A stretch of 64,000 bases of DNA from a virus. How positions within the stretch are numbered: position 1 is the stretch's first letter; every line of letters begins with the position of its first letter. The stretch lies in IMG/VR virus record IMGVR_UViG_3300032288_004964, positions 248,001 to 312,000 of that record; one strand, 5' to 3'. The notes below the pieces were generated by a model. The model was given only the letters and a program-made list of their open reading frames with translations. It had not been told where the DNA came from and did not search any database. Shown here in pieces: positions 1 through 64,000 of this stretch. The translations under genes were made by a program, and so were the position numbers.

Positions 1-3000
1 AATCCATCAACACTTACTGCTACAAGACAAGAAACTGATGATGTCATAGATGTTATAATGATATCATTAGCATGAGCCGTATATTGTCTACTTGCGGTTA
101 TGTTAGATCCTAAAATAGAAGATCCTGTCATACCATTTGTAGTATTATTACATCCACCAATTATAGAACCAAATGGTGCATTTGAAGTATTACAATAACC
201 CCCACCTATAGCAGAATAAGATGAGCAATATCCAGAAATTGTATTTTGTTGACCACCTCCTATTGTTGAAAATGATGAATTAGTACCTGATATTGTATTT
301 GCTATACCACCTCCTATTGTTGAATTAATTGAAGAATACCCAGAGATTGTATTTGAATTACCACCATTTATAGTTGAGTGATACGAATAATAACCTGAGA
401 TTGTATTTTGTTGACCACCACCTATATTTGAGTTATTTGAATATTGACCACTTATTGAGTTTAATGATCCACCATTTATAGTTGAGTTGTATGAGTTGAA
501 TCCAGATATTGTATTTTGTTGACCACCTCCTACTGTTGAACTATATGAATTAAATCCAGATATTGTATTTAATGTACCACCGCTTATAGTTGATCTATAT
601 GAATTTGTACCAGATATTACGTTTTGAACACCTCCGCTTATAGTTGAGCAATGTGAATAAGTACCACATATTTTGTTTAAGCGTCCGCCTCCTATTGTTG
701 AATCTATTGAGCAGTATCCAGATATTTCGTTTTGTCTACCACCAGATATAGTTGATTGATGAGAGAATTGACCTGAGATTGTATTTTGACATCCACCACT
801 TATAGTTGAAGAGTTACTAGTAGCTCCAGAGATAATATTACAAGAACCTCCACTTATTGTTGAATAATATGAAATATTTCCAGAGATTAAATTACAATAT
901 CCACCGCTTATAGTTGAAATAGTAGAAGTATTACCAGAGATTGTATTAAGTTTACCACCACCTATAAATGATTGATATGAGTAAAGACCAGAAACTATAT
1001 TATAATAACCACCACTTATAGTTGAAAAACATGAATTGGTACCAGAAATTGAATTAGATCTACCACCGCTTATAGTTGAATATTCCGAATTAATTCCAGA
1101 TATTATATTGGCGTTTCCTCCTCCTATTGCTGAAAAAAATGAGTTAGAACCAGAGATTGTATTACAAGAACCTCCTCCTATTGTCGAATTATCTGAATTA
1201 GGACCAGATATTGTGTTCGTCTGTCCACCGGATATAGTAGAGTAATATGAATTAATTCCAGAAATTGTATTATCACATCCACCACTTATAGTTGATTGAT
1301 ATGAATTTGTACCTGAAATTTTATTTAATTGACCACCAGATATAGTGGAATAATAAGAAGATTTACCAGAGATTGTATTAGTACTACCACCACCTATAGC
1401 TGAGTAATATGAACATTCTCCAGAGATTGTATTTGTTAGACCACCACTTATTGTAGATCTATATGAATTTGTACCTGAAATTATATTATTATAACCCCCA
1501 CCTATAGTAGAAGAATCTGAATTATATCCTGATATTGTATTAGTACCACCACCACTTATAGTTGATTGATATGAATAACAACCAGAGATTGTATTAGTAC
1601 TACCACCACTTATAGTTGATTTTTGTGAGTAAAAACCAGAGATTGTATTAGTACTACCACCACTTATAGTTGATTTTTGTGAATAATATCCAGATATTGT
1701 ATTTTGCTGACCACCTCCTATAGTTGATAAGCACGCACTGTAGTATGATGAAACTGTATTACAACATCCACCACTTATAGTTGATAAACATGAACTCTCT
1801 ATACAATTACAATAACCACCACTTATAGTTGAACAATTTGAGCTAGATATATAATTAAAATAACCACCACTTATAGTTGATCTATATGAATAAGAGCAGA
1901 TCATATTTGCTTCACCACCACTTATAGTTGATAAGCATGAGTCAGTTATACAATTATTCCAACCGCCGCCTATATTAGAGTAATTTGATGCTCTTATTGT
2001 ATTAGAGACTCCACCACTTATAGTTGATAACCATGAAGAACTACATATTGTATTAAATTGACCACCACCTATAGCAGATCTAAGAGATCCGTCACATATT
2101 GTATTACTAGAACCACCAACTATATTAGATGCTAATGAGTTTGAAATTATATTTTGGCTACCACCTGATATAGTTGAGGTGGAACCTGAACTTGTTCCGC
2201 TTATTACATTAAGTTGACCACCTGATATAGTTGATGATCCTGAATTTGTTCCAGATATTGTATTATTTCTTCCACCACCTATAGTAGACCAACAAGAACT
2301 TGTAGCTGATATTATATTATTACAACCACCACTTATAGTGGATTGACGAGAAGAACTAGATATTGTATTAGAATTACCACCACTTACCGTTGAGCAAGCA
2401 CCAGCTGCACTATTACTTAATCCACATCTTTCAGTAGATCCAAGTCCCGAACCTAAAACAATAATTGCTGATGCTGATAATCCTGGACCAGTTGGACCTT
2501 GTATACCTTGTGGACCTTGTGGACCCGGAGATCCTTGAGATGCTAAAAGTGCCCAACTTATAGTATCAATATCTGGTGATGATGTTGTTGGTCCGACTGG
2601 ACTTAAACAAAACCAAGATGCACTTGCATACCCAACTGCATCATTAATTGAATATGATGCTCCACTTGACCAAGATCCCTGCCAAGTTAAACCAGCAGGA
2701 CCTACTGGACCAGCAACACCTTGAGGTCCTATTGGACCTTGTGCACCAATTGAGCCGCTAGTTCCAGATGTGCCAGTTGTTCCAGATGTGCCAGATGTAC
2801 CTGTTGTACCGGATGTTCCACTCGTACCTGATGTTCCAGTTGTACCGGAAGTACCACTTGTTCCATTACTACCATCAGTACCATCTATACCAGATAATCC
2901 AGATGTTCCTGAAGTACCAGATGTTCCTGAAGTACCAGATGTACCGGAAGTGCCATTAGTACCATTAGTTCCAGTAGCTCCGGTTATGGTAACATAAGCA

Positions 3001-3848
3001 CCTGTTAAATTAACCCACCATTGACTATAAGTATTACCAACAGATTCTGAATAGTTAACTACTATTGCCATTGTTCCTGAAATAGGATCATAAGAATCTA
3101 CTTCACCAATCATATATCCACCATAAGTATCTACAACATAATCATCTATGTATAAACCAGGAAAATAATCAAACATAACGACTGACTGGCCATATGAATA
3201 AGCCAACCCAGGCTGAACTTGAAAATTAACAACATATCCAACACCAGGTACTTCAATAGTTGTACTTGATGTACCTCTATATCTATCACCTACTGGACCT
3301 GTTGCTCCGGTAGGACCTTGTAATCCTATTGATCCTGTAAATCCTTGAGGACCAGTAGGACCAGATATCCAATATCCAGATAGGTTTACATACCATTGAC
3401 TATAGGTGTTACCAACAGATTCAGAATAATTAACAACTAATGATATAGATCCTGTTATTTTATCATAAGAATCTACTTCACCAATAATATATCCACCGTA
3501 AGTATCTACAGTATAGTCATCTACATATAGTCCTGGGAAATAATCAAACATAACAACAGACTGACCATATGTATATGCTAAATCAGGTTGAATATTAAAG
3601 TTAATTACACTACCAACTAAAGGAACTTCTATTGTATTACTTGATGTGCCTCTATATCTATCACCAAATCCAGTTGCTCCCGTGGGACCAATACCACCAC
3701 TAGTAGCAGTTGATCCAATTGGGGTAATAACTCCAAATTGGTCTTTTTGTTTTAAAATATTATCTACATCATATGCAACTAAATAACCAGTTGAAGGTGT
3801 AGCTGCTGTAGTTAAAGACATTGTATTCCCAAAAAGTATAGAACTCAT
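1..3848 (-). CDS. Giant collagen-like / beta-roll phage fibre protein (partial, C-terminus outside window)
   Basis: An open frame runs from an ATG at 3848 to the window edge without a stop (at least 1282 codons), so it is a partial gene. Domain order as read: a short N-terminal region; two near-identical copies of a roughly 95-residue module beginning GDRYRGTSS and containing VVMFDYFPGLY; a Gly-Thr-Ser collagen-like tract (about 2750-2960) flanked by GPTGPQG-type triplets; a WQGSWSSGASYSINDAV carbohydrate-binding-like segment; then some 35-40 units of about 20 residues of the type STISGGxxNTISGxxSY (about 130-2430). The last resembles the left-handed beta-roll of trimeric YadA-type head domains. 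Probably a trimeric virion fibre or adhesin. A second in-frame ATG lies nine codons in. The upstream AATAATATATACAC resembles the late-promoter motif. The function is inferred from repeat architecture. Confidence 0.85.
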   Translation of the reverse strand, partial: MSSILFGNTMSLTTAATPSTGYLVAYDVDNILKQKDQFGVITPIGSTATSGGIGPTGATGFGDRYRGTSSNTIEVPLVGSVINFNIQPDLAYTYGQSVVMFDYFPGLYVDDYTVDTYGGYIIGEVDSYDKITGSISLVVNYSESVGNTYSQWYVNLSGYWISGPTGPQGFTGSIGLQGPTGATGPVGDRYRGTSSTTIEVPGVGYVVNFQVQPGLAYSYGQSVVMFDYFPGLYIDDYVVDTYGGYMIGEVDSYDPISGTMAIVVNYSESVGNTYSQWWVNLTGAYVTITGATGTNGTNGTSGTSGTSGTSGTSGTSGLSGIDGTDGSNGTSGTSGTTGTSGTSGTSGTTGTSGTSGTTGTSGTSGSIGAQGPIGPQGVAGPVGPAGLTWQGSWSSGASYSINDAVGYASASWFCLSPVGPTTSSPDIDTISWALLASQGSPGPQGPQGIQGPTGPGLSASAIIVLGSGLGSTERCGLSNSAAGACSTVSGGNSNTISSSSRQSTISGGCNNIISATSSCWSTIGGGRNNTISGTNSGSSTISGGQLNVISGTSSGSTSTISGGSQNIISNSLASNIVGGSSNTICDGSLRSAIGGGQFNTICSSSWLSTISGGVSNTIRASNYSNIGGGWNNCITDSCLSTISGGEANMICSYSYRSTISGGYFNYISSSNCSTISGGYCNCIESSCLSTISGGCCNTVSSYYSACLSTIGGGQQNTISGYYSQKSTISGGSTNTISGFYSQKSTISGGSTNTISGCYSYQSTISGGGTNTISGYNSDSSTIGGGYNNIISGTNSYRSTISGGLTNTISGECSYYSAIGGGSTNTISGKSSYYSTISGGQLNKISGTNSYQSTISGGCDNTISGINSYYSTISGGQTNTISGPNSDNSTIGGGSCNTISGSNSFFSAIGGGNANIISGINSEYSTISGGRSNSISGTNSCFSTISGGYYNIVSGLYSYQSFIGGGKLNTISGNTSTISTISGGYCNLISGNISYYSTISGGSCNIISGATSNSSTISGGCQNTISGQFSHQSTISGGRQNEISGYCSIDSTIGGGRLNKICGTYSHCSTISGGVQNVISGTNSYRSTISGGTLNTISGFNSYSSTVGGGQQNTISGFNSYNSTINGGSLNSISGQYSNNSNIGGGQQNTISGYYSYHSTINGGNSNTISGYSSINSTIGGGIANTISGTNSSFSTIGGGQQNTISGYCSSYSAIGGGYCNTSNAPFGSIIGGCNNTTNGMTGSSILGSNITASRQYTAHANDIIITSMTSSVSCLVAVSVDG
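130..2430 (-). repeat. Tandem ~60-bp coding repeats (STISGG-type)
   Basis: About 35-40 imperfect direct repeats centred on the plus-strand string CCACCACTTATAGTTGA encode the beta-roll units of the fibre gene. Unit length is mostly about 60 bp, with indels in multiples of three. The conserved core and variable solvent-facing residues suggest expansion and contraction by recombination. Confidence 0.85.
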
Positions 3849-3906
3849 GTATAAGATTTATTTTATTATAGTGTATATATTATTTTATTAAATCCTTTTT
3901 ATTTTT

Positions 3907-3914
3907 TATCTTTG
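3907..3914 (+). promoter_or_regulatory. Host-type promoter (TATCTTTG)
   Basis: A TAnnTTTG -7 element lies 14 nt before the ATG at 3929, matching the Bacteroidota housekeeping promoter. It would drive the four-gene operon 3929-5479. Confidence 0.6.
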
Positions 3915-3928
3915 TAAAAAGAAATAAA

Positions 3929-4351
3929 ATGGGACATTGTATATCAGTATATTTAATTAAAAAAGAAGATTTAAGAGATGAAAAACTATCTGAAGTATTA
4001 GATGGTAAAAAACAAACAAAGATTGTCTGGACAGAGTTAAAAGAAGGAATTTTAGCTACTCCATTCATACCAGATATTAGAGAATTCGGTAGAGATAAAA
4101 CAATTGCTAAAATTGAAACCGACTATTTTGGAGGACCCGGTTATCAGGAAGCTAAACTATTTGTAAATAATAAGAAAGAATATAATAAGTCTAGTGAGTT
4201 TGACCATTTAGTAAGTCCTATTAATGATGTACTAAAACTAATGGGTATTATTAAAAGGGAAGGTATGGATGAATTTGATACTATTGGGTTAGGAAACTAT
4301 AGATCTAATAGAGATTTTAACCACCAAGAAGCAGAAATTGGAGAATTATAA
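3929..4351 (+). CDS. Hypothetical protein, first gene of a four-gene operon
   Basis: 140 codons. No family recognised. The protein is charged and soluble, with no signal peptide or membrane segment. It starts behind a TATCTTTG promoter and its stop codon overlaps the next start in TAATG, so it is translationally coupled to the following gene. The host-type promoter suggests early expression. Confidence 0.7.
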   Translation: MGHCISVYLIKKEDLRDEKLSEVLDGKKQTKIVWTELKEGILATPFIPDIREFGRDKTIAKIETDYFGGPGYQEAKLFVNNKKEYNKSSEFDHLVSPINDVLKLMGIIKREGMDEFDTIGLGNYRSNRDFNHQEAEIGEL

Positions 4352-4917
4352 TGAAAAAAGAAGAAATACTAAGTAGTAGAAAAAAATCAATTTATATTTA
4401 TAAAAACACATTTACTACAGGTATAGTAGATGGTCAGTTTATTTTAGATAGAGATTTATTTGATAAACATTGTAGAAAATATGACTTTATACATGGTGAC
4501 ATTAAATCTCCAAATATAATGGGTCAATATTTTTTATATGAGTCTTTAATAGATGGTAGGTTTAAGTCAAATATGTTACACGATCTTGAGTTACATTATC
4601 CAAAATTAGGAGTCTATTTAAACTCTCTTCCATGTGATCAAACAATTGAAGTTGAATGGGTTGATTACAGGAGAACTTGGGAATGGAATATTGAATATGA
4701 TTACAATTACCAGGAAAAGGTATATCAAAATTATATGGCTGAAATTCCAACCGAGATCCAAAGACTACCTCTTTGGTCTGACTCTTTATTAGTTTATGGT
4801 GTTTGGGATTCTAAACCAAATTGGAAACAACTAAAACAAGCTTATGAAAAAACTTGGTGGTTTCATAGAAGTGTAGAAGACCTGAGAGACCTACAATTAG
4901 AAAGATTATTAAAATGA
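4351..4917 (+). CDS. Hypothetical protein, operon gene 2
   Basis: 188 codons, start overlapping the previous stop by 1 nt. Rich in aromatic residues (many Tyr and Trp, for example VDYRRTWEWNIEYDYNYQ). No recognisable family, no membrane segment. The end overlaps the next gene by 4 nt (ATGA), typical of tightly packed phage operons. Confidence 0.7.
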   Translation: MKKEEILSSRKKSIYIYKNTFTTGIVDGQFILDRDLFDKHCRKYDFIHGDIKSPNIMGQYFLYESLIDGRFKSNMLHDLELHYPKLGVYLNSLPCDQTIEVEWVDYRRTWEWNIEYDYNYQEKVYQNYMAEIPTEIQRLPLWSDSLLVYGVWDSKPNWKQLKQAYEKTWWFHRSVEDLRDLQLERLLK

Positions 4918-5207
4918 TTAAAGACTTCAATTACATAAAATATCCAGAAGATAGATTATATCTAAGGGTTGGTAATTTATGTCAAGTTATGAAAGACAAT
5001 CTCCAAGCAAAGAGCTTTACAATATCTTGGGTGTATTTGGCTGAGATTCAAAGAAGAATAAAGTCTGATGTCGATCCCGAAGAAATTAAGAGAATTGAAT
5101 CACATCTTCTTTCACCTGAATTTATTAATCAAAAGTGTTTTAGTGATTCGGATAAACAAAACCTCAAATCAATTATTAGAGAATATAAACTAAAGCAAAT
5201 TCTATGA
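4914..5207 (+). CDS. Hypothetical protein, operon gene 3
   Basis: 97 codons, ATGA overlap with both neighbours. Predominantly helical and charged. No family recognised. Confidence 0.65.
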   Translation: MIKDFNYIKYPEDRLYLRVGNLCQVMKDNLQAKSFTISWVYLAEIQRRIKSDVDPEEIKRIESHLLSPEFINQKCFSDSDKQNLKSIIREYKLKQIL

Positions 5208-5479
5208 GTTGGGATGGAATATACGCAAAAGATAGAGTTTATCCACAATTTGAGCCTGGTGATGAAGTATTTACAACTAAAAGTAGTTGGAGAGCAATTA
5301 GTGCCAATAAACCATATCAAGTTGTTAAATGTCACAAGAAACCAGGTATGACCGTTGATATTTGGGTCATTACTTTAATAACCGATGGTGGATATGAAAG
5401 TGATTATGCTTCCTATCAGTTTCAGAAAACAAAAAGACAAATAAGAGAAGATAAAATTAAATCTATACTTAATATCTAG
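5204..5479 (+). CDS. Hypothetical protein, operon gene 4
   Basis: 91 codons. The middle (residues 15-60) alternates beta-type residues in a pattern like small SH3-like barrels (FEPGDEVFTTKSSWRAI), which is suggestive only. Its 3' end overlaps the 3' end of the convergent gene at 5469-5834 by 11 nt. Confidence 0.65.
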   Translation: MSWDGIYAKDRVYPQFEPGDEVFTTKSSWRAISANKPYQVVKCHKKPGMTVDIWVITLITDGGYESDYASYQFQKTKRQIREDKIKSILNI

Positions 5480-5834
5480 GAATTTTCATATCCGTAGTAA
5501 TCTCTATCTTAAATCCAAATCCTGTATCTTCATCTGAACTATATTTAACTTCAGAATCATATCCGTTTCTACCATCAAATGTAGTTGGTCTTGGACCATA
5601 CATTCTTTGTTGTCTTCTCATTTCTTCTTCTTTTAACTTAGCTTCATGTTGGGCAACCATTTCTTCAAATGTTAATCCTTGTTGTTCAACCTGTTGCGGC
5701 TCTTGATGTGTAGAAAATTGTTGAGGTTGATGTCCATATTTTCTTAATAATTGTTCAGCTTCCCAACTATTAATATTAGCTGGTTGAGTATGTTCTTCTT
5801 GACTTTGGACTATTCTTACTTGAGGTCTTTCCAT
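5469..5834 (-). CDS. Gln/Glu-rich hypothetical protein
   Basis: 121 codons. Low-complexity Gln-rich N-terminal half (residues 10-60), then a charged helical segment (FEEMVAQHEAKLKEEEMRRQQ) that could form a coiled coil. No known family. It overlaps the convergent plus-strand gene at its 3' end by 11 nt. Could be a virion or scaffold-type component; this is a guess from composition. Confidence 0.6.
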   Translation of the reverse strand: MERPQVRIVQSQEEHTQPANINSWEAEQLLRKYGHQPQQFSTHQEPQQVEQQGLTFEEMVAQHEAKLKEEEMRRQQRMYGPRPTTFDGRNGYDSEVKYSSDEDTGFGFKIEITTDMKIPRY

Positions 5835-5843
5835 AATATTAAA

Positions 5844-6320
5844 TTAAGTTTTTATCAAATTAATTCTATTTCCACCAAAGTATTCTAATTTGTAACCAGG
5901 TATAGGATTTCTTTGTAAGTATCTTAAATAAACTTTTGTTCTTTGTGATATATATTCTTTTTCTTGTTCCTTTGGAAGACCAACCATTGTTATTTTTTTA
6001 ACCCAAGATTTTCTTTTTATAAAATCTTTTAATATACCACCAAATATAGTTTCTACCGTTCTATATAAATTAACATTTACAATTTTAGAAACTTCATAGT
6101 ATTCTTTTTCTGGATCATATACAAAATATGACAATTCATATTCTGTTCCTAAATTATTTGATTTAAGTATAGGTATATTTTTAAATTCAACTAGATACCA
6201 ATTATCAATAGTATCTTGAAATCTATATCTTACTTTTTTATCATTATCGGAAGCCAATTCCCAAGAATAAGATTCAACAGATTCTAATAATAAATCATAT
6301 ATAGAATTAATATATTTCAT
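5844..6320 (-). CDS. Hypothetical protein with capsid-targeting-like N-terminus
   Basis: 158 codons. The N-terminus MKYINSIYDLLLESVESY fits a motif shared by many proteins here (Met-Lys, aromatic/hydrophobic residues, Leu-Leu-Glu-Ser), resembling T4 internal-protein capsid-targeting peptides. The rest is unrecognised. A TTTAATATATA element lies just before the start, so late expression is likely. Confidence 0.65.
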   Translation of the reverse strand: MKYINSIYDLLLESVESYSWELASDNDKKVRYRFQDTIDNWYLVEFKNIPILKSNNLGTEYELSYFVYDPEKEYYEVSKIVNVNLYRTVETIFGGILKDFIKRKSWVKKITMVGLPKEQEKEYISQRTKVYLRYLQRNPIPGYKLEYFGGNRINLIKT

Positions 6321-6325
6321 AGTAT

Positions 6326-6336
6326 TATATATTAAA
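6326..6336 (-). promoter_or_regulatory. Candidate late promoter (TTTAATATATA)
   Basis: Read on the minus strand, TTTAATATATA ends 5 nt before the ATG of the 6320 gene. The same string and spacing recur at other structural-type genes. Confidence 0.5.
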
Positions 6337-6387
6337 TTTGAAAATATTTAAATTATTTTTAAAAAATAACAAAACAAAGAATAAATA

Positions 6388-6398
6388 TTTAATATATA
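6388..6398 (+). promoter_or_regulatory. Candidate late promoter before tRNA-Met
   Basis: TTTAATATATA occurs 8 nt before the tRNA-like gene at 6407. Confidence 0.4.
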
Positions 6399-6406
6399 GT
6401 ATATAT

Positions 6407-6502
6407 TGCGGGGTAGAGAAGTGGTCAACTCGCTAGGCTCATTTTAGACTATCTAATGAAGAAATAACCTAGAGATCACAGGTTCGAATCCTGTCCCCGC
6501 TA
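6407..6502 (+). tRNA. tRNA-Met(CAT), initiator-like, with ~23-nt insertion in the anticodon loop
   Basis: Acceptor strands TGCGGGG and CCCCGCT pair except at position 1:72 (U-U), as initiator tRNAs mismatch there. The D-arm GAG/CTC and T-arm ACAGG-TTCGAAT-CCTGT are normal. The anticodon stem CTAGG/CCTAG encloses 30 nt instead of 7: CTCAT, then an insert with a TTAGA-CTA-TCTAA hairpin, then AA. Removing 23 nt restores CTCATAA. Either a mini-intron at the usual 37/38 site or a modified, possibly nuclease-resistant loop. CCA is not encoded. Confidence 0.7.
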
Positions 6503-6614
6503 CAAAAAGGAAGATTTGAAACCCAACAAAAAAAGATTATATAAACGGGGTTCTTTTGAAATTCATTTCTTCTGAAGAATTAAAAAAATATTTGGTGATT
6601 AATAAAAATCACCT

Positions 6615-6622
6615 TATATTTG
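6615..6622 (+). promoter_or_regulatory. Host-type promoter for tRNA cluster 1 leader
   Basis: TATATTTG, with TTTG at 6591-6594 and a 20-nt spacer, lies 35 nt before the leader ORF at 6657. Confidence 0.7.
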
Positions 6623-6656
6623 TAAAAGAAAATTAAAACATATTAAAAATTAAAAA

Positions 6657-6737
6657 ATGAACACAACTACTAACATATTGTCTTATTATTATGAGGAGAA
6701 AAACCCTTCTATCAGACAAGTATTGTTTGTGTTGTAA
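6657..6737 (+). CDS. Leader peptide 1 (Tyr-Tyr-Tyr-Glu-Glu), attenuator of tRNA cluster 1
   Basis: A 26-residue ORF behind a strong promoter and directly followed by an intrinsic terminator. Residues 10-14 are YYYEE (TAT TAT TAT GAG GAG). The cluster downstream carries Tyr(GTA) and Glu(TTC) tRNAs. Twelve nt after the last Glu codon, ATCAGAC (6711-6717) is the exact complement of GTCTGAT in the terminator's 5' arm. This fits classical attenuation: stalling on Tyr or Glu codons would favour the antiterminator pairing. Too short to be a normal protein gene; regulatory role inferred. Confidence 0.8.
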   Translation: MNTTTNILSYYYEEKNPSIRQVLFVL

Positions 6738-6757
6738 TTATTATTATAATATTAAAT

Positions 6758-6792
6758 GAAACCCAGTCTGATTATCAGACTGGGTTTTTTGT
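6758..6792 (+). terminator. Attenuator terminator 1
   Basis: AAACCCAGTCTGA - TTA - TCAGACTGGGTTT, 13 bp followed by a T run. Its 5' arm can pair instead with 6711-6717 inside leader ORF 1. Confidence 0.85.
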
Positions 6793-6800
6793 TTTATATA

Positions 6801-6813
6801 TGTTCTTTGAAAA
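6801..6813 (+). promoter_or_regulatory. boxA-like antitermination element
   Basis: TGTTCTTTGAAAA matches the boxA consensus found in rRNA leaders. It lies between attenuator 1 and the first tRNA, where NusB/NusE-type antitermination would help read a long untranslated array. Confidence 0.45.
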
Positions 6814-6815
6814 TT

Positions 6816-6906
6816 GGGAGTATAACGTCAGCGGAATGTAAGCCGCCCCTCGTAAATATATGGCGTATGGCTTGAGGTAACTAGTGTTCGAATCCTGGTA
6901 CTCCCA
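6816..6906 (+). tRNA. tRNA-Tyr-like, aberrant (enlarged anticodon region)
   Basis: The acceptor GGGAGTA/TACTCCC is identical to the normal tRNA-Tyr at 7660. The D-arm ACGT/ATGT is acceptable. The anticodon region CGCC...GGCG encloses about 14 nt containing CTCGTAAA, close to the Tyr loop CTGTAAA but expanded. The T-stem CTAGTG/CCTGG has an extra T. Reads as a Tyr tRNA with insertions. Confidence 0.55.
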
Positions 6907-6911
6907 CAAAT

Positions 6912-6983
6912 GGTCTTGTCGACTAATGGTTAGGTCAACACCCTTTCAAGGTGTAGATGCGGGTTCGATCCCCGTCAAGACTA
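6912..6983 (+). tRNA. tRNA-Glu(TTC)
   Basis: Canonical cloverleaf: acceptor GGTCTTG/CAAGACT, anticodon arm ACACC-CTTTCAA-GGTGT, T-arm GCGGG-TTCGATC-CCCGT. CCA is not encoded. Confidence 0.9.
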
Positions 6984-6992
6984 CAAATAAAT

Positions 6993-7078
6993 GCTACGGT
7001 ATGCAAACCGGAATAAGCGACCAGACTTTCAATCTGGACATCGAAAGATGTGTGCGGGTTCGAGCCCCGTCCGTAGTA
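6993..7078 (+). tRNA. tRNA with TTC anticodon on a class II (long variable arm) body
   Basis: Acceptor GCTACGG/CCGTAGT; anticodon arm CCAGA-CTTTCAA-TCTGG (TTC, Glu); variable arm ACATC-GAAA-GATGT. A long variable arm is normal for Leu, Ser and bacterial Tyr, not Glu, so anticodon and body disagree. Isotype uncertain (Glu by anticodon; Tyr/Ser/Leu by body). Confidence 0.75.
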
Positions 7079-7083
7079 CAAAA

Positions 7084-7222
7084 ATATCAGGAGTACCTGT
7101 CGTAGAAAGTTAATCACTTTCCCTGATATTTATAAAACTCAATGAAGTAAGTGACTTTAGGTAGTACCGACAGGAGGGTGAATTTGATTAAGTTCTTTGG
7201 GGTTCGAATCCCACCATTGAGT
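7084..7222 (+). ncRNA. tRNA-like element with upstream pseudoknotting hairpin
   Basis: The 3' part (7138-7222) has acceptor CTCAATG/CATTGAG and a T-loop TTCGAAT but no clean anticodon arm. Directly upstream, ATATCAGG (7084-7091) pairs with CCTGATAT (7122-7129), and the loop string CCTGTCG (7096-7102) is the exact complement of CGACAGG (7168-7174) inside the tRNA-like part. Two segments folding into one RNA; isotype unknown. Confidence 0.5.
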
Positions 7223-7228
7223 TGTTTT

Positions 7229-7312
7229 GGGAATGCGCCAACGTTGGAGAGTTGGGCTAGTCTGTAAAACTAGTGGCTTATGCCTGAGTGAGTTCGATTC
7301 TCACCATTCCCA
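7229..7312 (+). tRNA. tRNA-Tyr(GTA)
   Basis: Acceptor GGGAATG/CATTCCC, anticodon arm CTAGT-CTGTAAA-ACTAG, class II variable arm GGC-TTAT-GCC, T-arm GTGAG/CTCAC. Normal bacterial Tyr features. Confidence 0.9.
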
Positions 7313-7316
7313 CAAG

Positions 7317-7541
7317 ATGAAGATAATAGATTTTTTAATACAAGTAGGTACCTTCAAAAGTAAAGGTGAGGCAATTAGAGCTGTAAAAAACAAAATGACT
7401 TTGAAGATAAGAGGTACTGATGAAAGTAATGTTCAATATAAAGATATCATAATAGATGAAAGTAATATAAATGGTTATATCTATATTGAAAATGAAAAGG
7501 TTTATGTAACAAATTTTGATATAAAAGATTTGGTAGATTGA
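7317..7541 (+). CDS. Small protein with S4-like RNA-binding segment
   Basis: 74 codons from the ATG at 7317, four nt after the tRNA-Tyr (an upstream in-frame start at 7227 would read through the tRNA and is rejected). Residues 3-25, IDFLIQVGTFKSKGEAIRAV, resemble the S4 motif at the C-terminus of tyrosyl-tRNA synthetase (LL..G...SKSEARR.I). Its position next to Tyr tRNAs suggests tRNA or RNA binding. Similarity judged by eye only; it could be an unrelated small protein. Confidence 0.6.
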   Translation: MKIIDFLIQVGTFKSKGEAIRAVKNKMTLKIRGTDESNVQYKDIIIDESNINGYIYIENEKVYVTNFDIKDLVD

Positions 7542-7552
7542 ACTTTTTTATT

Positions 7553-7560
7553 TATCTTTG
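7553..7560 (+). promoter_or_regulatory. Host-type promoter for tRNA-Glu/Tyr pair
   Basis: TATCTTTG with TTTG at 7529-7532 (20-nt spacer, inside the end of the preceding gene), 18 nt before the tRNA at 7579. Confidence 0.65.
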
Positions 7561-7578
7561 TAAAACAAATATAAAAAT

Positions 7579-7651
7579 GCACCGTTAGTGAAGCGGCTAA
7601 CACGTCTCCCTTTCACGGAGAAGATCATCGGTTCGAACCCGATACGGTGTA
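7579..7651 (+). tRNA. tRNA-Glu(TTC)
   Basis: Acceptor GCACCGT/ACGGTGT (G-U at 1:72), anticodon arm TCTCC-CTTTCAC-GGAGA, T-arm ATCGG-TTCGAAC-CCGAT. Canonical. Confidence 0.9.
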
Positions 7652-7659
7652 CAAATTTT

Positions 7660-7739
7660 GGGAGTATCGCATAGCGGCAATTGCAGTAGACTGTAAATCT
7701 ACCCTTTCGAGTTCGAAGGTTCGAGTCCTTCTACTCCCA
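7660..7739 (+). tRNA. tRNA-Tyr(GTA)
   Basis: Acceptor GGGAGTA/TACTCCC, anticodon arm GTAGA-CTGTAAA-TCTAC, extended variable region, T-arm GAAG-GTTCGAGT-CCTTC. Canonical Tyr; its acceptor is shared with the aberrant copy at 6816. Confidence 0.9.
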
Positions 7740-7743
7740 CAAA

Positions 7744-8088
7744 TTATATATCAGAGTCACTCCTAAGTAATCCACACTTTTGACACTCTTCAAATCCATC
7801 ACCATCTTTATCTCCCCAAATGTGTTCACAATTTCTGTGTTCAAAATATTCATCAATATCCCCATCACCATCAGTATCATATCCGTCATTAACACCATCA
7901 CCATCTTCATCAACTTCAACCTTTTCAAAAACAGGTTTTGACTCGACTGGAATATTAACTACTTCAGTTTTTCTTTTCATTGATGATGTATAGTCAGGCA
8001 TAACTGTTTCTTTCTTTGGTTCATCCGGAAACTCACCTGCTTTTGAAAGTGACATTCCATCCTCTTCATCAACTTTTTGAATTAACAT
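7744..8088 (-). CDS. Asp/Gly-rich calcium-loop and zinc-knuckle small protein
   Basis: 114 codons. Residues 59-80 hold DEDGDGVNDG and DTDGDGDIDEY, EF-hand/thrombospondin-type-3-like Ca2+ loops; a third, DKDGDGFEE, lies in the tail between CEHIW and CQKC, which together look like a Cys/His zinc site. No signal peptide. Role unknown; possibly a virion component needing divalent ions. Ends four nt after the tRNA-Tyr on the opposite strand. Confidence 0.65.
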   Translation of the reverse strand: MLIQKVDEEDGMSLSKAGEFPDEPKKETVMPDYTSSMKRKTEVVNIPVESKPVFEKVEVDEDGDGVNDGYDTDGDGDIDEYFEHRNCEHIWGDKDGDGFEECQKCGLLRSDSDI

Positions 8089-8112
8089 TTTATCTCTATC
8101 TTCTGAATTAAA

Positions 8113-8373
8113 TCAATAATCAATAACTTTATTTAAATTACCAACAAAAGCACCTAATAAAATTAATAACATTTCTTTCCAGTCCTCTCCAATTGATATT
8201 CCAAAAAATACCGCTGAATTAATACCAACAATTATAAGTATAAATATACCTAATACTATGGCGGTTATTCTCCATCTATTTGCCTGCATTTGCTGAAGCA
8301 TATAATAAAATCTATTTTTATCTTCAACTTTTATATAATCTGTTTTACTACTAAAGAATTTTCCCAATCCCAT
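8113..8373 (-). CDS. Small membrane protein (two TM segments)
   Basis: 86 codons; two hydrophobic stretches at about residues 35-56 (ITAIVLGIFILIIVGINSAV) and 66-80 (MLLILLGAFVGNL). The N-terminal third is cytosolic and charged. Preceded by ATTAATATATA, so possibly late. Could be a holin or other lysis/envelope protein by size and topology, but no signature supports this. Confidence 0.65.
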   Translation of the reverse strand: MGLGKFFSSKTDYIKVEDKNRFYYMLQQMQANRWRITAIVLGIFILIIVGINSAVFFGISIGEDWKEMLLILLGAFVGNLNKVIDY

Positions 8374-8389
8374 AATTAATTTTTATTTT

Positions 8390-8400
8390 TATATATTAAT
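8390..8400 (-). promoter_or_regulatory. Candidate late promoter (ATTAATATATA)
   Basis: On the minus strand upstream of the membrane protein ending at 8113; variant of the recurring TTTAATATATA motif, with a longer spacer (16 nt). Confidence 0.4.
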
Positions 8401-8451
8401 TTAAAAATAAAAAAAATAAAAAAATTATTAGGGGGAGTGAAACTTTTTATA

Positions 8452-8459
8452 TATATTTG
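8452..8459 (+). promoter_or_regulatory. Host-type promoter for leader 2
   Basis: TATATTTG preceded by GAAACTTTT, 17 nt before the leader ORF at 8477. Confidence 0.6.
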
Positions 8460-8476
8460 TATAAGAGATTAAAACT

Positions 8477-8560
8477 ATGAAAAATTTACATAACATATCA
8501 ATAGCGATTATAGCGGGCGGCGCGGGGAGCGACTGTCATTGGCTGAGTTATGTGTTGTAA
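8477..8560 (+). CDS. Leader peptide 2 (Ile/Ala/Gly run), attenuator of tRNA cluster 2
   Basis: 27-residue ORF whose core is ISIAIIAGGAG, written with codons otherwise rare in this AT-rich genome (ATA, GCG, GGC, GGG). The downstream cluster encodes Ile(TAT), Gly(TCC) twice, Gly(GCC) and Ala(TGC). GACTG (8531-8535), right after the Gly codons, can pair with CAGTC in the terminator's 5' arm, a weaker antiterminator than in the other leaders. Regulatory role inferred by analogy with leaders 1, 3, 4 and 5. Confidence 0.75.
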   Translation: MKNLHNISIAIIAGGAGSDCHWLSYVL

Positions 8561-8587
8561 ATAATAAATATATTTATAATAATATTG

Positions 8588-8618
8588 AAACCCAGTCACA
8601 AAATGACTGGGTTTTTTT
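8588..8618 (+). terminator. Attenuator terminator 2
   Basis: AAACCCAGTCA - CAAAA - TGACTGGGTTT plus T run, immediately upstream of tRNA-Ile. Confidence 0.85.
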
Positions 8619-8627
8619 AATTTATAT

Positions 8628-8701
8628 AGGTGAGTAGCTTAGATGGTAAAAGCATGTGTCTTATACACACAAGATAGTGGGATCGTTACCCACCTCACCT
8701 A
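8628..8701 (+). tRNA. tRNA-Ile(TAT)
   Basis: Acceptor AGGTGAG/CTCACCT, anticodon arm TGTGT-CTTATAC-ACACA (TAT, reads AUA), T-arm GTGGG-ATCGTTA-CCCAC with the unusual ATCGTTA T-loop shared by several tRNAs here. AUA codons occur three times in leader 2. Confidence 0.85.
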
Positions 8702-8716
8702 CTGAAAAAAATAAAA

Positions 8717-8926
8717 ATGAAAGGAAAAATGAAAAGTTGAAATTGAATTGTTGGTTTATTTATAGATGTGTTAATAGTAATATCTATTTTCACCGTGTTA
8801 AATAAGAATATTAAATGTCGTATTTATGAAAATGAATATGAGACATGGGTACCTGACTTAAACGGTAACATACAACGTAAAGAAACTAAAACAATTGTTA
8901 TTAACTTCTTAAGAAGATTAGGATAA
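8717..8926 (+). pseudogene. Small membrane protein frame with two in-frame UGA codons
   Basis: From ATG 8717 the frame reads seven codons, then TGA (8738), Asn, TGA (8744), then an open frame to TAA at 8924-8926. The intact part from a GTG at 8768 gives 52 residues beginning MLIVISIFTVLNKNIK. If both UGAs were read as Trp the product would be a plausible N-terminally anchored membrane protein. UGA is a normal stop elsewhere (ATGA overlaps), so the choices are a decayed gene, a GTG-started short gene, or local recoding. Confidence 0.4.
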
Positions 8927-8929
8927 CAA

Positions 8930-9003
8930 GCAATAGTGGTGTTAATGGTTTAGCACATCTGACTTCCAATCAGAAGGTGTCGGTTCGAATCCGGTCTAAT
9001 GCA
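8930..9003 (+). tRNA. tRNA-Gly(TCC)
   Basis: Acceptor GCAATAG/CTAATGC (one mismatch), D-arm GTGT/GCAC, anticodon arm TCTGA-CTTCCAA-TCAGA, T-arm GTCGG/CCGGT. Confidence 0.8.
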
Positions 9004-9050
9004 CAAAGTGAGAAAACACTTAAAAACCATCCCACCAGGATGTAAAAATC

Positions 9051-9133
9051 GCGGGTGTAGTATAGTGGAGGCGAAAGCCGTATTATATCGGTCTTCCAAA
9101 CCGAAGATGTGAGTTCGATTCTCATCACCCGCT
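9051..9133 (+). tRNA. tRNA-Gly(TCC) with hairpin inserted in the D-loop
   Basis: Acceptor GCGGGTG/CACCCGC with U73, anticodon arm TCGGT-CTTCCAA-ACCGA, T-arm GTGAG/CTCAT. The D-loop carries an extra GGC-GAAA-GCC hairpin (GNRA tetraloop) after GTGGA. Otherwise canonical; 83 nt. Confidence 0.85.
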
Positions 9134-9146
9134 CAAATAATGTAAT

Positions 9147-9222
9147 GGGGTTACATGTACCAAGGCTTAGGCGAGACTGCTTTGCAAGCAATCTGTGGTG
9201 GGTTCGATTCCCACTAGCTCCA
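9147..9222 (+). tRNA. tRNA-Ala(TGC)
   Basis: Acceptor GGGGTTA/TAGCTCC, anticodon loop TTTGCAA in a CTGC/GCA stem, T-arm GTGGG/CCCAC. Confidence 0.85.
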
Positions 9223-9234
9223 CAAAAAAAACAA

Positions 9235-9307
9235 GCGAAAGTAGCTCAGTTGGTAGAGCGTAACCTTGCCAAGGTTAAGGTCGCGGGTTCGAGACCCGTC
9301 TTTCTCT
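9235..9307 (+). tRNA. tRNA-Gly(GCC)
   Basis: Acceptor GCGAAAG/CTTTCTC (one mismatch) with U73, D-arm GCTC/GAGC, anticodon arm TAACC-TTGCCAA-GGTTA, T-arm GCGGG/CCCGT. Confidence 0.85.
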
Positions 9308-9453
9308 CAAGATAGTAGCAATGTAAGAGTGTTACTTCGTATTTCAAACGACTAGTTCAGGTTCGAATCCTGGGTTCCGCTCAAAATAATATAAGCGGAA
9401 TTAGTGTAACGGCAGCACAGTAAAAACACACTCAGCAAATTTTCTCTATCTTA
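9308..9453 (+). tRNA. Circularly permuted tRNA gene (3' half before 5' half), anticodon TTC
   Basis: 3' half 9337-9381: anticodon loop ATTTCAA, ACGAC, T-arm TCAGG-TTCGAAT-CCTGG, acceptor GTTCCGC, U73. 5' half 9395-9420: acceptor GCGGAAT, U8 A9, D-arm GTGT-AACGGCA-GCAC, A26, G27. The two acceptor strands pair, and G9420 joined to T9337 gives a perfect 5-bp anticodon stem. Leader and trailer also pair: GAGTGT (9327-9332) with ACACTC (9428-9433), AAGATAG (9309-9315) with CTATCTT (9446-9452), a bulge-helix-like layout as in permuted algal and archaeal genes. Anticodon says Glu; the GCGG acceptor with U73 looks Gly-like. Confidence 0.65.
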
Positions 9454-9456
9454 TTA

Positions 9457-9526
9457 GGGCCAGATGCCAACGGCAGGTCAACTCGCTTGCACCGAGATTG
9501 TTTGGGTTCGATTCCCACTGTGTCCA
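9457..9526 (+). tRNA. tRNA-Ala(TGC)-like, degenerate acceptor
   Basis: Anticodon arm CTCG-CTTGCAC-CGAG, T-arm TTGGG-TTCGATT-CCCAC, 3' acceptor TGTGTCC followed by ACCA. The 5' strand GGGCCAG pairs poorly with it, and the downstream GGACA (about 9537-9541) could pair with TGTCC instead. Probably an aberrant second Ala copy. Confidence 0.5.
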
Positions 9527-9560
9527 CCAATGTATTTGGACAAGAACCTAAATTAAAATA

Positions 9561-9592
9561 AAAAAAGCCTCATTTGATGAGGCTTTTTTTAT
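9561..9592 (+). terminator. Bidirectional terminator
   Basis: AAAAGCCTCAT - TTG - ATGAGGCTTTT with A and T runs on both sides, separating tRNA cluster 2 from the convergent histidine kinase gene. Confidence 0.8.
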
Positions 9593-11056
9593 TTAAGATA
9601 TTTTAATTTTCATTTTTGTTCCGGTGTCTATTTTATCACAGGATAAATCAAATTTGTGTTCTTTTAATATGGCAAAACAGATATTTAGTCCAAGCCCGGA
9701 TTCACTTTCTTTCTCTACTGAATAAGAAGATAATATTTTATCAAATTTATTTTGAGTCAATCCTATACCATTGTCTTCAATAATTAAATATTCATTCTCC
9801 ATGTATATTTTAACTTTTTTACTTTCGCTTTTATTATATTTTAAACCATTTTTTATTAGATTATCAATAGCGTTCCAGAAAAGTGTCTCATTTACTATAG
9901 CATTTGGTAAATCTTCGACTTCTACTTGTGTAGAATATGATGTTGTGAGAATACATCTATTTAATAAATCTTTTAAATTTACATCAGTTTTATCTAACAC
10001 TACATTTTGTTTAACAAGATTGGTAAACTCATATACCGACTTATAAACTTTTTGAGTATGATTAAGTCCTTCTTTAATCATTTTAACTGGTCCATCAATT
10101 TTTAATTTTTGTAATTCTTCTGGAGTAACTCTTTTCTCTAAAGAGTTTATACCTCGAGGAATATAAGTATTTATACCAGAGTGCATATCATGTCTAATAA
10201 TTCTAGCGGCATGTTCTAAATAAGTATTCTTTTTATTAATATCTCTTAGTTGTTTTTCAATTTCTTTATCTTGTACTTTAATTGTTTTTCTTTGTAAAAG
10301 AGCAAGTATAGAAAGCCCCATAATTGAAGCACATATAATTGCCCATATTAAATAAGTTCTTAATTTTGATTTTTGAACTTCTAAATCTTTATTTTCTACT
10401 TGTAACTCTCCTTTAACAACAGTAAGATCTATTATGTCTTTTTCTTTAGATAATGTTTTAATTGTACCTGTCTTAGAATCTATTACTTGTTGATTAGCAT
10501 TAGCCTTTTGTAGTGAATCTTTTTCAAATATTAATTTTTTAATTTTGTTATCAATTTCTTCAGCTACCTTTTTTAAGTCTTCTTTTGATAAATTATCATA
10601 AGATTGTGGAAGATTTTTAATAAAATTTTGGTCATTCTTAACTTGATTAGCTTCATTTTCATCTAATTCTGCAGGAGTAGGTGCGGGTACCATTATCTCT
10701 TTGATAAGATAAATATACTCTTTAGAAGCAGATATTTGTGATTCAATAGGACGTATTTTTGAGTTAATAGACTTGTTGAACCACCAATTAGCTCCCTCAA
10801 ATTCTTTTCTCGAATAAAGAGCCAATCCTATTTCTAAACTAATTGATTTTTCTTCAGGTGATAATTCCGAATTTTCGCTATCTCTGATTTTATAGATATC
10901 AATTTTATCCATAAGATTATTAATGTAATTATCATCTGGGCAAATAGGAACTCCTTGGTCCCAAACAGATTCAACACTTTCTGTTGTATCTATCTTAGTT
11001 TGTGAATAAGAGGCCAAACAGATAAGGCTAAATAATATTAAGAAATATTTTTTCAT
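9593..11056 (-). CDS. Membrane sensor histidine kinase
   Basis: 487 codons. N-terminal signal peptide of flavobacterial type (MKKYFLILFSLICLASYSQ). A periplasmic helical region follows, then a transmembrane segment (about residues 235-255, LIWAIICASIMGLSILALL), a coiled linker, an H-box (RIIRHDMHSGIN, His about 289), and a HATPase_c domain with N-box (AIDNLIKNGLKYN), G1 (EDNGIGL) and G2 (ESGLGL). Complete and apparently functional. No response regulator lies nearby, so it may act on a host regulator. Very unusual cargo for a phage, probably captured from a Bacteroidota host. Confidence 0.9.
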   Translation of the reverse strand: MKKYFLILFSLICLASYSQTKIDTTESVESVWDQGVPICPDDNYINNLMDKIDIYKIRDSENSELSPEEKSISLEIGLALYSRKEFEGANWWFNKSINSKIRPIESQISASKEYIYLIKEIMVPAPTPAELDENEANQVKNDQNFIKNLPQSYDNLSKEDLKKVAEEIDNKIKKLIFEKDSLQKANANQQVIDSKTGTIKTLSKEKDIIDLTVVKGELQVENKDLEVQKSKLRTYLIWAIICASIMGLSILALLQRKTIKVQDKEIEKQLRDINKKNTYLEHAARIIRHDMHSGINTYIPRGINSLEKRVTPEELQKLKIDGPVKMIKEGLNHTQKVYKSVYEFTNLVKQNVVLDKTDVNLKDLLNRCILTTSYSTQVEVEDLPNAIVNETLFWNAIDNLIKNGLKYNKSESKKVKIYMENEYLIIEDNGIGLTQNKFDKILSSYSVEKESESGLGLNICFAILKEHKFDLSCDKIDTGTKMKIKIS

Positions 11057-11153
11057 AGTGGTTGTATAATTTATTTTTAAAAAACTTCTTCAATCACTAT
11101 ATATATTATTTCAGGATTGAAAAACCTTTATAATATTATAATATATAATTTAT

Positions 11154-11291
11154 ATGAATGAGGAAATTGAAAAAATACTAAAAGAGATTGCTGAGAAAAA
11201 TATAGAAAAATTTGGACCACTTCATGAAGAATGTGGGATGTATCAATATTTCTGTAGATGTAAAACTAATGAAAAAAATCCACTTATATAA
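11154..11291 (+). CDS. Small hypothetical protein (45 aa)
   Basis: MNEEIEKILKEIAEKN start, charged helix, then HEECGMYQYFCRC with a possible Cys/His metal site. The intrinsic terminator CCACTTATATAAGTGG overlaps its stop codon. No family recognised. Confidence 0.5.
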   Translation: MNEEIEKILKEIAEKNIEKFGPLHEECGMYQYFCRCKTNEKNPLI

Positions 11292-11300
11292 GTGGATTTT
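11277..11300 (+). terminator. Intrinsic terminator overlapping the 11291 stop
   Basis: AATCCACTTATATAAGTGGATT followed by a T run. Confidence 0.7.
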
Positions 11301-11303
11301 TTA

Positions 11304-11690
11304 TTAAAAATCAATAGTGTATTTAACACTAAACTGTTTTACTCCTGGATTATAGTTAAATTTTAATCCATTTATAAATATTGGTTTTAAAACAATTGTC
11401 TTATCTGGTAATATTTCTACATAATCATTTATAAACTTTTCAGGTTCATTAACCTTACCCTTTAAATCTATTTTTAATTCACTAACCGGATCTAAAGTTA
11501 GATTATTTGATTTAACCTTTTTATTAAATTTATAACAAGTATCTACTATTGATAACTTAGGCTGATTAAATTTTATAGATTGTGCTTGCATCTTACTAAG
11601 ACCTAAACTCAAAAATGCAGCTATAGATAATATAATATTTTTGAAGAATCCTTCTTCTTCATTTATAAACTCATCATACTTTTTAATCAT
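11304..11690 (-). CDS. Hypothetical protein with capsid-targeting-like N-terminus
   Basis: 128 codons beginning MIKKYDEFINEEEG, close to T4 internal-protein leaders (MKTYQEFI-E). Residues 14-36 are hydrophobic and might be a membrane segment or cleavage region. The rest is beta-rich and unrecognised. AATAATATATACA upstream fits the late motif. Convergent with the 11154 gene. Confidence 0.65.
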   Translation of the reverse strand: MIKKYDEFINEEEGFFKNIILSIAAFLSLGLSKMQAQSIKFNQPKLSIVDTCYKFNKKVKSNNLTLDPVSELKIDLKGKVNEPEKFINDYVEILPDKTIVLKPIFINGLKFNYNPGVKQFSVKYTIDF

Positions 11691-11715
11691 AATTGTATAT
11701 ATTATTTTTTTTACA

Positions 11716-11723
11716 TATATTTG
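11716..11723 (+). promoter_or_regulatory. Host-type promoter of tilS
   Basis: TATATTTG seven nt before the tilS ATG, implying a very short 5' UTR. Confidence 0.6.
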
Positions 11724-11729
11724 TAGACT

Positions 11730-12317
11730 ATGATTAAAATTTTAGGTAAAATCCCAAAAGGTGAGTTTGGTTTAGCATGTTCCGGTGGAGTTGATTCTAT
11801 GGCTATTCTTGATTTCCTTATTACCGGGAATCATATTCCACATATTTTATACTTTAATCACAATACAAAACATGGTGATGATGCTGAAAAGTTTATTACT
11901 GATTATTGTAAAGAAAAAAATCTTAAATTAACAATCGGTAGAACATATCTTAAACCAACTTCAAATAAGGAAAAGATTTGGAGTAATGCTCGTTATGAAT
12001 TCTTTTCAAAATTTGATTTTCCTATCATGACTTGTCACCACTTAGATGATTGTGTAGAAACATATATCTTCTCTTGTCTGAGAGGATTTCAATCTGTTAT
12101 CCCATACTCTAAAGGTAATGTGATTAGACCGTTCTTATTGAATGAAAAATCGGTATTTACTAAATGGTGCATTGATAAGGAAGTTCCATTTATTCAAGAT
12201 GATTCAAATGATTGCTTAGACTATTCAAGAAATAGAATTAGACATCAAATTGTACCTGAGTCTTTATTAGTGAACCCAGGATTGAAAACAGTTGTTAAGA
12301 AAATGGTATCAAAATAA
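11730..12317 (+). CDS. tilS: tRNA(Ile)-lysidine synthase (TilS), core domain
   Basis: 195 codons. The PP-loop SGGVDSMA at residues 18-25 is the ATP-pyrophosphatase signature. MTCHHLDDCVETYIFS and SRNRIRHQIVP match the TilS core. It lacks the C-terminal domain of full-length bacterial TilS, so it is a minimal form. TilS converts C34 of CAU-anticodon tRNA-Ile to lysidine so that AUA is read as Ile. The window has several CAT tRNAs, one of which may be its substrate. Cytosolic; transcribed from its own host-type promoter. Confidence 0.9.
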   Translation: MIKILGKIPKGEFGLACSGGVDSMAILDFLITGNHIPHILYFNHNTKHGDDAEKFITDYCKEKNLKLTIGRTYLKPTSNKEKIWSNARYEFFSKFDFPIMTCHHLDDCVETYIFSCLRGFQSVIPYSKGNVIRPFLLNEKSVFTKWCIDKEVPFIQDDSNDCLDYSRNRIRHQIVPESLLVNPGLKTVVKKMVSK

Positions 12318-12342
12318 ATTTGATACTTTAATTTATCTTTCT

Positions 12343-12350
12343 TATATTTG
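12343..12350 (+). promoter_or_regulatory. Host-type promoter
   Basis: TATATTTG 27 nt before the small gene at 12378. Confidence 0.55.
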
Positions 12351-12377
12351 TATAATTAACCACTTAAAAATATTACT

Positions 12378-12494
12378 ATGTCTAAGATGAAAGAAATTTA
12401 TATGGAAATTCAAGAACAATTTCCTAATGGTGAAATCCCTGCAGATTTTAATTTTGATGAGTATATTACTCAAAAAGTCTCTAAAATTAAATAA
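12378..12494 (+). CDS. Small hypothetical protein (38 aa)
   Basis: 38 residues starting MSKMKEIYMEIQEQFPNG, acidic and helical, with its own promoter. Unlike the attenuator leaders it has no terminator behind it and no amino-acid run, so it is probably a true small protein. Confidence 0.55.
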   Translation: MSKMKEIYMEIQEQFPNGEIPADFNFDEYITQKVSKIK

Positions 12495-12552
12495 TGTTAA
12501 TAACTAAGAGAAGGTGTTAATATCTTCTCTTCAACTATGCTTAAAAACTCCG

Positions 12553-12560
12553 TATATTTG
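12553..12560 (+). promoter_or_regulatory. Host-type promoter
   Basis: TATATTTG 30 nt before the ATG at 12591. It overlaps an in-frame upstream ATG (12537), which argues that the real start is 12591. Confidence 0.6.
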
Positions 12561-12590
12561 TATAAACAATTAAAAAAAATAATAAACACT

Positions 12591-12923
12591 ATGAAAAATT
12601 TCTATCTATCACTAACTATTATGATTATTGTATTATGTGGTCTCTTCTTTATTACCAATGTCTTATTCGGTAATGGAAGTACATTGAGTCATAAATACAC
12701 TAAATCATATGACAGTCTTCAAGTCGGTAAAACCTATCAAATTTCTACTAAATTGGATAAAGACAATCCTTATGAGAAACCATTGATTGATACAGTTATT
12801 GTAGTTTCTAAAACTAATACTGAGAATGGCGCTTATGTAATGTATGTTCCTTCTGATGATACAACAAGTCATCGATCTGGTAAAGAAGAATTTCTGACTA
12901 CTATAATGAAAAAGATTAACTAA
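12591..12923 (+). CDS. Membrane-anchored small protein
   Basis: 110 codons from the ATG at 12591 (chosen because the promoter overlaps the longer frame). An N-terminal transmembrane anchor, residues 4-24 (YLSLTIMIIVLCGLFFITNV), is followed by a small beta-rich extracytoplasmic domain (VGKTYQIST, DTVIVVSKT). No family recognised. Followed by a CCCACTTAAAAGAGTGGG terminator. Confidence 0.6.
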   Translation: MKNFYLSLTIMIIVLCGLFFITNVLFGNGSTLSHKYTKSYDSLQVGKTYQISTKLDKDNPYEKPLIDTVIVVSKTNTENGAYVMYVPSDDTTSHRSGKEEFLTTIMKKIN

Positions 12924-12929
12924 AATTCT

Positions 12930-12956
12930 AAACCCACTTAAAAGAGTGGGTTTTTT
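12930..12956 (+). terminator. Intrinsic terminator
   Basis: AACCCACT - TAAA - AGAGTGGGTT followed by T run. Confidence 0.7.
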
Positions 12957-12972
12957 ATTTTATATATATTCT

Positions 12973-13344
12973 ATGTTAAAGATAGACTGGTATTTAGAGC
13001 ATCCAATTGACTTTGAGTATAAAAATTATATTCTACTTGACTATATTTTATCAATAGATAAAAGTTATCAAATTCATAAATTAAGCCCTTATCTTCTTTG
13101 GACAGAAAATCTTGTAAATGAGTTAAAATATTTTGAACTAAAAAGAAGTCAATTTTTAGAAAACACTAAACAAAATAAAATAATATTTACAGATGGTTCT
13201 ATAAGATTAATAAAAAAGACAATAGATGAGCCAGAAAGTATTAAAATAATAAAAGAGATAATTGACTACTCTACACCAATATTAGAATCAAAGATAAAAA
13301 CAGGGTATAAACTATTAGAAAAGTATCCACAAATTTTATTTTAG
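12973..13344 (+). CDS. Hypothetical protein
   Basis: 123 codons from the ATG at 12973, preceded by TTTTATATATATTCT (late-type motif). An in-frame ATG at 12946 lies before this promoter-like element and is rejected. Helical, charged, C-terminal basic helix. No family recognised. Confidence 0.6.
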   Translation: MLKIDWYLEHPIDFEYKNYILLDYILSIDKSYQIHKLSPYLLWTENLVNELKYFELKRSQFLENTKQNKIIFTDGSIRLIKKTIDEPESIKIIKEIIDYSTPILESKIKTGYKLLEKYPQILF

Positions 13345-13387
13345 AACATAGATTTACTAATATATACAAGTAAATAAATGTATTACA

Positions 13388-13552
13388 ATGCCAGCTAAAG
13401 ATAAAATGTTTTCTCTTAGAGTACCTGAGAAATTACTTGAAGATTATAAAAAATTCTGTGATGAAAATTCTATCAATATTTCAAAAAGACTAAGAAAGTT
13501 TATGGAAAGAGATATTGAAATTTGGAAATCTAAACAAAAAAATAAAGAGTGA
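13388..13552 (+). CDS. Ribbon-helix-helix DNA-binding protein
   Basis: 54 codons. FSLRVPEKLLEDYKKFCDEN followed by ISKRLRKFMERDIE matches the Arc/MetJ/CopG-type ribbon-helix-helix fold: a short beta strand, then two helices. Probably a dimeric transcription regulator. Its stop codon overlaps the GTG start of the next gene by 4 nt, so the two are co-translated. Confidence 0.75.
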   Translation: MPAKDKMFSLRVPEKLLEDYKKFCDENSINISKRLRKFMERDIEIWKSKQKNKE

Positions 13553-13800
13553 GTGATAAAATTTGTTATATTTGTTTAAGTGATGATATCTATTATGATG
13601 TTGATGAACCACTTATTTGCGATATGTGTGATGAGTATTACTGTTATGAATGTTCATATACCTACTCAATTCATTATCAACATGAAGGATCAAGATGTTA
13701 TCAATGTGCTGACCAGAGTAGGAGAAAACCTTTAAACAGAAGAGACTATAAAATAGATTACATTTTAAGAAATGAAAAAATTAAAAATATTTTAAAATAA
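13549..13800 (+). CDS. Cysteine-rich zinc-binding (RING/PHD-like) protein
   Basis: 83 codons from a GTG overlapping the previous stop. The pattern CYIC-x14-CDMC-x3-YCYEC-x7-H-x6-C-x2-C is a cross-brace-like eight-ligand arrangement as in RING or PHD fingers, rare in phages. C-terminal third basic (KPLNRRDYKIDYILRNEKIK). Possibly a protein- or nucleic-acid-binding partner of the ribbon-helix-helix protein encoded just upstream. Confidence 0.65.
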   Translation: MSDKICYICLSDDIYYDVDEPLICDMCDEYYCYECSYTYSIHYQHEGSRCYQCADQSRRKPLNRRDYKIDYILRNEKIKNILK

Positions 13801-13825
13801 ATTAGGCAGATATAAAACTTTTATC

Positions 13826-13833
13826 TATATTTG
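13826..13833 (+). promoter_or_regulatory. Host-type promoter for leader 3
   Basis: TATATTTG within AAACTTTTATCTATATTTG, nearly identical to the promoter of leader 4 at 22924. A second, late-type motif (TTTTTAATATATA) lies at 13872-13884, directly before the leader ORF. Confidence 0.65.
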
Positions 13834-13890
13834 TATAAAATAATGACAAAATAAACAAAAGGGACAAAAACTTTTTAATATATATACACA

Positions 13891-14001
13891 ATGACAACAA
13901 TTAATTTAAATATGAACATGAATACACTGACAGTGGTGAATAATACGTTATGTATTAGACCTTGTGAGGGTTTTGATCTATTTAAAGGATTTGTCAATTA
14001 A
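13891..14001 (+). CDS. Leader peptide 3 (Thr/Ile/Asn/Leu/Met/Val/Cys/Arg), attenuator of tRNA cluster 3
   Basis: 36-residue ORF reading MTTINLNMNMNTLTVVNNTL then CIRPC. Apart from Pro, residues 2-22 use only Thr, Ile, Asn, Leu, Met, Val, Cys and Arg, the eight isotypes identified in the array at 14076-15596. TGAGGGTTTTGA (13965-13976), just after the Arg and Cys codons, is the exact complement of TCAAAACCCTCA (14028-14039), which contains the terminator 5' arm: a perfect 12-bp antiterminator. Strongest structural support for attenuation among the five leaders. The function is inferred. Confidence 0.85.
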   Translation: MTTINLNMNMNTLTVVNNTLCIRPCEGFDLFKGFVN

Positions 14002-14029
14002 TGTAACAAATTTTTAATAAAAGATACTC

Positions 14030-14064
14030 AAAACCCTCAGTCAAAAACTGAGGGTTTTTTTATT
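14030..14064 (+). terminator. Attenuator terminator 3
   Basis: AAAACCCTCAG - TCAAAAA - CTGAGGGTTTT plus T run; competes with the 12-bp helix 13965-13976 : 14028-14039. Confidence 0.9.
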
Positions 14065-14075
14065 ATAAGAAATTT

Positions 14076-14148
14076 GGACTGGAAGCTAGTATGGTACAGC
14101 TGCGGCCTGTTAAGCCGAGGATAGTGGGATCGTTACCCACCCAGTCCG
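14076..14148 (+). tRNA. tRNA-Asn(GTT)
   Basis: Acceptor GGACTGG/CCAGTCC, D-arm GCT/AGC, anticodon arm CGGC-CTGTTAA-GCCG, T-loop ATCGTTA, G73. Position 8 is A rather than U. Confidence 0.85.
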
Positions 14149-14164
14149 CAAAAAGAAATAAAAA

Positions 14165-14243
14165 CGGTGCGTACCGAGCCACACTGATAATGTGGATATT
14201 CGTAATGGTGTTGCAAATGTAGGTTCAAATCCTATCGTACCGA
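14165..14243 (+). tRNA. tRNA-Ile(GAT)-like lacking a D-arm
   Basis: Acceptor CGGTGCG/CGTACCG, anticodon arm CCACA-CTGATAA-TGTGG, T-arm GTAGG/CCTAT. Only seven nt (TACCGAG) separate the acceptor from the anticodon stem, so there is no room for a D-arm. A D-arm-like hairpin GTAA-TGGTG-TTGC sits instead between the anticodon and T-arms. Paired with the normal Ile(GAT) at 14672. Confidence 0.65.
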
Positions 14244-14249
14244 CAAAAT

Positions 14250-14322
14250 GGTTCCTTCGTTCAACTGGACAGGACATCGGTCTTCTAAACCGAGGATATG
14301 GGTTCGAATCCCGTAGGGACTA
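14250..14322 (+). tRNA. tRNA-Arg(TCT)
   Basis: Acceptor GGTTCCT/AGGGACT, anticodon arm TCGGT-CTTCTAA-ACCGA, T-arm ATGGG/CCCGT. Reads AGA/AGG. Confidence 0.85.
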
Positions 14323-14384
14323 CTGAGAGAGACCGTTTATAGTTTTTAACAGGACACAAGAGTGGAAGCGTAGAAAACTAAAAT

Positions 14385-14468
14385 GCCGGAGTGGCGAAAT
14401 GGTTAATACGCGCTAGCCTTAGAAGCTAGTGTCTATATGACGTGTGGGTTCGAGTCCCACCTCCGGTA
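14385..14468 (+). tRNA. tRNA-Leu(TAG)
   Basis: Acceptor GCCGGAG/CTCCGGT, anticodon arm CTAGC-CTTAGAA-GCTAG, class II variable arm, T-arm GTGGG/CCCAC. The spacer before it (about 14335-14380) holds a TAGTTTT...AAAACTA hairpin of unknown role. Confidence 0.9.
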
Positions 14469-14500
14469 CTGAAGTGAAACTAAAGTTCACTACTAAAAAT

Positions 14501-14586
14501 TACTGTGTTGCCGTAGTGGCCGAACGGTCCAGACTGTTAATCTGGTGACGAATAGTCCAACGTAGGTTCGAATCCTACCACAGTAG
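14501..14586 (+). tRNA. tRNA-Asn(GTT) with long variable arm
   Basis: Acceptor TACTGTG/CACAGTA, anticodon arm CCAGA-CTGTTAA-TCTGG, T-arm GTAGG/CCTAC, G73. The variable region contains a GAC-GAATA-GTC hairpin, atypical for Asn. Second Asn copy in the array. Confidence 0.8.
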
Positions 14587-14591
14587 CAAAA

Positions 14592-14664
14592 GCCCCCGTA
14601 GCTTAATCGGGAAAGCACTTGTTTTACATACAAGATAGAGTCGGATCGTAACCGGCCGGGGGTA
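14592..14664 (+). tRNA. tRNA-Val(TAC)
   Basis: Acceptor GCCCCCG/CGGGGGT, anticodon arm CTTGT-TTTACAT-ACAAG, T-loop ATCGTAA. Confidence 0.85.
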
Positions 14665-14671
14665 CAAATAT

Positions 14672-14744
14672 TGTCAGTTAGCTCATTTGGTAGAGCACTT
14701 GTCTGATACACAAGAGGTGGTGGGATCGTAACCCGCACTGACAA
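14672..14744 (+). tRNA. tRNA-Ile(GAT)
   Basis: Acceptor TGTCAGT/ACTGACA, D-arm GCTC/GAGC, anticodon arm CTTGT-CTGATAC-ACAAG, T-arm GTGGG/CCCGC. Canonical. Confidence 0.9.
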
Positions 14745-14750
14745 CAAAAT

Positions 14751-14833
14751 GGTACTGTGGCCGAGCGGTGTCGAAAGACGAGAGGCAGTAGTCTGCAAAA
14801 CTACTCACACTGGTTCGAATCCAGTCAGTACCT
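14751..14833 (+). tRNA. tRNA-Cys(GCA) with hairpin inserted in the D-loop
   Basis: Acceptor GGTACTG/CAGTACC, U73, anticodon arm GTAGT-CTGCAAA-ACTAC, T-arm ACTGG/CCAGT. The D-loop carries an extra GTC-GAAA-GAC hairpin between GCGGT and GAGAGGC. Confidence 0.85.
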
Positions 14834-14845
14834 CAAAAAGAGTTC

Positions 14846-14917
14846 GCTCTCTAAGCATTAATGGTGATGCGCTAGTCTTGTAAACTAGATAAATCGGATC
14901 GTTACCGGTAGAGAGCT
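14846..14917 (+). tRNA. tRNA-Thr(TGT)
   Basis: Acceptor GCTCTCT/AGAGAGC, D-arm GCAT/ATGC, anticodon arm CTAGT-CTTGTAA-ACTAG, T-loop ATCGTTA. Confidence 0.85.
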
Positions 14918-14922
14918 CAAAT

Positions 14923-15068
14923 CGGTAGGACCCTATATTCTGTGGTAACTTCTAGAGAAGCCACAAGATGAATCGGTCTGGGTTAAAAACCAAACTTGGT
15001 TATTTGATATTCTAGAAATCATCATTTAATTAAGATTGGGAAGGTAGGTTCGAATCCTACCCTACTGT
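14923..15068 (+). tRNA. 146-nt tRNA-like gene (possible tRNA-Cys by elimination), internal insertions
   Basis: The ends are tRNA-like: acceptor CGGTAGG/CCTACTG, T-arm GTAGG-TTCGAAT-CCTAC, U73. The interior is about twice normal length. It includes TGTGG-TAA-CTTC-TAGA-GAAG-CCACA (a stable hairpin in the D-region) and a roughly 55-nt segment between TCGGTCT and AGATTGG where the anticodon loop should be. No clear anticodon. Every other isotype in the array occurs twice and Cys once, so this is probably the second Cys; that is elimination, not proof. May contain an intron. Confidence 0.5.
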
Positions 15069-15075
15069 CAAATAT

Positions 15076-15147
15076 TGTTCTGTAGCTCAATGGGAGAGCA
15101 CTTCCTTGACATGGAAGAGGTAGTCGGATCGTTACCGACCAGAACAA
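15076..15147 (+). tRNA. tRNA-Val(GAC)
   Basis: Acceptor TGTTCTG/CAGAACA, D-arm GCTC/GAGC, anticodon arm CTTCC-TTGACAT-GGAAG, T-arm GTCGG/CCGAC. Confidence 0.85.
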
Positions 15148-15148
15148 C

Positions 15149-15267
15149 TTAATGGATGGTGATTGAAAGAGTTACTTCGTTTAATGGAAAAACAATTGAC
15201 TTCTAATCAGTGCACGGTGGTTCGATTCCACCAGTATAAAACCTCTTTCTACCTTTTCCTCCATTAA
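15149..15267 (+). tRNA. tRNA-Arg(TCT)-like embedded in an extended helix
   Basis: The core has D-arm GTTT/AAAC, anticodon arm ATTGA-CTTCTAA-TCAGT and T-arm GGTGG/CCACC, but the acceptor is only TACT/AGTA. It continues into GAAAGAG (15165-15171) : CTCTTTC (15243-15249) and TTAATGGA (15149-15156) : TCCATTAA (15260-15267). The D-loop repeats TTTAATGGA (15180-15188), so the 3' strand has two possible partners. Either an unusual precursor or a switchable RNA. Confidence 0.5.
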
Positions 15268-15269
15268 AT

Positions 15270-15349
15270 GCTGATGTGGCACAGTGGCGACTGCACCAAC
15301 CTTGTAAGTTGGAACACAAACATCGGGGGTTCGAGTCCCTCCATCAGCT
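15270..15349 (+). tRNA. tRNA-Thr(TGT), second copy
   Basis: Acceptor GCTGATG/CATCAGC, anticodon arm CCAAC-CTTGTAA-GTTGG, long variable region, T-arm GGGGG/CCCTC. Confidence 0.85.
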
Positions 15350-15356
15350 CAAAAAT

Positions 15357-15443
15357 GCTTCTGTGGCGAAATTGGCAGCACGCGAGGGACTTAAAATCCC
15401 TTGGACCGGAAAGTCCGTATCGGTTCGAGTCCGATCAGAAGTA
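15357..15443 (+). tRNA. tRNA-Leu(TAA)
   Basis: Acceptor GCTTCTG/CAGAAGT, anticodon arm AGGGA-CTTAAAA-TCCCT, class II variable arm GGAC-CGGAAA-GTCC, T-arm ATCGG/CCGAT. Confidence 0.9.
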
Positions 15444-15449
15444 CTAAAA

Positions 15450-15521
15450 TGCGATATAGCTTAATGGAAGAGCGGCTCCAGACATAGGGAGTTAGTCTTG
15501 GTTCGATTCCAGGTATCGCGA
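15450..15521 (+). tRNA. tRNA with CAT in an 8-nt anticodon loop (Met or Ile2)
   Basis: Acceptor TGCGATA/TATCGCG, stem GCTCC/GGAGT enclosing AGACATAG (8 nt, no U33), T-arm CTTGG/CCAGG. The most tRNA-like reading is anticodon CAT. Could be Met, or tRNA-Ile2 modified by the phage TilS; 8-nt loops are known in frameshift-suppressor tRNAs. Confidence 0.65.
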
Positions 15522-15526
15522 CAAAT

Positions 15527-15596
15527 GGCGTGGCTTAGTGGAAAAGAGCAGTCTCTCATAAGGACTGATAAGTGGGTTCGAACCCCATACACGCTA
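15527..15596 (+). tRNA. tRNA-Met(CAT)
   Basis: Acceptor GGCGTGG/ACACGCT (one mismatch), anticodon arm AGTCT-CTCATAA-GGACT, T-arm GTGGG-TTCGAAC-CCCAT. Last gene of the 16-member array. Confidence 0.8.
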
Positions 15597-16247
15597 CTAA
15601 TTAATTTTATTAGGATATCCTAACTTAGCCTTATTAACTATGTTTATATGTTCAACATTTTTTGGGAATAATCTTGGATGATAATTATCATATTGGTCTA
15701 AAAACTTAAAATCTTCTTTTTTAAGTTTCATTCCATCAAATCTATTTAAGAAGTTTATAAATGATTGTAAAGATTCATCTACTAAACCAAATACAGTATT
15801 ACTTCTATCAAAATTAGAACCATAAGAAGTATATTGAATTACTTTTATTTTATTCGGTTCTTCAATACTAAATTCACAGGTCATGGCATCACCATATGTT
15901 ATATCAATAGTTAATGTTATATTACCATCTTTGTCATCTTTAGCAAAATAAATATCAAATTCTAAAGTATCGGGTGTTCCCCATATCTCTCCTGATTCTT
16001 TACTACCAAGTGGTGTAGAAGCATAAGTTATCTGAACCATGTCAGAGTGTAACATTATATTATCTTTCTTAAATTTATAAAGATTATTGTGATAATTTAT
16101 TGTAATGAATTCTGATAGTTCGTTTTCCCATCTCTTATCATAGATAGTATTTAAAGTATTAGTCTTACTATCTATATTAGGTTTTATATTACCATTAGCT
16201 TTAATTGTAGCTTCAATATCTTCATTAAATCTTCTTAAATATTTCAT
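15597..16247 (-). CDS. Hypothetical protein, paralogue of 22092-22820
   Basis: 216 codons beginning MKYLRRFNEDIEA, a capsid-targeting-like start. The body (about residues 90-200) matches the product of 22092-22820: both contain LEFDI/LQFDI, TYGDxM-EF-I, and a DESLxxxNFxNRFxxxxxxxDFKF block. No outside family recognised. Convergent with the tRNA array: its stop begins one base after tRNA-Met. A CAAATATATACAATATG start context suggests late expression. Confidence 0.7.
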   Translation of the reverse strand: MKYLRRFNEDIEATIKANGNIKPNIDSKTNTLNTIYDKRWENELSEFITINYHNNLYKFKKDNIMLHSDMVQITYASTPLGSKESGEIWGTPDTLEFDIYFAKDDKDGNITLTIDITYGDAMTCEFSIEEPNKIKVIQYTSYGSNFDRSNTVFGLVDESLQSFINFLNRFDGMKLKKEDFKFLDQYDNYHPRLFPKNVEHINIVNKAKLGYPNKIN

Positions 16248-16251
16248 ATTG

Positions 16252-16261
16252 TATATATTTG
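16252..16261 (-). promoter_or_regulatory. Candidate late promoter (CAAATATATA)
   Basis: Minus-strand CAAATATATA ends a few nt before the ATG of the 16247 gene. Confidence 0.35.
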
Positions 16262-16280
16262 TTTTTTAGAATTCTTTTCT

Positions 16281-16288
16281 TATATTTG
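16281..16288 (+). promoter_or_regulatory. Host-type promoter (PspC-like / GluRS operon)
   Basis: TATATTTG 14 nt before the ATG at 16303. Confidence 0.6.
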
Positions 16289-16302
16289 TATAAAATAAAA
16301 AT

Positions 16303-16443
16303 ATGTTAGGACTTTGTAAAAAACTGCAAGATAAAACTGGAATTGACCGTTTTTGGTTTAGATTACTTTTTATAATTTGGTTCATCGGTATTGGTGGATG
16401 GGCTATTATTTGGTATATTCTACTCTCGTTTATTATTGATTAA
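16303..16443 (+). CDS. PspC-like small membrane protein
   Basis: 46 codons. LCKKLQDKTGIDRFWFRLLF followed by IIWFIGIGGWAIIWYILLSF resembles the PspC domain (LCGGIAEYFGID...RLLF...G.G...YI). One or two membrane passes. Located 21 nt before gltX and probably co-transcribed with it. Assignment by pattern only. Confidence 0.55.
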   Translation: MLGLCKKLQDKTGIDRFWFRLLFIIWFIGIGGWAIIWYILLSFIID

Positions 16444-16464
16444 AAACTTATAAAAAATTATAAA

Positions 16465-17922
16465 ATGAAAAATATTGTAACAAGAATTGCTCCTTCTCCA
16501 ACTGGTAAGTTTGTCCATTTAGGAAACTTAAGAACTTTACTTTATAATTACTTCCTTGCTAAAAGACACGGTGGTAAATTCCTTGTGCGTTTAGAAGATA
16601 CTGACCGTGACCGTTATACTCCAGAATTTCTACAATATTTTAAAGATACTTGTGATTGGTTAGGAATTGTACCTGATAATTCTTTTTGGAATCCAGATCC
16701 ATCAATTGGTTCATTTATTCAATCAGAAAGAGATTATTCTGACAAAGTTAAATTTCTATTAGATAATGGATTGGCTTATTATGCTTTTGATACAAAAGAT
16801 GATTTAGATATTTTAAAGTCTAAAGGTCTTAAATATGATGCAACCACTCGTATGTCTATGAATAACTCATTGACAAGACCTGATACTGATATTAATTCTG
16901 TTCCTTATGTTATTCGTTTTGCTGTTACACCAGATGTAGATATTACTTTTACAGATGCAATCTTAGGTGATATTACTATTAACACAAATACTTTAGATGA
17001 TAAGGTTTTAATTAAATCCAATGGTATTGGTTCTTATCATCTTTGTAATGTTTGTGATGATCATGATATGAAAGTTACTCATGTTCTTCGTGGACAAGAA
17101 TGGGTAAATTCTACTCCTTTTCATATTCTTATGTATAAAGCATTTGGTTGGGATATTCCTACTTTTGCTCACTTACCTCTAATTATGAATCCTGATGGTA
17201 AAGGTAAACTAGCAAAAAGAACGGCTGCTAAATATGGTATTCCTATTGCGCCACTTGGTTATACTGATGATAATGGAGTCTATATCCCAGGTTGGAAAGA
17301 TTTAGGTTATGATCCTAAGGCATTTATCAATTCACTTGCTTTAATTGGTTGGAATCCTGGTAATGATGTTGAAGTTATGTCCTTAGATGATATGATTAAT
17401 TCATTTTCATTAGACAGAGTTCATAAATCAGGTGCTCGTTTTGATATTGATAAAGCAAAATGGATTAACTCACACTATTTAAAGGCTACTGATAATAAAG
17501 ATTTAATTCCTTTTGTTAATATTGTGGATAATAGATATTCTAATGATAAATTAGATAAGATTATTACTTTAGCAAAAGATAGAGCTACTTTTAAGACAGA
17601 CTTAAATAATATTGTTGATTTGTTTTTTGATACACCTGTTATTACAGACTATTCAAAAATTGATGATAACTATATAAAAGTAATGTCTAGTTTTGTTGAT
17701 AATATTGACTCTGTTGATTTCAATGATACTGATAGTATTAAATTAACAATTTCTTCTATCTGTGATGGGTTTGGAATTAAGATTGGTAAAGTAATGCCTG
17801 GTTTGAGAATTGCTTTAGTTGGTGGAATAAGTGGACCAGATTTAATGACCACGATGTCAATTCTTGGTAAAGACCAAGTAAAATTGAGAATTCTTAACTC
17901 TACAAAAACAGTTACTGTATAA
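16465..17922 (+). CDS. gltX: Glutamyl-tRNA synthetase
   Basis: 485 codons, class I synthetase of normal bacterial GluRS length. The N-terminal RIAPSPTGKFVHLGNLRTLL contains the HIGH-type motif (HLGN), VRLEDTDRDRY follows, and KLAKRTAAKYG (about residues 250-260) is the KMSKS-type loop, with Ala in place of Ser. GALSI-type GluRS features continue to the C-terminal anticodon-binding domain. It would charge tRNA-Glu, of which the window encodes at least five copies or variants (6912, 6993, 7579, 34845, 35000). Expressed with the PspC-like gene from a host-type promoter, followed by an intrinsic terminator. Confidence 0.92.
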   Translation: MKNIVTRIAPSPTGKFVHLGNLRTLLYNYFLAKRHGGKFLVRLEDTDRDRYTPEFLQYFKDTCDWLGIVPDNSFWNPDPSIGSFIQSERDYSDKVKFLLDNGLAYYAFDTKDDLDILKSKGLKYDATTRMSMNNSLTRPDTDINSVPYVIRFAVTPDVDITFTDAILGDITINTNTLDDKVLIKSNGIGSYHLCNVCDDHDMKVTHVLRGQEWVNSTPFHILMYKAFGWDIPTFAHLPLIMNPDGKGKLAKRTAAKYGIPIAPLGYTDDNGVYIPGWKDLGYDPKAFINSLALIGWNPGNDVEVMSLDDMINSFSLDRVHKSGARFDIDKAKWINSHYLKATDNKDLIPFVNIVDNRYSNDKLDKIITLAKDRATFKTDLNNIVDLFFDTPVITDYSKIDDNYIKVMSSFVDNIDSVDFNDTDSIKLTISSICDGFGIKIGKVMPGLRIALVGGISGPDLMTTMSILGKDQVKLRILNSTKTVTV

Positions 17923-17929
17923 AATTAAA

Positions 17930-17962
17930 AACCTCTGAATTCTCAGAGGTTTTTAATTTTAT
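17930..17962 (+). terminator. Intrinsic terminator after gltX
   Basis: AAAACCTCTGA - ATTC - TCAGAGGTTTT with T run. Confidence 0.8.
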
Positions 17963-18039
17963 AGTAATTTGATTTATATACCCATTTATATCCTTTGTAC
18001 ATAATATTAAAATAGAATAGTCACTTTTTAGCATTATCA

Positions 18040-20271
18040 TTAATTTATTGGATAAGAAGGTAAAAATAATCTTGTGTTAGCATTATCTGCAAAAACTAAG
18101 TATTTAGATGCTTCTCCAATAATAGCCTGATTTAACATCTTATTATGTTCTTCTTTAGGAATAATATCAGTAAATAATCTAATATTAGTCATTTTCATAT
18201 CAGAAGCAAATATTTCAGCATATACACCTTCTAATTGGAATTCAACCGGTGTCATATCTTGAGTATTTTCGTAAACTAATCTAAGTAAAGTATTTGGTAA
18301 GTTTTGAGCATCATCTTCATCATCAACATTTCTCTTATAAATATATTGAGTTATAGTTCTTAGTCTTTGGTCTATATTTAATAAGTAACAATACCAAGTA
18401 TCTTCATCAAAAGCAACTGTATTTGATAAGGTAGCCCCGGTTATATTATAACTATAAGTAGATCCACTTATATTAACTATTAATTCATCATTAATTAAAT
18501 TTGATTTCCATCCTAAATTATTTGTAGAATCATATAAATTAAATAAGTTATAAACATCATCTACAACATAGTTATGTATATTAAACCAAGCCATATATCC
18601 AATATTATCTCCTTTTTTAATATAAGTGTCCATATTTTTGTATCTAACTGCAACTGACCCTAAATCAATTGTTGCTAAATCATAATTTGATTTAGAAATA
18701 ATATTACTTGAATTTTCAATTAATTCTTTATCTATTTGAGCAAAGTAATCCATTCTAATTGGATCCTTTGTTAATGTTGTATATTGTTCTTTGTTAGCTA
18801 CTGCATCTTTATCTTGTTTAACTTCAACACCAAATAATTCTTCAATAGTTGTATTTTTAGTAAGTTCAGCAAGTTTATTTTTAATCTCAGGTGTACCAGG
18901 TTTGACATTTGCTTTCTGAGTGTATTTTTTCAATATCAATTTATAATAGATTGCTGAATTATTAAAATTTCTAAATTGTTGAGCATGTTCTACTTGATAC
19001 ATTCTGTTTAGATCACAGAAGTATAAAAAGTCTTCTTTACTCGGTCTTCTTTGTGGTCCAAATATTTCCTTAAATTGTTGTTTAGTAATATGAGCTTCCA
19101 TTGTTTCAAATAAATTTAAATCAAATTGATTCATAACTATTTGAGAATCAGGGAAATTATTACCTTCTATTGAAACTTTAAGATCACCATTACAAACAAC
19201 ATTATATAATTGATATTCATTTAAAGTATGATCTTGACCCTGTTTATCAGCATCAGTAACAAAATAAGTAACTCTATGACCAAATATTTGTTGAGCATCA
19301 GTGCTTAATTTATTTAATAAATTAATAGCTGTATTTTGTTGATAAGGATTATATAATTGTGATTTATCATTTGATGTTAGACTATATAAAGTATTTGTTG
19401 TGTCACATTGTCCTCCTGAATTTGAAACTCCAGTAGATGATGTATTTGGTATAAAATTACCATTAGCATCATAATAACCAGAAACATTAGATTTACAACA
19501 CTCTCTAATACCATATAAATTAGTTTTGAAATAATCTTTACTAACATTTTGAAAATCACCAATTAAATTAACATCTTGAATTGTTATATTAGATGTTGAA
19601 TTATTCTCTATTGAATATTCAATTTGAAAAAATCTAATAGGGTTTATTCTTAAAGAGGTGATATTCTCTTTAGTAAAGGGTTCCCATCCAGACCAAGTTC
19701 TACTACTATCTTGTGAAAATCTATACTTAATATTAACACCAGTTAGATTAGATGATGAAATAATTTCAATGTCATCTACTTTGAATACTTTATAAATATA
19801 AGGAGCTTTTAATATAGTTGACTCTCCTGCCTTTAGTTTTATAGGCTGATCTCCAGTTTCAATATTTCTTTCAAGTAGTCCACCTAATTTATATTCTAAT
19901 AATCTAATAATACCGATTGTTGATGATCCTTCTCTGGTCCATTTAATATCTATAAATAAAGGATCTTTTGGATCAAATGGTGGAAAATTATCAATATCAT
20001 TTTTTAATTCTTGCCAATCACTCCAAGATGTTGAATTTCTAGATAATCTATAAGTAGTTGTTAAAAATCTTGTATCAGTTGACCCTAAAGTATCATATGA
20101 GAATGTTGTAAGTTTATTAACATCCATTATATCTACAAAACTTATTGTATATTCATCACCTGGTTTAGAAAAAACAGGAGTTGCTTCAGAAGATGAAGTA
20201 GCAGCTGTTATACTAAATTGGTCTGATATAGATAAAGTTCCATTTAGTGTATCTGATATTATTTGTTGCAT
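18040..20271 (-). CDS. Large virion structural protein (tail/baseplate type)
   Basis: 743 codons, beta-rich, acidic, with repeated paired modules YRLSRNSTSWSDW and YRFSQDSSRTWSGW (about residues 50-80 and 185-205) like fibronectin/lectin-type surface domains. The C-terminal part has WYCYLLNIDQRLRTITQYIY and similar LamG-like strands. No signal peptide. A baseplate or tail-fibre-associated protein is the best guess. The start is preceded by TTTAATATATA at only 4 nt, so late and perhaps leaderless. Confidence 0.7.
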   Translation of the reverse strand: MQQIISDTLNGTLSISDQFSITAATSSSEATPVFSKPGDEYTISFVDIMDVNKLTTFSYDTLGSTDTRFLTTTYRLSRNSTSWSDWQELKNDIDNFPPFDPKDPLFIDIKWTREGSSTIGIIRLLEYKLGGLLERNIETGDQPIKLKAGESTILKAPYIYKVFKVDDIEIISSSNLTGVNIKYRFSQDSSRTWSGWEPFTKENITSLRINPIRFFQIEYSIENNSTSNITIQDVNLIGDFQNVSKDYFKTNLYGIRECCKSNVSGYYDANGNFIPNTSSTGVSNSGGQCDTTNTLYSLTSNDKSQLYNPYQQNTAINLLNKLSTDAQQIFGHRVTYFVTDADKQGQDHTLNEYQLYNVVCNGDLKVSIEGNNFPDSQIVMNQFDLNLFETMEAHITKQQFKEIFGPQRRPSKEDFLYFCDLNRMYQVEHAQQFRNFNNSAIYYKLILKKYTQKANVKPGTPEIKNKLAELTKNTTIEELFGVEVKQDKDAVANKEQYTTLTKDPIRMDYFAQIDKELIENSSNIISKSNYDLATIDLGSVAVRYKNMDTYIKKGDNIGYMAWFNIHNYVVDDVYNLFNLYDSTNNLGWKSNLINDELIVNISGSTYSYNITGATLSNTVAFDEDTWYCYLLNIDQRLRTITQYIYKRNVDDEDDAQNLPNTLLRLVYENTQDMTPVEFQLEGVYAEIFASDMKMTNIRLFTDIIPKEEHNKMLNQAIIGEASKYLVFADNANTRLFLPSYPIN

Positions 20272-20275
20272 AATC

Positions 20276-20286
20276 TATATATTAAA
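20276..20286 (-). promoter_or_regulatory. Candidate late promoter (TTTAATATATA)
   Basis: Minus strand; ends 4 nt before the ATG of the structural gene, so a -10-like role would give an almost leaderless transcript. Confidence 0.5.
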
Positions 20287-20341
20287 TTTACCTTTCTATT
20301 TAAATTCCTTCTAAATATTTTTTTATTAACAAAACTGTCCG

Positions 20342-20349
20342 TATATTTG
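20342..20349 (+). promoter_or_regulatory. Host-type promoter of the metallopeptidase
   Basis: TATATTTG 20 nt before the ATG at 20370. Confidence 0.6.
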
Positions 20350-20369
20350 TAGTATATAATTATAAAGAT

Positions 20370-21617
20370 ATGAACATTAAAGAGAAATTCTTAGAACTAA
20401 CAAGTAGAACTTATCCTCACGGAACTGAAAAGGATATTTTCCCATTACTGAATCCTGAACTAAAAGAGGATGAGTTTGGTAACTTGTTTATTAAAATTGG
20501 TGAAAGTGATGTAATGTTTACTTCTCACTTAGACACTGCTACATCTGCACTTAGTGAAGTTGTACATGTTATTGATGGTGTGAATATCAAAACTGATGGT
20601 AAATCTATTCTCGGTGCTGATGATAAAGCCGGTGTAACTATTATGTTACATATGATTGAAAACAATATCCCTGGTCTTTACTACTTTTTCTTAGGTGAGG
20701 AAGTTGGTTGTGTTGGTTCTAGAAAAGTTGCTTCTAAATATAAAGAAGAAAAAATTGAAGGCATCAACAAAGTAATATCATTTGACCGTAGAGGAACTAC
20801 TTCGATTATTACATTCCAGAGTGGAAGTAGATGTTGTTCAGATAAATTTGGTGATGAACTATCAAAACAATTAAATTCAGCAAATGAGACATTTTCTTAT
20901 AAAAATGACACTACTGGACTTTTAACTGACTCTATTCAGTTTGTTAGATTGTATCCTGAGTGTACTAACATTTCTGTTGGTTATCAAAATGAACACACAT
21001 TTTCAGAGGTTCAAAATATTGAACACTTAGAAAAATTGGCAGAAGCTTGTTTGAAAGTTGATTGGAATAACTTACCTGTTGAGAGAGATCCTTCTAAAAC
21101 TGAATACAGTTATGGTTCTTACGGTGGAGCATGGGGAAGTGAGTATGATTATGACTATGATTATGGTTATAGATCTTGGACTAAACCAAGTGTTCCAGTT
21201 GATAGAACTGAAAAAACTTGGTTTCATGATGCTAAGTTTAACTATGTTTCAAGTGTTGAAATTAACACCTTAACTAAAAAAGTTGTTTCTGTAGACCTTT
21301 GTAAAGAAAGAATTGCTCTTGAGCAAGAAATGATTGATAAATTACTCACTCAACTTGAACTACACTATATTAAATCTGAATGGGATGGATTCAAATTAAA
21401 AGTTTATTATGAATTTGATCATTCATCTGACTGTGATAGAAATGACTTAATTGAATATCTACCAGTTTTAGATTATAAAGAAATTGAGGAGTTAAAGGAT
21501 TATGGAACTGAAGTGTTTTCTAAAGTAGAATCAAAATTAAAACCAACTAATAAACCAACATATAGACCTGTTGATAATGATTCAATGAGTGGATATAGTG
21601 AAGACTTATATGACTAA
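20370..21617 (+). CDS. M20/M28-type metallopeptidase
   Basis: 415 codons. The zinc-site motifs of the co-catalytic aminopeptidase clan are visible: MFTSHLDTA (about residue 50), LGADDKAGVTIM (about 85), FLGEEVGCVGS (about 112) and FDRRG (about 140). The second half (GSYGGAWGSEYDYDYDYGYR, Tyr/Asp-rich linker from about 250) and the C-terminal domain are unrecognised. Cytosolic. Substrate unknown; could trim peptides or process amino acids for phage growth. Overlaps the next gene. Confidence 0.8.
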   Translation: MNIKEKFLELTSRTYPHGTEKDIFPLLNPELKEDEFGNLFIKIGESDVMFTSHLDTATSALSEVVHVIDGVNIKTDGKSILGADDKAGVTIMLHMIENNIPGLYYFFLGEEVGCVGSRKVASKYKEEKIEGINKVISFDRRGTTSIITFQSGSRCCSDKFGDELSKQLNSANETFSYKNDTTGLLTDSIQFVRLYPECTNISVGYQNEHTFSEVQNIEHLEKLAEACLKVDWNNLPVERDPSKTEYSYGSYGGAWGSEYDYDYDYGYRSWTKPSVPVDRTEKTWFHDAKFNYVSSVEINTLTKKVVSVDLCKERIALEQEMIDKLLTQLELHYIKSEWDGFKLKVYYEFDHSSDCDRNDLIEYLPVLDYKEIEELKDYGTEVFSKVESKLKPTNKPTYRPVDNDSMSGYSEDLYD

Positions 21618-22044
21618 AGAAGTTGAAATATTAAAAATTGGAAGTATCATACCACCAGTAAGAATTAATGGTATGTATGATACTTCCATCAAACCTACCG
21701 CTATGGTAGTTTTTGATGCTGGATCAATATATGATCACTATGTCTCTATTCTTAGAGAAGAATGTAAAAATGATTATAGATTTCTAAAAACAGAAAAGTC
21801 TATTATTTCAGATAGATTCTCAAATAGGGTTGCTGGTAGAATAGGAGAAGGACATTCTTATGTTGGTAAGTTTGATGATGAACCACAAGTTGGTAAATCA
21901 TTTACTCTTGGTAATGGATCTTGGTCTACAACTACAGTTATTAATATAATTGATGAGAATATAATTATCACAAAGAATTCTATATATGCTATTCATGATG
22001 TCTCGAAAATGAGAGATAAAAAATTGAAAGATTTAGGAATATAA
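21610..22044 (+). CDS. Hypothetical protein
   Basis: 144 codons from the ATG at 21610 (a GTG at 21589 is also possible). Overlaps the peptidase stop by 8 nt. Beta-rich (VGKSFTLGNGSWSTTTVINI). No family recognised. Terminator CCCAC-TTTT-GTGGG follows. Confidence 0.6.
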   Translation: MTKEVEILKIGSIIPPVRINGMYDTSIKPTAMVVFDAGSIYDHYVSILREECKNDYRFLKTEKSIISDRFSNRVAGRIGEGHSYVGKFDDEPQVGKSFTLGNGSWSTTTVINIIDENIIITKNSIYAIHDVSKMRDKKLKDLGI

Positions 22045-22068
22045 ACCCACTTTTGTGGGTTTTTTTAT
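22045..22068 (+). terminator. Intrinsic terminator
   Basis: AACCCAC - TTTT - GTGGGTT with T run. Confidence 0.7.
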
Positions 22069-22076
22069 GATACATT

Positions 22077-22087
22077 TTTAATATATA
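22077..22087 (+). promoter_or_regulatory. Candidate late promoter (TTTAATATATA)
   Basis: Ends 4 nt before the ATG at 22092; plus-strand example of the late motif in front of a capsid-targeting-type protein. Confidence 0.5.
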
Positions 22088-22091
22088 GAAT

Positions 22092-22820
22092 ATGAAACAT
22101 ATTAAAAAATTCAATGAAAATAAAGTATCAATTTTTGATTCTTCTGAATGGCTAAAACTTCTACCTAAAAAATTAACTATTATTAATCAAAATGGTGAGT
22201 TTACACTAGATGTTAGAGGTTTAGATCCAGAAGATGGTTATTCTGGTGTGTATAATTTGATGAATTCTATTTCTATTTCTTATTCTCAAAATACTATTGA
22301 GAAAGAAGATGATGATCCAACGGCTGATGGTGAACCAGATAGTCTTCAATTTGATATTTCTATTGTTAAAGATAACAAAGGTGATGAAGCAAATCCTTCA
22401 AATTCTTTAAGATTAAATATTGACTTAACATATGGTGACTCAATGATGTATGAGTTTACAATTGATTATCCAAATAAAGTAAATGTTCATCATTATAATG
22501 GTAAAGATTCTTTATATGATCCTGAAACATACTTTGGATTTTCTGATGAGTCATTAAAGGAATTAGTTAATTTTTTCAATAGATTTGGATTCAATACTAC
22601 TACAGATGATTTTAAATTTATAGATAGTGATATAGATAGTTATGATTATAAACATCCTACTGAAAAGTATTTAAAAGACCCTCAAACAATCGGTAATAAA
22701 TTAATACCTATGATTATGGATGATGAGATGAAATCAGAGATTGATACTCTAAAAGGTGGTGATAAGATCAAAAGATATCATGAATTTGATTTTAAAAAGA
22801 AAAATAATTTGGCGGATTAA
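22092..22820 (+). CDS. Hypothetical protein, paralogue of 15597-16247
   Basis: 242 codons beginning MKHIKKFNENKVS. Shares with the 15597-16247 product the strands DSLQFDIS, LTYGDSMMYEFTID and DESLKELVNFFNRF followed by DDFKFID. Acidic insertion around residue 65. The N-terminal motif and the late promoter suggest a virion-packaged protein; function unknown. Confidence 0.7.
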   Translation: MKHIKKFNENKVSIFDSSEWLKLLPKKLTIINQNGEFTLDVRGLDPEDGYSGVYNLMNSISISYSQNTIEKEDDDPTADGEPDSLQFDISIVKDNKGDEANPSNSLRLNIDLTYGDSMMYEFTIDYPNKVNVHHYNGKDSLYDPETYFGFSDESLKELVNFFNRFGFNTTTDDFKFIDSDIDSYDYKHPTEKYLKDPQTIGNKLIPMIMDDEMKSEIDTLKGGDKIKRYHEFDFKKKNNLAD

Positions 22821-22831
22821 AAAATCTACCT

Positions 22832-22839
22832 TATATTTG
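22832..22839 (+). promoter_or_regulatory. Host-type promoter of a short RNA
   Basis: TATATTTG with TTTG at 22808-22811 (20-nt spacer). No ORF follows before the T-run at 22882. Confidence 0.55.
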
Positions 22840-22844
22840 TGAAA

Positions 22845-22891
22845 CAATTGGGATGGGAAACGATTCAGATACAAGTCTCAATTTTTTTTTA
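22845..22891 (+). ncRNA. Candidate ~45-nt small RNA
   Basis: Between its own promoter (22832) and a T9 tract. ATTGGGA (22847-22853) pairs with TCTCAAT (22876-22882), closing a loop and ending in Ts, so promoter and terminator frame a very short noncoding transcript. Confidence 0.4.
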
Positions 22892-22923
22892 CAAAAATAA
22901 TTTGGCAGATATAAAACTTTTTT

Positions 22924-22931
22924 CTATATTT
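22924..22931 (+). promoter_or_regulatory. Host-type promoter for leader 4
   Basis: TATATTTG with TTTG at 22901-22904 (19-nt spacer); near-identical to the leader 3 promoter region. A late-like TTATAATATATA follows at 22972-22983. Confidence 0.7.
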
Positions 22932-22987
22932 GTATAAAATAAGAACAAATAACAAAAAGAGAGAATAACTTTATAATATATACTGAA

Positions 22988-23086
22988 ATGAAAAACTTAA
23001 ACTTAAATATCGTTAACCCGCAACCTCAAGTTGTAATCGATCAGGATCCTGATACGATAGGGGCTAACTATGTGGTTTTAAGTTAA
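22988..23086 (+). CDS. Leader peptide 4 (Pro/Gln/Asp), attenuator of tRNA cluster 4
   Basis: 32-residue ORF with the core NPQPQVVIDQDPD: three Pro, three Gln, three Asp. Downstream lie Asp and Pro tRNAs (two each) and then, after leader 5, two Gln tRNAs and GlnRS. CTAACT (23064-23069) plus GGTT (23074-23077) in the leader can pair with AGTTAG and AACC of the terminator's 5' arm. Same layout as leaders 1, 3 and 5. Confidence 0.8.
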   Translation: MKNLNLNIVNPQPQVVIDQDPDTIGANYVVLS

Positions 23087-23110
23087 AGAATAATATTAAC
23101 TATGAAACGT

Positions 23111-23146
23111 AACCCAGTTAGTCGAAAGATTAACTGGGTTTTTTGT
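23111..23146 (+). terminator. Attenuator terminator 4
   Basis: AACCCAGTTAGTC - GAAA - GATTAACTGGGTT (13 pairs with one G-U, GNRA loop) plus T run. Confidence 0.85.
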
Positions 23147-23223
23147 TTTTTATAAATTATAGAAATGAGTATATAAAAATAAAAAGTACTCTTTAGAGAA
23201 TAGAGTAAAAGAATTCTCAAATT

Positions 23224-23297
23224 GGTTCGTTAGTAGAGTTGGTTACAATATCGCACTGTCACTGCGAAGGTCACGGGTTCGAATCCCGTACGAACCG
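23224..23297 (+). tRNA. tRNA-Asp(GTC)
   Basis: Acceptor GGTTCGT/ACGAACC, G73, anticodon arm TCGCA-CTGTCAC-TGCGA, T-arm CACGGG/CCCGT. Canonical. Confidence 0.9.
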
Positions 23298-23302
23298 CAA
23301 AA

Positions 23303-23374
23303 GGTCTTGTCGTCCAATGGTAGGATAACCCGTTGTCTGCGGGAAGGTTGTGGGTTCGAATCCCATCAGGACCG
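23303..23374 (+). tRNA. tRNA-Asp(GTC), atypical anticodon loop
   Basis: Acceptor GGTCTTG/CAGGACC, G73, D-arm GTCC/GGAT, anticodon stem CCCG/CGGG with loop TTGTCTG (GTC, but U37 instead of a purine), T-arm GTGGG/CCCAT. Second Asp copy; isotype less certain. Confidence 0.75.
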
Positions 23375-23383
23375 CTAAAATTT

Positions 23384-23456
23384 CGGGGTGTAGCGCAGTT
23401 GGTAGCGCGCCTGGTTTGGGACCAGGAGGTCGTCAGTTCGAGCCTGGCCACTCCGA
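23384..23456 (+). tRNA. tRNA-Pro(TGG)
   Basis: Acceptor CGGGGTG/CACTCCG, D-arm GCGC/GCGC, anticodon arm CCTGG-TTTGGGA-CCAGG, T-arm GTCAG/CTGGC. Canonical. Confidence 0.9.
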
Positions 23457-23469
23457 CAAAAAATTAAAA

Positions 23470-23554
23470 CGAGATGTAGCCTAGAGGTTTCCGTATGGAT
23501 AAAGGCACTTGGTTTGGGACCAAGACGACGCAGGTTCGAATCCTGCCATCTCGA
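23470..23554 (+). tRNA. tRNA-Pro(TGG) with hairpin inserted in the D-loop
   Basis: Acceptor CGAGATG/CATCTCG, D-stem GCCT/AGGC, anticodon arm CTTGG-TTTGGGA-CCAAG, T-arm GCAGG/CCTGC. The D-loop holds an extra TTCC-GTAT-GGA hairpin. Second Pro copy. Confidence 0.85.
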
Positions 23555-23585
23555 CAAAGAAAAAAAATATTAATAAATAGAAATT

Positions 23586-23639
23586 ATGAGAACAACAACA
23601 CAATACCAACAACAACAACAAATTAATCCAACAGATTGA
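23586..23639 (+). CDS. Leader peptide 5 (poly-Gln), attenuator of tRNA-Gln and GlnRS
   Basis: 17-residue ORF MRTTTQYQQQQQINPTD with six CAA Gln codons. CAGATTGA (23632-23639), 10 nt after the last CAA, is the exact complement of TCAATCTG (23677-23684) in the terminator's 5' arm and loop. Directly downstream are two tRNA-Gln(TTG) genes and the GlnRS gene. This is textbook attenuator geometry: Gln-tRNA shortage would stall the ribosome on CAA and permit read-through. No separate promoter seen; probably read on from leader 4. Confidence 0.85.
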   Translation: MRTTTQYQQQQQINPTD

Positions 23640-23667
23640 TAATGGTATCGTATTGTTTAAACTTTAC

Positions 23668-23704
23668 AAACCCTACTCAATCTGATTGAGTAGGGTTTTT
23701 TTAT
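23668..23704 (+). terminator. Attenuator terminator 5
   Basis: AAACCCTACTCAAT - CTG - ATTGAGTAGGGTTT (14 bp) plus T run, directly before tRNA-Gln. Confidence 0.9.
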
Positions 23705-23778
23705 TGTCCGGTGGCGAAATTGGTAGACGCACTAAGCTTTGACCTTAGTTTTTGTAGGTTCGAACCCTACCCGGACAG
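23705..23778 (+). tRNA. tRNA-Gln(TTG)
   Basis: Acceptor TGTCCGG/CCGGACA, G73, anticodon arm CTAAG-CTTTGAC-CTTAG, T-arm GTAGG/CCTAC. Starts one base after the attenuator T run. Confidence 0.9.
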
Positions 23779-23785
23779 CAACAAT

Positions 23786-23857
23786 TGGAAAATAGTATAA
23801 TGGTTATTATTTCTGACTTTGAATCAGAAGATACAGGTTCGATCCCTGTTTTTCCAA
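23786..23857 (+). tRNA. tRNA-Gln(TTG), second copy
   Basis: Acceptor TGGAAAA/TTTTCCA, anticodon arm TCTGA-CTTTGAA-TCAGA, T-arm ACAGG-TTCGATC-CCTGT. Twenty nt before the GlnRS start. Confidence 0.9.
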
Positions 23858-23876
23858 CTAAAAAAATATAAAAATT

Positions 23877-25511
23877 ATGAATTTCATAGAAGAAAAAATA
23901 TTAGAAAAAGGAAATCTCGATAAGTTAAAACTTCGTTTTCCACCAGAACCAAATGGGGCTATACTAAACGATGGTAGAGTTGTCGGTGGTCTTCACTTAG
24001 GACATGCTAAATCCATTATACTAAATTTTGGATTAGCAGAAAAGTATAATGCTACATGTGTGTTAAGGTTTGATGATACAAATCCAACTACTGAAAGAAA
24101 AGAGTTTGTAGATTCAATGATTGAGGATATCAAATGGCTTGGTTATACTCCAAGTGAAATCAGATACACATCTGATTATTTTGATTTTCTTTATGAATGT
24201 GCTGTTACTTTAATTAAGAAAGGATTAGCTTATGTTGATGATTCAACATCTGAAGAAATTGCTAACTTAAAAGGAACTCCAACTTCAGTTGGTAAAGACT
24301 CACCTTATAAATCTAGAAGTATAGAAGAAAACTTAGACTTATTTAATAGAATGAGATTAGGTGAATTCTATGAAGGTTCTAAAATCTTGAGAGCCAATAT
24401 TGATATGACTTCTCCTAATATGATTTTAAGAGATCCGGTTCTTTACAGAATAATATCTAAGTCACATCACAGAACTGGTGATACTTGGAAGATTTATCCA
24501 ATGTATGACTTTGCTCATCCACTTTCAGATTATAAAGAAGGTATCACTGATTCCCTTTGTACTTTAGAATTTGAAGTTCATAGACCTTTATATATGTGGG
24601 TCTTAGAAAATTGTGATTTAGAAAATTCTTTACCAGAAGAAACTGAGTTTGCTCGTTTGAACATTGACTATACGGTTATGTCAAAGAGAAAACTAAAAAG
24701 ATTAGTTGAAGAAGGATTTGTTGATGGGTGGAATGATCCAAGAATGCCAACTATTTCTGGTTTAAGAAGAAGAGGTTTTACTCCAAACGCTATTAAAGAT
24801 TTCTGCGATAGAATTTCTGTTACCAGAAAAGAATCAGTTGTTTCTTATTTGCTTTTAGAAGAATGTTTAAGAACTGATTTGAATATAGTTACCAATAGAT
24901 TAATGGGTGTTATGGATCCAGTTAAGTTAGTTATTACTAATTGGGATAGCGGAACTGAAATGGTTGAAGTTGAAAATAATCCTGGCGATGAAAGTGCTGG
25001 AGTGAGAATGATTCCTTTTAGTGGTGAATTATTTATTGAAAGAGAAGATTTCAGAGAAGAAGCCAATAAAAAATTTCATAGATTGAAATTAGGTGGAGAA
25101 GTAAGACTAAAAGGAGCTTATGTTATTATGGCTAACGAAGTTATCAAAGATGAATTTGGGGAAATCACTGAGATCAGATGTACTTATGATCCTTTAACAA
25201 GATCGGGTATGACTTTTGAAAGAAAGATTAAAGGAACTATTCACTGGGTATCTGCTGAACACGGAGTTAGAATGGATGTAAATGAATATGATAGATTGTT
25301 CAATGATGAATCACCAGATAAAAATGAAGATGATTTTATCAATTATATCAACCCAGATTCACTTATAATTAATGATAAGGCAATCTTTGAACCTCACGTT
25401 TTAAACGTCAAGGCACCAGTTCAAATGATGAGAAAGGGGTATTATATTTTAGATACTGACGGTAAAAGTTTCAATAAAACGGTAAGTTTGAAAGAAGGTT
25501 GGGTAGGTTAA
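23877..25511 (+). CDS. glnS: Glutaminyl-tRNA synthetase
   Basis: 544 codons, close to bacterial GlnRS length. RFPPEPNGAILNDGRVVGGL-HLGHAKSIIL contains the class I HIGH motif (HLGH), LRFDDTNPTTE follows, and VMSKRKLKRLVEEG (about residues 260-275) is the KMSKS loop; DGWNDPRMPTISGLRRRGF is diagnostic of GlnRS. The C-terminal beta-barrel anticodon-binding domains are present. It would charge the two tRNA-Gln genes just upstream; tRNAs and synthetase share one transcript controlled by the poly-Gln attenuator. Ends in a 4-nt overlap with a convergent gene. Confidence 0.95.
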   Translation: MNFIEEKILEKGNLDKLKLRFPPEPNGAILNDGRVVGGLHLGHAKSIILNFGLAEKYNATCVLRFDDTNPTTERKEFVDSMIEDIKWLGYTPSEIRYTSDYFDFLYECAVTLIKKGLAYVDDSTSEEIANLKGTPTSVGKDSPYKSRSIEENLDLFNRMRLGEFYEGSKILRANIDMTSPNMILRDPVLYRIISKSHHRTGDTWKIYPMYDFAHPLSDYKEGITDSLCTLEFEVHRPLYMWVLENCDLENSLPEETEFARLNIDYTVMSKRKLKRLVEEGFVDGWNDPRMPTISGLRRRGFTPNAIKDFCDRISVTRKESVVSYLLLEECLRTDLNIVTNRLMGVMDPVKLVITNWDSGTEMVEVENNPGDESAGVRMIPFSGELFIEREDFREEANKKFHRLKLGGEVRLKGAYVIMANEVIKDEFGEITEIRCTYDPLTRSGMTFERKIKGTIHWVSAEHGVRMDVNEYDRLFNDESPDKNEDDFINYINPDSLIINDKAIFEPHVLNVKAPVQMMRKGYYILDTDGKSFNKTVSLKEGWVG

Positions 25512-25882
25512 ACTACCTCCCATCTTCCGTCTGATAAAAATTTATAAGAGCCGACAAACTCAAATTTTTTCCATTGGTCTGGAGATATTAAAGAAAGGAA
25601 TTCTTCATTGGATTCCTTTTTATAAAGGTTATATATTTCACCTGTTACTGGTTCAAAATTATGATTAGATTTATATAATCTTTCATTAATTTGAATATCT
25701 TTCATCAGTAGTTCATATTGATTAGCAATTTCTTCAAATTTAGTAGAATAGTATTTCTTTACTTTAGTATTTTTCTCCATTTTAAACAAAGATATATCAT
25801 CTGGTTTAAAATTCTGAGATCCAATTTCGGTTGGATAAGATTTAATTATTTTATCTTCTACAAAGTTATCTGGTCTTTTCAT
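25508..25882 (-). CDS. Hypothetical protein
   Basis: 124 codons, charged, mostly helical. Its 3' end overlaps the GlnRS 3' end by 4 nt. No family recognised. Confidence 0.6.
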   Translation of the reverse strand: MKRPDNFVEDKIIKSYPTEIGSQNFKPDDISLFKMEKNTKVKKYYSTKFEEIANQYELLMKDIQINERLYKSNHNFEPVTGEIYNLYKKESNEEFLSLISPDQWKKFEFVGSYKFLSDGRWEVV

Positions 25883-25966
25883 ATTAATTATATAATATAG
25901 TATTTATTAGTTTAAAGTATATCATGATGATACATGAATTTGCTTTTATTAGTTAAATTTTTTTCT

Positions 25967-25974
25967 TATATTTG
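25967..25974 (+). promoter_or_regulatory. Host-type promoter
   Basis: TATATTTG 18 nt before the ATG at 25993; heads the run of overlapping genes 25993-28448. Confidence 0.65.
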
Positions 25975-25992
25975 TAAATAATATATAATTTA

Positions 25993-26448
25993 ATGACCTC
26001 GGTATTCAAAATAAAATTCGATAAAAATTCTGACTTCTTAAATGATGATTATGAAAGATTGGCAGAGTATGAAAAAGAAGTTATTTCTAATATTGAAGTT
26101 GAATCATTTTTTGATTATGATGATGATGATGATAAATACAACTGTATTTTAATCACAACACACATTGAAATTGAAAAATATATTAGTATATTAAACAATA
26201 ATTTAATTAAATATGAACTAAAAGATTTATCTAAAAGTATATTAAAAGGTAAAATTGATATAGAAGATTTACTAAAAGATAAATATTTACCAACAAGTCA
26301 GATAAAATTTAATATCTTTATGGAAGGTATTAATTACTGGACAATGGAAAATATAGATATTGATACTATACTTGATAGAATATCAGAAGTAGGAATGAAC
26401 AATTTAAAAGAAGTAGAAAAAGATTTTCTCAAAAACTATAAAATATGA
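25993..26448 (+). CDS. Hypothetical acidic protein
   Basis: 151 codons with an Asp tract (FFDYDDDDDKYN, about residue 40). No family recognised. First gene of a tightly overlapping operon. Confidence 0.65.
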   Translation: MTSVFKIKFDKNSDFLNDDYERLAEYEKEVISNIEVESFFDYDDDDDKYNCILITTHIEIEKYISILNNNLIKYELKDLSKSILKGKIDIEDLLKDKYLPTSQIKFNIFMEGINYWTMENIDIDTILDRISEVGMNNLKEVEKDFLKNYKI

Positions 26449-26600
26449 AAAATATAATCACTAAAATTTGCCAATCTTTGGCTGATAAAATTATTAAAAA
26501 CATTAAAGAATCTCAGACAGATTTTGAGTATGAGTTTTGGATTTCACAAGGATTAAACCTTGATGATTTCTGTATTAGAAGAGGTATTTATTTAAATTAA
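26445..26600 (+). CDS. Small hypothetical protein (51 aa)
   Basis: 51 codons starting MKNIITKICQSLADKIIKNI, ATGA overlap with the previous gene, one base before the next. Helical N-terminus. No family recognised. Confidence 0.55.
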   Translation: MKNIITKICQSLADKIIKNIKESQTDFEYEFWISQGLNLDDFCIRRGIYLN

Positions 26601-26601
26601 A

Positions 26602-27015
26602 ATGAACTTATTTTTAGACGACATCCGCACTCCGGATATGTCACATAAACCCGGTAAAGGTTTAGGCACAGATTATTCTGATAAAAACAAATGGGTTATT
26701 GCCAGAGATTACTTCCAATTTGTTGATATCATTAATAATCATTTTGATGAAATTGAATTAGTTTCATTTGACCATGACCTTGCTTGTGTTAAAGATGGTA
26801 AAGAATATACTGGTAAAACAGCTGCTGACTACTTAATTAATTACTGTTTAGACAATGATAAAAAGTTTCCAAGTTGGTATGCACATACTGATAATACATC
26901 TGGTCGTCAAAATATAATTGGAGGTATTACTTCTTATTTGAAGAATGTTGAAGGAGTTGATATGTCTAATTTTAGATATTTTCATAATGGAATTTTAAAT
27001 GGTAAAATGGTATGA
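26602..27015 (+). CDS. Cyclic-phosphate-processing receiver-like domain protein
   Basis: 137 codons. MNLFLDDIRTP, WVIARDYFQFVDII, ELVSFDHDLA and KTAADYLINYC match the phage family of degraded receiver domains (cREC) with a conserved N-terminal Leu-Asp-Asp and an internal FDHDLA. That family was predicted computationally to process cyclic-phosphate RNA ends. In a phage full of tRNA genes this would fit RNA repair, but catalysis is unproven here. ATGA overlap with the next gene. Confidence 0.7.
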   Translation: MNLFLDDIRTPDMSHKPGKGLGTDYSDKNKWVIARDYFQFVDIINNHFDEIELVSFDHDLACVKDGKEYTGKTAADYLINYCLDNDKKFPSWYAHTDNTSGRQNIIGGITSYLKNVEGVDMSNFRYFHNGILNGKMV

Positions 27016-27326
27016 GTAATTTTATAGCAAGACATATAATAAGTAAAATAGAATCAGAGATAAAAAAGAAACAAGCTATTTTAAAGCATGAAAGTTTCTA
27101 TTACTTTGATGTTCCTGTTAGTAACGGTGTTAAAAAAATTAATAGATTTAATAGATGGAACCCTTATATGACAGAAGAAATATTACCTTATAGTTGGTAT
27201 ACTTTACAAGGTAGTACTCTTATGGAGATTTTAGATAAAATTAAAAACAATAAATTCTACATTTATAAAAAAGTAAATGGTAAAGATTGTAAAACAAGAA
27301 TAAGAAATGAGCAAATTAAAAGATAA
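27012..27326 (+). CDS. Hypothetical protein
   Basis: 104 codons, basic (many Lys), no membrane segment, no family recognised. Overlaps both neighbours. Confidence 0.6.
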   Translation: MSNFIARHIISKIESEIKKKQAILKHESFYYFDVPVSNGVKKINRFNRWNPYMTEEILPYSWYTLQGSTLMEILDKIKNNKFYIYKKVNGKDCKTRIRNEQIKR

Positions 27327-28026
27327 GGATTTTAAAGGATATGGTTTACAATATGAGTATAATACTCAAAGTAATTGTTATGAACATGCTTGTGATGATG
27401 AAGGAATTTGTCGTTGTTCTACAATAGAAAATGCTCGTGTTGAAAATGTTGATGTTAAAATAATTGTAGATAAGATTTATGCTTTATATTTTGATAATTC
27501 AAAATCTACTAAAAGACATAATACTATCAATTCTATTTTATATGGAATGGATAAAGAAATTGACATCTATACTATAGATAGAATTGTTAGAGCTCATAAA
27601 ATTTGGAAAAATGATAATTGGGATATTTCAATTGAAGGTGGTTATTATGGAGAAGAATTAGGAGATATTAAAATAATTGAGTCACTTGCTAAAAGAATTG
27701 AGAGTGATTTAGAATTGGCTTTTGATATTGATGATTTGGATAAAAGAATTGAATTCATTCTAAATGTTGAATATGGATATATTTTACCAGAATTAGTAAA
27801 TTCTAAATATGAAATAGTGGATATTAAAAAATCAGATATTATATTTGGAAGCGATGATCATTATAAAAAAATACAAACAGAAAATTTAGAACATTATTCT
27901 AATAAGAATTATACTGGTATCAGGGGTATTGTTAAGGAAAAAGATAGTAAGTTTAGACTAATAGATGGATATCACCGTGTCTATAAATTTGATGGTGATT
28001 TAATTAAAGTTTTAAAAGCAAAATGA
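27307..28026 (+). CDS. ParB/sulfiredoxin-like domain protein
   Basis: 239 codons. The C-terminal segment GIVKEKDSKFRLIDGYHRVYK resembles the ParB/Srx nucleotide-binding motif (DGHHR). The N-terminal part (CYEHACDDEGICRCSTIEN) has four Cys that may bind metal. Middle acidic and unrecognised. Possible nuclease or phosphotransferase; family call by motif only. Confidence 0.55.
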   Translation: MSKLKDKDFKGYGLQYEYNTQSNCYEHACDDEGICRCSTIENARVENVDVKIIVDKIYALYFDNSKSTKRHNTINSILYGMDKEIDIYTIDRIVRAHKIWKNDNWDISIEGGYYGEELGDIKIIESLAKRIESDLELAFDIDDLDKRIEFILNVEYGYILPELVNSKYEIVDIKKSDIIFGSDDHYKKIQTENLEHYSNKNYTGIRGIVKEKDSKFRLIDGYHRVYKFDGDLIKVLKAK

Positions 28027-28448
28027 TTAATTTTTTTCATCATGGAAATAATATCGGATTCTCCTTTAATGGAGTTTCCGGTTTTATTTTGCTATTTTTT
28101 TTAATATATGAAGTAGGATTTTTTCTTTTTACAAGAACATTTACTATTCATAAAATATACCTTTACATTGTAGTTAGAAGACAATTAAAACAAATGATAC
28201 CTAAATGGTGGGAAATAAACAGTATGAGTTTTGTTTATATTCATAAAAAAAATAAATACTATGAGGTTTATATTAAACTTCGTAGAAAATTTAATGAAGG
28301 ATGGGCAAATGATTTTATTAAAGTAAATTCTATCGGTAAAATAATTAACTCAGATTTTATGAACTATATTAATGAATATGATCAAAAATATCAAAATGAA
28401 ATTAAACAATGGATGAGAAATAAGGCTTTAGAAGATATTGGAATTTAA
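28023..28448 (+). CDS. Membrane protein with cytosolic tail
   Basis: 141 codons. A hydrophobic segment at residues 18-38 (SGFILLFFLIYEVGFFLFTR), then a basic soluble domain. No family recognised. Its 3' end overlaps the convergent 28445-30319 gene by 4 nt. Confidence 0.6.
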   Translation: MINFFHHGNNIGFSFNGVSGFILLFFLIYEVGFFLFTRTFTIHKIYLYIVVRRQLKQMIPKWWEINSMSFVYIHKKNKYYEVYIKLRRKFNEGWANDFIKVNSIGKIINSDFMNYINEYDQKYQNEIKQWMRNKALEDIGI

Positions 28449-30319
28449 GACCAAGATTCATTTTCTAACTCTTCAAACCTTTCTGATAATTTATTTAATC
28501 TTTTTCTTACTTTATCTCTGTATTCTTCTTCATTTTCAAATTCTAATTCTAATTTTAATTGACCTGTATAAGATAAAATATCATTTAATCTTTTAATTTC
28601 ATATTTATATCTTGATGTTAATGTCTTTATAACTGGTGCTAAATTTAATTGATATGAAAATTTATCAATATTTATATGAACATCATCTTCTATATCATAA
28701 CCTAAAATATCAGCATCTGACTTAGATAAATATTCAATACCCATTATATCAACAGAATCATCTTTATTTGGCCCAGTTACCAAATATACAGTAGTTGATA
28801 TAGCCTTAGGAATCCAATTGCTCTTACTGTCTTTAGTCATTATTGATTTTAAAATATAAGAATAATCATTCCATTCATTCCATCTATCAGATAATTTTTC
28901 AAACCAATAAGAACTTTCATCTATTCCAACAATATTTGGATCTCCATCATAGTACCAATCCGCCTCATCCCAATCTTCAATACTACCATCTGAATAAACT
29001 TTACTAATTGCTTTTTGAGCATTCTCTTTGTATATATGGTAACCTTTAGCTTCTGAATAAACACAATCATTAACATGTAAATATTCATCAATAGATTCAT
29101 CAAATACTATCTCTTCATAATCATCAGGATACCAACCTCTGTATCTTCTACTTCCCATAGTAACTTGAACTGATTGGTCTCTTAGAAGAAAATCACCAAG
29201 TGGATCAGAATAAACAGATTCATCTTCGGGTATTCTTCTATCATACCATTCAGAATAAACACCACCTTCTATTTCATTATATCCACCAGATGTTGAATCT
29301 AAGATATATTGGCCTTCATTTTCATCTGTATCATCATCATTATAAAAATAACCATCATTTGGATTATATCTTCTGAAAGTATCCATATAAGGATATTTAA
29401 GATAATCATAATCTCCATCTTTAAATGGTTTAACCTTTACAGTCATTCCAACATTTTTGTCTACACCTTCTATATTAACTGTTCCATAGCTGTGGTGATT
29501 GTTATATGACTTATAACACCAACCTTGTTCTTTAGCATAATTTCTAAACTTTTGAACATCAGAATCTTTTATAGTATATTGTCTATCCATAAAATATTCA
29601 ATACCTTCTACTGGTTTACCTAAACTTCTGATAGATGTTAATTTCCAAACAAGAGCTCTTCCTAAAATCTTATCATCTTCTTTTAAGATAACCATTTTAC
29701 ATACTTCAGGATTCATTTCATATATTCTAAATATAGAACTATTTTTCTCAGCCATACAAGAACTACCAAGTGTTCCAGATACTTCAGCATAGTTTTTAGA
29801 ATTATACCAAAATCCAATATCAACACCTTCAACAACTTCAAATTTCTCAGTGGATTTTTCTAAAGCAGCTTTAAATGAATTAACAAAATCTTCTCTTTGT
29901 TTATCATTATATTTACCAGGAAATAATTTATTAATGAATTTGCCTATTGTAATTTGACTTCTTGATTTGGTTGAAACACCACTAGCTCTTGATGATCCTC
30001 TTTTATCTAAATCAAAAAGTTCATCTGCTAAAGCTCTATCAACTTTAGTATCAATATCATCTATATGTGGGAATTTCTCAATAATATTCTTTTTAGCATT
30101 TCTCATAGTTGAGAAACTTAAATACCCTTCTTTGTCTAAATCAACAAAAGTAATATCTGGTTTAATATCAGTAGTTTCTGATCTTCTTAAATCTAAAGCA
30201 ATATCAGAATCTATTTTACCAATAATCTTTCTTAAATCAGGAGAATAATAAAGTATAGACTCATTTATTGCCTTCTCAAGTAATAACTCAGATAAAAAAC
30301 TATTATATTTGCTAATCAT
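28445..30319 (-). CDS. Large protein with capsid-targeting-like N-terminus
   Basis: 624 codons beginning MISKYNSFLSELLLEKAINE, a longer version of the shared N-terminal motif. Conserved-looking core around residues 185-270: TLGSSCMA, RIYEMNPEVCKMVIL, KILGRALVWKL and QYTIKDSDVQKF. The middle is very acidic and aromatic. No family firmly recognised; by size and N-terminus it could be an injected head protein comparable in role to T4 Alt. Late-type TTTAATATATA upstream. Confidence 0.7.
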   Translation of the reverse strand: MISKYNSFLSELLLEKAINESILYYSPDLRKIIGKIDSDIALDLRRSETTDIKPDITFVDLDKEGYLSFSTMRNAKKNIIEKFPHIDDIDTKVDRALADELFDLDKRGSSRASGVSTKSRSQITIGKFINKLFPGKYNDKQREDFVNSFKAALEKSTEKFEVVEGVDIGFWYNSKNYAEVSGTLGSSCMAEKNSSIFRIYEMNPEVCKMVILKEDDKILGRALVWKLTSIRSLGKPVEGIEYFMDRQYTIKDSDVQKFRNYAKEQGWCYKSYNNHHSYGTVNIEGVDKNVGMTVKVKPFKDGDYDYLKYPYMDTFRRYNPNDGYFYNDDDTDENEGQYILDSTSGGYNEIEGGVYSEWYDRRIPEDESVYSDPLGDFLLRDQSVQVTMGSRRYRGWYPDDYEEIVFDESIDEYLHVNDCVYSEAKGYHIYKENAQKAISKVYSDGSIEDWDEADWYYDGDPNIVGIDESSYWFEKLSDRWNEWNDYSYILKSIMTKDSKSNWIPKAISTTVYLVTGPNKDDSVDIMGIEYLSKSDADILGYDIEDDVHINIDKFSYQLNLAPVIKTLTSRYKYEIKRLNDILSYTGQLKLELEFENEEEYRDKVRKRLNKLSERFEELENESWS

Positions 30320-30326
30320 ATAACTC

Positions 30327-30337
30327 TATATATTAAA
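30327..30337 (-). promoter_or_regulatory. Candidate late promoter (TTTAATATATA)
   Basis: Minus strand, 7 nt before the ATG of the 30319 gene. Confidence 0.5.
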
Positions 30338-30363
30338 ATTTAGTTTTTAATAAATAGATTTAG

Positions 30364-30371
30364 TATATTTG
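30364..30371 (+). promoter_or_regulatory. Host-type promoter
   Basis: TATATTTG 24 nt before the ATG at 30396. Confidence 0.6.
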
Positions 30372-30395
30372 TATATCAAAAAATAATTTACATTA

Positions 30396-31478
30396 ATGAA
30401 AATAAAAAAGTTTAATCAGTTTAATACATCTGAATGGATTGGTCCTCTTGAAATATTGGATATAAAAGATAATATTGTCTTTACTAACTTTGGTAATTTC
30501 TCTAATAAATCAGGAAATAAACTTACTATTGGTTATTCTTATATTTTAAGAGTTGTTGGTAATGAAATAATTGATACGGGAATGAGTTGTGTGGATTTAG
30601 TTGTTCTAGTTAAATCTACAAAAGGTTATAAAGTTCTTTCTATTAAAAGAGGTAGACCGCCATTTGTAGGTATGTGGGCTAATCCAGGTGGGAATATTGA
30701 TGAAGGTGAGAAACCTTTAGATGCTGCTGTTAGAGAATTAGAAGAAGAAACTGGATTGGTTATACCTGGTAAAAGTTTTAATTATGTTGGATCATTTGAT
30801 AAAGAGTTTAGAGATCCTCGTAATAAAAATTGTGTAAGTCACGCTTTTAGTATTGTTCTTGATGAACAACCTTCTGTTAAAGCAGGTGATGATGCTACAG
30901 AGTGTACTTGGAATGATGTAGATGAAAATGGTAATGTAAAAGTAGATATGGCTTTTGACCATTCTGAAATAATTAAAAAATCTGTAAATATGTTAAATTT
31001 AAAAAATGTTAAAGAACCATTTGTTATTGTCTTGGTTGGACCACCATTATCTGGTAAAACAACTTGGATTAAAAATAATTATCCAACAACTGAGGTGATT
31101 AGTCGTGATGAGATTGTTATGGAAGTTTATGGTTCTAAAAACTATACAGAGGCATTTAAAAATGTTGACCAAAAAGAAGTAGATAAAGTTTTACATGAAA
31201 GACTTGTTGATGCTAACTTGAAAAAGAAAAATGTTATTATTGACATGACTCATATGGCTTCTAAACGCAGAAAACATAATCTAAATTACTTTTCTGATGA
31301 TTATTACAAGATGGCTGTTATTTTCCCTATTCTTTCAGATGATGAATATGAAAGAAGAAATAAAAAAAGAATTGAAGAAGAGAATAAAGATCTTCCAATG
31401 AATATTGTAAAAAGTATGATTTCATCATATCAACCTATCAGTCCAGAGGAAGGCTTTGATAAAGTTATCTCAATTTAA
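30396..31478 (+). CDS. Nudix hydrolase - P-loop kinase fusion
   Basis: 360 codons. Starts MKIKKFNQFNTSEW (the shared N-terminal motif). Residues about 75-200 form a Nudix domain with the box GGNIDEGEKPLDAAVRELEE-ETGL. Residues about 205-360 form a polynucleotide-kinase-like P-loop domain: VGPPLSGKTTW (Walker A), VISRDEIVMEVYG and IIDMTHMASKRRK. Such pairings occur in NAD salvage and in RNA-end repair enzymes. Which substrate applies is not visible. Unlike other genes with this N-terminus it has a host-type promoter. Followed by a terminator. Confidence 0.8.
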   Translation: MKIKKFNQFNTSEWIGPLEILDIKDNIVFTNFGNFSNKSGNKLTIGYSYILRVVGNEIIDTGMSCVDLVVLVKSTKGYKVLSIKRGRPPFVGMWANPGGNIDEGEKPLDAAVRELEEETGLVIPGKSFNYVGSFDKEFRDPRNKNCVSHAFSIVLDEQPSVKAGDDATECTWNDVDENGNVKVDMAFDHSEIIKKSVNMLNLKNVKEPFVIVLVGPPLSGKTTWIKNNYPTTEVISRDEIVMEVYGSKNYTEAFKNVDQKEVDKVLHERLVDANLKKKNVIIDMTHMASKRRKHNLNYFSDDYYKMAVIFPILSDDEYERRNKKRIEEENKDLPMNIVKSMISSYQPISPEEGFDKVISI

Positions 31479-31482
31479 TAAA

Positions 31483-31512
31483 AAAATCCAAGATTAATCT
31501 TGGATTTTTTGG
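31483..31512 (+). terminator. Intrinsic terminator
   Basis: AAAAATCCAAGATT - AATCTTGGATTTTTT. Confidence 0.75.
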
Positions 31513-31531
31513 TATTTAAGAACATTTATAT

Positions 31532-31539
31532 TATATTTG
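31532..31539 (+). promoter_or_regulatory. Host-type promoter
   Basis: TATATTTG 19 nt before the ATG at 31559. Confidence 0.55.
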
Positions 31540-31558
31540 TCTTAAATATAAGATATAT

Positions 31559-31915
31559 ATGAACAATTTAGATACAACATACTCTTTGAAGCTAAATAAT
31601 CTTAAATTACAAGATGGTGACTATGTAAAATCAAGTAATTGGGATGAAAAGATTTATGAGTCTGGTGGATTCTCAAGAGATGATCAGTTTATGGTTTTTA
31701 ATTGTGATGGTATCGAAGTTGTTGTTGATTTTGAACTTACTGTTGCTGGTAGAGTTAGTTATGATCCAGGTGATTATTGGACTCCACCATATACTGACAT
31801 AGATTTTACCGATATTGAAGTAAAAGTAAAGTCTTTAGTTGTTGATGAATGGGAAGTTGAATTGACCAAGGAAATTGAAGATTTCCTTGTAAAAGAAATA
31901 AAAAATTATTTATAA
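31559..31915 (+). CDS. Hypothetical beta-rich protein
   Basis: 118 codons; sequence includes FELTVAGRVSYDPGDYWTPP followed by YTDIDFTDIEVKVKS, a pattern common to small phage proteins of unknown function. No family named. One base before the next gene. Confidence 0.6.
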   Translation: MNNLDTTYSLKLNNLKLQDGDYVKSSNWDEKIYESGGFSRDDQFMVFNCDGIEVVVDFELTVAGRVSYDPGDYWTPPYTDIDFTDIEVKVKSLVVDEWEVELTKEIEDFLVKEIKNYL

Positions 31916-31916
31916 A

Positions 31917-32255
31917 ATGAATAAAGTCTATTTTGACAAAGAGTTTTATGGATGTTGGGTGGTAAAAGAACTTGATGATATTTACACCTTTAAATACATT
32001 AACATAAAAACAAATGAGGAATTCAATGGAATTCTTACTTGGAAAAAATCAGTTAATAATGAAGATTATGGATTAGATGATAATTGTCGTCTTTATTCAT
32101 TAGATTTAATGGATGAAGAATTTCTATTTTATGGTAAATACATTAATGATAGATTTTTTATCTATTCAATTGATAAAGATAAATTAGAAAAACTTTTTAC
32201 AGAAAAAGATATTGCATTTGTTGGTAGTGAACTAGTAGAAGATGTTAGTAACTAA
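31917..32255 (+). CDS. Hypothetical protein
   Basis: 112 codons, acidic, alternating strands. Overlaps the next gene by 14 nt. No family recognised. Confidence 0.6.
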   Translation: MNKVYFDKEFYGCWVVKELDDIYTFKYINIKTNEEFNGILTWKKSVNNEDYGLDDNCRLYSLDLMDEEFLFYGKYINDRFFIYSIDKDKLEKLFTEKDIAFVGSELVEDVSN

Positions 32256-32529
32256 GGAAGAAGTAATTGAATATACTAAGAATCATCTAAAAATGAGTAG
32301 TGACTTTGGCCCATTTTATAAGATCAAAGATATCAAAATTTTAGAAGTTACTATAAATGATCCATTTGCAGTAGCATATGTTCAATATAAAACAGAAGTC
32401 TATAAAATACATGATGGATTTATTCCAAATGTTGGTAAGTTTGTAGATGGTACTTTAACAATTGATTTAACTGAACCCGAATTTAAAAGAGATATAAAAA
32501 TAAATAGAATATTAAACCCAGATAATTAG
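32242..32529 (+). CDS. Hypothetical protein
   Basis: 95 codons, last gene of the 31559 operon; an intrinsic terminator (AACCCAG-ATAATTAGT-CTGGGTT) overlaps its stop. No family recognised. Confidence 0.6.
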   Translation: MLVTKEEVIEYTKNHLKMSSDFGPFYKIKDIKILEVTINDPFAVAYVQYKTEVYKIHDGFIPNVGKFVDGTLTIDLTEPEFKRDIKINRILNPDN

Positions 32530-32543
32530 TCTGGGTTTTTTAT
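32516..32543 (+). terminator. Intrinsic terminator overlapping stop
   Basis: AAACCCAGA/TCTGGGTTT-type stem followed by T run; the last codons are part of the stem. Confidence 0.7.
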
Positions 32544-32554
32544 TTTAATATATA
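32544..32554 (+). promoter_or_regulatory. Candidate late promoter (TTTAATATATA)
   Basis: Ends 5 nt before the ATG at 32560. Confidence 0.5.
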
Positions 32555-32559
32555 CTCTT

Positions 32560-33411
32560 ATGAAAGTAAGAAAATTAGGAGATAAAAAGCCAAAAGTTTT
32601 AATATTTCAAGGTTCACCAAGAGATAAAGATACTTGTCCTAATATGGATTCTAAAACACATGGTGTTGTAGATCATATGGTTGATAAATGGTCTCCATTT
32701 GTTAATTTCAAAGTTATAGATCTTGCTGTTAATCAATCTAAAAGACCTACAATTCAACCTTGTAAAGGATGTGTATCAACTGCTGGTGGATATCACTGTC
32801 ACTTTCAGTGTTCTTGTTACTATAAAGGTGATAAACAAAAGCCAGATTTGTTAAAAGAATTAGATGTTTATAATTTATTACAAGAGTGTGATGCTTTTAT
32901 TATAGTTTCACCGATTCATTGGCATTCACTTTCCTCACAAATAAAATTATTATTTGACCGTTTAGTTTGTGTTAATCAAACATTGACTATTGAAGATGCT
33001 AGAAAGATAATGGGTGATGGTAATATTAAAAATTCTGAAATAACTGGTAAGTTTGCCCGTTCTGGAAAACATGATGATATGTTAAGAAATCATTTAGAAG
33101 GAAAAGTTGCGGCTTTTTATACACATGGTGATGATGGTGCTGATGATTATGAAGGTAAGGAAATGCCTGAATCATATAATGATGTAATGCATGACCCTTT
33201 CTCTATTGACCCAAAAAGTGTTTTAACACCTTTTATATTACAATTAAAATACTCTGGTATTTTTGTTCCTGATAATTTAGTAGAAGCTTTTTATACTAAT
33301 AAGGGAATGAATTATTATGATGCTAATAAAACATTTAATAAGAATAAAGAGTTCTTTGATAGAGCTGATAACTTATTAGAAAATTTATTAGATTATTTAG
33401 ATACTCTTTAA
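32560..33411 (+). CDS. Flavodoxin-like NAD(P)H-dependent reductase
   Basis: 283 codons. Flavodoxin-fold signatures: VLIFQGSPRDKDTCPN (FMN phosphate-binding loop, about residues 14-29), CKGCVSTAGGYHCHFQCSC (Cys-rich, about 70-88) and AFIIVSPIHWHSLSSQIKLL followed by FDR (FMN-ring loop, about 111-133). C-terminal insertion unrecognised. Probably FMN-dependent oxidoreductase. Late-type promoter, unusual for a metabolic gene. Confidence 0.75.
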   Translation: MKVRKLGDKKPKVLIFQGSPRDKDTCPNMDSKTHGVVDHMVDKWSPFVNFKVIDLAVNQSKRPTIQPCKGCVSTAGGYHCHFQCSCYYKGDKQKPDLLKELDVYNLLQECDAFIIVSPIHWHSLSSQIKLLFDRLVCVNQTLTIEDARKIMGDGNIKNSEITGKFARSGKHDDMLRNHLEGKVAAFYTHGDDGADDYEGKEMPESYNDVMHDPFSIDPKSVLTPFILQLKYSGIFVPDNLVEAFYTNKGMNYYDANKTFNKNKEFFDRADNLLENLLDYLDTL

Positions 33412-33473
33412 AACTTCCTTTAATTTTTTTATAGAAATTTTACAAAAAATTTGGTGAGATTAAAAATCCTCCT

Positions 33474-33481
33474 TATCTTTG
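33474..33481 (+). promoter_or_regulatory. Host-type promoter of tRNA-Lys unit
   Basis: TATCTTTG with TTTG at 33450-33453 (20-nt spacer). Confidence 0.7.
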
Positions 33482-33539
33482 TATAAGAAATCAGAAATGA
33501 TTTTAGTTCATTGAAATAGTTTATTGAAAATATACCAAA

Positions 33540-33600
33540 ACGGTGAGAGATATTAAAAGTAGTACACTAAGTACGAGCTCATATGGGAGGCTGTCACCGT
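33540..33600 (+). ncRNA. Structured 5' element before tRNA-Lys
   Basis: ACGGTGA (33540-33546) pairs with TCACCGT (33594-33600), enclosing GTAC-ACTAA-GTAC and further stems. No ORF or amino-acid run. May be a processing or regulatory element of the following tRNA. Confidence 0.35.
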
Positions 33601-33610
33601 CCGCAAATTT

Positions 33611-33695
33611 GAGGAAGTTCCAGAGTGGTCAAATGGGGCTGTGTAGTAACACGGCTGACTTTTAGTCTTCAGAGGTTCAAATCCTTTCTTTCTCA
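33611..33695 (+). tRNA. tRNA, probably Lys(TTT), with inserted hairpin
   Basis: Acceptor GAGGAAG/CTTTCTC and T-arm AGAGG-TTCAAAT-CCTTT are clear. GCTGTGT-AGTA-ACACGGC forms a 7-bp hairpin after the D-loop. The anticodon region CTTTTAG suggests TTT, but the stem has two mismatches. Isotype uncertain. Confidence 0.55.
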
Positions 33696-33740
33696 CAAAA
33701 AATATTTTGAAAAACATTTGGTAGAATAAAAAAAAGTTTC

Positions 33741-33748
33741 TATCTTTG
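33741..33748 (+). promoter_or_regulatory. Host-type promoter of tRNA-Met
   Basis: TATCTTTG with TTTG at 33717-33720 (20-nt spacer); 45 bp of near identity to the promoter at 33920. Confidence 0.7.
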
Positions 33749-33785
33749 TAAAACAAAATTAAAAGGTATTATATAAAAAACATAT

Positions 33786-33861
33786 TGCGGGAGGGTGAAA
33801 CGGAAAATCATTCCAGGCTCATAACCTGACGAGATACTTGGTTCGACTCCAAGTCCCGCTA
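33786..33861 (+). tRNA. tRNA-Met(CAT), initiator-like
   Basis: Acceptor TGCGGGA/TCCCGCT with U-U at 1:72, anticodon stem CAGG/CCTG with loop CTCATAA, T-arm CTTGG-TTCGACT-CCAAG. Uninterrupted counterpart of the 6407 gene. Confidence 0.8.
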
Positions 33862-33919
33862 CTAAAAAAAGTTTTTATAAATTTTTTACAAAAGATTTGG
33901 ATAATTAAAAAAAAGTTTC

Positions 33920-33927
33920 TATCTTTG
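33920..33927 (+). promoter_or_regulatory. Host-type promoter of the giant RNA
   Basis: TATCTTTG with TTTG at 33896-33899 (20-nt spacer). GTTCTTTAACA, boxA-like, follows at 33961-33971. Confidence 0.75.
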
Positions 33928-33960
33928 TAAAACAAAATTAAAAACAAAACTATAAAAATA

Positions 33961-33971
33961 GTTCTTTAACA
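33961..33971 (+). promoter_or_regulatory. boxA-like antitermination element of the giant RNA
   Basis: GTTCTTTAACA closely matches rRNA-leader boxA (TGCTCTTTAACA); fits a long untranslated transcript that must avoid Rho. Confidence 0.5.
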
Positions 33972-34844
33972 TATTGAAATTACAGAAATAATGACTTCGG
34001 TCATTAAAGTAAGTAGGGCGGCTTATAGTCCATAAATAATCTCTGAAAGGAGGATAAAGTGATCACAAATGCTAAATGTGATTGCGGCTTGACCGAAAGG
34101 TTGAGCTCGGGTAAGCGAGTGGAATACCATTATTCCTGAGTAGCCGAGGGTAACACTGTAGGCGAAATGGTTTAGTGATTAGGCGATGTAGATCGTCTGA
34201 TTGACTTCGGAAGAAGAATAGGAATAATCCATAGGAATCTTTGCAAGAAGTGGTGACCCACCAGTTATCATCATTGCGAATTCCAACTTGAGAGGTATCT
34301 CAAAGTCGAAAGACAATTTAGTGTACAGGTGGTGCTGTTACTAAACACTAAACTGACTACCAAGTCGGTGACCTTGCTAAGGTGAGGTCTGGTGAAGATA
34401 TCTTAAAGAGTTGTGATGGAGGCATCACACGGAGTAGTCTAGTATTCTTGAGGCCAAAAGCTTTGGGAACTAAGAGATAACCACTACTTCGACAAAATCT
34501 ACAGCACTAAAATTTACTTTTTGACGTAAAAATTAAAACTTAAATCGAAAGTGTTATCTAGTTACTGATAGAAAGGTACCTACTTAGTTATGGGTTGTCC
34601 ATAGCCACATAAGTCCGAAAGACTGGTGTGATTTTACCGAAAAGCTTATAGGGGGTCGAATCCCGAACTAGCCTGCGAGGGTTGGATAAGTAGAGTAAGT
34701 AGAGAGTATTCAGTGACTCAAGGGGTGGTTAGTCTAACTAACCGGTACTGACAAGATACCATTCAAAAGATGGTGGATAGATTTGGGAATACATAATCCA
34801 AACAAAGACTTGTCATATTAAGATGTAATCTCAGTCTTTTATTT

Positions 34845-34920
34845 GGTCAGTTCGTCTAGCGGCATTCAGGACGGATATCTATTCAGATATCAAACATTGG
34901 TTCGAATCCAATACTGACTA
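34845..34920 (+). tRNA. tRNA-Glu-like, expanded anticodon loop
   Basis: Acceptor GGTCAGT/ACTGACT; D-arm TTCGTCTAGCGGCATTCAGG is typical Glu; stem GATAT/ATATC encloses CTATTCAG (8 nt, contains TTC); T-arm ATTGG/CCAAT. Lies within the giant RNA transcript. Confidence 0.75.
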
Positions 34921-34999
34921 CTAAGTTTTCGTAGTGGTTAACTTACTCCGAAAGGGGGGTCTGTCAATGACAGTGTGACTACCTCAAAGTCACACATAT

Positions 35000-35099
35000 G
35001 GCCCGTTAGTCTACAGGACTCGCAAGAGAATCAGATTTATCTGATTAGGACGGTCAACTTTTCGGTTGATAGATATTGGTTCGAATCCAATACGGGCTA
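35000..35099 (+). tRNA. tRNA-Glu-like with two hairpins inserted in the D-loop
   Basis: 100 nt. Acceptor GGCCCGT/ACGGGCT, T-arm ATTGG-TTCGAAT-CCAAT. The D-region carries CTC-GCAA-GAG and the 8-bp hairpin AATCAGAT-TT-ATCTGATT. The anticodon arm GTCAA/TTGAT encloses CTTTTCGG (TTC with an extra nt). Enclosed by the 10-bp helix 34925-34934 : 35124-35133, so it is structurally part of the giant RNA. Confidence 0.7.
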
Positions 35100-35133
35100 C
35101 AGAAATCACGGTCTTTTGACCGTCTACGAAAAC

Positions 35134-35162
35134 ACCCACTAATTATTTTAGTGGGTTTTTTG
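35134..35162 (+). terminator. Terminator of the giant RNA transcript
   Basis: ACCCACTAA - TTATT - TTAGTGGGT plus T run. Confidence 0.85.
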
Positions 35163-35182
35163 TTTTAAATAAACTTTTTGCT

Positions 35183-35190
35183 TATATTTG
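35183..35190 (+). promoter_or_regulatory. Host-type promoter of the MgtC-like operon
   Basis: TATATTTG with TTTG at 35159-35162 (20-nt spacer), 21 nt before the ATG at 35212. Confidence 0.65.
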
Positions 35191-35211
35191 TATATTAAAA
35201 ATAATTAAAAT

Positions 35212-35676
35212 ATGAAAGAGTTATTTGAACTAACACAGGAACTAGAAGTTCTAAAATACATTTTTCCAAAAATTATTGTCGCAACAATCTGTGGTTCTAT
35301 CATCGGATGGGAAAGAGAGCGTAAAAATAAAGTCGCTGGTTTAAGAACCAATGTCTTAATCTGTGTAGGATCTGCGATATTTACCATTGTTTCCTTCTTA
35401 TGTTCTAAATACTACAACATATCTGACCCAACAAGAATTCTATCAACTATAGTTACCGGTATTGGTTTCTTAGGTGGTGGGGTTATTATGAAACATGATG
35501 ATAGAATTGTTGGTATGACATCAGCAGCATTTATTTGGACCATTTCAGCAATTGGTATACTTTGTGGTATGGGTTTTATCATATCACCTATTCTCCTAAC
35601 TATTGGTTTACTAACCGTATCACTTTATTTTGAAAAAGTAGAAAAATATATTAAAAAAGATATAAACAAGAAATGA
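35212..35676 (+). CDS. MgtC/SapB family membrane protein
   Basis: 154 codons, about four membrane segments. Family hallmarks: GSIIGWERERKNKVAGLRTN (residues 24-43), VLICVGSAIFTIVS, ILSTIVTGIGFLGGGVIM, VGMTSAAFIWTISAIG. MgtC proteins act at the inner membrane, linked to Mg2+ limitation, ATP-synthase control and intracellular survival. A phage copy may alter host membrane energetics. The C-terminal cytosolic ACT-like domain of long MgtC is absent. Overlaps the next gene by 4 nt. Confidence 0.85.
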   Translation: MKELFELTQELEVLKYIFPKIIVATICGSIIGWERERKNKVAGLRTNVLICVGSAIFTIVSFLCSKYYNISDPTRILSTIVTGIGFLGGGVIMKHDDRIVGMTSAAFIWTISAIGILCGMGFIISPILLTIGLLTVSLYFEKVEKYIKKDINKK

Positions 35677-36161
35677 AATTAGAAATCGAACGCAAATTCT
35701 TACTAAAGGCTATGCCTGATAAGACACCATCTGAAATTGTTAAAATTGACCAATGGTATTGGAAAAACTCAAAGGGTGTCTGGGAAAGAGCCAGGTCTTG
35801 GGATTCCAATATTAATGGTGTGTCTTGGATACATACTATTAAGAAGTCTGTATCAAAAGGTATTAATATAGAAGATGAGCACAATATTGATAAGGAAGAG
35901 TATGACTTCTTTATTAAAAGATGTAAGACTCCTGGTGAAGATGCTAAATTCATTTCTAAAGAAAGATGGATTTATCCTGATGGTGATCTTAAATGGGAAG
36001 TTGATATATTTAATAGTGGGCATCATTTGATAGTCGCTGAAATTGAAATTCCTAAAAAATCATTTAAGGTTAATATACCTGATTTTATTAAGGATAAACT
36101 TCTTATGGAAGTTACTGAAATTAAACAATTCAGTAATAGAAACTTATCCAACAAAATTTAA
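35673..36161 (+). CDS. CYTH domain triphosphatase-like protein
   Basis: 162 codons. Starts MKLEIERKFLLK, the EXEXK signature of CYTH/triphosphate-tunnel enzymes; EDEHNIDKEEYD, FISKERWIYP, KWEVDIFNSG and LIVAEIEIP supply further tunnel strands. Such enzymes hydrolyse inorganic triphosphate, thiamine triphosphate or RNA 5'-triphosphates. Co-transcribed with the MgtC-like gene. Confidence 0.85.
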   Translation: MKLEIERKFLLKAMPDKTPSEIVKIDQWYWKNSKGVWERARSWDSNINGVSWIHTIKKSVSKGINIEDEHNIDKEEYDFFIKRCKTPGEDAKFISKERWIYPDGDLKWEVDIFNSGHHLIVAEIEIPKKSFKVNIPDFIKDKLLMEVTEIKQFSNRNLSNKI

Positions 36162-36168
36162 ATAAAAA

Positions 36169-36756
36169 ATGAAAAATAAATTAGAGCTTAGGATGATGGG
36201 TTTAGTCCCATATAATATCTCACCAATTCAACAAGCAATCCAATTTGGACATGCTGTTGTTGAATATGGTCAGAATGTAAAATCATATGATGTAATAAAT
36301 AATATTGAATTAAAAAAGTATAATGATTGGGCTGATAGTTGGAAAACATTTATTATACTAAATGGTGGTACATCTAACCACTCTATAAACAGATATCATC
36401 AATCAGATGAACCATTTGTTGGAACAATGGAATCAAATTTAGTTTTATTAGAACAAAATGATATTGAGTTGGCTACTTTTTATGAGCCAGATTTAAATGA
36501 TATGTTATCGGCTATTGTTTTTATTGTGGATGAAAGAGTATTTAATAGAAAAAAATATCCTGACTTTGAAGACTGGGTTATTGATAACTATGGTGATTTA
36601 ATTAGTAGTAGTGGTGATGTTTATCAAATTGCTAAAAGAATAAAAGAATCAACTTCAAAAGAGGATCAAAAAGTTTATCAATCTTGGACTAAATTAGTTG
36701 GTGGTGAAAAGAATATTTTCTTGAGAGATTTCTTAAAAAACTTTAGATTGGCATAA
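36169..36756 (+). CDS. Pth2-like (peptidyl-tRNA hydrolase fold) protein
   Basis: 195 codons. SPIQQAIQFGHAVVEYG (about residues 18-34), WKTFIILNGGTS and ATFYEPDLNDMLSAIVFIVD resemble the Pth2 pattern (Gln...GHA...L...F.EPDL...TAI). If active it would recycle peptidyl-tRNAs, consistent with the translation-centred gene content. The C-terminal 70 residues are an unrecognised addition. Family call by motif only. Confidence 0.6.
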   Translation: MKNKLELRMMGLVPYNISPIQQAIQFGHAVVEYGQNVKSYDVINNIELKKYNDWADSWKTFIILNGGTSNHSINRYHQSDEPFVGTMESNLVLLEQNDIELATFYEPDLNDMLSAIVFIVDERVFNRKKYPDFEDWVIDNYGDLISSSGDVYQIAKRIKESTSKEDQKVYQSWTKLVGGEKNIFLRDFLKNFRLA

Positions 36757-37133
36757 TGGGATATATAGCACCACATAAAGAAAATGTTAATTGGATTAAA
36801 ATAGATAATGACCCATTTGATGTTATTGATGTAACGGTTCAATTTTCTATTGGGTCACACACAACAACTTATATAAGTTTTGATTTAAATAAATATCCTA
36901 AATATTTAAATTATATTACTTCATTGTATGAGAATCATCAAAGATTTGAATTAAGTAGTAATAGATTTATAGCTCCTGGATCATATATTAAATCTATTGA
37001 TGTTGACTTTGATACAAAAATGAATGTAACTGTTAAATCAGATATTTTTAATGCTGTTGATACTCAACAAAGGCGGGATGAAATTATAGATGAGTTGTTA
37101 AATAATAAAACTTCTGAAAATAAAACAATATAA
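36756..37133 (+). CDS. Hypothetical protein
   Basis: 125 codons, start overlaps the previous stop by 1 nt. Beta-rich (VQFSIGSHTTTYISFDLNKY). No family recognised. Confidence 0.6.
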   Translation: MGYIAPHKENVNWIKIDNDPFDVIDVTVQFSIGSHTTTYISFDLNKYPKYLNYITSLYENHQRFELSSNRFIAPGSYIKSIDVDFDTKMNVTVKSDIFNAVDTQQRRDEIIDELLNNKTSENKTI

Positions 37134-37156
37134 AATAAATAAACCTAATTGTAACT

Positions 37157-39292
37157 ATGATAAATGAAAAATTAGATGGTAGTGAATACCTAAAAAATCT
37201 TCCTGATGTTAAAGCATCATTAGAAGATGATGAGGACGAAGATAAGTCTTTTAGTTCTAAAAAACCAGACAGTAAGTCTAAGACTCCCGTTTTAGATACT
37301 TATAGCCGTGATTTAACCAAAATGGCTGAAGAAGGAAAACTAGACCCTATTGTTGGTAGAGAAAAAGAAATTGAAAGAGTTTCTCAAATTCTTTCACGTA
37401 GAAAGAAAAACAACCCAATTTTAATTGGTGAACCAGGTGTTGGTAAATCTTCAATTGCTGAAGGATTAGCACTTCGTATTATCCAAAGAAAAGTAAGTAG
37501 AATTCTTTTTAACAAAAGAGTTGTAATGTTAGACTTGGCTTCAATGGTTGCTGGTACTAAATACCGTGGTCAATTTGAAGAAAGAGTTAAGGCTTTAATG
37601 GGAGAACTTGAAAAAGAACCAAATGTAATTCTTTTCATTGATGAGATTCATACTATGATTGGTGCTGGTGGAGCATCAGGATCATTAGATGCCTCTAATA
37701 TGTTCAAACCCGCTTTAGCAAGAGGTGAAATCCAAATCATTGGTGCTACTACTTTGGATGAATACCGTAAACACATTGAGAAAGATGGAGCTTTAGAAAG
37801 AAGATTTCAGAAAGTTATGGTTGAGCCAGCTTCTCCGGAAGAAACTTTACAAATCATTTCTAACATCAAAGACAAGTATGAGTCGCATCACAATGTTACT
37901 TATACTGAAGAAGCTATCAAAGCTTGTGTTGATTTAACTTCTCGTTATATGAATGATAGATTCCTTCCAGATAAAGCTATTGATGCTTTAGATGAGGCTG
38001 GGTCTCGTGTTCATATCTCAAACATTGTAGTTCCTAAAGAAATCACTGATATTGAAAAGAAAATTGTAGATATCAAGGATAAAAAGAATGAAGTAATTCG
38101 TTCTCAAAAGTATGAAGAAGCTGCTAAGTTAAGAGATGTTGAAAGACAATTAAATGAATCTTTAGAATCAGCTAGAAAAGCTTGGGAAGAAGACTCTTCT
38201 AAAAACAGACAAACTGTTACAGAAGATAATGTTGCTGAAGTTGTTTCAATGATGACTGGAATTCCTTTACAAAAAGTAACTCTTAATGAAACTAACAAGT
38301 TAGGTAAAATGCAAGAGTCTATTATTGGTAAGGTAATTGGTCAAGATGATGCTGTTAAAAAGATTGTTAAAGCAATTCAAAGAGGTCGTGTTGGTCTTAA
38401 AGATCCAAACAAACCAATTGGTTCATTTATGTTCTTAGGACCAACTGGTGTAGGTAAAACACAATTAGCTAAGGTATTGGCTAAGTATCTATTTGATTCA
38501 GAAGATTCTTTAATTAGAATTGATATGTCTGAATATATGGAGAAATTCGCAGTATCTCGTTTGATTGGAGCTCCTCCAGGATATGTTGGACATGATGAAG
38601 GTGGTCAATTAACTGAAAAAGTTAGACGCAAACCTTATTCAGTTGTTCTTCTTGATGAGATTGAGAAGGCTCATCCTGAAGTGTTCAACTTATTACTTCA
38701 AGTTTTAGATGATGGTCAATTAACTGATTCATTGGGTAGAAAAGTTAATTTCAAAAACACTATCATTATTATGACTTCTAATACAGGTTCACGTCAATTA
38801 AAAGACTTTGGAACTGGAGTTGGTTTCTCCACTAAGAACAGAGAAAGTAAAGGACAAGAAGAATCAAATGCTGTTATTGATAAGGAATTAAAAAAGAAAT
38901 TCGCACCAGAATTCTTAAACCGTATTGATGATGTGGTTATGTTTAACTCTCTTGTAAAAGAAGATATTAACAAGATTATCTCTATTGAGTTAGAAAAGTT
39001 AGTAGGCCGTGTCCAAGAAATGGAATACAACTTAGATATCACATCAGAAGCTGTTGATTATATTGCATCTGAAGGATTTGACCCAGAGTATGGAGCAAGA
39101 CCTTTGAAGAGAGCAATTCAAAGATTAGTTGAAGATGTTCTAACCGAAGAGATTATTCAAAGTAATCCGGATAAAGGATCTAAACTTTCTTTAAGTTATA
39201 ACAAAGAAGAAGAAAAGATGGTTGTTCAAATTACCCCACCTGAATCTAAAGTTGCTAAGAAAAGAGCACCTAAGAAAAAAGATGATAAGTAA
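37157..39292 (+). CDS. ClpC/ClpA-type AAA+ unfoldase
   Basis: 711 codons, two AAA+ modules. Module 1: GEPGVGKSS (Walker A, about residue 93), [16 protein letters not shown] (Walker B), [21 protein letters not shown] short UVR-like middle segment ([16 protein letters not shown]). Module 2: [43 protein letters not shown]. The usual Clp-N domain is missing; instead there is a 50-residue acidic N-terminus, which may bind a different adaptor. Lys-rich tail. Could partner host ClpP or act as a disaggregase. Higher GC and codon quality than its neighbours suggests relatively recent acquisition. Confidence 0.9.
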
Positions 39293-39299
39293 TCAAATC

Positions 39300-39340
39300 A
39301 ATGTGAAAAGAGAAAGTTTATACTTTCTCTTTTTTATTTT
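39300..39340 (+). terminator. Intrinsic terminator before the glycan island
   Basis: AAAAGAGAAAGT - TTAT - ACTTTCTCTTTT. Confidence 0.75.
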
Positions 39341-39388
39341 TAAACTATTAGTATTGTATAAACTATAAGATAAAAAGTATTTTATTAA

Positions 39389-40090
39389 ATGATACATATA
39401 CTATGGTGCACTCTAAGACCAGCACAATTCAAATTCGCTCATTCTGAGTGGATTAAAAGAGCTGACAATCCTCAAAATATTCAAACTTATGTAGCTGTTA
39501 ATTGGCAACAACAAGCAGATGAATTAAGAGAATATTTAAAATCAAATTTCTTAATAACACTTAATACAAATAAGATTGGAGTTTGTTATCCATCTTACCA
39601 ACTAAGTTCTAATTTAGGTATTAAAATGGGTCAATGTAAAGATGATGATATTGTTGTTTTTGCTTCTGATGATTTTATGACTCCTCAAGGTTGGGACACT
39701 TATCTAATTAATAAGATAAATGGTAAAGGAGATGTTGGTTTAATGGTTAGAGATGGTTATCAACTTCCAGATTCTTCTAATATGTTATATCCTGCTATTA
39801 CAATTCCTATTATGACTTATGGTTGTTTGAAGAAATTGAATATGACTATTTATCATCCTGCTTATAATCATATGTTTTCAGATTGTGAGTTATATAATAA
39901 TTTAAAAGACTTAGGATTATTATATGATGATAGAAAAAATGATACTACAGTTTTTGAGCACTTACATCATGCTGCTGGTAAAAGAAATGCTGATGGTGCG
40001 GATCAAGCTTATAATGCTAAATGGAAAGATGATGAAATAACTTGGAATAAAAGAAAGTTATTACCATTAGAAGAAAGAATTAAAGTATGA
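39389..40090 (+). CDS. Glycosyltransferase-like (GT-A) protein
   Basis: 233 codons. Nucleotide-sugar GT-A pattern: ILWCTLRPAQF start, DDIVVFASDDFMTP (DXD-like, about residue 88) and HHAAGKRNADGADQ. First gene of an all-plus, tightly overlapping 19-gene glycan island. The following gene starts inside its stop (ATGA). Confidence 0.65.
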   Translation: MIHILWCTLRPAQFKFAHSEWIKRADNPQNIQTYVAVNWQQQADELREYLKSNFLITLNTNKIGVCYPSYQLSSNLGIKMGQCKDDDIVVFASDDFMTPQGWDTYLINKINGKGDVGLMVRDGYQLPDSSNMLYPAITIPIMTYGCLKKLNMTIYHPAYNHMFSDCELYNNLKDLGLLYDDRKNDTTVFEHLHHAAGKRNADGADQAYNAKWKDDEITWNKRKLLPLEERIKV

Positions 40091-40914
40091 GAAAAAAGAT
40101 AAAAATTAACTTTACTGATTTTTGGGGAGGTTTTGATAAAACAAATAACTATTTCTATAACTTATTGAAAGATGAGTTTGATATTGAGATATCAAATAAT
40201 CCAGAATATTTATTCTTTTCTTTGTTTGGAAATCAACATCAACAATTTAAATGTAAAAAGATATTTTACACAGGTGAAAATGTTGCTCCACCATTACAAT
40301 ATTGTGATTGGTCATTTTCATTTGACTATTTAGATGATGAAAGGAATTACAGATTACCACATTATTTATTATATGATGGTTACTATGAATTACAAAGAGA
40401 AAAGATAATAGATGAATCTTTTGCTAAAAGAAAGTTCTGCAATTTTGTAGCATCTAATGGTAATTGTAATGATAGAAATCGGTTTTTTACAGAGCTATCA
40501 AAATATAAAAAAGTAGATTCTGGTGGTAGATTTATGAATAACATAGGTCAACCTGTTTCTGATAAAAGAAAATTTCAGTCTGAGTATAAATTTTCAATTG
40601 CTTTTGAAAATAATGCTTATAGACCTCAACAACCTGGTTATACAACTGAAAAGATTATGGAACCAATGACTGTGAATTCTATTCCTTTGTATTGGGGTAA
40701 TCCTTTAATCAATAAAGAATTTAATACTAAATCATTTGTTAACTTTTATGACTTTAATTCTGAAAAAGATATGATTGATTACATAGTAGAGTTAGACAAA
40801 GATGATACTAAATACTTAGAAGTATTAAAACAACCCTGGTTTGAGGAGTATAATATACCAGATAATAATAAGATTGAGAATATAAAATCATTCTTATATA
40901 AAATATTTAATTAA
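40087..40914 (+). CDS. GT10-family (alpha-1,3-fucosyltransferase-like) glycosyltransferase
   Basis: 275 codons. FSIAFENN and YTTEKIMEPMTVNSIPLYWG with NP (about residues 177-218) is the donor-binding signature of family 10 fucosyltransferases. Cytosolic, no anchor. It implies GDP-fucose or a related donor. Confidence 0.85.
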   Translation: MRKKIKINFTDFWGGFDKTNNYFYNLLKDEFDIEISNNPEYLFFSLFGNQHQQFKCKKIFYTGENVAPPLQYCDWSFSFDYLDDERNYRLPHYLLYDGYYELQREKIIDESFAKRKFCNFVASNGNCNDRNRFFTELSKYKKVDSGGRFMNNIGQPVSDKRKFQSEYKFSIAFENNAYRPQQPGYTTEKIMEPMTVNSIPLYWGNPLINKEFNTKSFVNFYDFNSEKDMIDYIVELDKDDTKYLEVLKQPWFEEYNIPDNNKIENIKSFLYKIFN

Positions 40915-40915
40915 T

Positions 40916-41707
40916 ATGGGTAAAAAATGTGCTTTAGTTTTAATAACTGGTGATAGAGTTGATTACATAGACAGTTCTATTAAATCTTGTCTTAATCTTA
41001 TCAATAAGTATAATAGTGAGATTGAAACTGATATATACTTGGTGTCATTTAATGATGTTAAATTAGTATCAAATAATAACATTAAAACTTTATCTTTTAA
41101 TAGACCATCTATAGATTCTGATATTGTTTTAAATTTCCCAAGAAGTGTTCAACAAGTAAATAACTATTCAAATGATATTGAGTTGACTAAAAGAATATCA
41201 TTAGGTCATTTAATTCTATTTGGTCTTGTTCCTGATACAATTTTTAAAAATAAAGACATATTTAGTCAATATGATTATATTTTAAAGTCTAGAGCTGATT
41301 TAGTTTTTGATTTTAATGAAAATGATATATCTAAATTTAATTCAATCAATCAACTATTAACATTTGAATGTTTTTGGGGAGGTTGTAGATATAATCCAAA
41401 CTTTACTAATGACCATTTTGTTTTTGGTGAAAGTTCTGATGTATTAAAATTAATATCATTTCCTATTAGTGAGTGTATTATTAATAAATTCTGGAATCCT
41501 GAGCAATATATGACATATCTTTTCACAAAATCTAATAAAAGTAAAGTTCAAATGAGCACCGATAAATATTATCTTTTATCTAAAGATAGAGATAGTAGAA
41601 AGTGGATTGGATTTCCTTTAGAAAAAATAAATAAAAATGATATTATATTTTTAGAAAATATGAATATAGATATCACAAAAATTAAATTTACAAATGAATA
41701 TGAATGA
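40916..41707 (+). CDS. Glycosyltransferase-like protein (WavE-like)
   Basis: 263 codons. CALVLITGDRVDYIDSSIKS start and YDYILKSRADLVFDFNEND / TFECFWGGCRYNPNFTNDHF are typical of LPS-type transferases related to WavE. Overlaps the next gene by 14 nt. Confidence 0.6.
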   Translation: MGKKCALVLITGDRVDYIDSSIKSCLNLINKYNSEIETDIYLVSFNDVKLVSNNNIKTLSFNRPSIDSDIVLNFPRSVQQVNNYSNDIELTKRISLGHLILFGLVPDTIFKNKDIFSQYDYILKSRADLVFDFNENDISKFNSINQLLTFECFWGGCRYNPNFTNDHFVFGESSDVLKLISFPISECIINKFWNPEQYMTYLFTKSNKSKVQMSTDKYYLLSKDRDSRKWIGFPLEKINKNDIIFLENMNIDITKIKFTNEYE

Positions 41708-42335
41708 AAAATTAGAAAGAGTTGAAAAAAAATATAATCAGTTATGTTTAACAAGATCAGATATCAATGAACATTTACCTACATTATTTAAATATGCTAA
41801 GGAATGCGAAAGTATTTTAGAAACCGGTGTTAGGGGAGTTGTATCTTCTTGGGCACTATCATATGGTTTACTTTGTAATAATTCTGAAAATAAAAGAATA
41901 TTATTTAATGATATATCTGAATGTAATATTGGTGAAATCTTAGATTGTTTAAAAGACTTAAATGTTAATACATCTTTTGAGTGGATTAACAATCTAAACC
42001 TTAATCTAAATGAAAGATTTGATATGGTATTTATAGATACATGGCATATCTATGGTCAGTTAAAAAGAGAGTTAAATAAATTTGCTCCTATTACAAATAA
42101 ATATATCATAATGCATGATACTACGGTTGATGAGATTTATGGCGAAACTATAAGATGGATGGGTGGTGAAGGAGTAGCAACTCAACAGTCGCTATCAACT
42201 GGAATTCCTGTTGATGAAATATTAAAAGGATTAGGACCAGCTATCCATGAATTTTTAAATACTAATACTGATTGGGTATTAAAAGAGAAATTCACTAATA
42301 ATAATGGATTAACAATTTTAGAAAAAATATCTTAA
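41694..42335 (+). CDS. SAM-dependent methyltransferase-like protein
   Basis: 213 codons (a start two codons later is equally possible). ILETGVRGVVSSWAL (SAM loop), FDMVFIDTWHIYGQLKREL and KYIIMHDTTVDEIYG match the class I methyltransferase/cephalosporin-hydroxylase-type fold found in glycan clusters. Confidence 0.65.
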   Translation: MNMNEKLERVEKKYNQLCLTRSDINEHLPTLFKYAKECESILETGVRGVVSSWALSYGLLCNNSENKRILFNDISECNIGEILDCLKDLNVNTSFEWINNLNLNLNERFDMVFIDTWHIYGQLKRELNKFAPITNKYIIMHDTTVDEIYGETIRWMGGEGVATQQSLSTGIPVDEILKGLGPAIHEFLNTNTDWVLKEKFTNNNGLTILEKIS

Positions 42336-42338
42336 CTA

Positions 42339-43064
42339 GTGAAGAATATAATAGCATATAGTTTGTGGGGAGATAAACCTATTTACTGGATAGGAGCAAT
42401 TGCTAATATAAATTTAGCAAAGCAATATTTTCCAAATTTTATCTGTAGATTTTATATAGATGAAAATTGCGATTCAAAATTAATTGAAACTATAAAAGGA
42501 GATAATGTTGAAGTTGTTCTTGTTGGTAAAGAAAAAGAATACCAAGGAATGTATTGGAGGTTTGAGGCATCTCAAGATAATGATGTTAATGTGTTTTTAT
42601 CTAGAGACTGTGATTCTAGACTCTCTGAGAGAGAAAGTAAAGCAGTTAGTGAGTGGATTTTATCAAATAAAGATTTTCATATAATGAGGGATCATCCATA
42701 TCATACAGTTCCAATTTTAGGAGGAATGTGGGGATCTAAAAATGGATTAATGCGAAAAATTAACTTATTACAACTAATAGAAGATTGGAGAATAAAAAGA
42801 AATCAAGATATTGTAAGGATATCGGGTCATAGACAACATTCTATTAATGCTTATGGTGATGACCAAGACTTTTTAAGACAAGTTGTTTATCCATTAGTAA
42901 AAGATAATACCATAGAACATTCTGAATTTAATTTAAGATTTGGTGGTGAAATAAAAAATTTTCCATCTATTAGACAAAATTATGAGTTTGTTGGTGATGT
43001 TTTTGATGAAAATGATGTAAGACATCCAGAATATTGGAAAATAATAAAAAATGTAATAGGATAA
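42339..43064 (+). CDS. Glycosyltransferase-like protein (GTG start)
   Basis: 241 codons from a GTG at 42339. YFPNFICRFYIDENCD, MYWRFEASQDNDVNVFLSRD followed by CDSR (DXD-like) and HIMRDHPYHTVPILGGMWG are characteristic of a transferase family seen in phage and capsule loci. Donor unknown. Confidence 0.65.
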   Translation: MKNIIAYSLWGDKPIYWIGAIANINLAKQYFPNFICRFYIDENCDSKLIETIKGDNVEVVLVGKEKEYQGMYWRFEASQDNDVNVFLSRDCDSRLSERESKAVSEWILSNKDFHIMRDHPYHTVPILGGMWGSKNGLMRKINLLQLIEDWRIKRNQDIVRISGHRQHSINAYGDDQDFLRQVVYPLVKDNTIEHSEFNLRFGGEIKNFPSIRQNYEFVGDVFDENDVRHPEYWKIIKNVIG

Positions 43065-43065
43065 A

Positions 43066-43935
43066 ATGAAAATAGTTATTATACAGGAAGCTGGTAGACA
43101 TGAAAAAAATAAAAACTTTAGAGAATCTCTAAATCTACACAGAGCTTTATCCAAAATTGAAGGAGTTGAATCTAAAGTTTGGGGTCTAAATTATCCAGAT
43201 TATTTAATTCCATTTTCTGAAATAGAAAGTTGGGCTGATGTTATATTTATAATTGAGAATTATACATCTGGTTGGTTACCTATTAATGAAATTTCAAATA
43301 GTAAAAAATTAAAAATATTTTGGAGTATAGATAGTCATTGTGTATTAGAACAACACAAAACTCTTTGTAAAATTTTAAATATTGATATATTGTTAAACTC
43401 AACAGAATCATATATACCAAACTTTAATGGTTTGGTTAAAAAATCATATTGGTTTCCTAATTCCTATCCTGATGAGTTAATGTTTCCAAAACAAATAGAA
43501 AAAAATATAGATATTGGATTTTGTGGCAATGTTTTAAATAGAGGTCAGGTAATTAACTCACTTGATAAATATGGTATAAAAAAGGACATTTTTGTTATTG
43601 GTGATGATATGGTAAATGCAATAAACACATATAAAATACACCTAAATTGTAACATATCAAATGATATTAATTATAGAACATTTGAAACAACAGGATGTGG
43701 AACTTTCTTACTTACCAATTATACTCCCGGTCTTGAAAAACTATTTGATATTGGAAAAGAAATTGTTGTTTACAATGATTTAAATGATTTAGATAATAAA
43801 GTAAAATATTATTTAGAGAATGAAGAAGAAAGAGAAGGAATAGCAAAAGCTGGATATGAAAGATCAAAAAAAGATCATACTTACTACGAACGTGCTAAAA
43901 CATTATTAGATATTATAAATAATAATAAAATATGA
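43066..43935 (+). CDS. Group 1 (GT-B) glycosyltransferase, CgeB-like
   Basis: 289 codons. The C-terminal half has IGFCGNVLNRGQVINSL, YRTFETTGCGTFLLTNYTPG-LEKLFDIGKEIVVY and a YERSKKDHTYYERAKTLLD tail, as in CgeB-type GT-B enzymes. ATGA overlap with the next gene. Confidence 0.75.
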   Translation: MKIVIIQEAGRHEKNKNFRESLNLHRALSKIEGVESKVWGLNYPDYLIPFSEIESWADVIFIIENYTSGWLPINEISNSKKLKIFWSIDSHCVLEQHKTLCKILNIDILLNSTESYIPNFNGLVKKSYWFPNSYPDELMFPKQIEKNIDIGFCGNVLNRGQVINSLDKYGIKKDIFVIGDDMVNAINTYKIHLNCNISNDINYRTFETTGCGTFLLTNYTPGLEKLFDIGKEIVVYNDLNDLDNKVKYYLENEEEREGIAKAGYERSKKDHTYYERAKTLLDIINNNKI

Positions 43936-45788
43936 AAGTTTTATTTTTTTTCACATCACATCGTCAATCATTTGAATTCTACTATCAATCTAAAATAATA
44001 AATAATTATAAATTATTTAAACCAGATATTTTAGTTTATAATAACAATATTGAAATAGAATATAAGGATTTAGTAAATAAATTCTATCTAAATAATAATA
44101 TTAAATTAGAGATTTATCAAGATTCTGAAAATACTGGTTATGTCACTGGTTTATTTACTGGATTAGTTAAATGCTTTGATAAGTTTGCTAATTATGATTA
44201 TGTGGTGCATCTACATCCTGACGTTTTTTTAATAAATGAGAATAAAATATTTGAAATTTTAAAACAAAATTTGTTTAGTGATGTTGAAATGTTAATTTCA
44301 AAATTTCCAGAAGAATATCCACAAAAATCTTTTTATACTGACTTTTTTATATTTAAGCCTAAGAAAAACTTTTTTATAAATTATAACAAATATAGTCATA
44401 TTGGAGCTGCGGAGCAAATTCTATTTAATTTATGTAAGAGAGAAAATATTACTTTTTTTGAAAGATATAAAGATTCAAATGATTTTAATATTCTTCAAAG
44501 AAGAATTGATAGATTTAATATTTTACACACTCATGATTTAAGAATTTTTCAAAATAACTTGATTCATTGGGATAGAAGTATCAATGATTTAGACTCTATA
44601 GTAAAAAAATTAATCTTTTTAACAAAAGATGAGAATGGAAGAGAGATTGGTATTTACAATTTAAAAGATGTTAAAGTAACTGGTCATAATTTATTCTATC
44701 CAAATGTTTTACTTTATTCGCAAAATAAATTATATAATCCAATCAAAGAACAAACCATGTCTCTAAAATTGGCTGATGTCAATAATGTGTTTGATTACAA
44801 ATATGAAAATGTATTAAATACCGAATATAATCCTGTTTTTTATTTTATTTATAACACTGATAACTATTATCACTTTGTTTATGATACTTTACCATATCTT
44901 ATATCATTTCTTGACATAAGAAGTCAAATTCCAAATATAAAAATTCTTATGAATTATTCAAATCCAACCATGAGTGATTTTTATAAATTTGTTTCCGAGT
45001 TTTTAGATTTACTAGATATTAAAGAAAGTGATATTTTAATAGTTGATAAAAATACTGAGTATAAAAATGTTTTCATATCATCATCTTACACACATGGACA
45101 TGATTCAAATTTACCACCAAGAAAAGAAATATACTCTTTTTATAAAAATATAGTTGATATAGTTAAAAGTAAATATAAATTAGATACACCTAAGAAGATT
45201 TATATTTCTAGAAGAACTTGGTTACATAATAATTTCTCCAATATAGGGACAAATTATACAACTAGAAGAAAACTAAACAATGAAGATGAATTAGTTGACT
45301 TATTAATTAAAAATGGATATGAGGAAATATTTACTGAGAATCTATCAACAATTGAAAAGATTATTACTTTTGCTAATGCTGATGTTATTGTTGGTGCTAT
45401 AGGAGGTGGTATATCAAATGTTTTATTTTCTAAAAAAGAAGCTAAATTAGTAGCTCTTATTTCACCTACCTTTTTAGATATTAATAATAGATTCAGATAT
45501 AGTTTAGATTGTGTTAATACTATTTATTTTAATAAATCATCACATGTTGAAACTGAATATTGGAAAAAATATATGAGAATTAAATCTAATGATATAATTG
45601 GTGAAATAGAAGAAGTTAAAGAAAGGACATTAATAATATCCTATACTGATGAGATGGTAGCTGGGTGGAATAGTAAAATAGAATTTAAAAAAATAGAAAT
45701 AGAAAAGTCTAATTGTAAAGCTTTAGATAACGGATTAAATTCTGCTTGGATAATTGACATAGAAGATTTGAAAAAATATATAAATTAA
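43932..45788 (+). CDS. Two-domain glycosyltransferase with GT61 module
   Basis: 618 codons. The N-terminal half (to about 230) looks like a GT-A-type domain (YDYVVHLHPDVFLIN). The C-terminal half is GT61/DUF563-like: NYYHFVYDTLPYL, KKIYISRRTWLHNNFSNIG, and VIVGAIGGGISNVLFSKKEA. A fusion that could add two successive sugars. Confidence 0.75.
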   Translation: MKVLFFFTSHRQSFEFYYQSKIINNYKLFKPDILVYNNNIEIEYKDLVNKFYLNNNIKLEIYQDSENTGYVTGLFTGLVKCFDKFANYDYVVHLHPDVFLINENKIFEILKQNLFSDVEMLISKFPEEYPQKSFYTDFFIFKPKKNFFINYNKYSHIGAAEQILFNLCKRENITFFERYKDSNDFNILQRRIDRFNILHTHDLRIFQNNLIHWDRSINDLDSIVKKLIFLTKDENGREIGIYNLKDVKVTGHNLFYPNVLLYSQNKLYNPIKEQTMSLKLADVNNVFDYKYENVLNTEYNPVFYFIYNTDNYYHFVYDTLPYLISFLDIRSQIPNIKILMNYSNPTMSDFYKFVSEFLDLLDIKESDILIVDKNTEYKNVFISSSYTHGHDSNLPPRKEIYSFYKNIVDIVKSKYKLDTPKKIYISRRTWLHNNFSNIGTNYTTRRKLNNEDELVDLLIKNGYEEIFTENLSTIEKIITFANADVIVGAIGGGISNVLFSKKEAKLVALISPTFLDINNRFRYSLDCVNTIYFNKSSHVETEYWKKYMRIKSNDIIGEIEEVKERTLIISYTDEMVAGWNSKIEFKKIEIEKSNCKALDNGLNSAWIIDIEDLKKYIN

Positions 45789-46567
45789 TGGAAAATGGAT
45801 TATTATACTTTCATCAGGGATATTCTGATATAATTAATTGTTTATCTCTCGTAAATTATTATGCTGAAAAATATACTTCATTAAAAGTTTTAATGAGAGA
45901 TGATTTTAGAGAAACTTTTGATTTTTATATAAAAGGCTTAAACAATGTAGAAGGTTTGTATCTTCCAAAATCACAATTAGATAGGAATAATTTTTCATCT
46001 ATTTCTAATTTATCAATAGACCATGATATTTTATTTCATGGGTATAGTGACTTTTATAGAAGAGATAAATTCAGAGGTTCATTTCATAGTAATATTTTTA
46101 ATGTTAAAGGATTCTATACAATATATGGCATAGACTATATAAATAAAATAAACTATTTTTCATTTGAAAGAAATTTAGAATCAGAGGATGAGTTTTATAA
46201 AAAAATTATTGGAGAAGAAAAGGATTATATAGTTTATCATGAAAATGATGACAATAAAGTAAATATAGATAAAATTAATTATAAGTGTGTAGATTTAAAT
46301 GGCATTTCTAATAATATATTTGAAACTATTAAAGTTCTAGAGATGTCTAAAGAAATACACATAGTTGATTCAATTTGGGCAGCATTTTGTTATTTACTTG
46401 ATTGTAAATATCAAATTTTTCAAAATAAAAAAATATACTTATATCCATTTTATAATAGAAGCGGGTCTTGTTTAGCGGGACCTGATTGTGAAAGATTTAC
46501 TAATAGTAAATATTCGCAAAGTTTAGATCCTATTCATCCAGAAAATTGGACAATAATAAAGTATTAA
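45788..46567 (+). CDS. Putative glycosyltransferase, GT9-like
   Basis: 259 codons. GYSDIINCLSLVNYYAEKY at the N-terminus and VLEMSKEIHIVDSIWAAFCY near 195 resemble the heptosyltransferase-like fold (GT9). Start overlaps the previous stop by 1 nt. Moderate confidence only. Confidence 0.55.
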   Translation: MENGLLYFHQGYSDIINCLSLVNYYAEKYTSLKVLMRDDFRETFDFYIKGLNNVEGLYLPKSQLDRNNFSSISNLSIDHDILFHGYSDFYRRDKFRGSFHSNIFNVKGFYTIYGIDYINKINYFSFERNLESEDEFYKKIIGEEKDYIVYHENDDNKVNIDKINYKCVDLNGISNNIFETIKVLEMSKEIHIVDSIWAAFCYLLDCKYQIFQNKKIYLYPFYNRSGSCLAGPDCERFTNSKYSQSLDPIHPENWTIIKY

Positions 46568-46568
46568 T

Positions 46569-48032
46569 ATGAAAGTAGCATTGCTAATATCAGGATATTT
46601 AAGAACTTTTAAATTAAATATACCGCTTATAAAATCAAAAATTTTAGACCAATTTGATGATGTTGATGTTTATATACACATAACAAAAAATGAATCTAAA
46701 GATGATAGATACTTCAATCTTACAAATGAAATTGAAGATATTACTTATATAAATAATATACTTAACCCTACATCTCTTATATTTGAAGATAATATTGATA
46801 TATCTAAAAATAAAAAGAAGAATGATGTTAGCAATCTTTGGATTAAATATTATAAGTTAAATGAACTTAAAAAAATAAATGAATCTATATCTGGTAAATA
46901 TGATTTGGTTATTAAGTATAGACCAGATTTAAACTTAATATCAGATAATTTATTTACTAATGATATAAATAAGGATATTGTTTATATACCAAAAGATAGT
47001 GTAATTGATAAATCCAAATTAGCTAATATAAATGATAGATACATATGTGATATATTTGCTTATGGTAATACTAATGTGATGAATGAGTATTTCAATGTTT
47101 ATAATAATATTGAAGAAATTGGTGATAAATATGGGTATGTATCTGAAACATTATTATACAACCATTTAACTAAAAATAATATTCAATATGAATTAGTTGA
47201 TATAGAATATAATGTTATTTTATCTATGTGTAATGTTTTTGCTATATGTGGTGACTCCGGTTCAGGTAAAACAACATTAGGTAACATATTAAAAAAATAT
47301 TTTAACAATTCTTTTATGTTAGAATGTGATAGATATCATAAATGGGAAAGAGGAGATGAAAACTGGAAAAAATTTACACATCTAAATCCAGATGCTAATT
47401 ATATAACAAAAATGAATGATGATATTTTTGATTTAAAAATAGGTAAATCAATATATCAAGTTGATTATAATCATAGTAATGGTAAGTTCACAGAAAAAGA
47501 ACAAATAGATAAATCGGATAATATTATTGTTTGTGGGTTACATAGTTTATATTCTAAAAATGATAATGTTTACAACTTAAAAATATTTATAGACACAGAT
47601 GTTAATTTAAAGAAGAAGTGGAAAATAAAAAGAGATATTACCAAAAGAGGATATACAATTGATCAAATATTGAATCAAATTAATAGTAGAGAAGAAGATT
47701 TTCAAAAGTTTATTTATCCTCAAAGAGAAAAATCTGATATAATTATTAATTTTTTCACAAATGTTGAATTTGTTTTAGATGATATAGATAAAGAATCTGA
47801 TATTTACCTAAGGATATTTATTAATAAAAAATACCCACTTATTGATATTTTAAGTAATTTATCAAAAAAAGAAATTGAATTTCAAATAGATTCTGAATCA
47901 GATGAAAATTTTAACAAAATTACTTTTTATAAATATAAAGAATGTGATATATTAGGTGATTATTATCATTTAAATAATTACTATGATTATATAATGTTTT
48001 TTATTCTATCTTTACGACAAACAAATAATTAA
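46569..48032 (+). CDS. Glycosyltransferase-like + uridine-kinase/PRK-type kinase fusion
   Basis: 487 codons. Residues 1-215 look WavE/GT-like (ALLISGYLRTFKLNIPLIKS, YDLVIKYRPDLNL). Residues about 220-400 form a P-loop small-molecule kinase: FAICGDSGSGKTTLGNIL (Walker A), LECDRYHKWERGDENWKKF, HLNPDANYITKM, IYQVDYNHSNGKFT, IIVCGLHSLYS. The C-terminal 85 residues are unrecognised. One polypeptide may phosphorylate a polyol or sugar and transfer a related group. Confidence 0.75.
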   Translation: MKVALLISGYLRTFKLNIPLIKSKILDQFDDVDVYIHITKNESKDDRYFNLTNEIEDITYINNILNPTSLIFEDNIDISKNKKKNDVSNLWIKYYKLNELKKINESISGKYDLVIKYRPDLNLISDNLFTNDINKDIVYIPKDSVIDKSKLANINDRYICDIFAYGNTNVMNEYFNVYNNIEEIGDKYGYVSETLLYNHLTKNNIQYELVDIEYNVILSMCNVFAICGDSGSGKTTLGNILKKYFNNSFMLECDRYHKWERGDENWKKFTHLNPDANYITKMNDDIFDLKIGKSIYQVDYNHSNGKFTEKEQIDKSDNIIVCGLHSLYSKNDNVYNLKIFIDTDVNLKKKWKIKRDITKRGYTIDQILNQINSREEDFQKFIYPQREKSDIIINFFTNVEFVLDDIDKESDIYLRIFINKKYPLIDILSNLSKKEIEFQIDSESDENFNKITFYKYKECDILGDYYHLNNYYDYIMFFILSLRQTNN

Positions 48033-48066
48033 AATATTAGTATAATAGTAAATTACTAATATTTTT

Positions 48067-49125
48067 ATGATAAAGATTGCTTTTTATTCACATGAAATTG
48101 ATTTTGCTGGAACATGGAGATCTCATGAAAGAATAATAGAAGAATTACAAAATTATGATGAGTTCAAAACATATGTCTTATATAGTCCAGATGTGACTAA
48201 TAATCGTCTTGATATTTGTAAAAAAATACTAAATAAAACAGAATTTATTCCATTTAACAGAAGTAAACAAAAAACTGGACCAAATGAGGGATGGACTCCA
48301 ATAGAAACTAACTTTTCAGAAGTTTGTCTAAAATTAGACTTAGATATATTACACTTTGCAAGATCTGGATATTTTGAATGGCCATTTAATAATAGAAACG
48401 CCAAACTACAAATAGAAACAAATATATTTGGATATGATGATAACTCTCCATATTTAGATAGATCAATAGCTATAGCTAATGTTATTCAAAATTTGAAGAA
48501 AAAGAAATCAGATATAATTATCCCAAATCCAATACCATCAGAAACAAATCAATATGAAAGTTTAATTGATATGAGAGATGATTTTGGATTTTTAAAAAGT
48601 GATATAATTCTTGGAAGAATAGGAAGAGCTGCTAATTTTAATCCAATCGCATTAAATGGATACGCAATTGCAAAATCTAAATTTCCAAATTTAAAATATT
48701 TAATTATATCTCCTTGTGATGATACAATAAATTTTGTTAACTCTAACAATATAAAAGATGTTTTTTATATAAATCCTACAAATGATGATACTATTATAGA
48801 AAGATTTCATAAAACAATAGATATTTTTGCACATTATAGATCGGATGGTGAGATACATAGTACCGCAATTGCACAAGCTATGATTTATGGTATTCCAGTT
48901 ATATCGCACTATGCTGGTCTAAATGGTCAAGTAGAAACAATAGGTTTAGGTGGATTTTGTGTATCAAATCCTAATGAATATGCAGAAGCTATAGTAAAGT
49001 TAACAGATATTGACGAGAGAAATAGAATCGGAGAATTAGGTAAAAACTTTACAAAAGAAAGATCAGAACAAAAAAATATTGGATTGATATTATCCAAAAA
49101 ATATAAAGAATGGTTGAATTATTAA
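48067..49125 (+). CDS. GT4-type glycosyltransferase
   Basis: 352 codons. ILGRIGRAANFNPIALNGYA, IDIFAHYRSDGEIHSTAIAQ-AMIYGIPVISHYAGLNGQVE is the GT-B family 4 donor site (E-x7-E like). 34-nt gap before it, the largest in the island. Confidence 0.8.
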   Translation: MIKIAFYSHEIDFAGTWRSHERIIEELQNYDEFKTYVLYSPDVTNNRLDICKKILNKTEFIPFNRSKQKTGPNEGWTPIETNFSEVCLKLDLDILHFARSGYFEWPFNNRNAKLQIETNIFGYDDNSPYLDRSIAIANVIQNLKKKKSDIIIPNPIPSETNQYESLIDMRDDFGFLKSDIILGRIGRAANFNPIALNGYAIAKSKFPNLKYLIISPCDDTINFVNSNNIKDVFYINPTNDDTIIERFHKTIDIFAHYRSDGEIHSTAIAQAMIYGIPVISHYAGLNGQVETIGLGGFCVSNPNEYAEAIVKLTDIDERNRIGELGKNFTKERSEQKNIGLILSKKYKEWLNY

Positions 49126-49760
49126 AAATGTCACATTTATTAAGTCCCTATGTTATAGGAGCTGAAGGAAATGTTTCTTGTAAAGTGAATGATGCTTTTT
49201 ATATTAAAGGCAGTGGTAAATCTCTTTCTTCTCTTACTATAGAAGATTTAGTTTTATGTGATATGAGTGGTAATGCACATTCATCTTCAAAAAATAGACC
49301 GAGTATAGAAACTGGATTTCATGCATGGTTACTAAGTAATTTAGATATAAACTTTGTAGCTCATACACATCCAATAAATACATTAAAAATATTATGTAGT
49401 AAAGAAATATATAATTTTTCAAAATTTAGATTATTTCCAGACCAAGTTGTTTTTAATGGACCCGAATCCTGTGTAGTTGACTATTATCACCCAGGTGATG
49501 AGTTATTAGATGGTATCAAAATATCAGTAAATGAATACTTATTAAAATATGGATACCCACCAAAAATTATTTTACTTAAAAATCATGGAGTAATAACTTT
49601 TGGTAAGAGTATAAATGAGTGTATTTTATCAACACAAATGTGTGAAAAATCAGCTGAGATATTTTTAGGATCTTTATTTAATCCTGACTATCTATCAAAT
49701 GATGATATTAATAAAATTATAAATGATAATAAAGAAAAATATAGACAATCGCTATTATGA
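49110..49760 (+). CDS. Class II aldolase/adducin-family protein
   Basis: 216 codons. GAEGNVSCKV, IETGFHAWLL, FVAHTHPINTL (zinc-binding His pair) and LLKNHGVITFG match fuculose/rhamnulose-phosphate aldolases. The start at 49110 overlaps the previous gene by 16 nt and keeps the ELLKMSHLLSPYV segment. Could make or cleave a sugar precursor with the HAD phosphatase encoded next. Confidence 0.8.
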   Translation: MVELLKMSHLLSPYVIGAEGNVSCKVNDAFYIKGSGKSLSSLTIEDLVLCDMSGNAHSSSKNRPSIETGFHAWLLSNLDINFVAHTHPINTLKILCSKEIYNFSKFRLFPDQVVFNGPESCVVDYYHPGDELLDGIKISVNEYLLKYGYPPKIILLKNHGVITFGKSINECILSTQMCEKSAEIFLGSLFNPDYLSNDDINKIINDNKEKYRQSLL

Positions 49761-50050
49761 AAGTTATTTATGTAGACATTGACGAGACAATCTGTGAAAC
49801 TCCTAACCCAAGGAATTATTTTAATGCTAAACCAATAAAAGAAAATATTGAAAAGATTAATAAGCTATATGATGAGGGTAATACAATAGTATATTGGACA
49901 GCCCGTGGTAGTAGAACTCAAATTAATTGGTATGAGTTAACTAAAAAACAACTTATAGAATGGGGAGCAAAACATCATGAATTAAATGTTACTAAACCAT
50001 ATTATGATTTGTTTATAGATGATAAAACATTAAGAATTGAAGAAATATGA
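49757..50050 (+). CDS. HAD-like phosphatase
   Basis: 97 codons. MKVIYVDIDETICETP has the DXDET/S motif I; YWTARGSR is motif II; FIDDKTL is the terminal acidic motif. A minimal HAD, as in capsule loci. Confidence 0.8.
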   Translation: MKVIYVDIDETICETPNPRNYFNAKPIKENIEKINKLYDEGNTIVYWTARGSRTQINWYELTKKQLIEWGAKHHELNVTKPYYDLFIDDKTLRIEEI

Positions 50051-50535
50051 AACTAATATCACATAGAGGAAATATAATAGGTCCAAATCCAAGTAGAGAA
50101 AACTCACCATCTTATATTGATACCGCTATATCAGCTGGTTATGAAGTTGAGGTTGATATAAACTATAATAATGGTGTTTTCTATTTAGGCCATGATACAC
50201 CTGACTTTGAAATAAGTGAGAAATGGATAACTAAAAGAATAAATAATATCTGGTTTCATTGTAAGAATTTAGAAGCAGCTACTCAGCTTTCTAAGTTGTC
50301 AGATAAATTTGGTGAAGTTAAATTTTTTTGTCATTCTTCAGACTCATATGTTTTAACCAGTACTAATCATATTTGGGTACATGATTTAAGTATGAGACTA
50401 AGTGATAGATGTATAATTCCATTATTAAATGATACTGATATTTTAAAATATGAGGGCAATGTAGTATATGCTGTTTGTACTGACTATATCACACTAGCTG
50501 AATTTAACTTAAAACAAAAAGGACTTTTTAAATAA
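50047..50535 (+). CDS. Glycerophosphodiester phosphodiesterase-like protein
   Basis: 162 codons. ISHRGNIIGPNPSRENSPSY, GYEVEVDINYNNGVFYLGHD and FHCKNLEA match the GDPD-like barrel with HRG, E-x-D and H. Shorter than true GDPDs (no C-terminal strands), as in the capsule-locus subfamily. Confidence 0.75.
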   Translation: MKLISHRGNIIGPNPSRENSPSYIDTAISAGYEVEVDINYNNGVFYLGHDTPDFEISEKWITKRINNIWFHCKNLEAATQLSKLSDKFGEVKFFCHSSDSYVLTSTNHIWVHDLSMRLSDRCIIPLLNDTDILKYEGNVVYAVCTDYITLAEFNLKQKGLFK

Positions 50536-52109
50536 TGAGAAATATTAAATTAATAATACCAATGTCTGGTATAGGCAAAAGGTTTGTAGATGCGGGTTAT
50601 AAAGATCCTAAACCTTTAATAGAAGTTGATGGTTATCCTGTAATCAAACATGTTGTTGATTTATTTCCTGGTATTACAGATGTTACTTTTATATGTAATG
50701 AATTACATATGAAAGAAACTAATATGAGAGATATTCTTAATAAAATTTGTCCTAATTGTAAAATATTAGAAGTTTCTAATGAGAACAGAAGAGGACCGGT
50801 AGATGCTGTTTTACAAATAAAGGATTATATTAGTGATGAATGTGAGGTAATAGTTAGTTACTGTGACTATGGAACTGTTTGGGACTTTGATAAGTTTTTA
50901 GACAAAACATCATCTGGTGAGTTTGATGGTATGATTCCATGTTATACCGGATTTCATCCACATATGTTAGGAAGTGATAATTATGCTTTTTGTAAAGAAG
51001 ATAATATGAAACTTATTCAGATAAAGGAAAAAGAACCTTTTACTGATAATAAAATGAGTGAGTTTGCTTCTAATGGAACATATTATTTCAAATCTGGAAA
51101 AAATCTTAAAAAGTATTTTCAAGAATTAATGGACCTAGATATAAATCTAAAAGGTGAATTCTATATTAGTTTAGTTTATAATTTGCTTGTTAGAGATGGT
51201 CTAAATGTTGGAATATTTGAAATTGAGAAAATGTTACAATGGGGTACACCTTATGATTTAGAAATCTATAAAGGATGGTCAAGTTATTTTTCAAATATTA
51301 AAAATGTCCAATCAGATATAACAAATCCAAAAAATACAACTCTTATTTTACCAATGGCTGGCAAAGGAAGTAGATTTACTGAAAAGGGATATGAACTACC
51401 AAAGCCACTTTTAGATGTTGATGGATTACCTATGATTATTCAAGCTGTTAATTGTCTACCAAAATCGGATGAAAATATATTTATATGTTTAGAAGAACAT
51501 ATTAAAAATTATAATCTTGTTAGTGAACTTAGTTTTAATTATCCAGGTTGTAAAATTAAAACTATTAGCGAAACAACTCAAGGTCAGGCTTGTACTTGTG
51601 AGATAGGAATAAATGAATTTGATGTGAATTTAGAAAACCCTATAATGATTTCAGCCTGTGATAATGGTGTTTATTATGATAAAGAAGAATATTTAAAATT
51701 AGTAAATGATGAATCTATAGATATAATAGTATGGTCTTTTAGAAATAATCAAACAAGTAAAGTTAATCCAAATATGTATGCTTGGTTAGATGTTGATGAT
51801 GAGAATTTTATAAAGCATGTTTCTTGTAAAAAATTCATCTATGATGATCCTTTAACAACACATGCTATTATAGGAACTATGTTTTTTAGAAAGGCTAAAT
51901 ATTTTATAGATGGATTAAACAAAAACTATACAGAAAATATAAAAACTAATGGTGAGTTTTATGTTGACGATGTTTTAAATCAAAACATAAAAGATGATTT
52001 GAGAGTAAAAGTGTTTGAGGTAAAAAACTATATCTGTTGGGGAACACCAGATGACTACAAAACATATAACTATTGGAAGGAATATTTTAAAAATAAAAAT
52101 ATAAAATGA
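50535..52109 (+). CDS. Tandem sugar nucleotidyltransferase (two NTP_transferase domains)
   Basis: 524 codons. Two similar domains: IPMSGIGKRFVDAGYKDPKP at residue 6 and LPMAGKGSRFTEKGYELPKP at about 270, each with the nucleotidyl-transferase loop G-x-G-x-R-F and a downstream WGTP (MLQWGTP, ICWGTP). Internal duplication inside one gene, so it may activate two different sugar phosphates. Confidence 0.85.
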   Translation: MRNIKLIIPMSGIGKRFVDAGYKDPKPLIEVDGYPVIKHVVDLFPGITDVTFICNELHMKETNMRDILNKICPNCKILEVSNENRRGPVDAVLQIKDYISDECEVIVSYCDYGTVWDFDKFLDKTSSGEFDGMIPCYTGFHPHMLGSDNYAFCKEDNMKLIQIKEKEPFTDNKMSEFASNGTYYFKSGKNLKKYFQELMDLDINLKGEFYISLVYNLLVRDGLNVGIFEIEKMLQWGTPYDLEIYKGWSSYFSNIKNVQSDITNPKNTTLILPMAGKGSRFTEKGYELPKPLLDVDGLPMIIQAVNCLPKSDENIFICLEEHIKNYNLVSELSFNYPGCKIKTISETTQGQACTCEIGINEFDVNLENPIMISACDNGVYYDKEEYLKLVNDESIDIIVWSFRNNQTSKVNPNMYAWLDVDDENFIKHVSCKKFIYDDPLTTHAIIGTMFFRKAKYFIDGLNKNYTENIKTNGEFYVDDVLNQNIKDDLRVKVFEVKNYICWGTPDDYKTYNYWKEYFKNKNIK

Positions 52110-52744
52110 GTATAATTACAATATCAGAGCATTCAATATTGCCTGAATTAATAAAAAAAGATGGATGGATATTAGATTTAGGATGTGTGAATTTTACATT
52201 CTCTGTGGAAATGAAAAAATATTGCAATAATATTATTTGCTTAGATCCAAATGATAATATAACTAATATTCCTGATGGGTTAATATATGAAAAAAAAGCA
52301 TTAGTAGATAATAATGATAAAGAAGTAACATTTTATATTTATAATGATATTCAAGGATATTCTACTCTAAATCCAAAAAAAGATTGGTGTAAATTAAATG
52401 AGGTTATAAAAGTCGAAGCTTGTAACTTACAAGATATCATGAATAAATATAACATTAAACAATTTGAATTGATTAAATTTGATATAGAAGGTGCTGAATA
52501 CTCTATTTTAGAAAATATTGATTGGACAATATCAAAGCAGTTTTCTATAGAATTTCATGATTTTAGATTTATGAATCCTTTCTTTCCTAATAATGAAGAA
52601 TATTACAATAATTTGAAAATTAAAATGGAAAAATATTGCGACATTTATCAACATGAATGTACCGACCATGATGGTTTTCCAAAAGGAATGGGTAAAAATT
52701 ATTGGGATAGTCTATTTATTTTGAAAAAAAAATACTGGAAATGA
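52106..52744 (+). CDS. FkbM-family methyltransferase
   Basis: 212 codons. ILDLGCVNFTFSVEM (SAM loop), ELIKFDIEGAEYSILENIDW and the C-terminal DSLFILKK fit FkbM, which methylates glycan hydroxyls. ATGA overlap at both ends. Confidence 0.8.
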   Translation: MSIITISEHSILPELIKKDGWILDLGCVNFTFSVEMKKYCNNIICLDPNDNITNIPDGLIYEKKALVDNNDKEVTFYIYNDIQGYSTLNPKKDWCKLNEVIKVEACNLQDIMNKYNIKQFELIKFDIEGAEYSILENIDWTISKQFSIEFHDFRFMNPFFPNNEEYYNNLKIKMEKYCDIYQHECTDHDGFPKGMGKNYWDSLFILKKKYWK

Positions 52745-53397
52745 TTATTGGAAATGGATTGATAGCATCTGCATTTTCCAATTTTGAAAATGATGACTAT
52801 ATAATATTTGCATCAGGTGTTTCTTTTTCCTTAGAAAACAGAAAAGAAGAATTTTACCGTGAGGAAAAATTATTAAAAAGTCTGTTTAATACTGATAAAA
52901 AAATAGTTTATTTTAGCACAGTAAACCTATTTGATAATAATAATCCCTATTTTAGTCATAAAAAGAAAATGGAAAAAATAATATGTGATAATTTCAAAAA
53001 CTATCTCATTTTTAGACTTCCACAGGTTATCGGTAAAGGAGGAAATAGTAATAATCTATTTAATTACTTTAAAAATAAAATTATTAATGATGAGTTTATT
53101 TATGTTGAAAAAAATTCCACCAGATCACTCATAGATATTGAAGATGTTAGAGATATATGTTTGTTCTGCTTCAAGTATAACAATAAAATTTTAAACATTT
53201 CAAATATAAATACCATAAAGGTTTATGATATGGTAAATATTATGTATAAATATCTAAATAAAATTAGTAAAATTATACAAATAGATTCTTTACCAAATAA
53301 AATAATTGAAAATTCTTATGAAATTGAAGAATGTATATTATTACTTAATCTGAAAAAAGAAAACTACACTGAAAAAATTATACAAAAATATATATGA
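52741..53397 (+). CDS. NAD(P)-dependent epimerase/dehydratase-like protein
   Basis: 218 codons. Short Rossmann start MIIGNGLIASAFS, VYFSTVNLFD, FRLPQVIGKGG and RSLIDIEDVRDICLF match extended SDRs, though the Y-x3-K site appears as YFSHKKK. Reduced size; could be a reductase for a keto-sugar. Confidence 0.65.
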   Translation: MIIGNGLIASAFSNFENDDYIIFASGVSFSLENRKEEFYREEKLLKSLFNTDKKIVYFSTVNLFDNNNPYFSHKKKMEKIICDNFKNYLIFRLPQVIGKGGNSNNLFNYFKNKIINDEFIYVEKNSTRSLIDIEDVRDICLFCFKYNNKILNISNINTIKVYDMVNIMYKYLNKISKIIQIDSLPNKIIENSYEIEECILLLNLKKENYTEKIIQKYI

Positions 53398-54299
53398 TAA
53401 ATATCTCAGAATTAACACACTCAAATTTATACAGTTATCCTATTGATGATTGTATAGAATACATTAATAAAATACCTGAGGTTAAATATGAAGGTAATGA
53501 AAAAATAAAATTTCATGCTTATTGGTTTATTGGAAAAGAATTTGGTAGAAAACAAACTCTTTTGCTAAAATCATATTTAGCAACACAAAATTTAGAAAAA
53601 ACTGAATTTATTTTGTGGTGTAATGTAGATATAACAGATAATGATTTTCTTAGACCATTTCTACCATATATAACTTTTAAAATTTATAATCCAATTAAAG
53701 AGAGTATAGATACACCAATAGAAGATAGAATTGATATTCTTAGTTTAAATGATGAAAAGAACTGGTCTGGTGGTGACTTGTTTAGACTATTAGTTCTTCA
53801 TAATTATGGTGGTATCTATTTAGATATGGATATGGTTTTACTGAGAGATTTTTCACCACTCTTTTACCAAGAGTTTATGTATAAATGGGGTTGTCTACCA
53901 TTTGATACATCTAGTGATATAAATGGAGCTTGTATGGGTATTTTTAAAAAAAGTAAACTTAGTTTCGATCTTTTACAAACAATCAAATCCTTACCACTTT
54001 CACCTTTAACAACAATGTGGAGTAGTAATTTATATAAAATGGTTAGAAAAAATAATAGTAATTGGTCAGTATTACCAGCAGCCTTTTTTAATCCTGAGTG
54101 GCAAGATGATCCTAATAGAAATTGGGGATCTAATGATAATAATGCGTTTGCTGACAATCCATATAAATTATATGAAGGTGTTTTTTCTTGGCATTGGCAC
54201 AACAGATGGGATAATGATATACATCCAAATTCTAAGTGGAAAAAAATAGAAGATATAATTGAAAATAAATTAAAAAAATTAAATATACCAAATGAATAA
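53394..54299 (+). CDS. GT32-type glycosyltransferase
   Basis: 301 codons. SGGDLFRLLVLHNYGGIYLD with MDMVLL contains the DXD sugar-binding motif of family 32 (as in Och1 and capsule transferases). WHWHNRWDND near the end is typical too. Overlaps the next gene by 8 nt. Confidence 0.85.
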   Translation: MINISELTHSNLYSYPIDDCIEYINKIPEVKYEGNEKIKFHAYWFIGKEFGRKQTLLLKSYLATQNLEKTEFILWCNVDITDNDFLRPFLPYITFKIYNPIKESIDTPIEDRIDILSLNDEKNWSGGDLFRLLVLHNYGGIYLDMDMVLLRDFSPLFYQEFMYKWGCLPFDTSSDINGACMGIFKKSKLSFDLLQTIKSLPLSPLTTMWSSNLYKMVRKNNSNWSVLPAAFFNPEWQDDPNRNWGSNDNNAFADNPYKLYEGVFSWHWHNRWDNDIHPNSKWKKIEDIIENKLKKLNIPNE

Positions 54300-55083
54300 T
54301 GTTATTATAACACAACTAAGAAATCAATCAGGAAGAATTTTAGATTGGATTTTATACCACTACGAAGAAGGATTTGATACATTTATAATATATGACGACT
54401 ATTCTGAAGATAGTACAGTCTCTGAAATAAATAATATTATGTCAAAATATAATATTAGTATTATACTAAAAAATACGGATGGTTTAGGTAAAAAATATAA
54501 TATACTAGATTGTTCTAATTCAGAGTCATATGTTTTTGATAATTCATTAAATAGAAGAATCAAGAGGTCCTATTCAGCTGGTAATTCTATTGTTAAATCT
54601 ATTAATCCAGATGCAATTTGTGCAATTATTGATATTGATGAATTTCTTGTTTCAAATAGTGATAAAAAACTAACAGATATTATTAGAGAAAATCTAATAC
54701 TAAAGAATGTTGATCAGTTAGTAATAAACTCATTCGATGTATATAACAATTATAAATTAGGTGACTGGTACACTACATCTGATGATACATCTAATAGATG
54801 GGACTTTAATGATACTTTTAGAACTCATTTTAAAAATAGATATAAATCTGTGATAATATCAAAGTCTCTTGATGTGTGTAACTCACCACACATACTGAGA
54901 TGGGAAAATGATCCAATAGTTGATAATAAAAATCTAATAGATTCATTTAGAATTTTGGATTTTAATTTATTAAGAATTCATCACTTTAGAAAACCAAATT
55001 TAAAAATTAATATAAATTTTACAAATGACTCTACTTTAATTAATAAAATGAGAATTATTAAAAATAAATATGAAAAATTATAA
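54292..55083 (+). CDS. GT2/GT92-like glycosyltransferase
   Basis: 263 codons. RNQSGRILDWILYHYEEGFD then FIIYDDYSEDST and CAIIDIDEFLV (DXD) match the Glyco_tranf_2_4/GT92 pattern. Confidence 0.75.
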   Translation: MNNVIITQLRNQSGRILDWILYHYEEGFDTFIIYDDYSEDSTVSEINNIMSKYNISIILKNTDGLGKKYNILDCSNSESYVFDNSLNRRIKRSYSAGNSIVKSINPDAICAIIDIDEFLVSNSDKKLTDIIRENLILKNVDQLVINSFDVYNNYKLGDWYTTSDDTSNRWDFNDTFRTHFKNRYKSVIISKSLDVCNSPHILRWENDPIVDNKNLIDSFRILDFNLLRIHHFRKPNLKININFTNDSTLINKMRIIKNKYEKL

Positions 55084-56173
55084 TTATTTAATAGTTGGAT
55101 CAGGTCTTTTTGGATCAGTTTTTGCACATGAGATGACAAAGGCTGGTAAAAAATGCCTTATAATTGAAAAAAGAAATCACATAGGTGGAAATTGCTATAC
55201 TGAAAATAAAGATGATATAAATATACACACTTATGGTCCTCATATTTTCCACACCAATGATAGGGGAATTTGGGAATGGATAAATCAATTTACTGAATTT
55301 CACAATTATAAACACTCTCCTAAAGTTTTTTATGATGGTAATATGTATTCTTTTCCAATTAATTTAATGACTCTACACCAACTATGGGGAGTTAAGACAC
55401 CAAAAGAAGCCGAAGATAAATTAAAAGAAGTTTCTATTCAAAATAGCAATCCCCAAAATTTAGAAGAGTGGATTCTATCTCAAGTAGGTGAAGATATTTA
55501 TAATACTTTTATTAAAGGATATACTCAAAAACAATGGAATAAAGATCCTAAAGATCTACCAACATCTATTATCAAAAGACTTCCTATTAGAACAAATTTT
55601 GATGATAACTATTTTTTTGATAAATATCAAGGAATACCTGTAGGTGGATACACTCAAATATTTGAAAAAATGTTAGAAGGTATAGAAGTTAGAACAGGTA
55701 TAGATTATTTTTCTGATAAAGAATATTATAATTCACTTGCTGAAAAAATAGTATTTACCGGTAAGGTAGATGAATTTTTTGATTATAGATTCGGTGAATT
55801 AGAATATAGATCTTTAAAATTTGTAAATCAAAAGATTGATATAGAAGATTATCAAGGATGTTCAATAGTTAATTATACAGATTATGAAATACCATACACT
55901 AGAATAACAGAACATAAACATTTTGAGGGGTCTAAATCAGATGTAACTTGGATTACCAAAGAATATCCTTTAGATTATAAAAGAGGTGAAACACCTTATT
56001 ATCCAATTAATGATGAAAAGAATAATACTATCTATAATAAGTATAAAGAATTATCTAAAGATTCTAATGTTATATTTGGTGGTAGATTATCCGAATATAA
56101 ATATTATGACATGCATCAAATAATTGGATCGGCTCTTACTAAAGCAAAAAAAGAATTATCAAATGAAAAATAA
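55070..56173 (+). CDS. glf: UDP-galactopyranose mutase
   Basis: 367 codons, full length for Glf. N-terminal FAD-binding LIVGSGLFGSVFAHEM, then CLIIEKRNHIGGNCYTE, HTYGPHIFHTND, GYTQKQWNKDPKDLP and a RLSEYKYYDMHQ C-terminal active-site block. Converts UDP-galactopyranose to UDP-galactofuranose, so the glycan made here probably contains Galf. Last enzyme of the island. Confidence 0.95.
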   Translation: MKNYNYLIVGSGLFGSVFAHEMTKAGKKCLIIEKRNHIGGNCYTENKDDINIHTYGPHIFHTNDRGIWEWINQFTEFHNYKHSPKVFYDGNMYSFPINLMTLHQLWGVKTPKEAEDKLKEVSIQNSNPQNLEEWILSQVGEDIYNTFIKGYTQKQWNKDPKDLPTSIIKRLPIRTNFDDNYFFDKYQGIPVGGYTQIFEKMLEGIEVRTGIDYFSDKEYYNSLAEKIVFTGKVDEFFDYRFGELEYRSLKFVNQKIDIEDYQGCSIVNYTDYEIPYTRITEHKHFEGSKSDVTWITKEYPLDYKRGETPYYPINDEKNNTIYNKYKELSKDSNVIFGGRLSEYKYYDMHQIIGSALTKAKKELSNEK

Positions 56174-56384
56174 AACAGGAGCTGGTGGTGAAATTTATTC
56201 AAATAAAACCGCCGATAGATTAAGTAAAGATTATGGAATTGATGCAGCTGATGAGTTGAGTAAAATGTTATCTGAGCAAATTGCAAAAGAAATTGATAAA
56301 GAAATTCTAAAAAGTATGGGTATTTATAATAGAAATATAAGAAGAATGAATTCTATTAATAAGATATTTAAATCTTCTGAATAA
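56163..56384 (+). CDS. Small hypothetical protein
   Basis: 73 codons from the ATG at 56163 (an in-frame ATG at 56124 lies deep within glf). GGEIYSNKTADRLSKDYG then ADELSKMLSEQIAKEIDKEI, helical, ending in a basic segment. No family recognised; it resembles short tails found in phage virion proteins. The 3' end overlaps the convergent 56368 gene by 17 nt. Confidence 0.55.
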   Translation: MKNKTGAGGEIYSNKTADRLSKDYGIDAADELSKMLSEQIAKEIDKEILKSMGIYNRNIRRMNSINKIFKSSE

Positions 56385-56967
56385 TTGTAGGTAGTGATCC
56401 TAATTCTAAAACTTTTCTATTATCTAATAAGAACTCAATATCATAGAAGTTAAACATAAATGTCATTGTAAATTCTTTAGCATTTACTCTCATTTGTGAA
56501 TAGTTAAATGTATTATCAGATAAACCTTTAATTATTAATTGTTTGAAATTAAGTCTATAAATACCATCTCTATGTATATCAACACAAGTTATAGAAAATG
56601 GATGAACATAAAGTTCTTCAACATCTAAGTAGTGTTTTGTAACAATATCAAACATTAGCCAGTAGTTCAAATCAGAATCAACAGATCTAAATGTAACCGT
56701 TAGTTCTCTTGTTGTTATAATATCTTGAACATTCTTTGCTGGCTTGTAGTATTTTTCCTTACCTCTTGGATAAATTTGCTTAACAGATTCAAATCCAATT
56801 CCTGGAAAGTTAACAGACTTTATAGTAGAGTTAAGATAATCAATAATATTTTCATATTGAATATGATTCTTTTCTAAAATAGGAGCATATTGTGGTATAA
56901 TCTCCGCTGGTAAAAAATCTGAAGGAAGATTAAACACAAATTGACTATTCTGACTACTTAATCTCAT
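56368..56967 (-). CDS. Phage tail-tube or baseplate-type protein
   Basis: 199 codons. VTFRSVDSDLNYWLMFDIVT and FTMTFMFNFYDIEFLLD, with beta-rich alternation, resemble T4 gp19/gp54-type tube-fold proteins. Adjacent to the 611-codon structural gene (4-nt gap). Family call tentative. Confidence 0.55.
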   Translation of the reverse strand: MRLSSQNSQFVFNLPSDFLPAEIIPQYAPILEKNHIQYENIIDYLNSTIKSVNFPGIGFESVKQIYPRGKEKYYKPAKNVQDIITTRELTVTFRSVDSDLNYWLMFDIVTKHYLDVEELYVHPFSITCVDIHRDGIYRLNFKQLIIKGLSDNTFNYSQMRVNAKEFTMTFMFNFYDIEFLLDNRKVLELGSLPTIIQKI

Positions 56968-56971
56968 TTAT

Positions 56972-58807
56972 TTATCCGCCATTATTTTTTGTGTTAGGAT
57001 TAGCTGTAGTTGTACTTAATACTTTCTTTCTTGTTACAATTGCAGTTTCCTGTTTAGTATTTGGATCATCAATAATTCTAGGATTATCAGATATAGTTGA
57101 TATAGTTGGTATATTTTGATTTAAATCATTAACATTGCTATTAGAATCATACATTTTATATAATCCAGTATAGATAACGGTAGTTACATCATCAGTTGTT
57201 GTTGTAATATAAAATACATTAATTCCACTTTCATATATTTTTCTAATATCTGGAATTTTATTTTTAGCTATTTTGAATACAACTTGGCCAAGTGCTAAAT
57301 TATTTTCAGCATCTCTATAAATAGGAACACTAACATCAATTGTTGGATTTTTAAATTCCATCTTAATATCATTCATATTACTCATATCTAAATACTGAAT
57401 TTGAGATGTTGTGTCAGAAGTTCCTGTAAAGTCAATAGCGATTACAAAATTGATTATATTATCAAATGGAAATACATTTATTAATAACTTACCTATTCCG
57501 TAATATTTATTTTTTTGAAATACTACATTATCTGATTTTCCAATAATATATGTTCTATCTATCATAACTGGGAAAGGAACTTTAATTGTAGACACATTTA
57601 TATTGTTTCCATTGCCCATACCCATACCATTACCCATTCCAAGTCCCGAATTAGCATCTCCGAATCCTGAACCAGATCTAGTATTATAGATTTTAGGCTT
57701 ATTAGCATTTCTTAAATTAATTTTAGAAAGGTTTAAACTATATTTTGATACTTCATCTTGTAACATACCATATGAAGCCATTCTAACTATATAAGAGTCA
57801 TCTACAGCGTCTATCAAACGCATTTCAACATCTATTATAGCTGTAGTTGTTGAATACTTTATAATAGGTCTATATTCTATTTTTTCATTAAAGTCATCAC
57901 TTACTATAACCTTCATTGATTTACCTTTAATATTTTGCTCATATAAAGTAATTGTATATTCTAAATAATATCTATTACCAAGAGCTACCGAATTATCTAA
58001 AAATAGTTTTAATTCAGCAATTGTATCATTATATGTTCCATAAATTTCAAAAAAGTCACCATTTACAGAATGGTCAATTCTTAGACCTAATTGCTCAAAT
58101 TCTGGTGTTTGAGGTACAGTAACAGTTACTTTACTAGATAGTAGATAAGTTGTAACACTATTTAATGTTTGTGATTTATTAATAAAGTAAAAATCAATAA
58201 ATATAGGAGATGTTTGACTTAAACCTATACCACCTGTTAAGTTAGAGTTTATACTATTATTTTTTACAACACCATTAACTCTTTGATTTGCAATTTGATT
58301 AACTGCTGGTATTTCAATAGTTAAATTTTTACCCCATAGTTTTTCTTGAAAGAAAAGTGGTGGAGATGTATAGTTTAATAAGTAGGATTGATTAACATCT
58401 GATATGTCAAAATAAAAATTTGATAATTCATATAATTTTTTATTATCATATCCATATGTATAAACTTTAATATAAGCACCAATGTGTTCACCAAAAGTGT
58501 AATTAATAGGTAAATGTAACTTTATGGTATCATATCTAACTGGAATACCTGCTGAATAATCAGCATCTTTTAGAAATGAATAATAAGATGTGTCAACTTT
58601 TCCAAATTTATTGGTAACTGCATCAATTTTAAATAATTGATTTGTTTTAATATTACCAGTGGCACTTGCATCTCCTGATAGAAAAGAAGATATACTATCC
58701 TTTACATTAGATAGAATTTTATATTTCTCACTTATTAAATTACCATCATTATAAACATATTCTAATAGAACATCTCTATCTACCTTTGCAAATTTTGAAA
58801 TTTTCAT
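56972..58807 (-). CDS. Large virion structural protein
   Basis: 611 codons, beta-rich with a low-complexity Gly/Met tract (about residues 388-400, GLGMGNGMGMGNGNN). No family recognised, but composition and the adjacent tube-like gene point to a baseplate or tail protein. Preceded by TTTTATATATACT, late-type. Confidence 0.65.
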   Translation of the reverse strand: MKISKFAKVDRDVLLEYVYNDGNLISEKYKILSNVKDSISSFLSGDASATGNIKTNQLFKIDAVTNKFGKVDTSYYSFLKDADYSAGIPVRYDTIKLHLPINYTFGEHIGAYIKVYTYGYDNKKLYELSNFYFDISDVNQSYLLNYTSPPLFFQEKLWGKNLTIEIPAVNQIANQRVNGVVKNNSINSNLTGGIGLSQTSPIFIDFYFINKSQTLNSVTTYLLSSKVTVTVPQTPEFEQLGLRIDHSVNGDFFEIYGTYNDTIAELKLFLDNSVALGNRYYLEYTITLYEQNIKGKSMKVIVSDDFNEKIEYRPIIKYSTTTAIIDVEMRLIDAVDDSYIVRMASYGMLQDEVSKYSLNLSKINLRNANKPKIYNTRSGSGFGDANSGLGMGNGMGMGNGNNINVSTIKVPFPVMIDRTYIIGKSDNVVFQKNKYYGIGKLLINVFPFDNIINFVIAIDFTGTSDTTSQIQYLDMSNMNDIKMEFKNPTIDVSVPIYRDAENNLALGQVVFKIAKNKIPDIRKIYESGINVFYITTTTDDVTTVIYTGLYKMYDSNSNVNDLNQNIPTISTISDNPRIIDDPNTKQETAIVTRKKVLSTTTANPNTKNNGG

Positions 58808-58839
58808 TAAAGTGTATTCCTTTTGTAGTATATATAAAA

Positions 58840-58876
58840 AAGAAAAACCTTTCTATTATGAAAGGTTTCTTTTTTT
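58840..58876 (-). terminator. Intrinsic terminator
   Basis: AAACCTTTC - TATTAT - GAAAGGTTT; follows the minus-strand 58856-59245 gene and overlaps its last codons. Confidence 0.6.
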
Positions 58877-59245
58877 CAACTCATTTTGAATTATTGTTAG
58901 AATTTCTTCATTACTTAATTCAATATAGTTTAACTTTATTTGGTCATATAAAGATTGCTCTTCTTTAACCAACTGCTGTATCTTATCATTAATTGGATCC
59001 ACCATTTTTTGAATCTTTTGAGTTTCTTCTTCTAATTCAAAAATAAATTTTAGAGATTTCTGCTTTGTCTCATCTTCTGTTAGATTGTCAATATTCTTAA
59101 TAATATCCTCTAACCCACCAATTGTGTCTTCAACTTTATTTTTTAGATTCTCAATTAACTTTTTATAGTTATTTGCGTCTCTGTTCAGAGAAAGATATTC
59201 TTTTCTAATGCCTACTGCTCTATCTATGAAAATTTGTGATATCAT
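58856..59245 (-). CDS. Coiled-coil hypothetical protein
   Basis: 129 codons, long amphipathic helices (NYKKLIENLKNKVEDTIGGL, EEETQKIQKMVDPINDKIQQ). Its start overlaps the stop of the upstream 59245-60141 gene by 1 nt. Possibly a baseplate hub or assembly factor; not recognised. Confidence 0.6.
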   Translation of the reverse strand: MISQIFIDRAVGIRKEYLSLNRDANNYKKLIENLKNKVEDTIGGLEDIIKNIDNLTEDETKQKSLKFIFELEEETQKIQKMVDPINDKIQQLVKEEQSLYDQIKLNYIELSNEEILTIIQNELKKRNLS

Positions 59246-60141
59246 TATCCTATTTCTTTTTTAGTTCTAACCTTTTTAGTTGTTTTTTTACCACCTTCAT
59301 TTATCATCTGTGGTTCCGAAATAATGACTTTAGCTGGATCAATCTGAATAGATTCTTTTTGTTCTACTTTAGTTTTAACTTCAGCACCGTAAACTAACTC
59401 TTTAATCTTTTGCTTAATCATATCTTCTATGATTTGTGGATTTTTAAGTAAGTTATCAGTAAATTCGGATGCCAAGAAATCAATAATACTTGTATTATAT
59501 GAATCTTCCATCATTTCAATAAAGTCAAGTCTAGGAATTTTATTTTTAATCTCAAGAGATATAGAAAATTCTTTAACTCTTTTAACATTTTTAAACATTG
59601 TAATAATAGGATCTTCAACTTTTGGTTGAACATATTGTTGAGGCTCATCTCTTCTAACTTCAACTCTTTGAACTTCTTCTTTAGGTTGAACTGGTAACTC
59701 ATTATCATCTCCTAAAATTTTAGCAAAAGCCTCATTTTGTTTATTGATAGAATTATTATTAGTATTAACTCCGTATTTTCTGGCCAATTCTGCTTTTTCA
59801 TCTTCTTCAGATGTCATAAATACAACTGGTTCATTCATAGCGGGTTTAAATGGATTGTTTAGACTACTACCATCTATACTAATAGATACTTCACCTGATA
59901 CATCATCTCTGATTTTATCAGCTGGTATGCTTTTAATTTTTTCTGCTAAGTTATTATAAGCACCTTGATTGTTGAAAAAATTACTTGGATCTATTTGTTC
60001 TGTATAGAAGTTTATATCCATTAACTTTTTAACATCAACTTTTTGTTTATTCTCAAGAATGGCAATATTTTCAAAAGATCCAATGACCTTTACTATTTCA
60101 CCTGTTTTATTATCCTTGAATGATTTATTTGATAAGTCCAT
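59245..60141 (-). CDS. Hypothetical structural/assembly protein
   Basis: 298 codons. Acidic N-terminal half, Gln/Pro/Glu linker around 150-180 (QPKEEVQRVEVRRDEPQQ), helical region (PIITMFKNVKRVKEFSISLE), Lys-rich tail. The first 40 residues look like a small SH3-type fold (GEIVKVIGSFENIAIL). Function unknown; gene order suggests baseplate or assembly. Confidence 0.6.
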   Translation of the reverse strand: MDLSNKSFKDNKTGEIVKVIGSFENIAILENKQKVDVKKLMDINFYTEQIDPSNFFNNQGAYNNLAEKIKSIPADKIRDDVSGEVSISIDGSSLNNPFKPAMNEPVVFMTSEEDEKAELARKYGVNTNNNSINKQNEAFAKILGDDNELPVQPKEEVQRVEVRRDEPQQYVQPKVEDPIITMFKNVKRVKEFSISLEIKNKIPRLDFIEMMEDSYNTSIIDFLASEFTDNLLKNPQIIEDMIKQKIKELVYGAEVKTKVEQKESIQIDPAKVIISEPQMINEGGKKTTKKVRTKKEIG

Positions 60142-60191
60142 ATTATTAAAAGTTTTTTATAATGGTTTATACTATAAAAAGTTATATTTGT

Positions 60192-60881
60192 TTAAGTATT
60201 ACCAGAATAAAAATTTACCTTACCTCGTTTAATATTTCTATTAATAATTGAATCCAGTGGTTGTAAATTTAAATAGTGATTTAGTCTAATTACATCCTCC
60301 TCACTAATCGCTGTGCATAATGGAATAATATGGTCTATATCCCAAACATACCCATGATTAGACCAATTCATGTTGTCTGTAAATTTACTCTCAAGGTGAT
60401 TTTTAAATTCTTCAATAGAACATCCAAGTATTTCAATAGTCTTATTACTTTTTAATAATCCTTTCTTCTTAAAAGATTGTCTAATTAGTTTTGATATTGA
60501 TGATTTTAGTTTGAATATAGGATCCGTTTTTCTACGGTTCCTTTGATATGTTGTCTTATACTTTGTTATCTTATCTTTATTCTTTTTTGTATGTTCGGAT
60601 TTATATTTTGCTACTTTTTCCTTATTATTAATGGAGTATTGTCTTTGATATTCTATTTTTTGATCACTATTAGACTCATAGTGTTCTTTTCTTTTCTTTA
60701 GTATATCTTCTCTATTTAAATAGTAATAATCAATTCCTGACTTTCTTAACTTTTCTATATTTTTTATTCTATAGTTTTTCTTATACTCTTTCATACATTC
60801 CTTACAAGAGTTTGTATTAGATACAAATAGAAGACTATCCTTTTCTATATTACACTTTATACATAATTTTTTTGTTATCAT
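60192..60881 (-). CDS. Free-standing HNH endonuclease
   Basis: 229 codons. N-terminal zinc knuckle CIKC-x20-CKEC, long basic coiled region, and C-terminal HNH (YVWDIDHIIPLCTA, LQPLDSIINRNIKRG). Typical mobile homing endonuclease, inserted between the structural block and the gp32-like gene. Basic pI and Lys/Asn richness exceed those of its neighbours. Confidence 0.85.
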   Translation of the reverse strand: MITKKLCIKCNIEKDSLLFVSNTNSCKECMKEYKKNYRIKNIEKLRKSGIDYYYLNREDILKKRKEHYESNSDQKIEYQRQYSINNKEKVAKYKSEHTKKNKDKITKYKTTYQRNRRKTDPIFKLKSSISKLIRQSFKKKGLLKSNKTIEILGCSIEEFKNHLESKFTDNMNWSNHGYVWDIDHIIPLCTAISEEDVIRLNHYLNLQPLDSIINRNIKRGKVNFYSGNT

Positions 60882-60885
60882 AAAT

Positions 60886-60896
60886 TATATATTAAA
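60886..60896 (-). promoter_or_regulatory. Candidate late promoter (TTTAATATATA)
   Basis: Minus strand, 4 nt before the HNH start codon. Confidence 0.45.
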
Positions 60897-60935
60897 TAAA
60901 AATCCCTGAAAAATGACTTCTTCAGGGATTTATAA
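60897..60935 (-). terminator. Intrinsic terminator after the gp32-like gene
   Basis: AAATCCCTGAAG - AAGTCATTTT - TTCAGGGATTTTT on the minus strand. Confidence 0.7.
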
Positions 60936-60958
60936 AATAAATATTTAAAAATATTCAA

Positions 60959-61930
60959 TTAAATATCTTTAAAAAAATCATCTTCTTCTTCAATAGCTGA
61001 TGATTTAGTTGTAGTTTTTTCTGCGAAGTTATCATCAAAATCAAAGTCATCAGATGATGGTTTTGTTTCAGCTTTAGCTCCTGAGAAAGAAGAAGAAGAC
61101 TTACCAGTTAAGAAATTTGTAATTTCTGTAATCTTAGATTGTTGTTCTTCTGTTAACTTCTTAGGTGAAAACTCTTCTAAATCGTGTTCACGATCCATTA
61201 AGAATTCTTTTACTTTACCTTGAACAGATGGGTCAATTTTACCTTCTACAAGTGGTGCATTTTTGAAAACACCTTTCTCTTTGAAATAAATCGGAAGAGA
61301 TGTAGCTTCTGGTTTGAACATACTCATCTTGTAATCAGGATAAGTTTCATCACCGGTTTGGATTTCTTTTACTACTAATACGAAGTCTTTACCTGAATCT
61401 AAAGAGAAAACATTACAACTTACTCCAGAGATTTCTCCGTTTCTTTCAGCTTGAATTTTATCTTTAATAGTTTTACCATATTGCATGATAAGGATTTTAC
61501 CAACTAATTCTGGTTGTTGTTCGTCTTCAATAACTAATACATAAGAGTAGTATTTCTTAGAATATTTTAATTGTTTTGACTTCTCAATTAAAATTGCATT
61601 TTTTGAATTTTGCATTGTGTAGTATAAGTCAGTCAAAGGACACTTCTCATTGAAGTTCTTTGGTGAATCAAACCATCCGCTTAATTCTTTTGGTTGTTTG
61701 ATATCAACATAGTGAGTAATTTTCTCAATAGCTGATTGTCCTACTTTACCATCTTTTGTTAAGTTAGGTAAAAATCTTACTACAGATCTCCAACCTCTTT
61801 TTTTGTCTTTCACTTTAGAAAGATCTACACGGTAGATACCGTCATTGTTTGTTGCCTTTTGTTCATTTAAGAAGTCCATTTTAGTGTCTAAACTGCCATT
61901 AAATAAATCATCGATTTCATTTGCTGCCAT
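60959..61930 (-). CDS. T4 gp32-like single-stranded DNA-binding protein
   Basis: 323 codons. An N-terminal KKRGWRSVVRFLPN patch, then an OB-fold core with the Cys/His set (KITHYVD, NEKCPLTDLYY), and a C-terminal acidic tail (DDFDFDDNFAEK ... EEEDDFFKDI) for recruiting replication partners, as in T4 gp32. The strongest marker that this is a T4-related phage. Ser-rich linker (SSSSFSG) before the tail. Confidence 0.85.
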   Translation of the reverse strand: MAANEIDDLFNGSLDTKMDFLNEQKATNNDGIYRVDLSKVKDKKRGWRSVVRFLPNLTKDGKVGQSAIEKITHYVDIKQPKELSGWFDSPKNFNEKCPLTDLYYTMQNSKNAILIEKSKQLKYSKKYYSYVLVIEDEQQPELVGKILIMQYGKTIKDKIQAERNGEISGVSCNVFSLDSGKDFVLVVKEIQTGDETYPDYKMSMFKPEATSLPIYFKEKGVFKNAPLVEGKIDPSVQGKVKEFLMDREHDLEEFSPKKLTEEQQSKITEITNFLTGKSSSSFSGAKAETKPSSDDFDFDDNFAEKTTTKSSAIEEEDDFFKDI

Positions 61931-62046
61931 AATTGCTTTTTATTTTTTTGTTATATCAAATACTTTGTGTATCTGATTATTAGTTATATTAATTGTTTGT
62001 GAAAAAGTTTTAAGATTTGTTGTGTTATTTAAGAAATAATAGTATA

Positions 62047-62748
62047 TTATAAAAAATAATTAATCATTTCAGATGTTTTACCACCATTATTAAAAATCTT
62101 ACAAAGATTCTTATATTCTATATCATTTACTTTATAAAGTTGTAAATCAGCACCATATAAAGTATTAATATCACCTGTATTTTCGTCTAAATAATCTTCT
62201 GACCACATTGATGAGGTTGGTCTAAATCCAGTTACTTCATATAATCTTTTTAGACAATCTATAACTACTGGAAATTTATCTGGATTAAAAAGACCTAAAT
62301 TTAGATAGATAACTGAGTAACCAGGAATGGTATTATTTAATATATTCTCTTGTAGTCTTTCAAGATAACTCTTACCAGATCTATTTTTTGATTCTTCAAC
62401 CTCCGAAAAATAAACATCATTGTAGTTCTTACTAGCCAATTTAATCATATCATTTGATAAAGGTTTAGATAAATCAATAAACATATTTTTCCAAGTATCT
62501 TGAGTGGATTCACATTCTTTATTAATCCAATTCTCTTCAAAACTCATATCATAAAATAATTGATGTCTAATAGGTCTTGTTATATTATCAGTTGTAAAAA
62601 ATTGATATCCAGACTCATATAATTTACACTTAGATAGAGACTCCTCATCTGTTAAATCATAGAATAGTTCTTGAATATCCAATTCAGTCGGAAATTCAGA
62701 TTCGGTAATAACTGATTCAAATAACTTATATGTTTTTAAATATTTCAT
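62047..62748 (-). CDS. MKYLKTYKLFES-type hypothetical protein 1
   Basis: 233 codons starting MKYLKTYKLFESVITE. The first 12 residues are almost the same in the next two genes while their bodies differ, so the N-terminus acts as a portable tag (capsid-targeting-like). The body is unrecognised. Confidence 0.7.
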   Translation of the reverse strand: MKYLKTYKLFESVITESEFPTELDIQELFYDLTDEESLSKCKLYESGYQFFTTDNITRPIRHQLFYDMSFEENWINKECESTQDTWKNMFIDLSKPLSNDMIKLASKNYNDVYFSEVEESKNRSGKSYLERLQENILNNTIPGYSVIYLNLGLFNPDKFPVVIDCLKRLYEVTGFRPTSSMWSEDYLDENTGDINTLYGADLQLYKVNDIEYKNLCKIFNNGGKTSEMINYFL

Positions 62749-62751
62749 AAT

Positions 62752-63198
62752 TTAATTTTTAAATTCAGCTCCAAATCCACATTCTACTCCAAAAACTCTA
62801 ACTTTAATTTCCACATATGATATTTTATAGTCTATCATATTGTATTCATCATCCATTAAATTTTCATTATTTATGACAACTTTTTCTTTTTGATTTACAT
62901 GATGTTTTCTTGGAATATAAATCTCCCAACTACATCTACTATCTTTTAAGTAATTATCAACTCTAAGAATAAATTCCTTAATTTCATTTATATCAAAGAG
63001 CTCTTTATATCCTCTAAACTTGTCTATTGTAATTCTAAACTCAGGATAATATCCAAAACTTTTATAATATGTATCTTCGGTATCTTCTACTTTTACTCTG
63101 AATCCAGTATCTTGAAATTCAAGAGACATATCTATAATATCATTTTTAATATTATCTCCTCTAGATTCAAATAACTTATATGTTTTTAAATGTTTCAT
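62752..63198 (-). CDS. MKYLKTYKLFES-type hypothetical protein 2
   Basis: 148 codons starting MKHLKTYKLFESRGDN. Two strands of Val/Ile-rich sequence, Cys pair near the C-terminus (VECGFGAEF). Residues 20-60 parallel the next gene (ELEDNGLQVNI / EFQDTGFRVKV), so 62752 and 63195 are paralogues. Confidence 0.7.
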   Translation of the reverse strand: MKHLKTYKLFESRGDNIKNDIIDMSLEFQDTGFRVKVEDTEDTYYKSFGYYPEFRITIDKFRGYKELFDINEIKEFILRVDNYLKDSRCSWEIYIPRKHHVNQKEKVVINNENLMDDEYNMIDYKISYVEIKVRVFGVECGFGAEFKN

Positions 63199-63704
63199 AA
63201 TTTTATCATTAATCTAAAGTTTGTAAAAGAAATATAATCACCAATACCATCAAAATCTTCTTCTTTACTACAACCAGTTAAAAACTCTACGCCACTAGCA
63301 AAAAATCTTAAAGGTGATTTATCTTTATCGGTTCTATATTTAGTTTCTTTATCTATTGGGTCATAAATTGAATATGTTGAATAATACCATTCGGTTAAAC
63401 TAATAATACTATCTTTTATTTCATACCAAAAGAAAAGATTACCTGGATAACCACCTTGTGGATTAACAACTCCTGGTATTTCTCTATTTCCAGCACCCCA
63501 AGGTTTACTAATATAAACTTCTAAATAAATATCAGTTCTTGTCTTATTAAAGTATCTTTCTGGGTCAATCTCTACATCCTTTCTAATTCTACTAATGTTA
63601 ACTTGTAGACCGTTATCTTCCAATTCAAGAAGAATATCATTAACATAATTTTCAAGATCATCAATACTAGATTCAAATATTTTATATGTTTTTAAATATC
63701 TCAT
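63195..63704 (-). CDS. MKYLKTYKLFES-type hypothetical protein 3
   Basis: 169 codons starting MRYLKTYKIFESSIDD; paralogous to 62752-63198 and overlapping it by 4 nt. AAAATATATAAAATG near the start resembles the late promoter. Confidence 0.7.
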   Translation of the reverse strand: MRYLKTYKIFESSIDDLENYVNDILLELEDNGLQVNISRIRKDVEIDPERYFNKTRTDIYLEVYISKPWGAGNREIPGVVNPQGGYPGNLFFWYEIKDSIISLTEWYYSTYSIYDPIDKETKYRTDKDKSPLRFFASGVEFLTGCSKEEDFDGIGDYISFTNFRLMIKL

Positions 63705-63705
63705 T

Positions 63706-64000
63706 TTACATTTTATATATTTTTATCATAATAAGACTAGCTTGTCTACCAATCAATTCTATATCTTTATGATCATCAAGATCAATCCATCTGCCATTCT
63801 CATAGAATAATTCAATGTATTCAGGGCCTGAAAATGATATGCTAATACCATATTCTTTTTCAGATATGTATTCTGATATTCTTTCTAATGTGTTTTTAAT
63901 ATTATCTGTTATATCAAATAAATGTGGCCATTTACCATGATCCGATTCTATATCAAAGTATCCTTCACCCCAATGTTTACAAGTTAGCCCTTCATCTTGG
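63706..64000 (-). CDS. Hypothetical protein, C-terminal part (start outside window)
   Basis: Open frame to the right edge, 98 codons seen, ending at TAA 63706-63708, two bases before the next minus-strand gene's start. Contains KHWGEGYFDIESDHGKWPHL. No family recognised. Confidence 0.65.
   Translation of the reverse strand, partial: QDEGLTCKHWGEGYFDIESDHGKWPHLFDITDNIKNTLERISEYISEKEYGISISFSGPEYIELFYENGRWIDLDDHKDIELIGRQASLIMIKIYKM

Follow-up and report, generated by a model that had tools for sequence, protein, structure and literature searches.

Leader peptides matched to their tRNA arrays point to ribosome-mediated attenuation of tRNA genes in huge phages

Introduction

In the enteric trp, his, thr, ilvGMEDA and pheST attenuators, a short leader ORF rich in regulatory codons precedes RNA that can fold into either an antiterminator or a terminator, the two being mutually exclusive. 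The ilv leaders read three amino acids. Theory holds that a sensitive attenuator needs regulatory codons of low usage and a choice among synonyms (Elf and Ehrenberg; PMC1183508). T-box leaders, often situated before synthetase genes, couple the sensing of tRNA state to antitermination in a manner resembling the switch proposed here, and bind uncharged tRNA directly via a specifier loop.

Why phages carry tRNA genes is a long-standing question. Phage tRNAs replace depleted host tRNAs and are known to defeat tRNA-cleaving defence (PMC10264068; PMC11555353), and in the latter study their expression was put down to a strong promoter. Huge phages and Mahaphages bearing tRNA arrays together with aminoacyl-tRNA synthetases have been reported in a survey whose main text contains neither "attenuat" nor "leader" (PMC7162821). 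A literature search, with preprints and most subscription journals outside its scope, found no account of attenuators on phage tRNAs.

The modules described here, from uncultured phages of metagenomic origin, share with the amino-acid-operon attenuators the codon-rich leader ORF, the mutually exclusive antiterminator and terminator and, in line with theory (PMC1183508), the rare synonymous codons. They differ in that their apparent target is tRNA genes rather than biosynthesis, in that they reside in viral genomes, and in that a single leader covers up to eight amino acids while the leader family jointly spans all 20. Unlike the T-box, where the specifier loop contacts tRNA, their match sits in an ORF with many codons; unlike the phage tRNA studies cited above, in which attenuation and leaders go unmentioned, they tie phage tRNA genes to leaders.

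A leader sampling eight amino acids before a 16-gene tRNA array

The window is a stretch of 64,000 nucleotides, positions 248,001 to 312,000 of a 385-kb virus record (genome G000). The locus under study, module 3, comprises the following elements.

13891 to 14001, + strand: leader ORF, 36 aa, MTTINLNMNMNTLTVVNNTLCIRPCEGFDLFKGFVN; sensor codons are residues 2-23
13965 to 13976, + strand: region 2, the antiterminator strand in the leader, TGAGGGTTTTGA
14028 to 14039, + strand: region 3, TCAAAACCCTCA, partner of region 2, overlapping the terminator 5′ arm
14031 to 14064, + strand: intrinsic terminator, hairpin 14031-14057 followed by a T run
14076 to 15599, + strand: tRNA array 3, 16 genes

The first nine genes of the array are, in order, Asn, Ile, Arg, Leu, Asn, Val, Ile, Cys and Thr; the tenth, at about 14924-15068, is interrupted and carries no isotype assignment; the last six are Val, Arg, Thr, Leu, Met(CAT) and Met(CAT). 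Isotypes were assigned by ARAGORN, Rfam, a covariance model and reading by eye, and for the Ile gene at 14165-14243, an Rfam match, the GAT anticodon was taken from the sequence by eye. The interrupted gene apart, ARAGORN and the further tRNA methods agree with the eight isotypes listed in an earlier note on this DNA, which had proposed that the amino acids of the leader equal the isotype set of the array. That equality stands, with the end of the run, placed by the note at residue 22 with one Pro inside it, corrected: Arg is residue 23 and Pro residue 24. Residues 2-23 consist solely of Thr, Ile, Asn, Leu, Met, Val, Cys and Arg, all eight being present. Across the 282 long ORFs examined in this phage, 41.9% of residues belong to the set. 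Of 95,095 windows, each 22 residues long, from the phage proteins, not one is fully in-set, and the maximum is 18 of 22.

Regions 2 and 3 are perfectly complementary over 12 bp, which verifies the antiterminator helix put forward in the same note, and this pairing and the terminator are mutually exclusive. The terminator stem (14031-14041 with 14047-14057) has a predicted fold of −17 kcal/mol (z −6.1), and the segment 13965-14044 one of −23.7 kcal/mol (z −5.5).

Seven modules in one genome

A search for short ORFs that stop shortly ahead of an intrinsic terminator, with tRNAs downstream, recovered this leader anatomy before every large tRNA array of G000. There are seven modules, five within the window (1-5) and two just upstream in L039 (A and B), each combining a short ORF and its antiterminator strand with a terminator and the tRNA array behind them. 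Overlapping alternative ORFs (e.g., 6691-6759), as well as those that extend outward from tRNA genes, were excluded by length and position, not by composition. Many tRNAs carrying inserts or unusual T-loops escaped ARAGORN alone, and for tRNA calling it was replaced by a purpose-built covariance model and a simple finder. The further modules of the window are as follows.

6657 to 6737, + strand: leader ORF of module 1, MNTTTNILSYYYEEKNPSIRQVLFVL, tail LSYYYEEK; region 2 at 6711-6717
6758 to 6788, + strand: terminator hairpin of module 1, 14-bp stem
6912 to 7740, + strand: tRNA array 1 (Glu, Glu, Tyr, Glu, Tyr)
8477 to 8560, + strand: leader ORF of module 2, MKNLHNISIAIIAGGAGSDCHWLSYVL, tail ISIAIIAGGAGS; region 2 at 8540-8545
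8588 to 8614, + strand: terminator hairpin of module 2, 11-bp stem
8628 to 9526, + strand: tRNA array 2 (Ile(TAT), Gly, Gly, Ala, Gly, Ala and at least one gene without isotype)
22988 to 23086, + strand: leader ORF of module 4, MKNLNLNIVNPQPQVVIDQDPDTIGANYVVLS, tail NPQPQVVIDQDPD; region 2 at 23062-23069
23111 to 23140, + strand: terminator hairpin of module 4, 13-bp stem
23224 to 23555, + strand: tRNA array 4 (Asp, Asp, Pro, Pro)
23586 to 23639, + strand: leader ORF of module 5, MRTTTQYQQQQQINPTD; leader peptide MRTTTQYQQQQQ
23632 to 23639, + strand: region 2 of module 5, overlapping the leader stop codon
23668 to 23698, + strand: terminator hairpin of module 5, 14-bp stem
23705 to 23858, + strand: tRNA array 5 (Gln, Gln)
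23877 to 25511, + strand: glutaminyl-tRNA synthetase, downstream of array 5 (Pfam PF00749, PF03950, PF20974)

An extra interrupted Tyr-like gene, read by eye, lies ahead of array 1 at about 6815-6906, and the last gene of array 4, called Ser by ARAGORN, has the anticodon TGG (Pro) according to the covariance model. The leader tail of module A is THKHFSKSSKWFS, before an array of Phe, His, Trp, three Lys and a Ser gene; that of module B is SKSSSSRSSR, before Arg(ACG) and three Ser genes. Jointly, the seven arrays represent all 20 amino acids, and the leaders are composed of the amino acids of their own arrays, with some out-of-set residues, mostly close to the start. Leader 4 also contains Gln codons, ahead of module 5, which is the sole module of this genome to precede a synthetase, the others preceding tRNA genes only. 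When leader–array pairs within this genome are permuted, the true pairing is the unique best of 5,040.

When the whole genome was searched blind on both strands, under a stricter pairing criterion and without demanding tRNAs, four hits emerged, each of them a tRNA leader. No leader was found at GlnRS genes without a tRNA array (L013, L011; controls), nor at some tRNA clusters (33.6-35.1 kb of the window; L127 in LR756501). Among Rfam matches in the window at E ≤ 1 there is no T-box family, and no known Rfam leader lies above threshold; the minus-strand Phe_leader match at 9558-9614 scores 29.8 bits where the cut-off is 55, a chance-level value.

Codon class and codon rarity

The correspondence extends from amino acids to codons. 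Where isoacceptors are split between arrays, as for Arg and Ile, the leader uses the codon class read by its own array. With related genomes pooled, leaders of Arg arrays reading AGR hold 13 AGR codons against 1 CGN, and those of CGN arrays 11 CGN against 2 AGR; likewise, ATA outnumbers ATT/ATC by 11 to 3 before Ile(TAT) arrays, while the counts before Ile(GAT) arrays are 0 and 8. For Ser, the same pooled leaders gave a mixed picture. Sensor codons are also rarer than expected among synonyms under phage codon usage, with none of 20,000 resamplings as low for the matching codons and p = 0.0002 for the remaining codons of the sensor region. Phage-wide, CGC makes up 0.8% of Arg codons, CTG 1.0% of Leu, ACG 1.6% of Thr and TCG 2.0% of Ser.

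Mutually exclusive hairpins and probable translation of the leaders

In each module, a strand inside the leader is complementary to the terminator 5′ arm, and hence antiterminator and terminator are mutually exclusive. The intervening RNA lengthens the antiterminator into a long predicted hairpin of −12.5 to −23.7 kcal/mol in the seven modules; z-scores of these composite structures range from −3.0 to −6.0 in all seven, the segment ends having been picked from the helix, which favours low z. Among orthologues, pairing between leader and 5′ arm is stronger within a module than after arms are swapped (combined p ≤ 5e-5). This covariation is individually significant (p < 0.05) for families A, B, 1, 3 and 5, while for families 2, 3b and 4 the arm-swap test alone is not. 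Median distances are 10 nt from the last matching codon to region 2, which lies downstream of it, and 24 nt from the end of the leader to the terminator. The predicted folds of modules 4 and 5 include a 1:2 protector-type pairing.

Substitutions among homologous leaders number 560 at third codon positions compared to 262 and 240 at the other two, an excess indicating that the leader frames are probably translated. Separately, the motif TAnnTTTG occurs upstream of module 4 in 11 of 11 genomes and of the nested module 5 in 2 of 9; its reading as a promoter is only suggestive, as scattered matches before module B show how readily the motif arises by chance.

Fused, split and regrouped arrays in relatives

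Relatives were collected through the GlnRS and GltX genes, whose neighbours in IMG/VR and GenBank supplied further contigs and two uncultured phages of 635-642 kb, LR745206 and LR756502. GlnRS and GltX of G000 are 76.5% and 74.2% identical to those of LR745206.1, respectively; by the similarity of these two proteins to LR745206 and LR756502, the phage belongs to the same group as the Mahaphages and huge phages. In each of eight genomes with six or seven modules (G000 and seven more), the true pairing of leaders and arrays is the unique best permutation. Genomes within a clade are non-independent; the weight of the case falls on arrays that have been fused, split or regrouped.

Arrays 1 and 2 are fused in G002, G005 and G007, with the leaders LIYIGYIAEGGYEAG, IGAYEAGYAYEG and AAYEGAYGYEG. 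Two of these genomes, G005 and G007, also have a split array 3, in which tRNA-Met and some Leu genes form an array 3b with its own leader, NLNMNLLNLMETL, and Met is missing from the sensor part of leader 3a. A more distant group, whose GlnRS is about 53% identical, distributes the 20 amino acids over four arrays with an occasional extra gene, namely P-Q-Y-T-G-K, H-W-S-N-I-M-R, C-V-L and F-E-D-A, and the leaders are, in the same order, TYQPKQYTQGGKP, MTMHIHMISISNWRRNSS, VLLNSVLCLLVL and IFDFAFEAAEAD. Still other partitions occur in LR756504 (636 kb), LR756501 (735 kb) and Prevotella phage Lak-C1. LR756504 has three leaders in a row that shed codons step by step along the series of arrays: KQDKQYQPQYD before Asp, KKQQYKQYQPQYK before Pro, Tyr and Gln, and KKKK before Lys. 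Relatives thus keep the match even after a change of array composition. In effect, the co-evolution of arrays and leaders through fusions and splits means that the codon-swap experiment has already been done by evolution.

Pooled over 35 modules, 124 of 130 array isotypes are present in their own leader, while other arrays are covered to 41% on average, and none of 1,000,000 permutations is as good. One start, that of the L010 module 5 leader, was placed by homology. In G012, two leaders are without their first half, start codon included, which may reflect an assembly fault or a genuine loss.

A proposed OR-gate attenuator and its alternatives

The modular architecture, the match of amino acids and codons, its tracking of array changes and the covarying, exclusive hairpins are properties of the sequences themselves. 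From these we infer the polarity of the leaders (a stall switching the array on), their signal and their purpose. Most probably (about 0.88), the tRNA arrays are under ribosome-mediated transcription attenuation, in which an OR gate senses shortage of aminoacyl-tRNA and switches on the matching phage tRNAs. The polymerase would first transcribe a leader ORF with codons for all amino acids of the downstream tRNAs. With every needed aminoacyl-tRNA plentiful, the ribosome would pass the sensor codons onto region 2, the terminator would form, and the array would stay untranscribed. Were any one of them scarce, the ribosome would stall upstream of region 2, which would then pair with the terminator 5′ arm and let the polymerase continue into the tRNA genes. 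Each leader would be an OR gate over its amino acids, the set of leaders spanning all 20, and in tandem modules the upstream leader would also hold the codons of the next array. A ribosome finishing the module 5 leader would cover region 2, as the latter overlaps the stop codon; in modules 3 and A, by contrast, 22-25 nt separate the end of region 2 from the stop codon, a ribosome pausing at the stop would not clearly hide it, and masking would have to be kinetic or proceed via another hairpin. The suggestion in the earlier note of a broad tRNA-status sensor, unlike single-amino-acid attenuators, is in line with all tests. Its purpose would be a feedback supply of phage tRNAs upon depletion of host tRNAs, as might occur at a late stage of infection or when a tRNA-cleaving defence is at work.

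The same attenuator could instead answer mainly to amino-acid starvation, perceived as uncharged tRNA, the response being more tRNA and, for Gln, more synthetase. Classical leaders do sense charging, GlnRS lies downstream of array 5, and a stalled ribosome could not distinguish tRNA loss from uncharged tRNA; yet additional tRNA does not cure the lack of an amino acid, nearly all arrays are tRNA-only, and the placement of isoacceptor classes of one amino acid under different leaders is better suited to tRNA loss. Starvation as the main signal is conceivable but less likely than not; because most arrays are made up of tRNA genes alone and the match reaches isoacceptor class, the signal is more likely to be a shortage of tRNA molecules. 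A far less probable arrangement has the opposite polarity, smooth translation of the leader breaking the terminator, which would confine array transcription to times when the matching aminoacyl-tRNAs are at hand. The nearness of the leader end and stop codon to the terminator in some modules would in principle permit such ribosome interference, but the strand whose pairing frees the array comes after the sensor codons, in RNA that a stalled ribosome leaves open, region 2 of module 5 would be covered by a ribosome at the stop, and the stalling codons are rare ones.

It is more doubtful still that the peptides themselves are active, binding tRNA, synthetase or ribosome, and that their composition reflects this rather than stalling-based sensing. 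Trans-acting leader peptides do exist (e.g., peTrpL; PMC7298713), but what tracks the array here is composition and codon class, residue order and peptide length being unconstrained, and the RNA pairing covaries. Least credible, at a negligible probability, is that chance or the skewed composition of an AT-rich genome produced the match. The genome and the stretches near leader starts are indeed rich in Asn, Thr, Ile, Leu and Lys, but Cys, Trp, His, Met and Gln appear where their tRNAs do, and a chance match of leader and array is excluded by the window count (0 of 95,095) and the permutation tests (0 of 1,000,000).

Implications for phage tRNA biology

Attenuation as a class of mechanism is known; what appears new is its use by phages on tRNA genes, with a single leader covering as many as eight amino acids and the set dividing up all 20. 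On a tentative view, which we hold at somewhat less than even odds, huge phages would keep the whole genetic code under surveillance during infection, with attenuators jointly probing all 20 amino acids and a number of isoacceptor classes, and deploy an inducible, tRNA-specific counter-defence against tRNA-cleaving immunity, replacing exactly those host tRNAs that were lost; the link of the leaders to such defence is conjecture. In practical terms, leaders are an aid in assigning odd tRNA genes, and may find use as sensors of single-tRNA depletion in Bacteroidetes. If the proposed attenuation is true, ribosome-mediated attenuation would reach viruses, tRNA genes and leaders reading up to eight amino acids. 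The leaders would indicate which shortage each tRNA array answers, and, with the shortage so named, codon compensation, tRNA-cleaving defence and host shut-off would become separately testable as reasons for the carriage of tRNA genes by phages.

Leaders and neighbouring genes

Some tRNA clusters stand without the leader, the short ORF of the proposed ribosome-mediated transcription attenuator. In one of these, the tRNA gene at window position 34845 lies directly 3' of a GOLLD RNA (34430-34837, + strand; Rfam RF02032, 270 bits). Another is the Ile-Cys-Asp-Asn-Tyr array on the minus strand of the 735-kb phage LR756501.1 (L127, 1402-1790), which is preceded by an ORF whose 3' end, judged by eye, looks like ribosomal protein L7/L12. 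In G012, a more distant relative, two arrays (P-Q-Y-T-G-K and H-W-S-N-I-M-R) have shortened leaders, at L077:4735-4880 and L107:9800-9945: the 5' half and start codon are missing, and the remaining frame of both is still recognisable by comparison with G013.

Other genes of the window include:

9593-11056, minus strand, phage ORF with a histidine-kinase type ATPase domain (PF02518) and a signal-peptide-like start
11730-12317, PP-loop ATPase, TilS-like (PF01171)
16465-17922, glutamyl-tRNA synthetase-like gene (PF00749, PF19269)

No leader was found upstream of the TilS-like or the glutamyl-tRNA synthetase-like gene.

Unusual tRNA genes

In several tRNA genes the anticodon arm, or sequence close to it, holds an insert of some 20 to 70 nt, which is too short for a group I intron:

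window 6407-6502, tRNA-Met (CAT), anticodon loop of 30 nt
window ~6815-6906
window ~14924-15068
8013-8140 of L039, the stretch just upstream of the window

A hairpin-like insert occupies the D-loop of the tRNAs at window 9051-9133, 14751-14833 and 23470-23554. Relatives encode tRNAs with the amber suppressor-like anticodon CTA (L053:1630, L057:2412, L060:11189, L130:1585 and 1663).

In many of the phage tRNAs the T-loop reads not TTCGANN but ATCGTTA, ATCGTAA or ATCGATA:

window 8628, 14592, 14672, 14846 and 15076
L039:7312 and 7395

T54 and A58 appear to be swapped in these variants, giving A54/T58.
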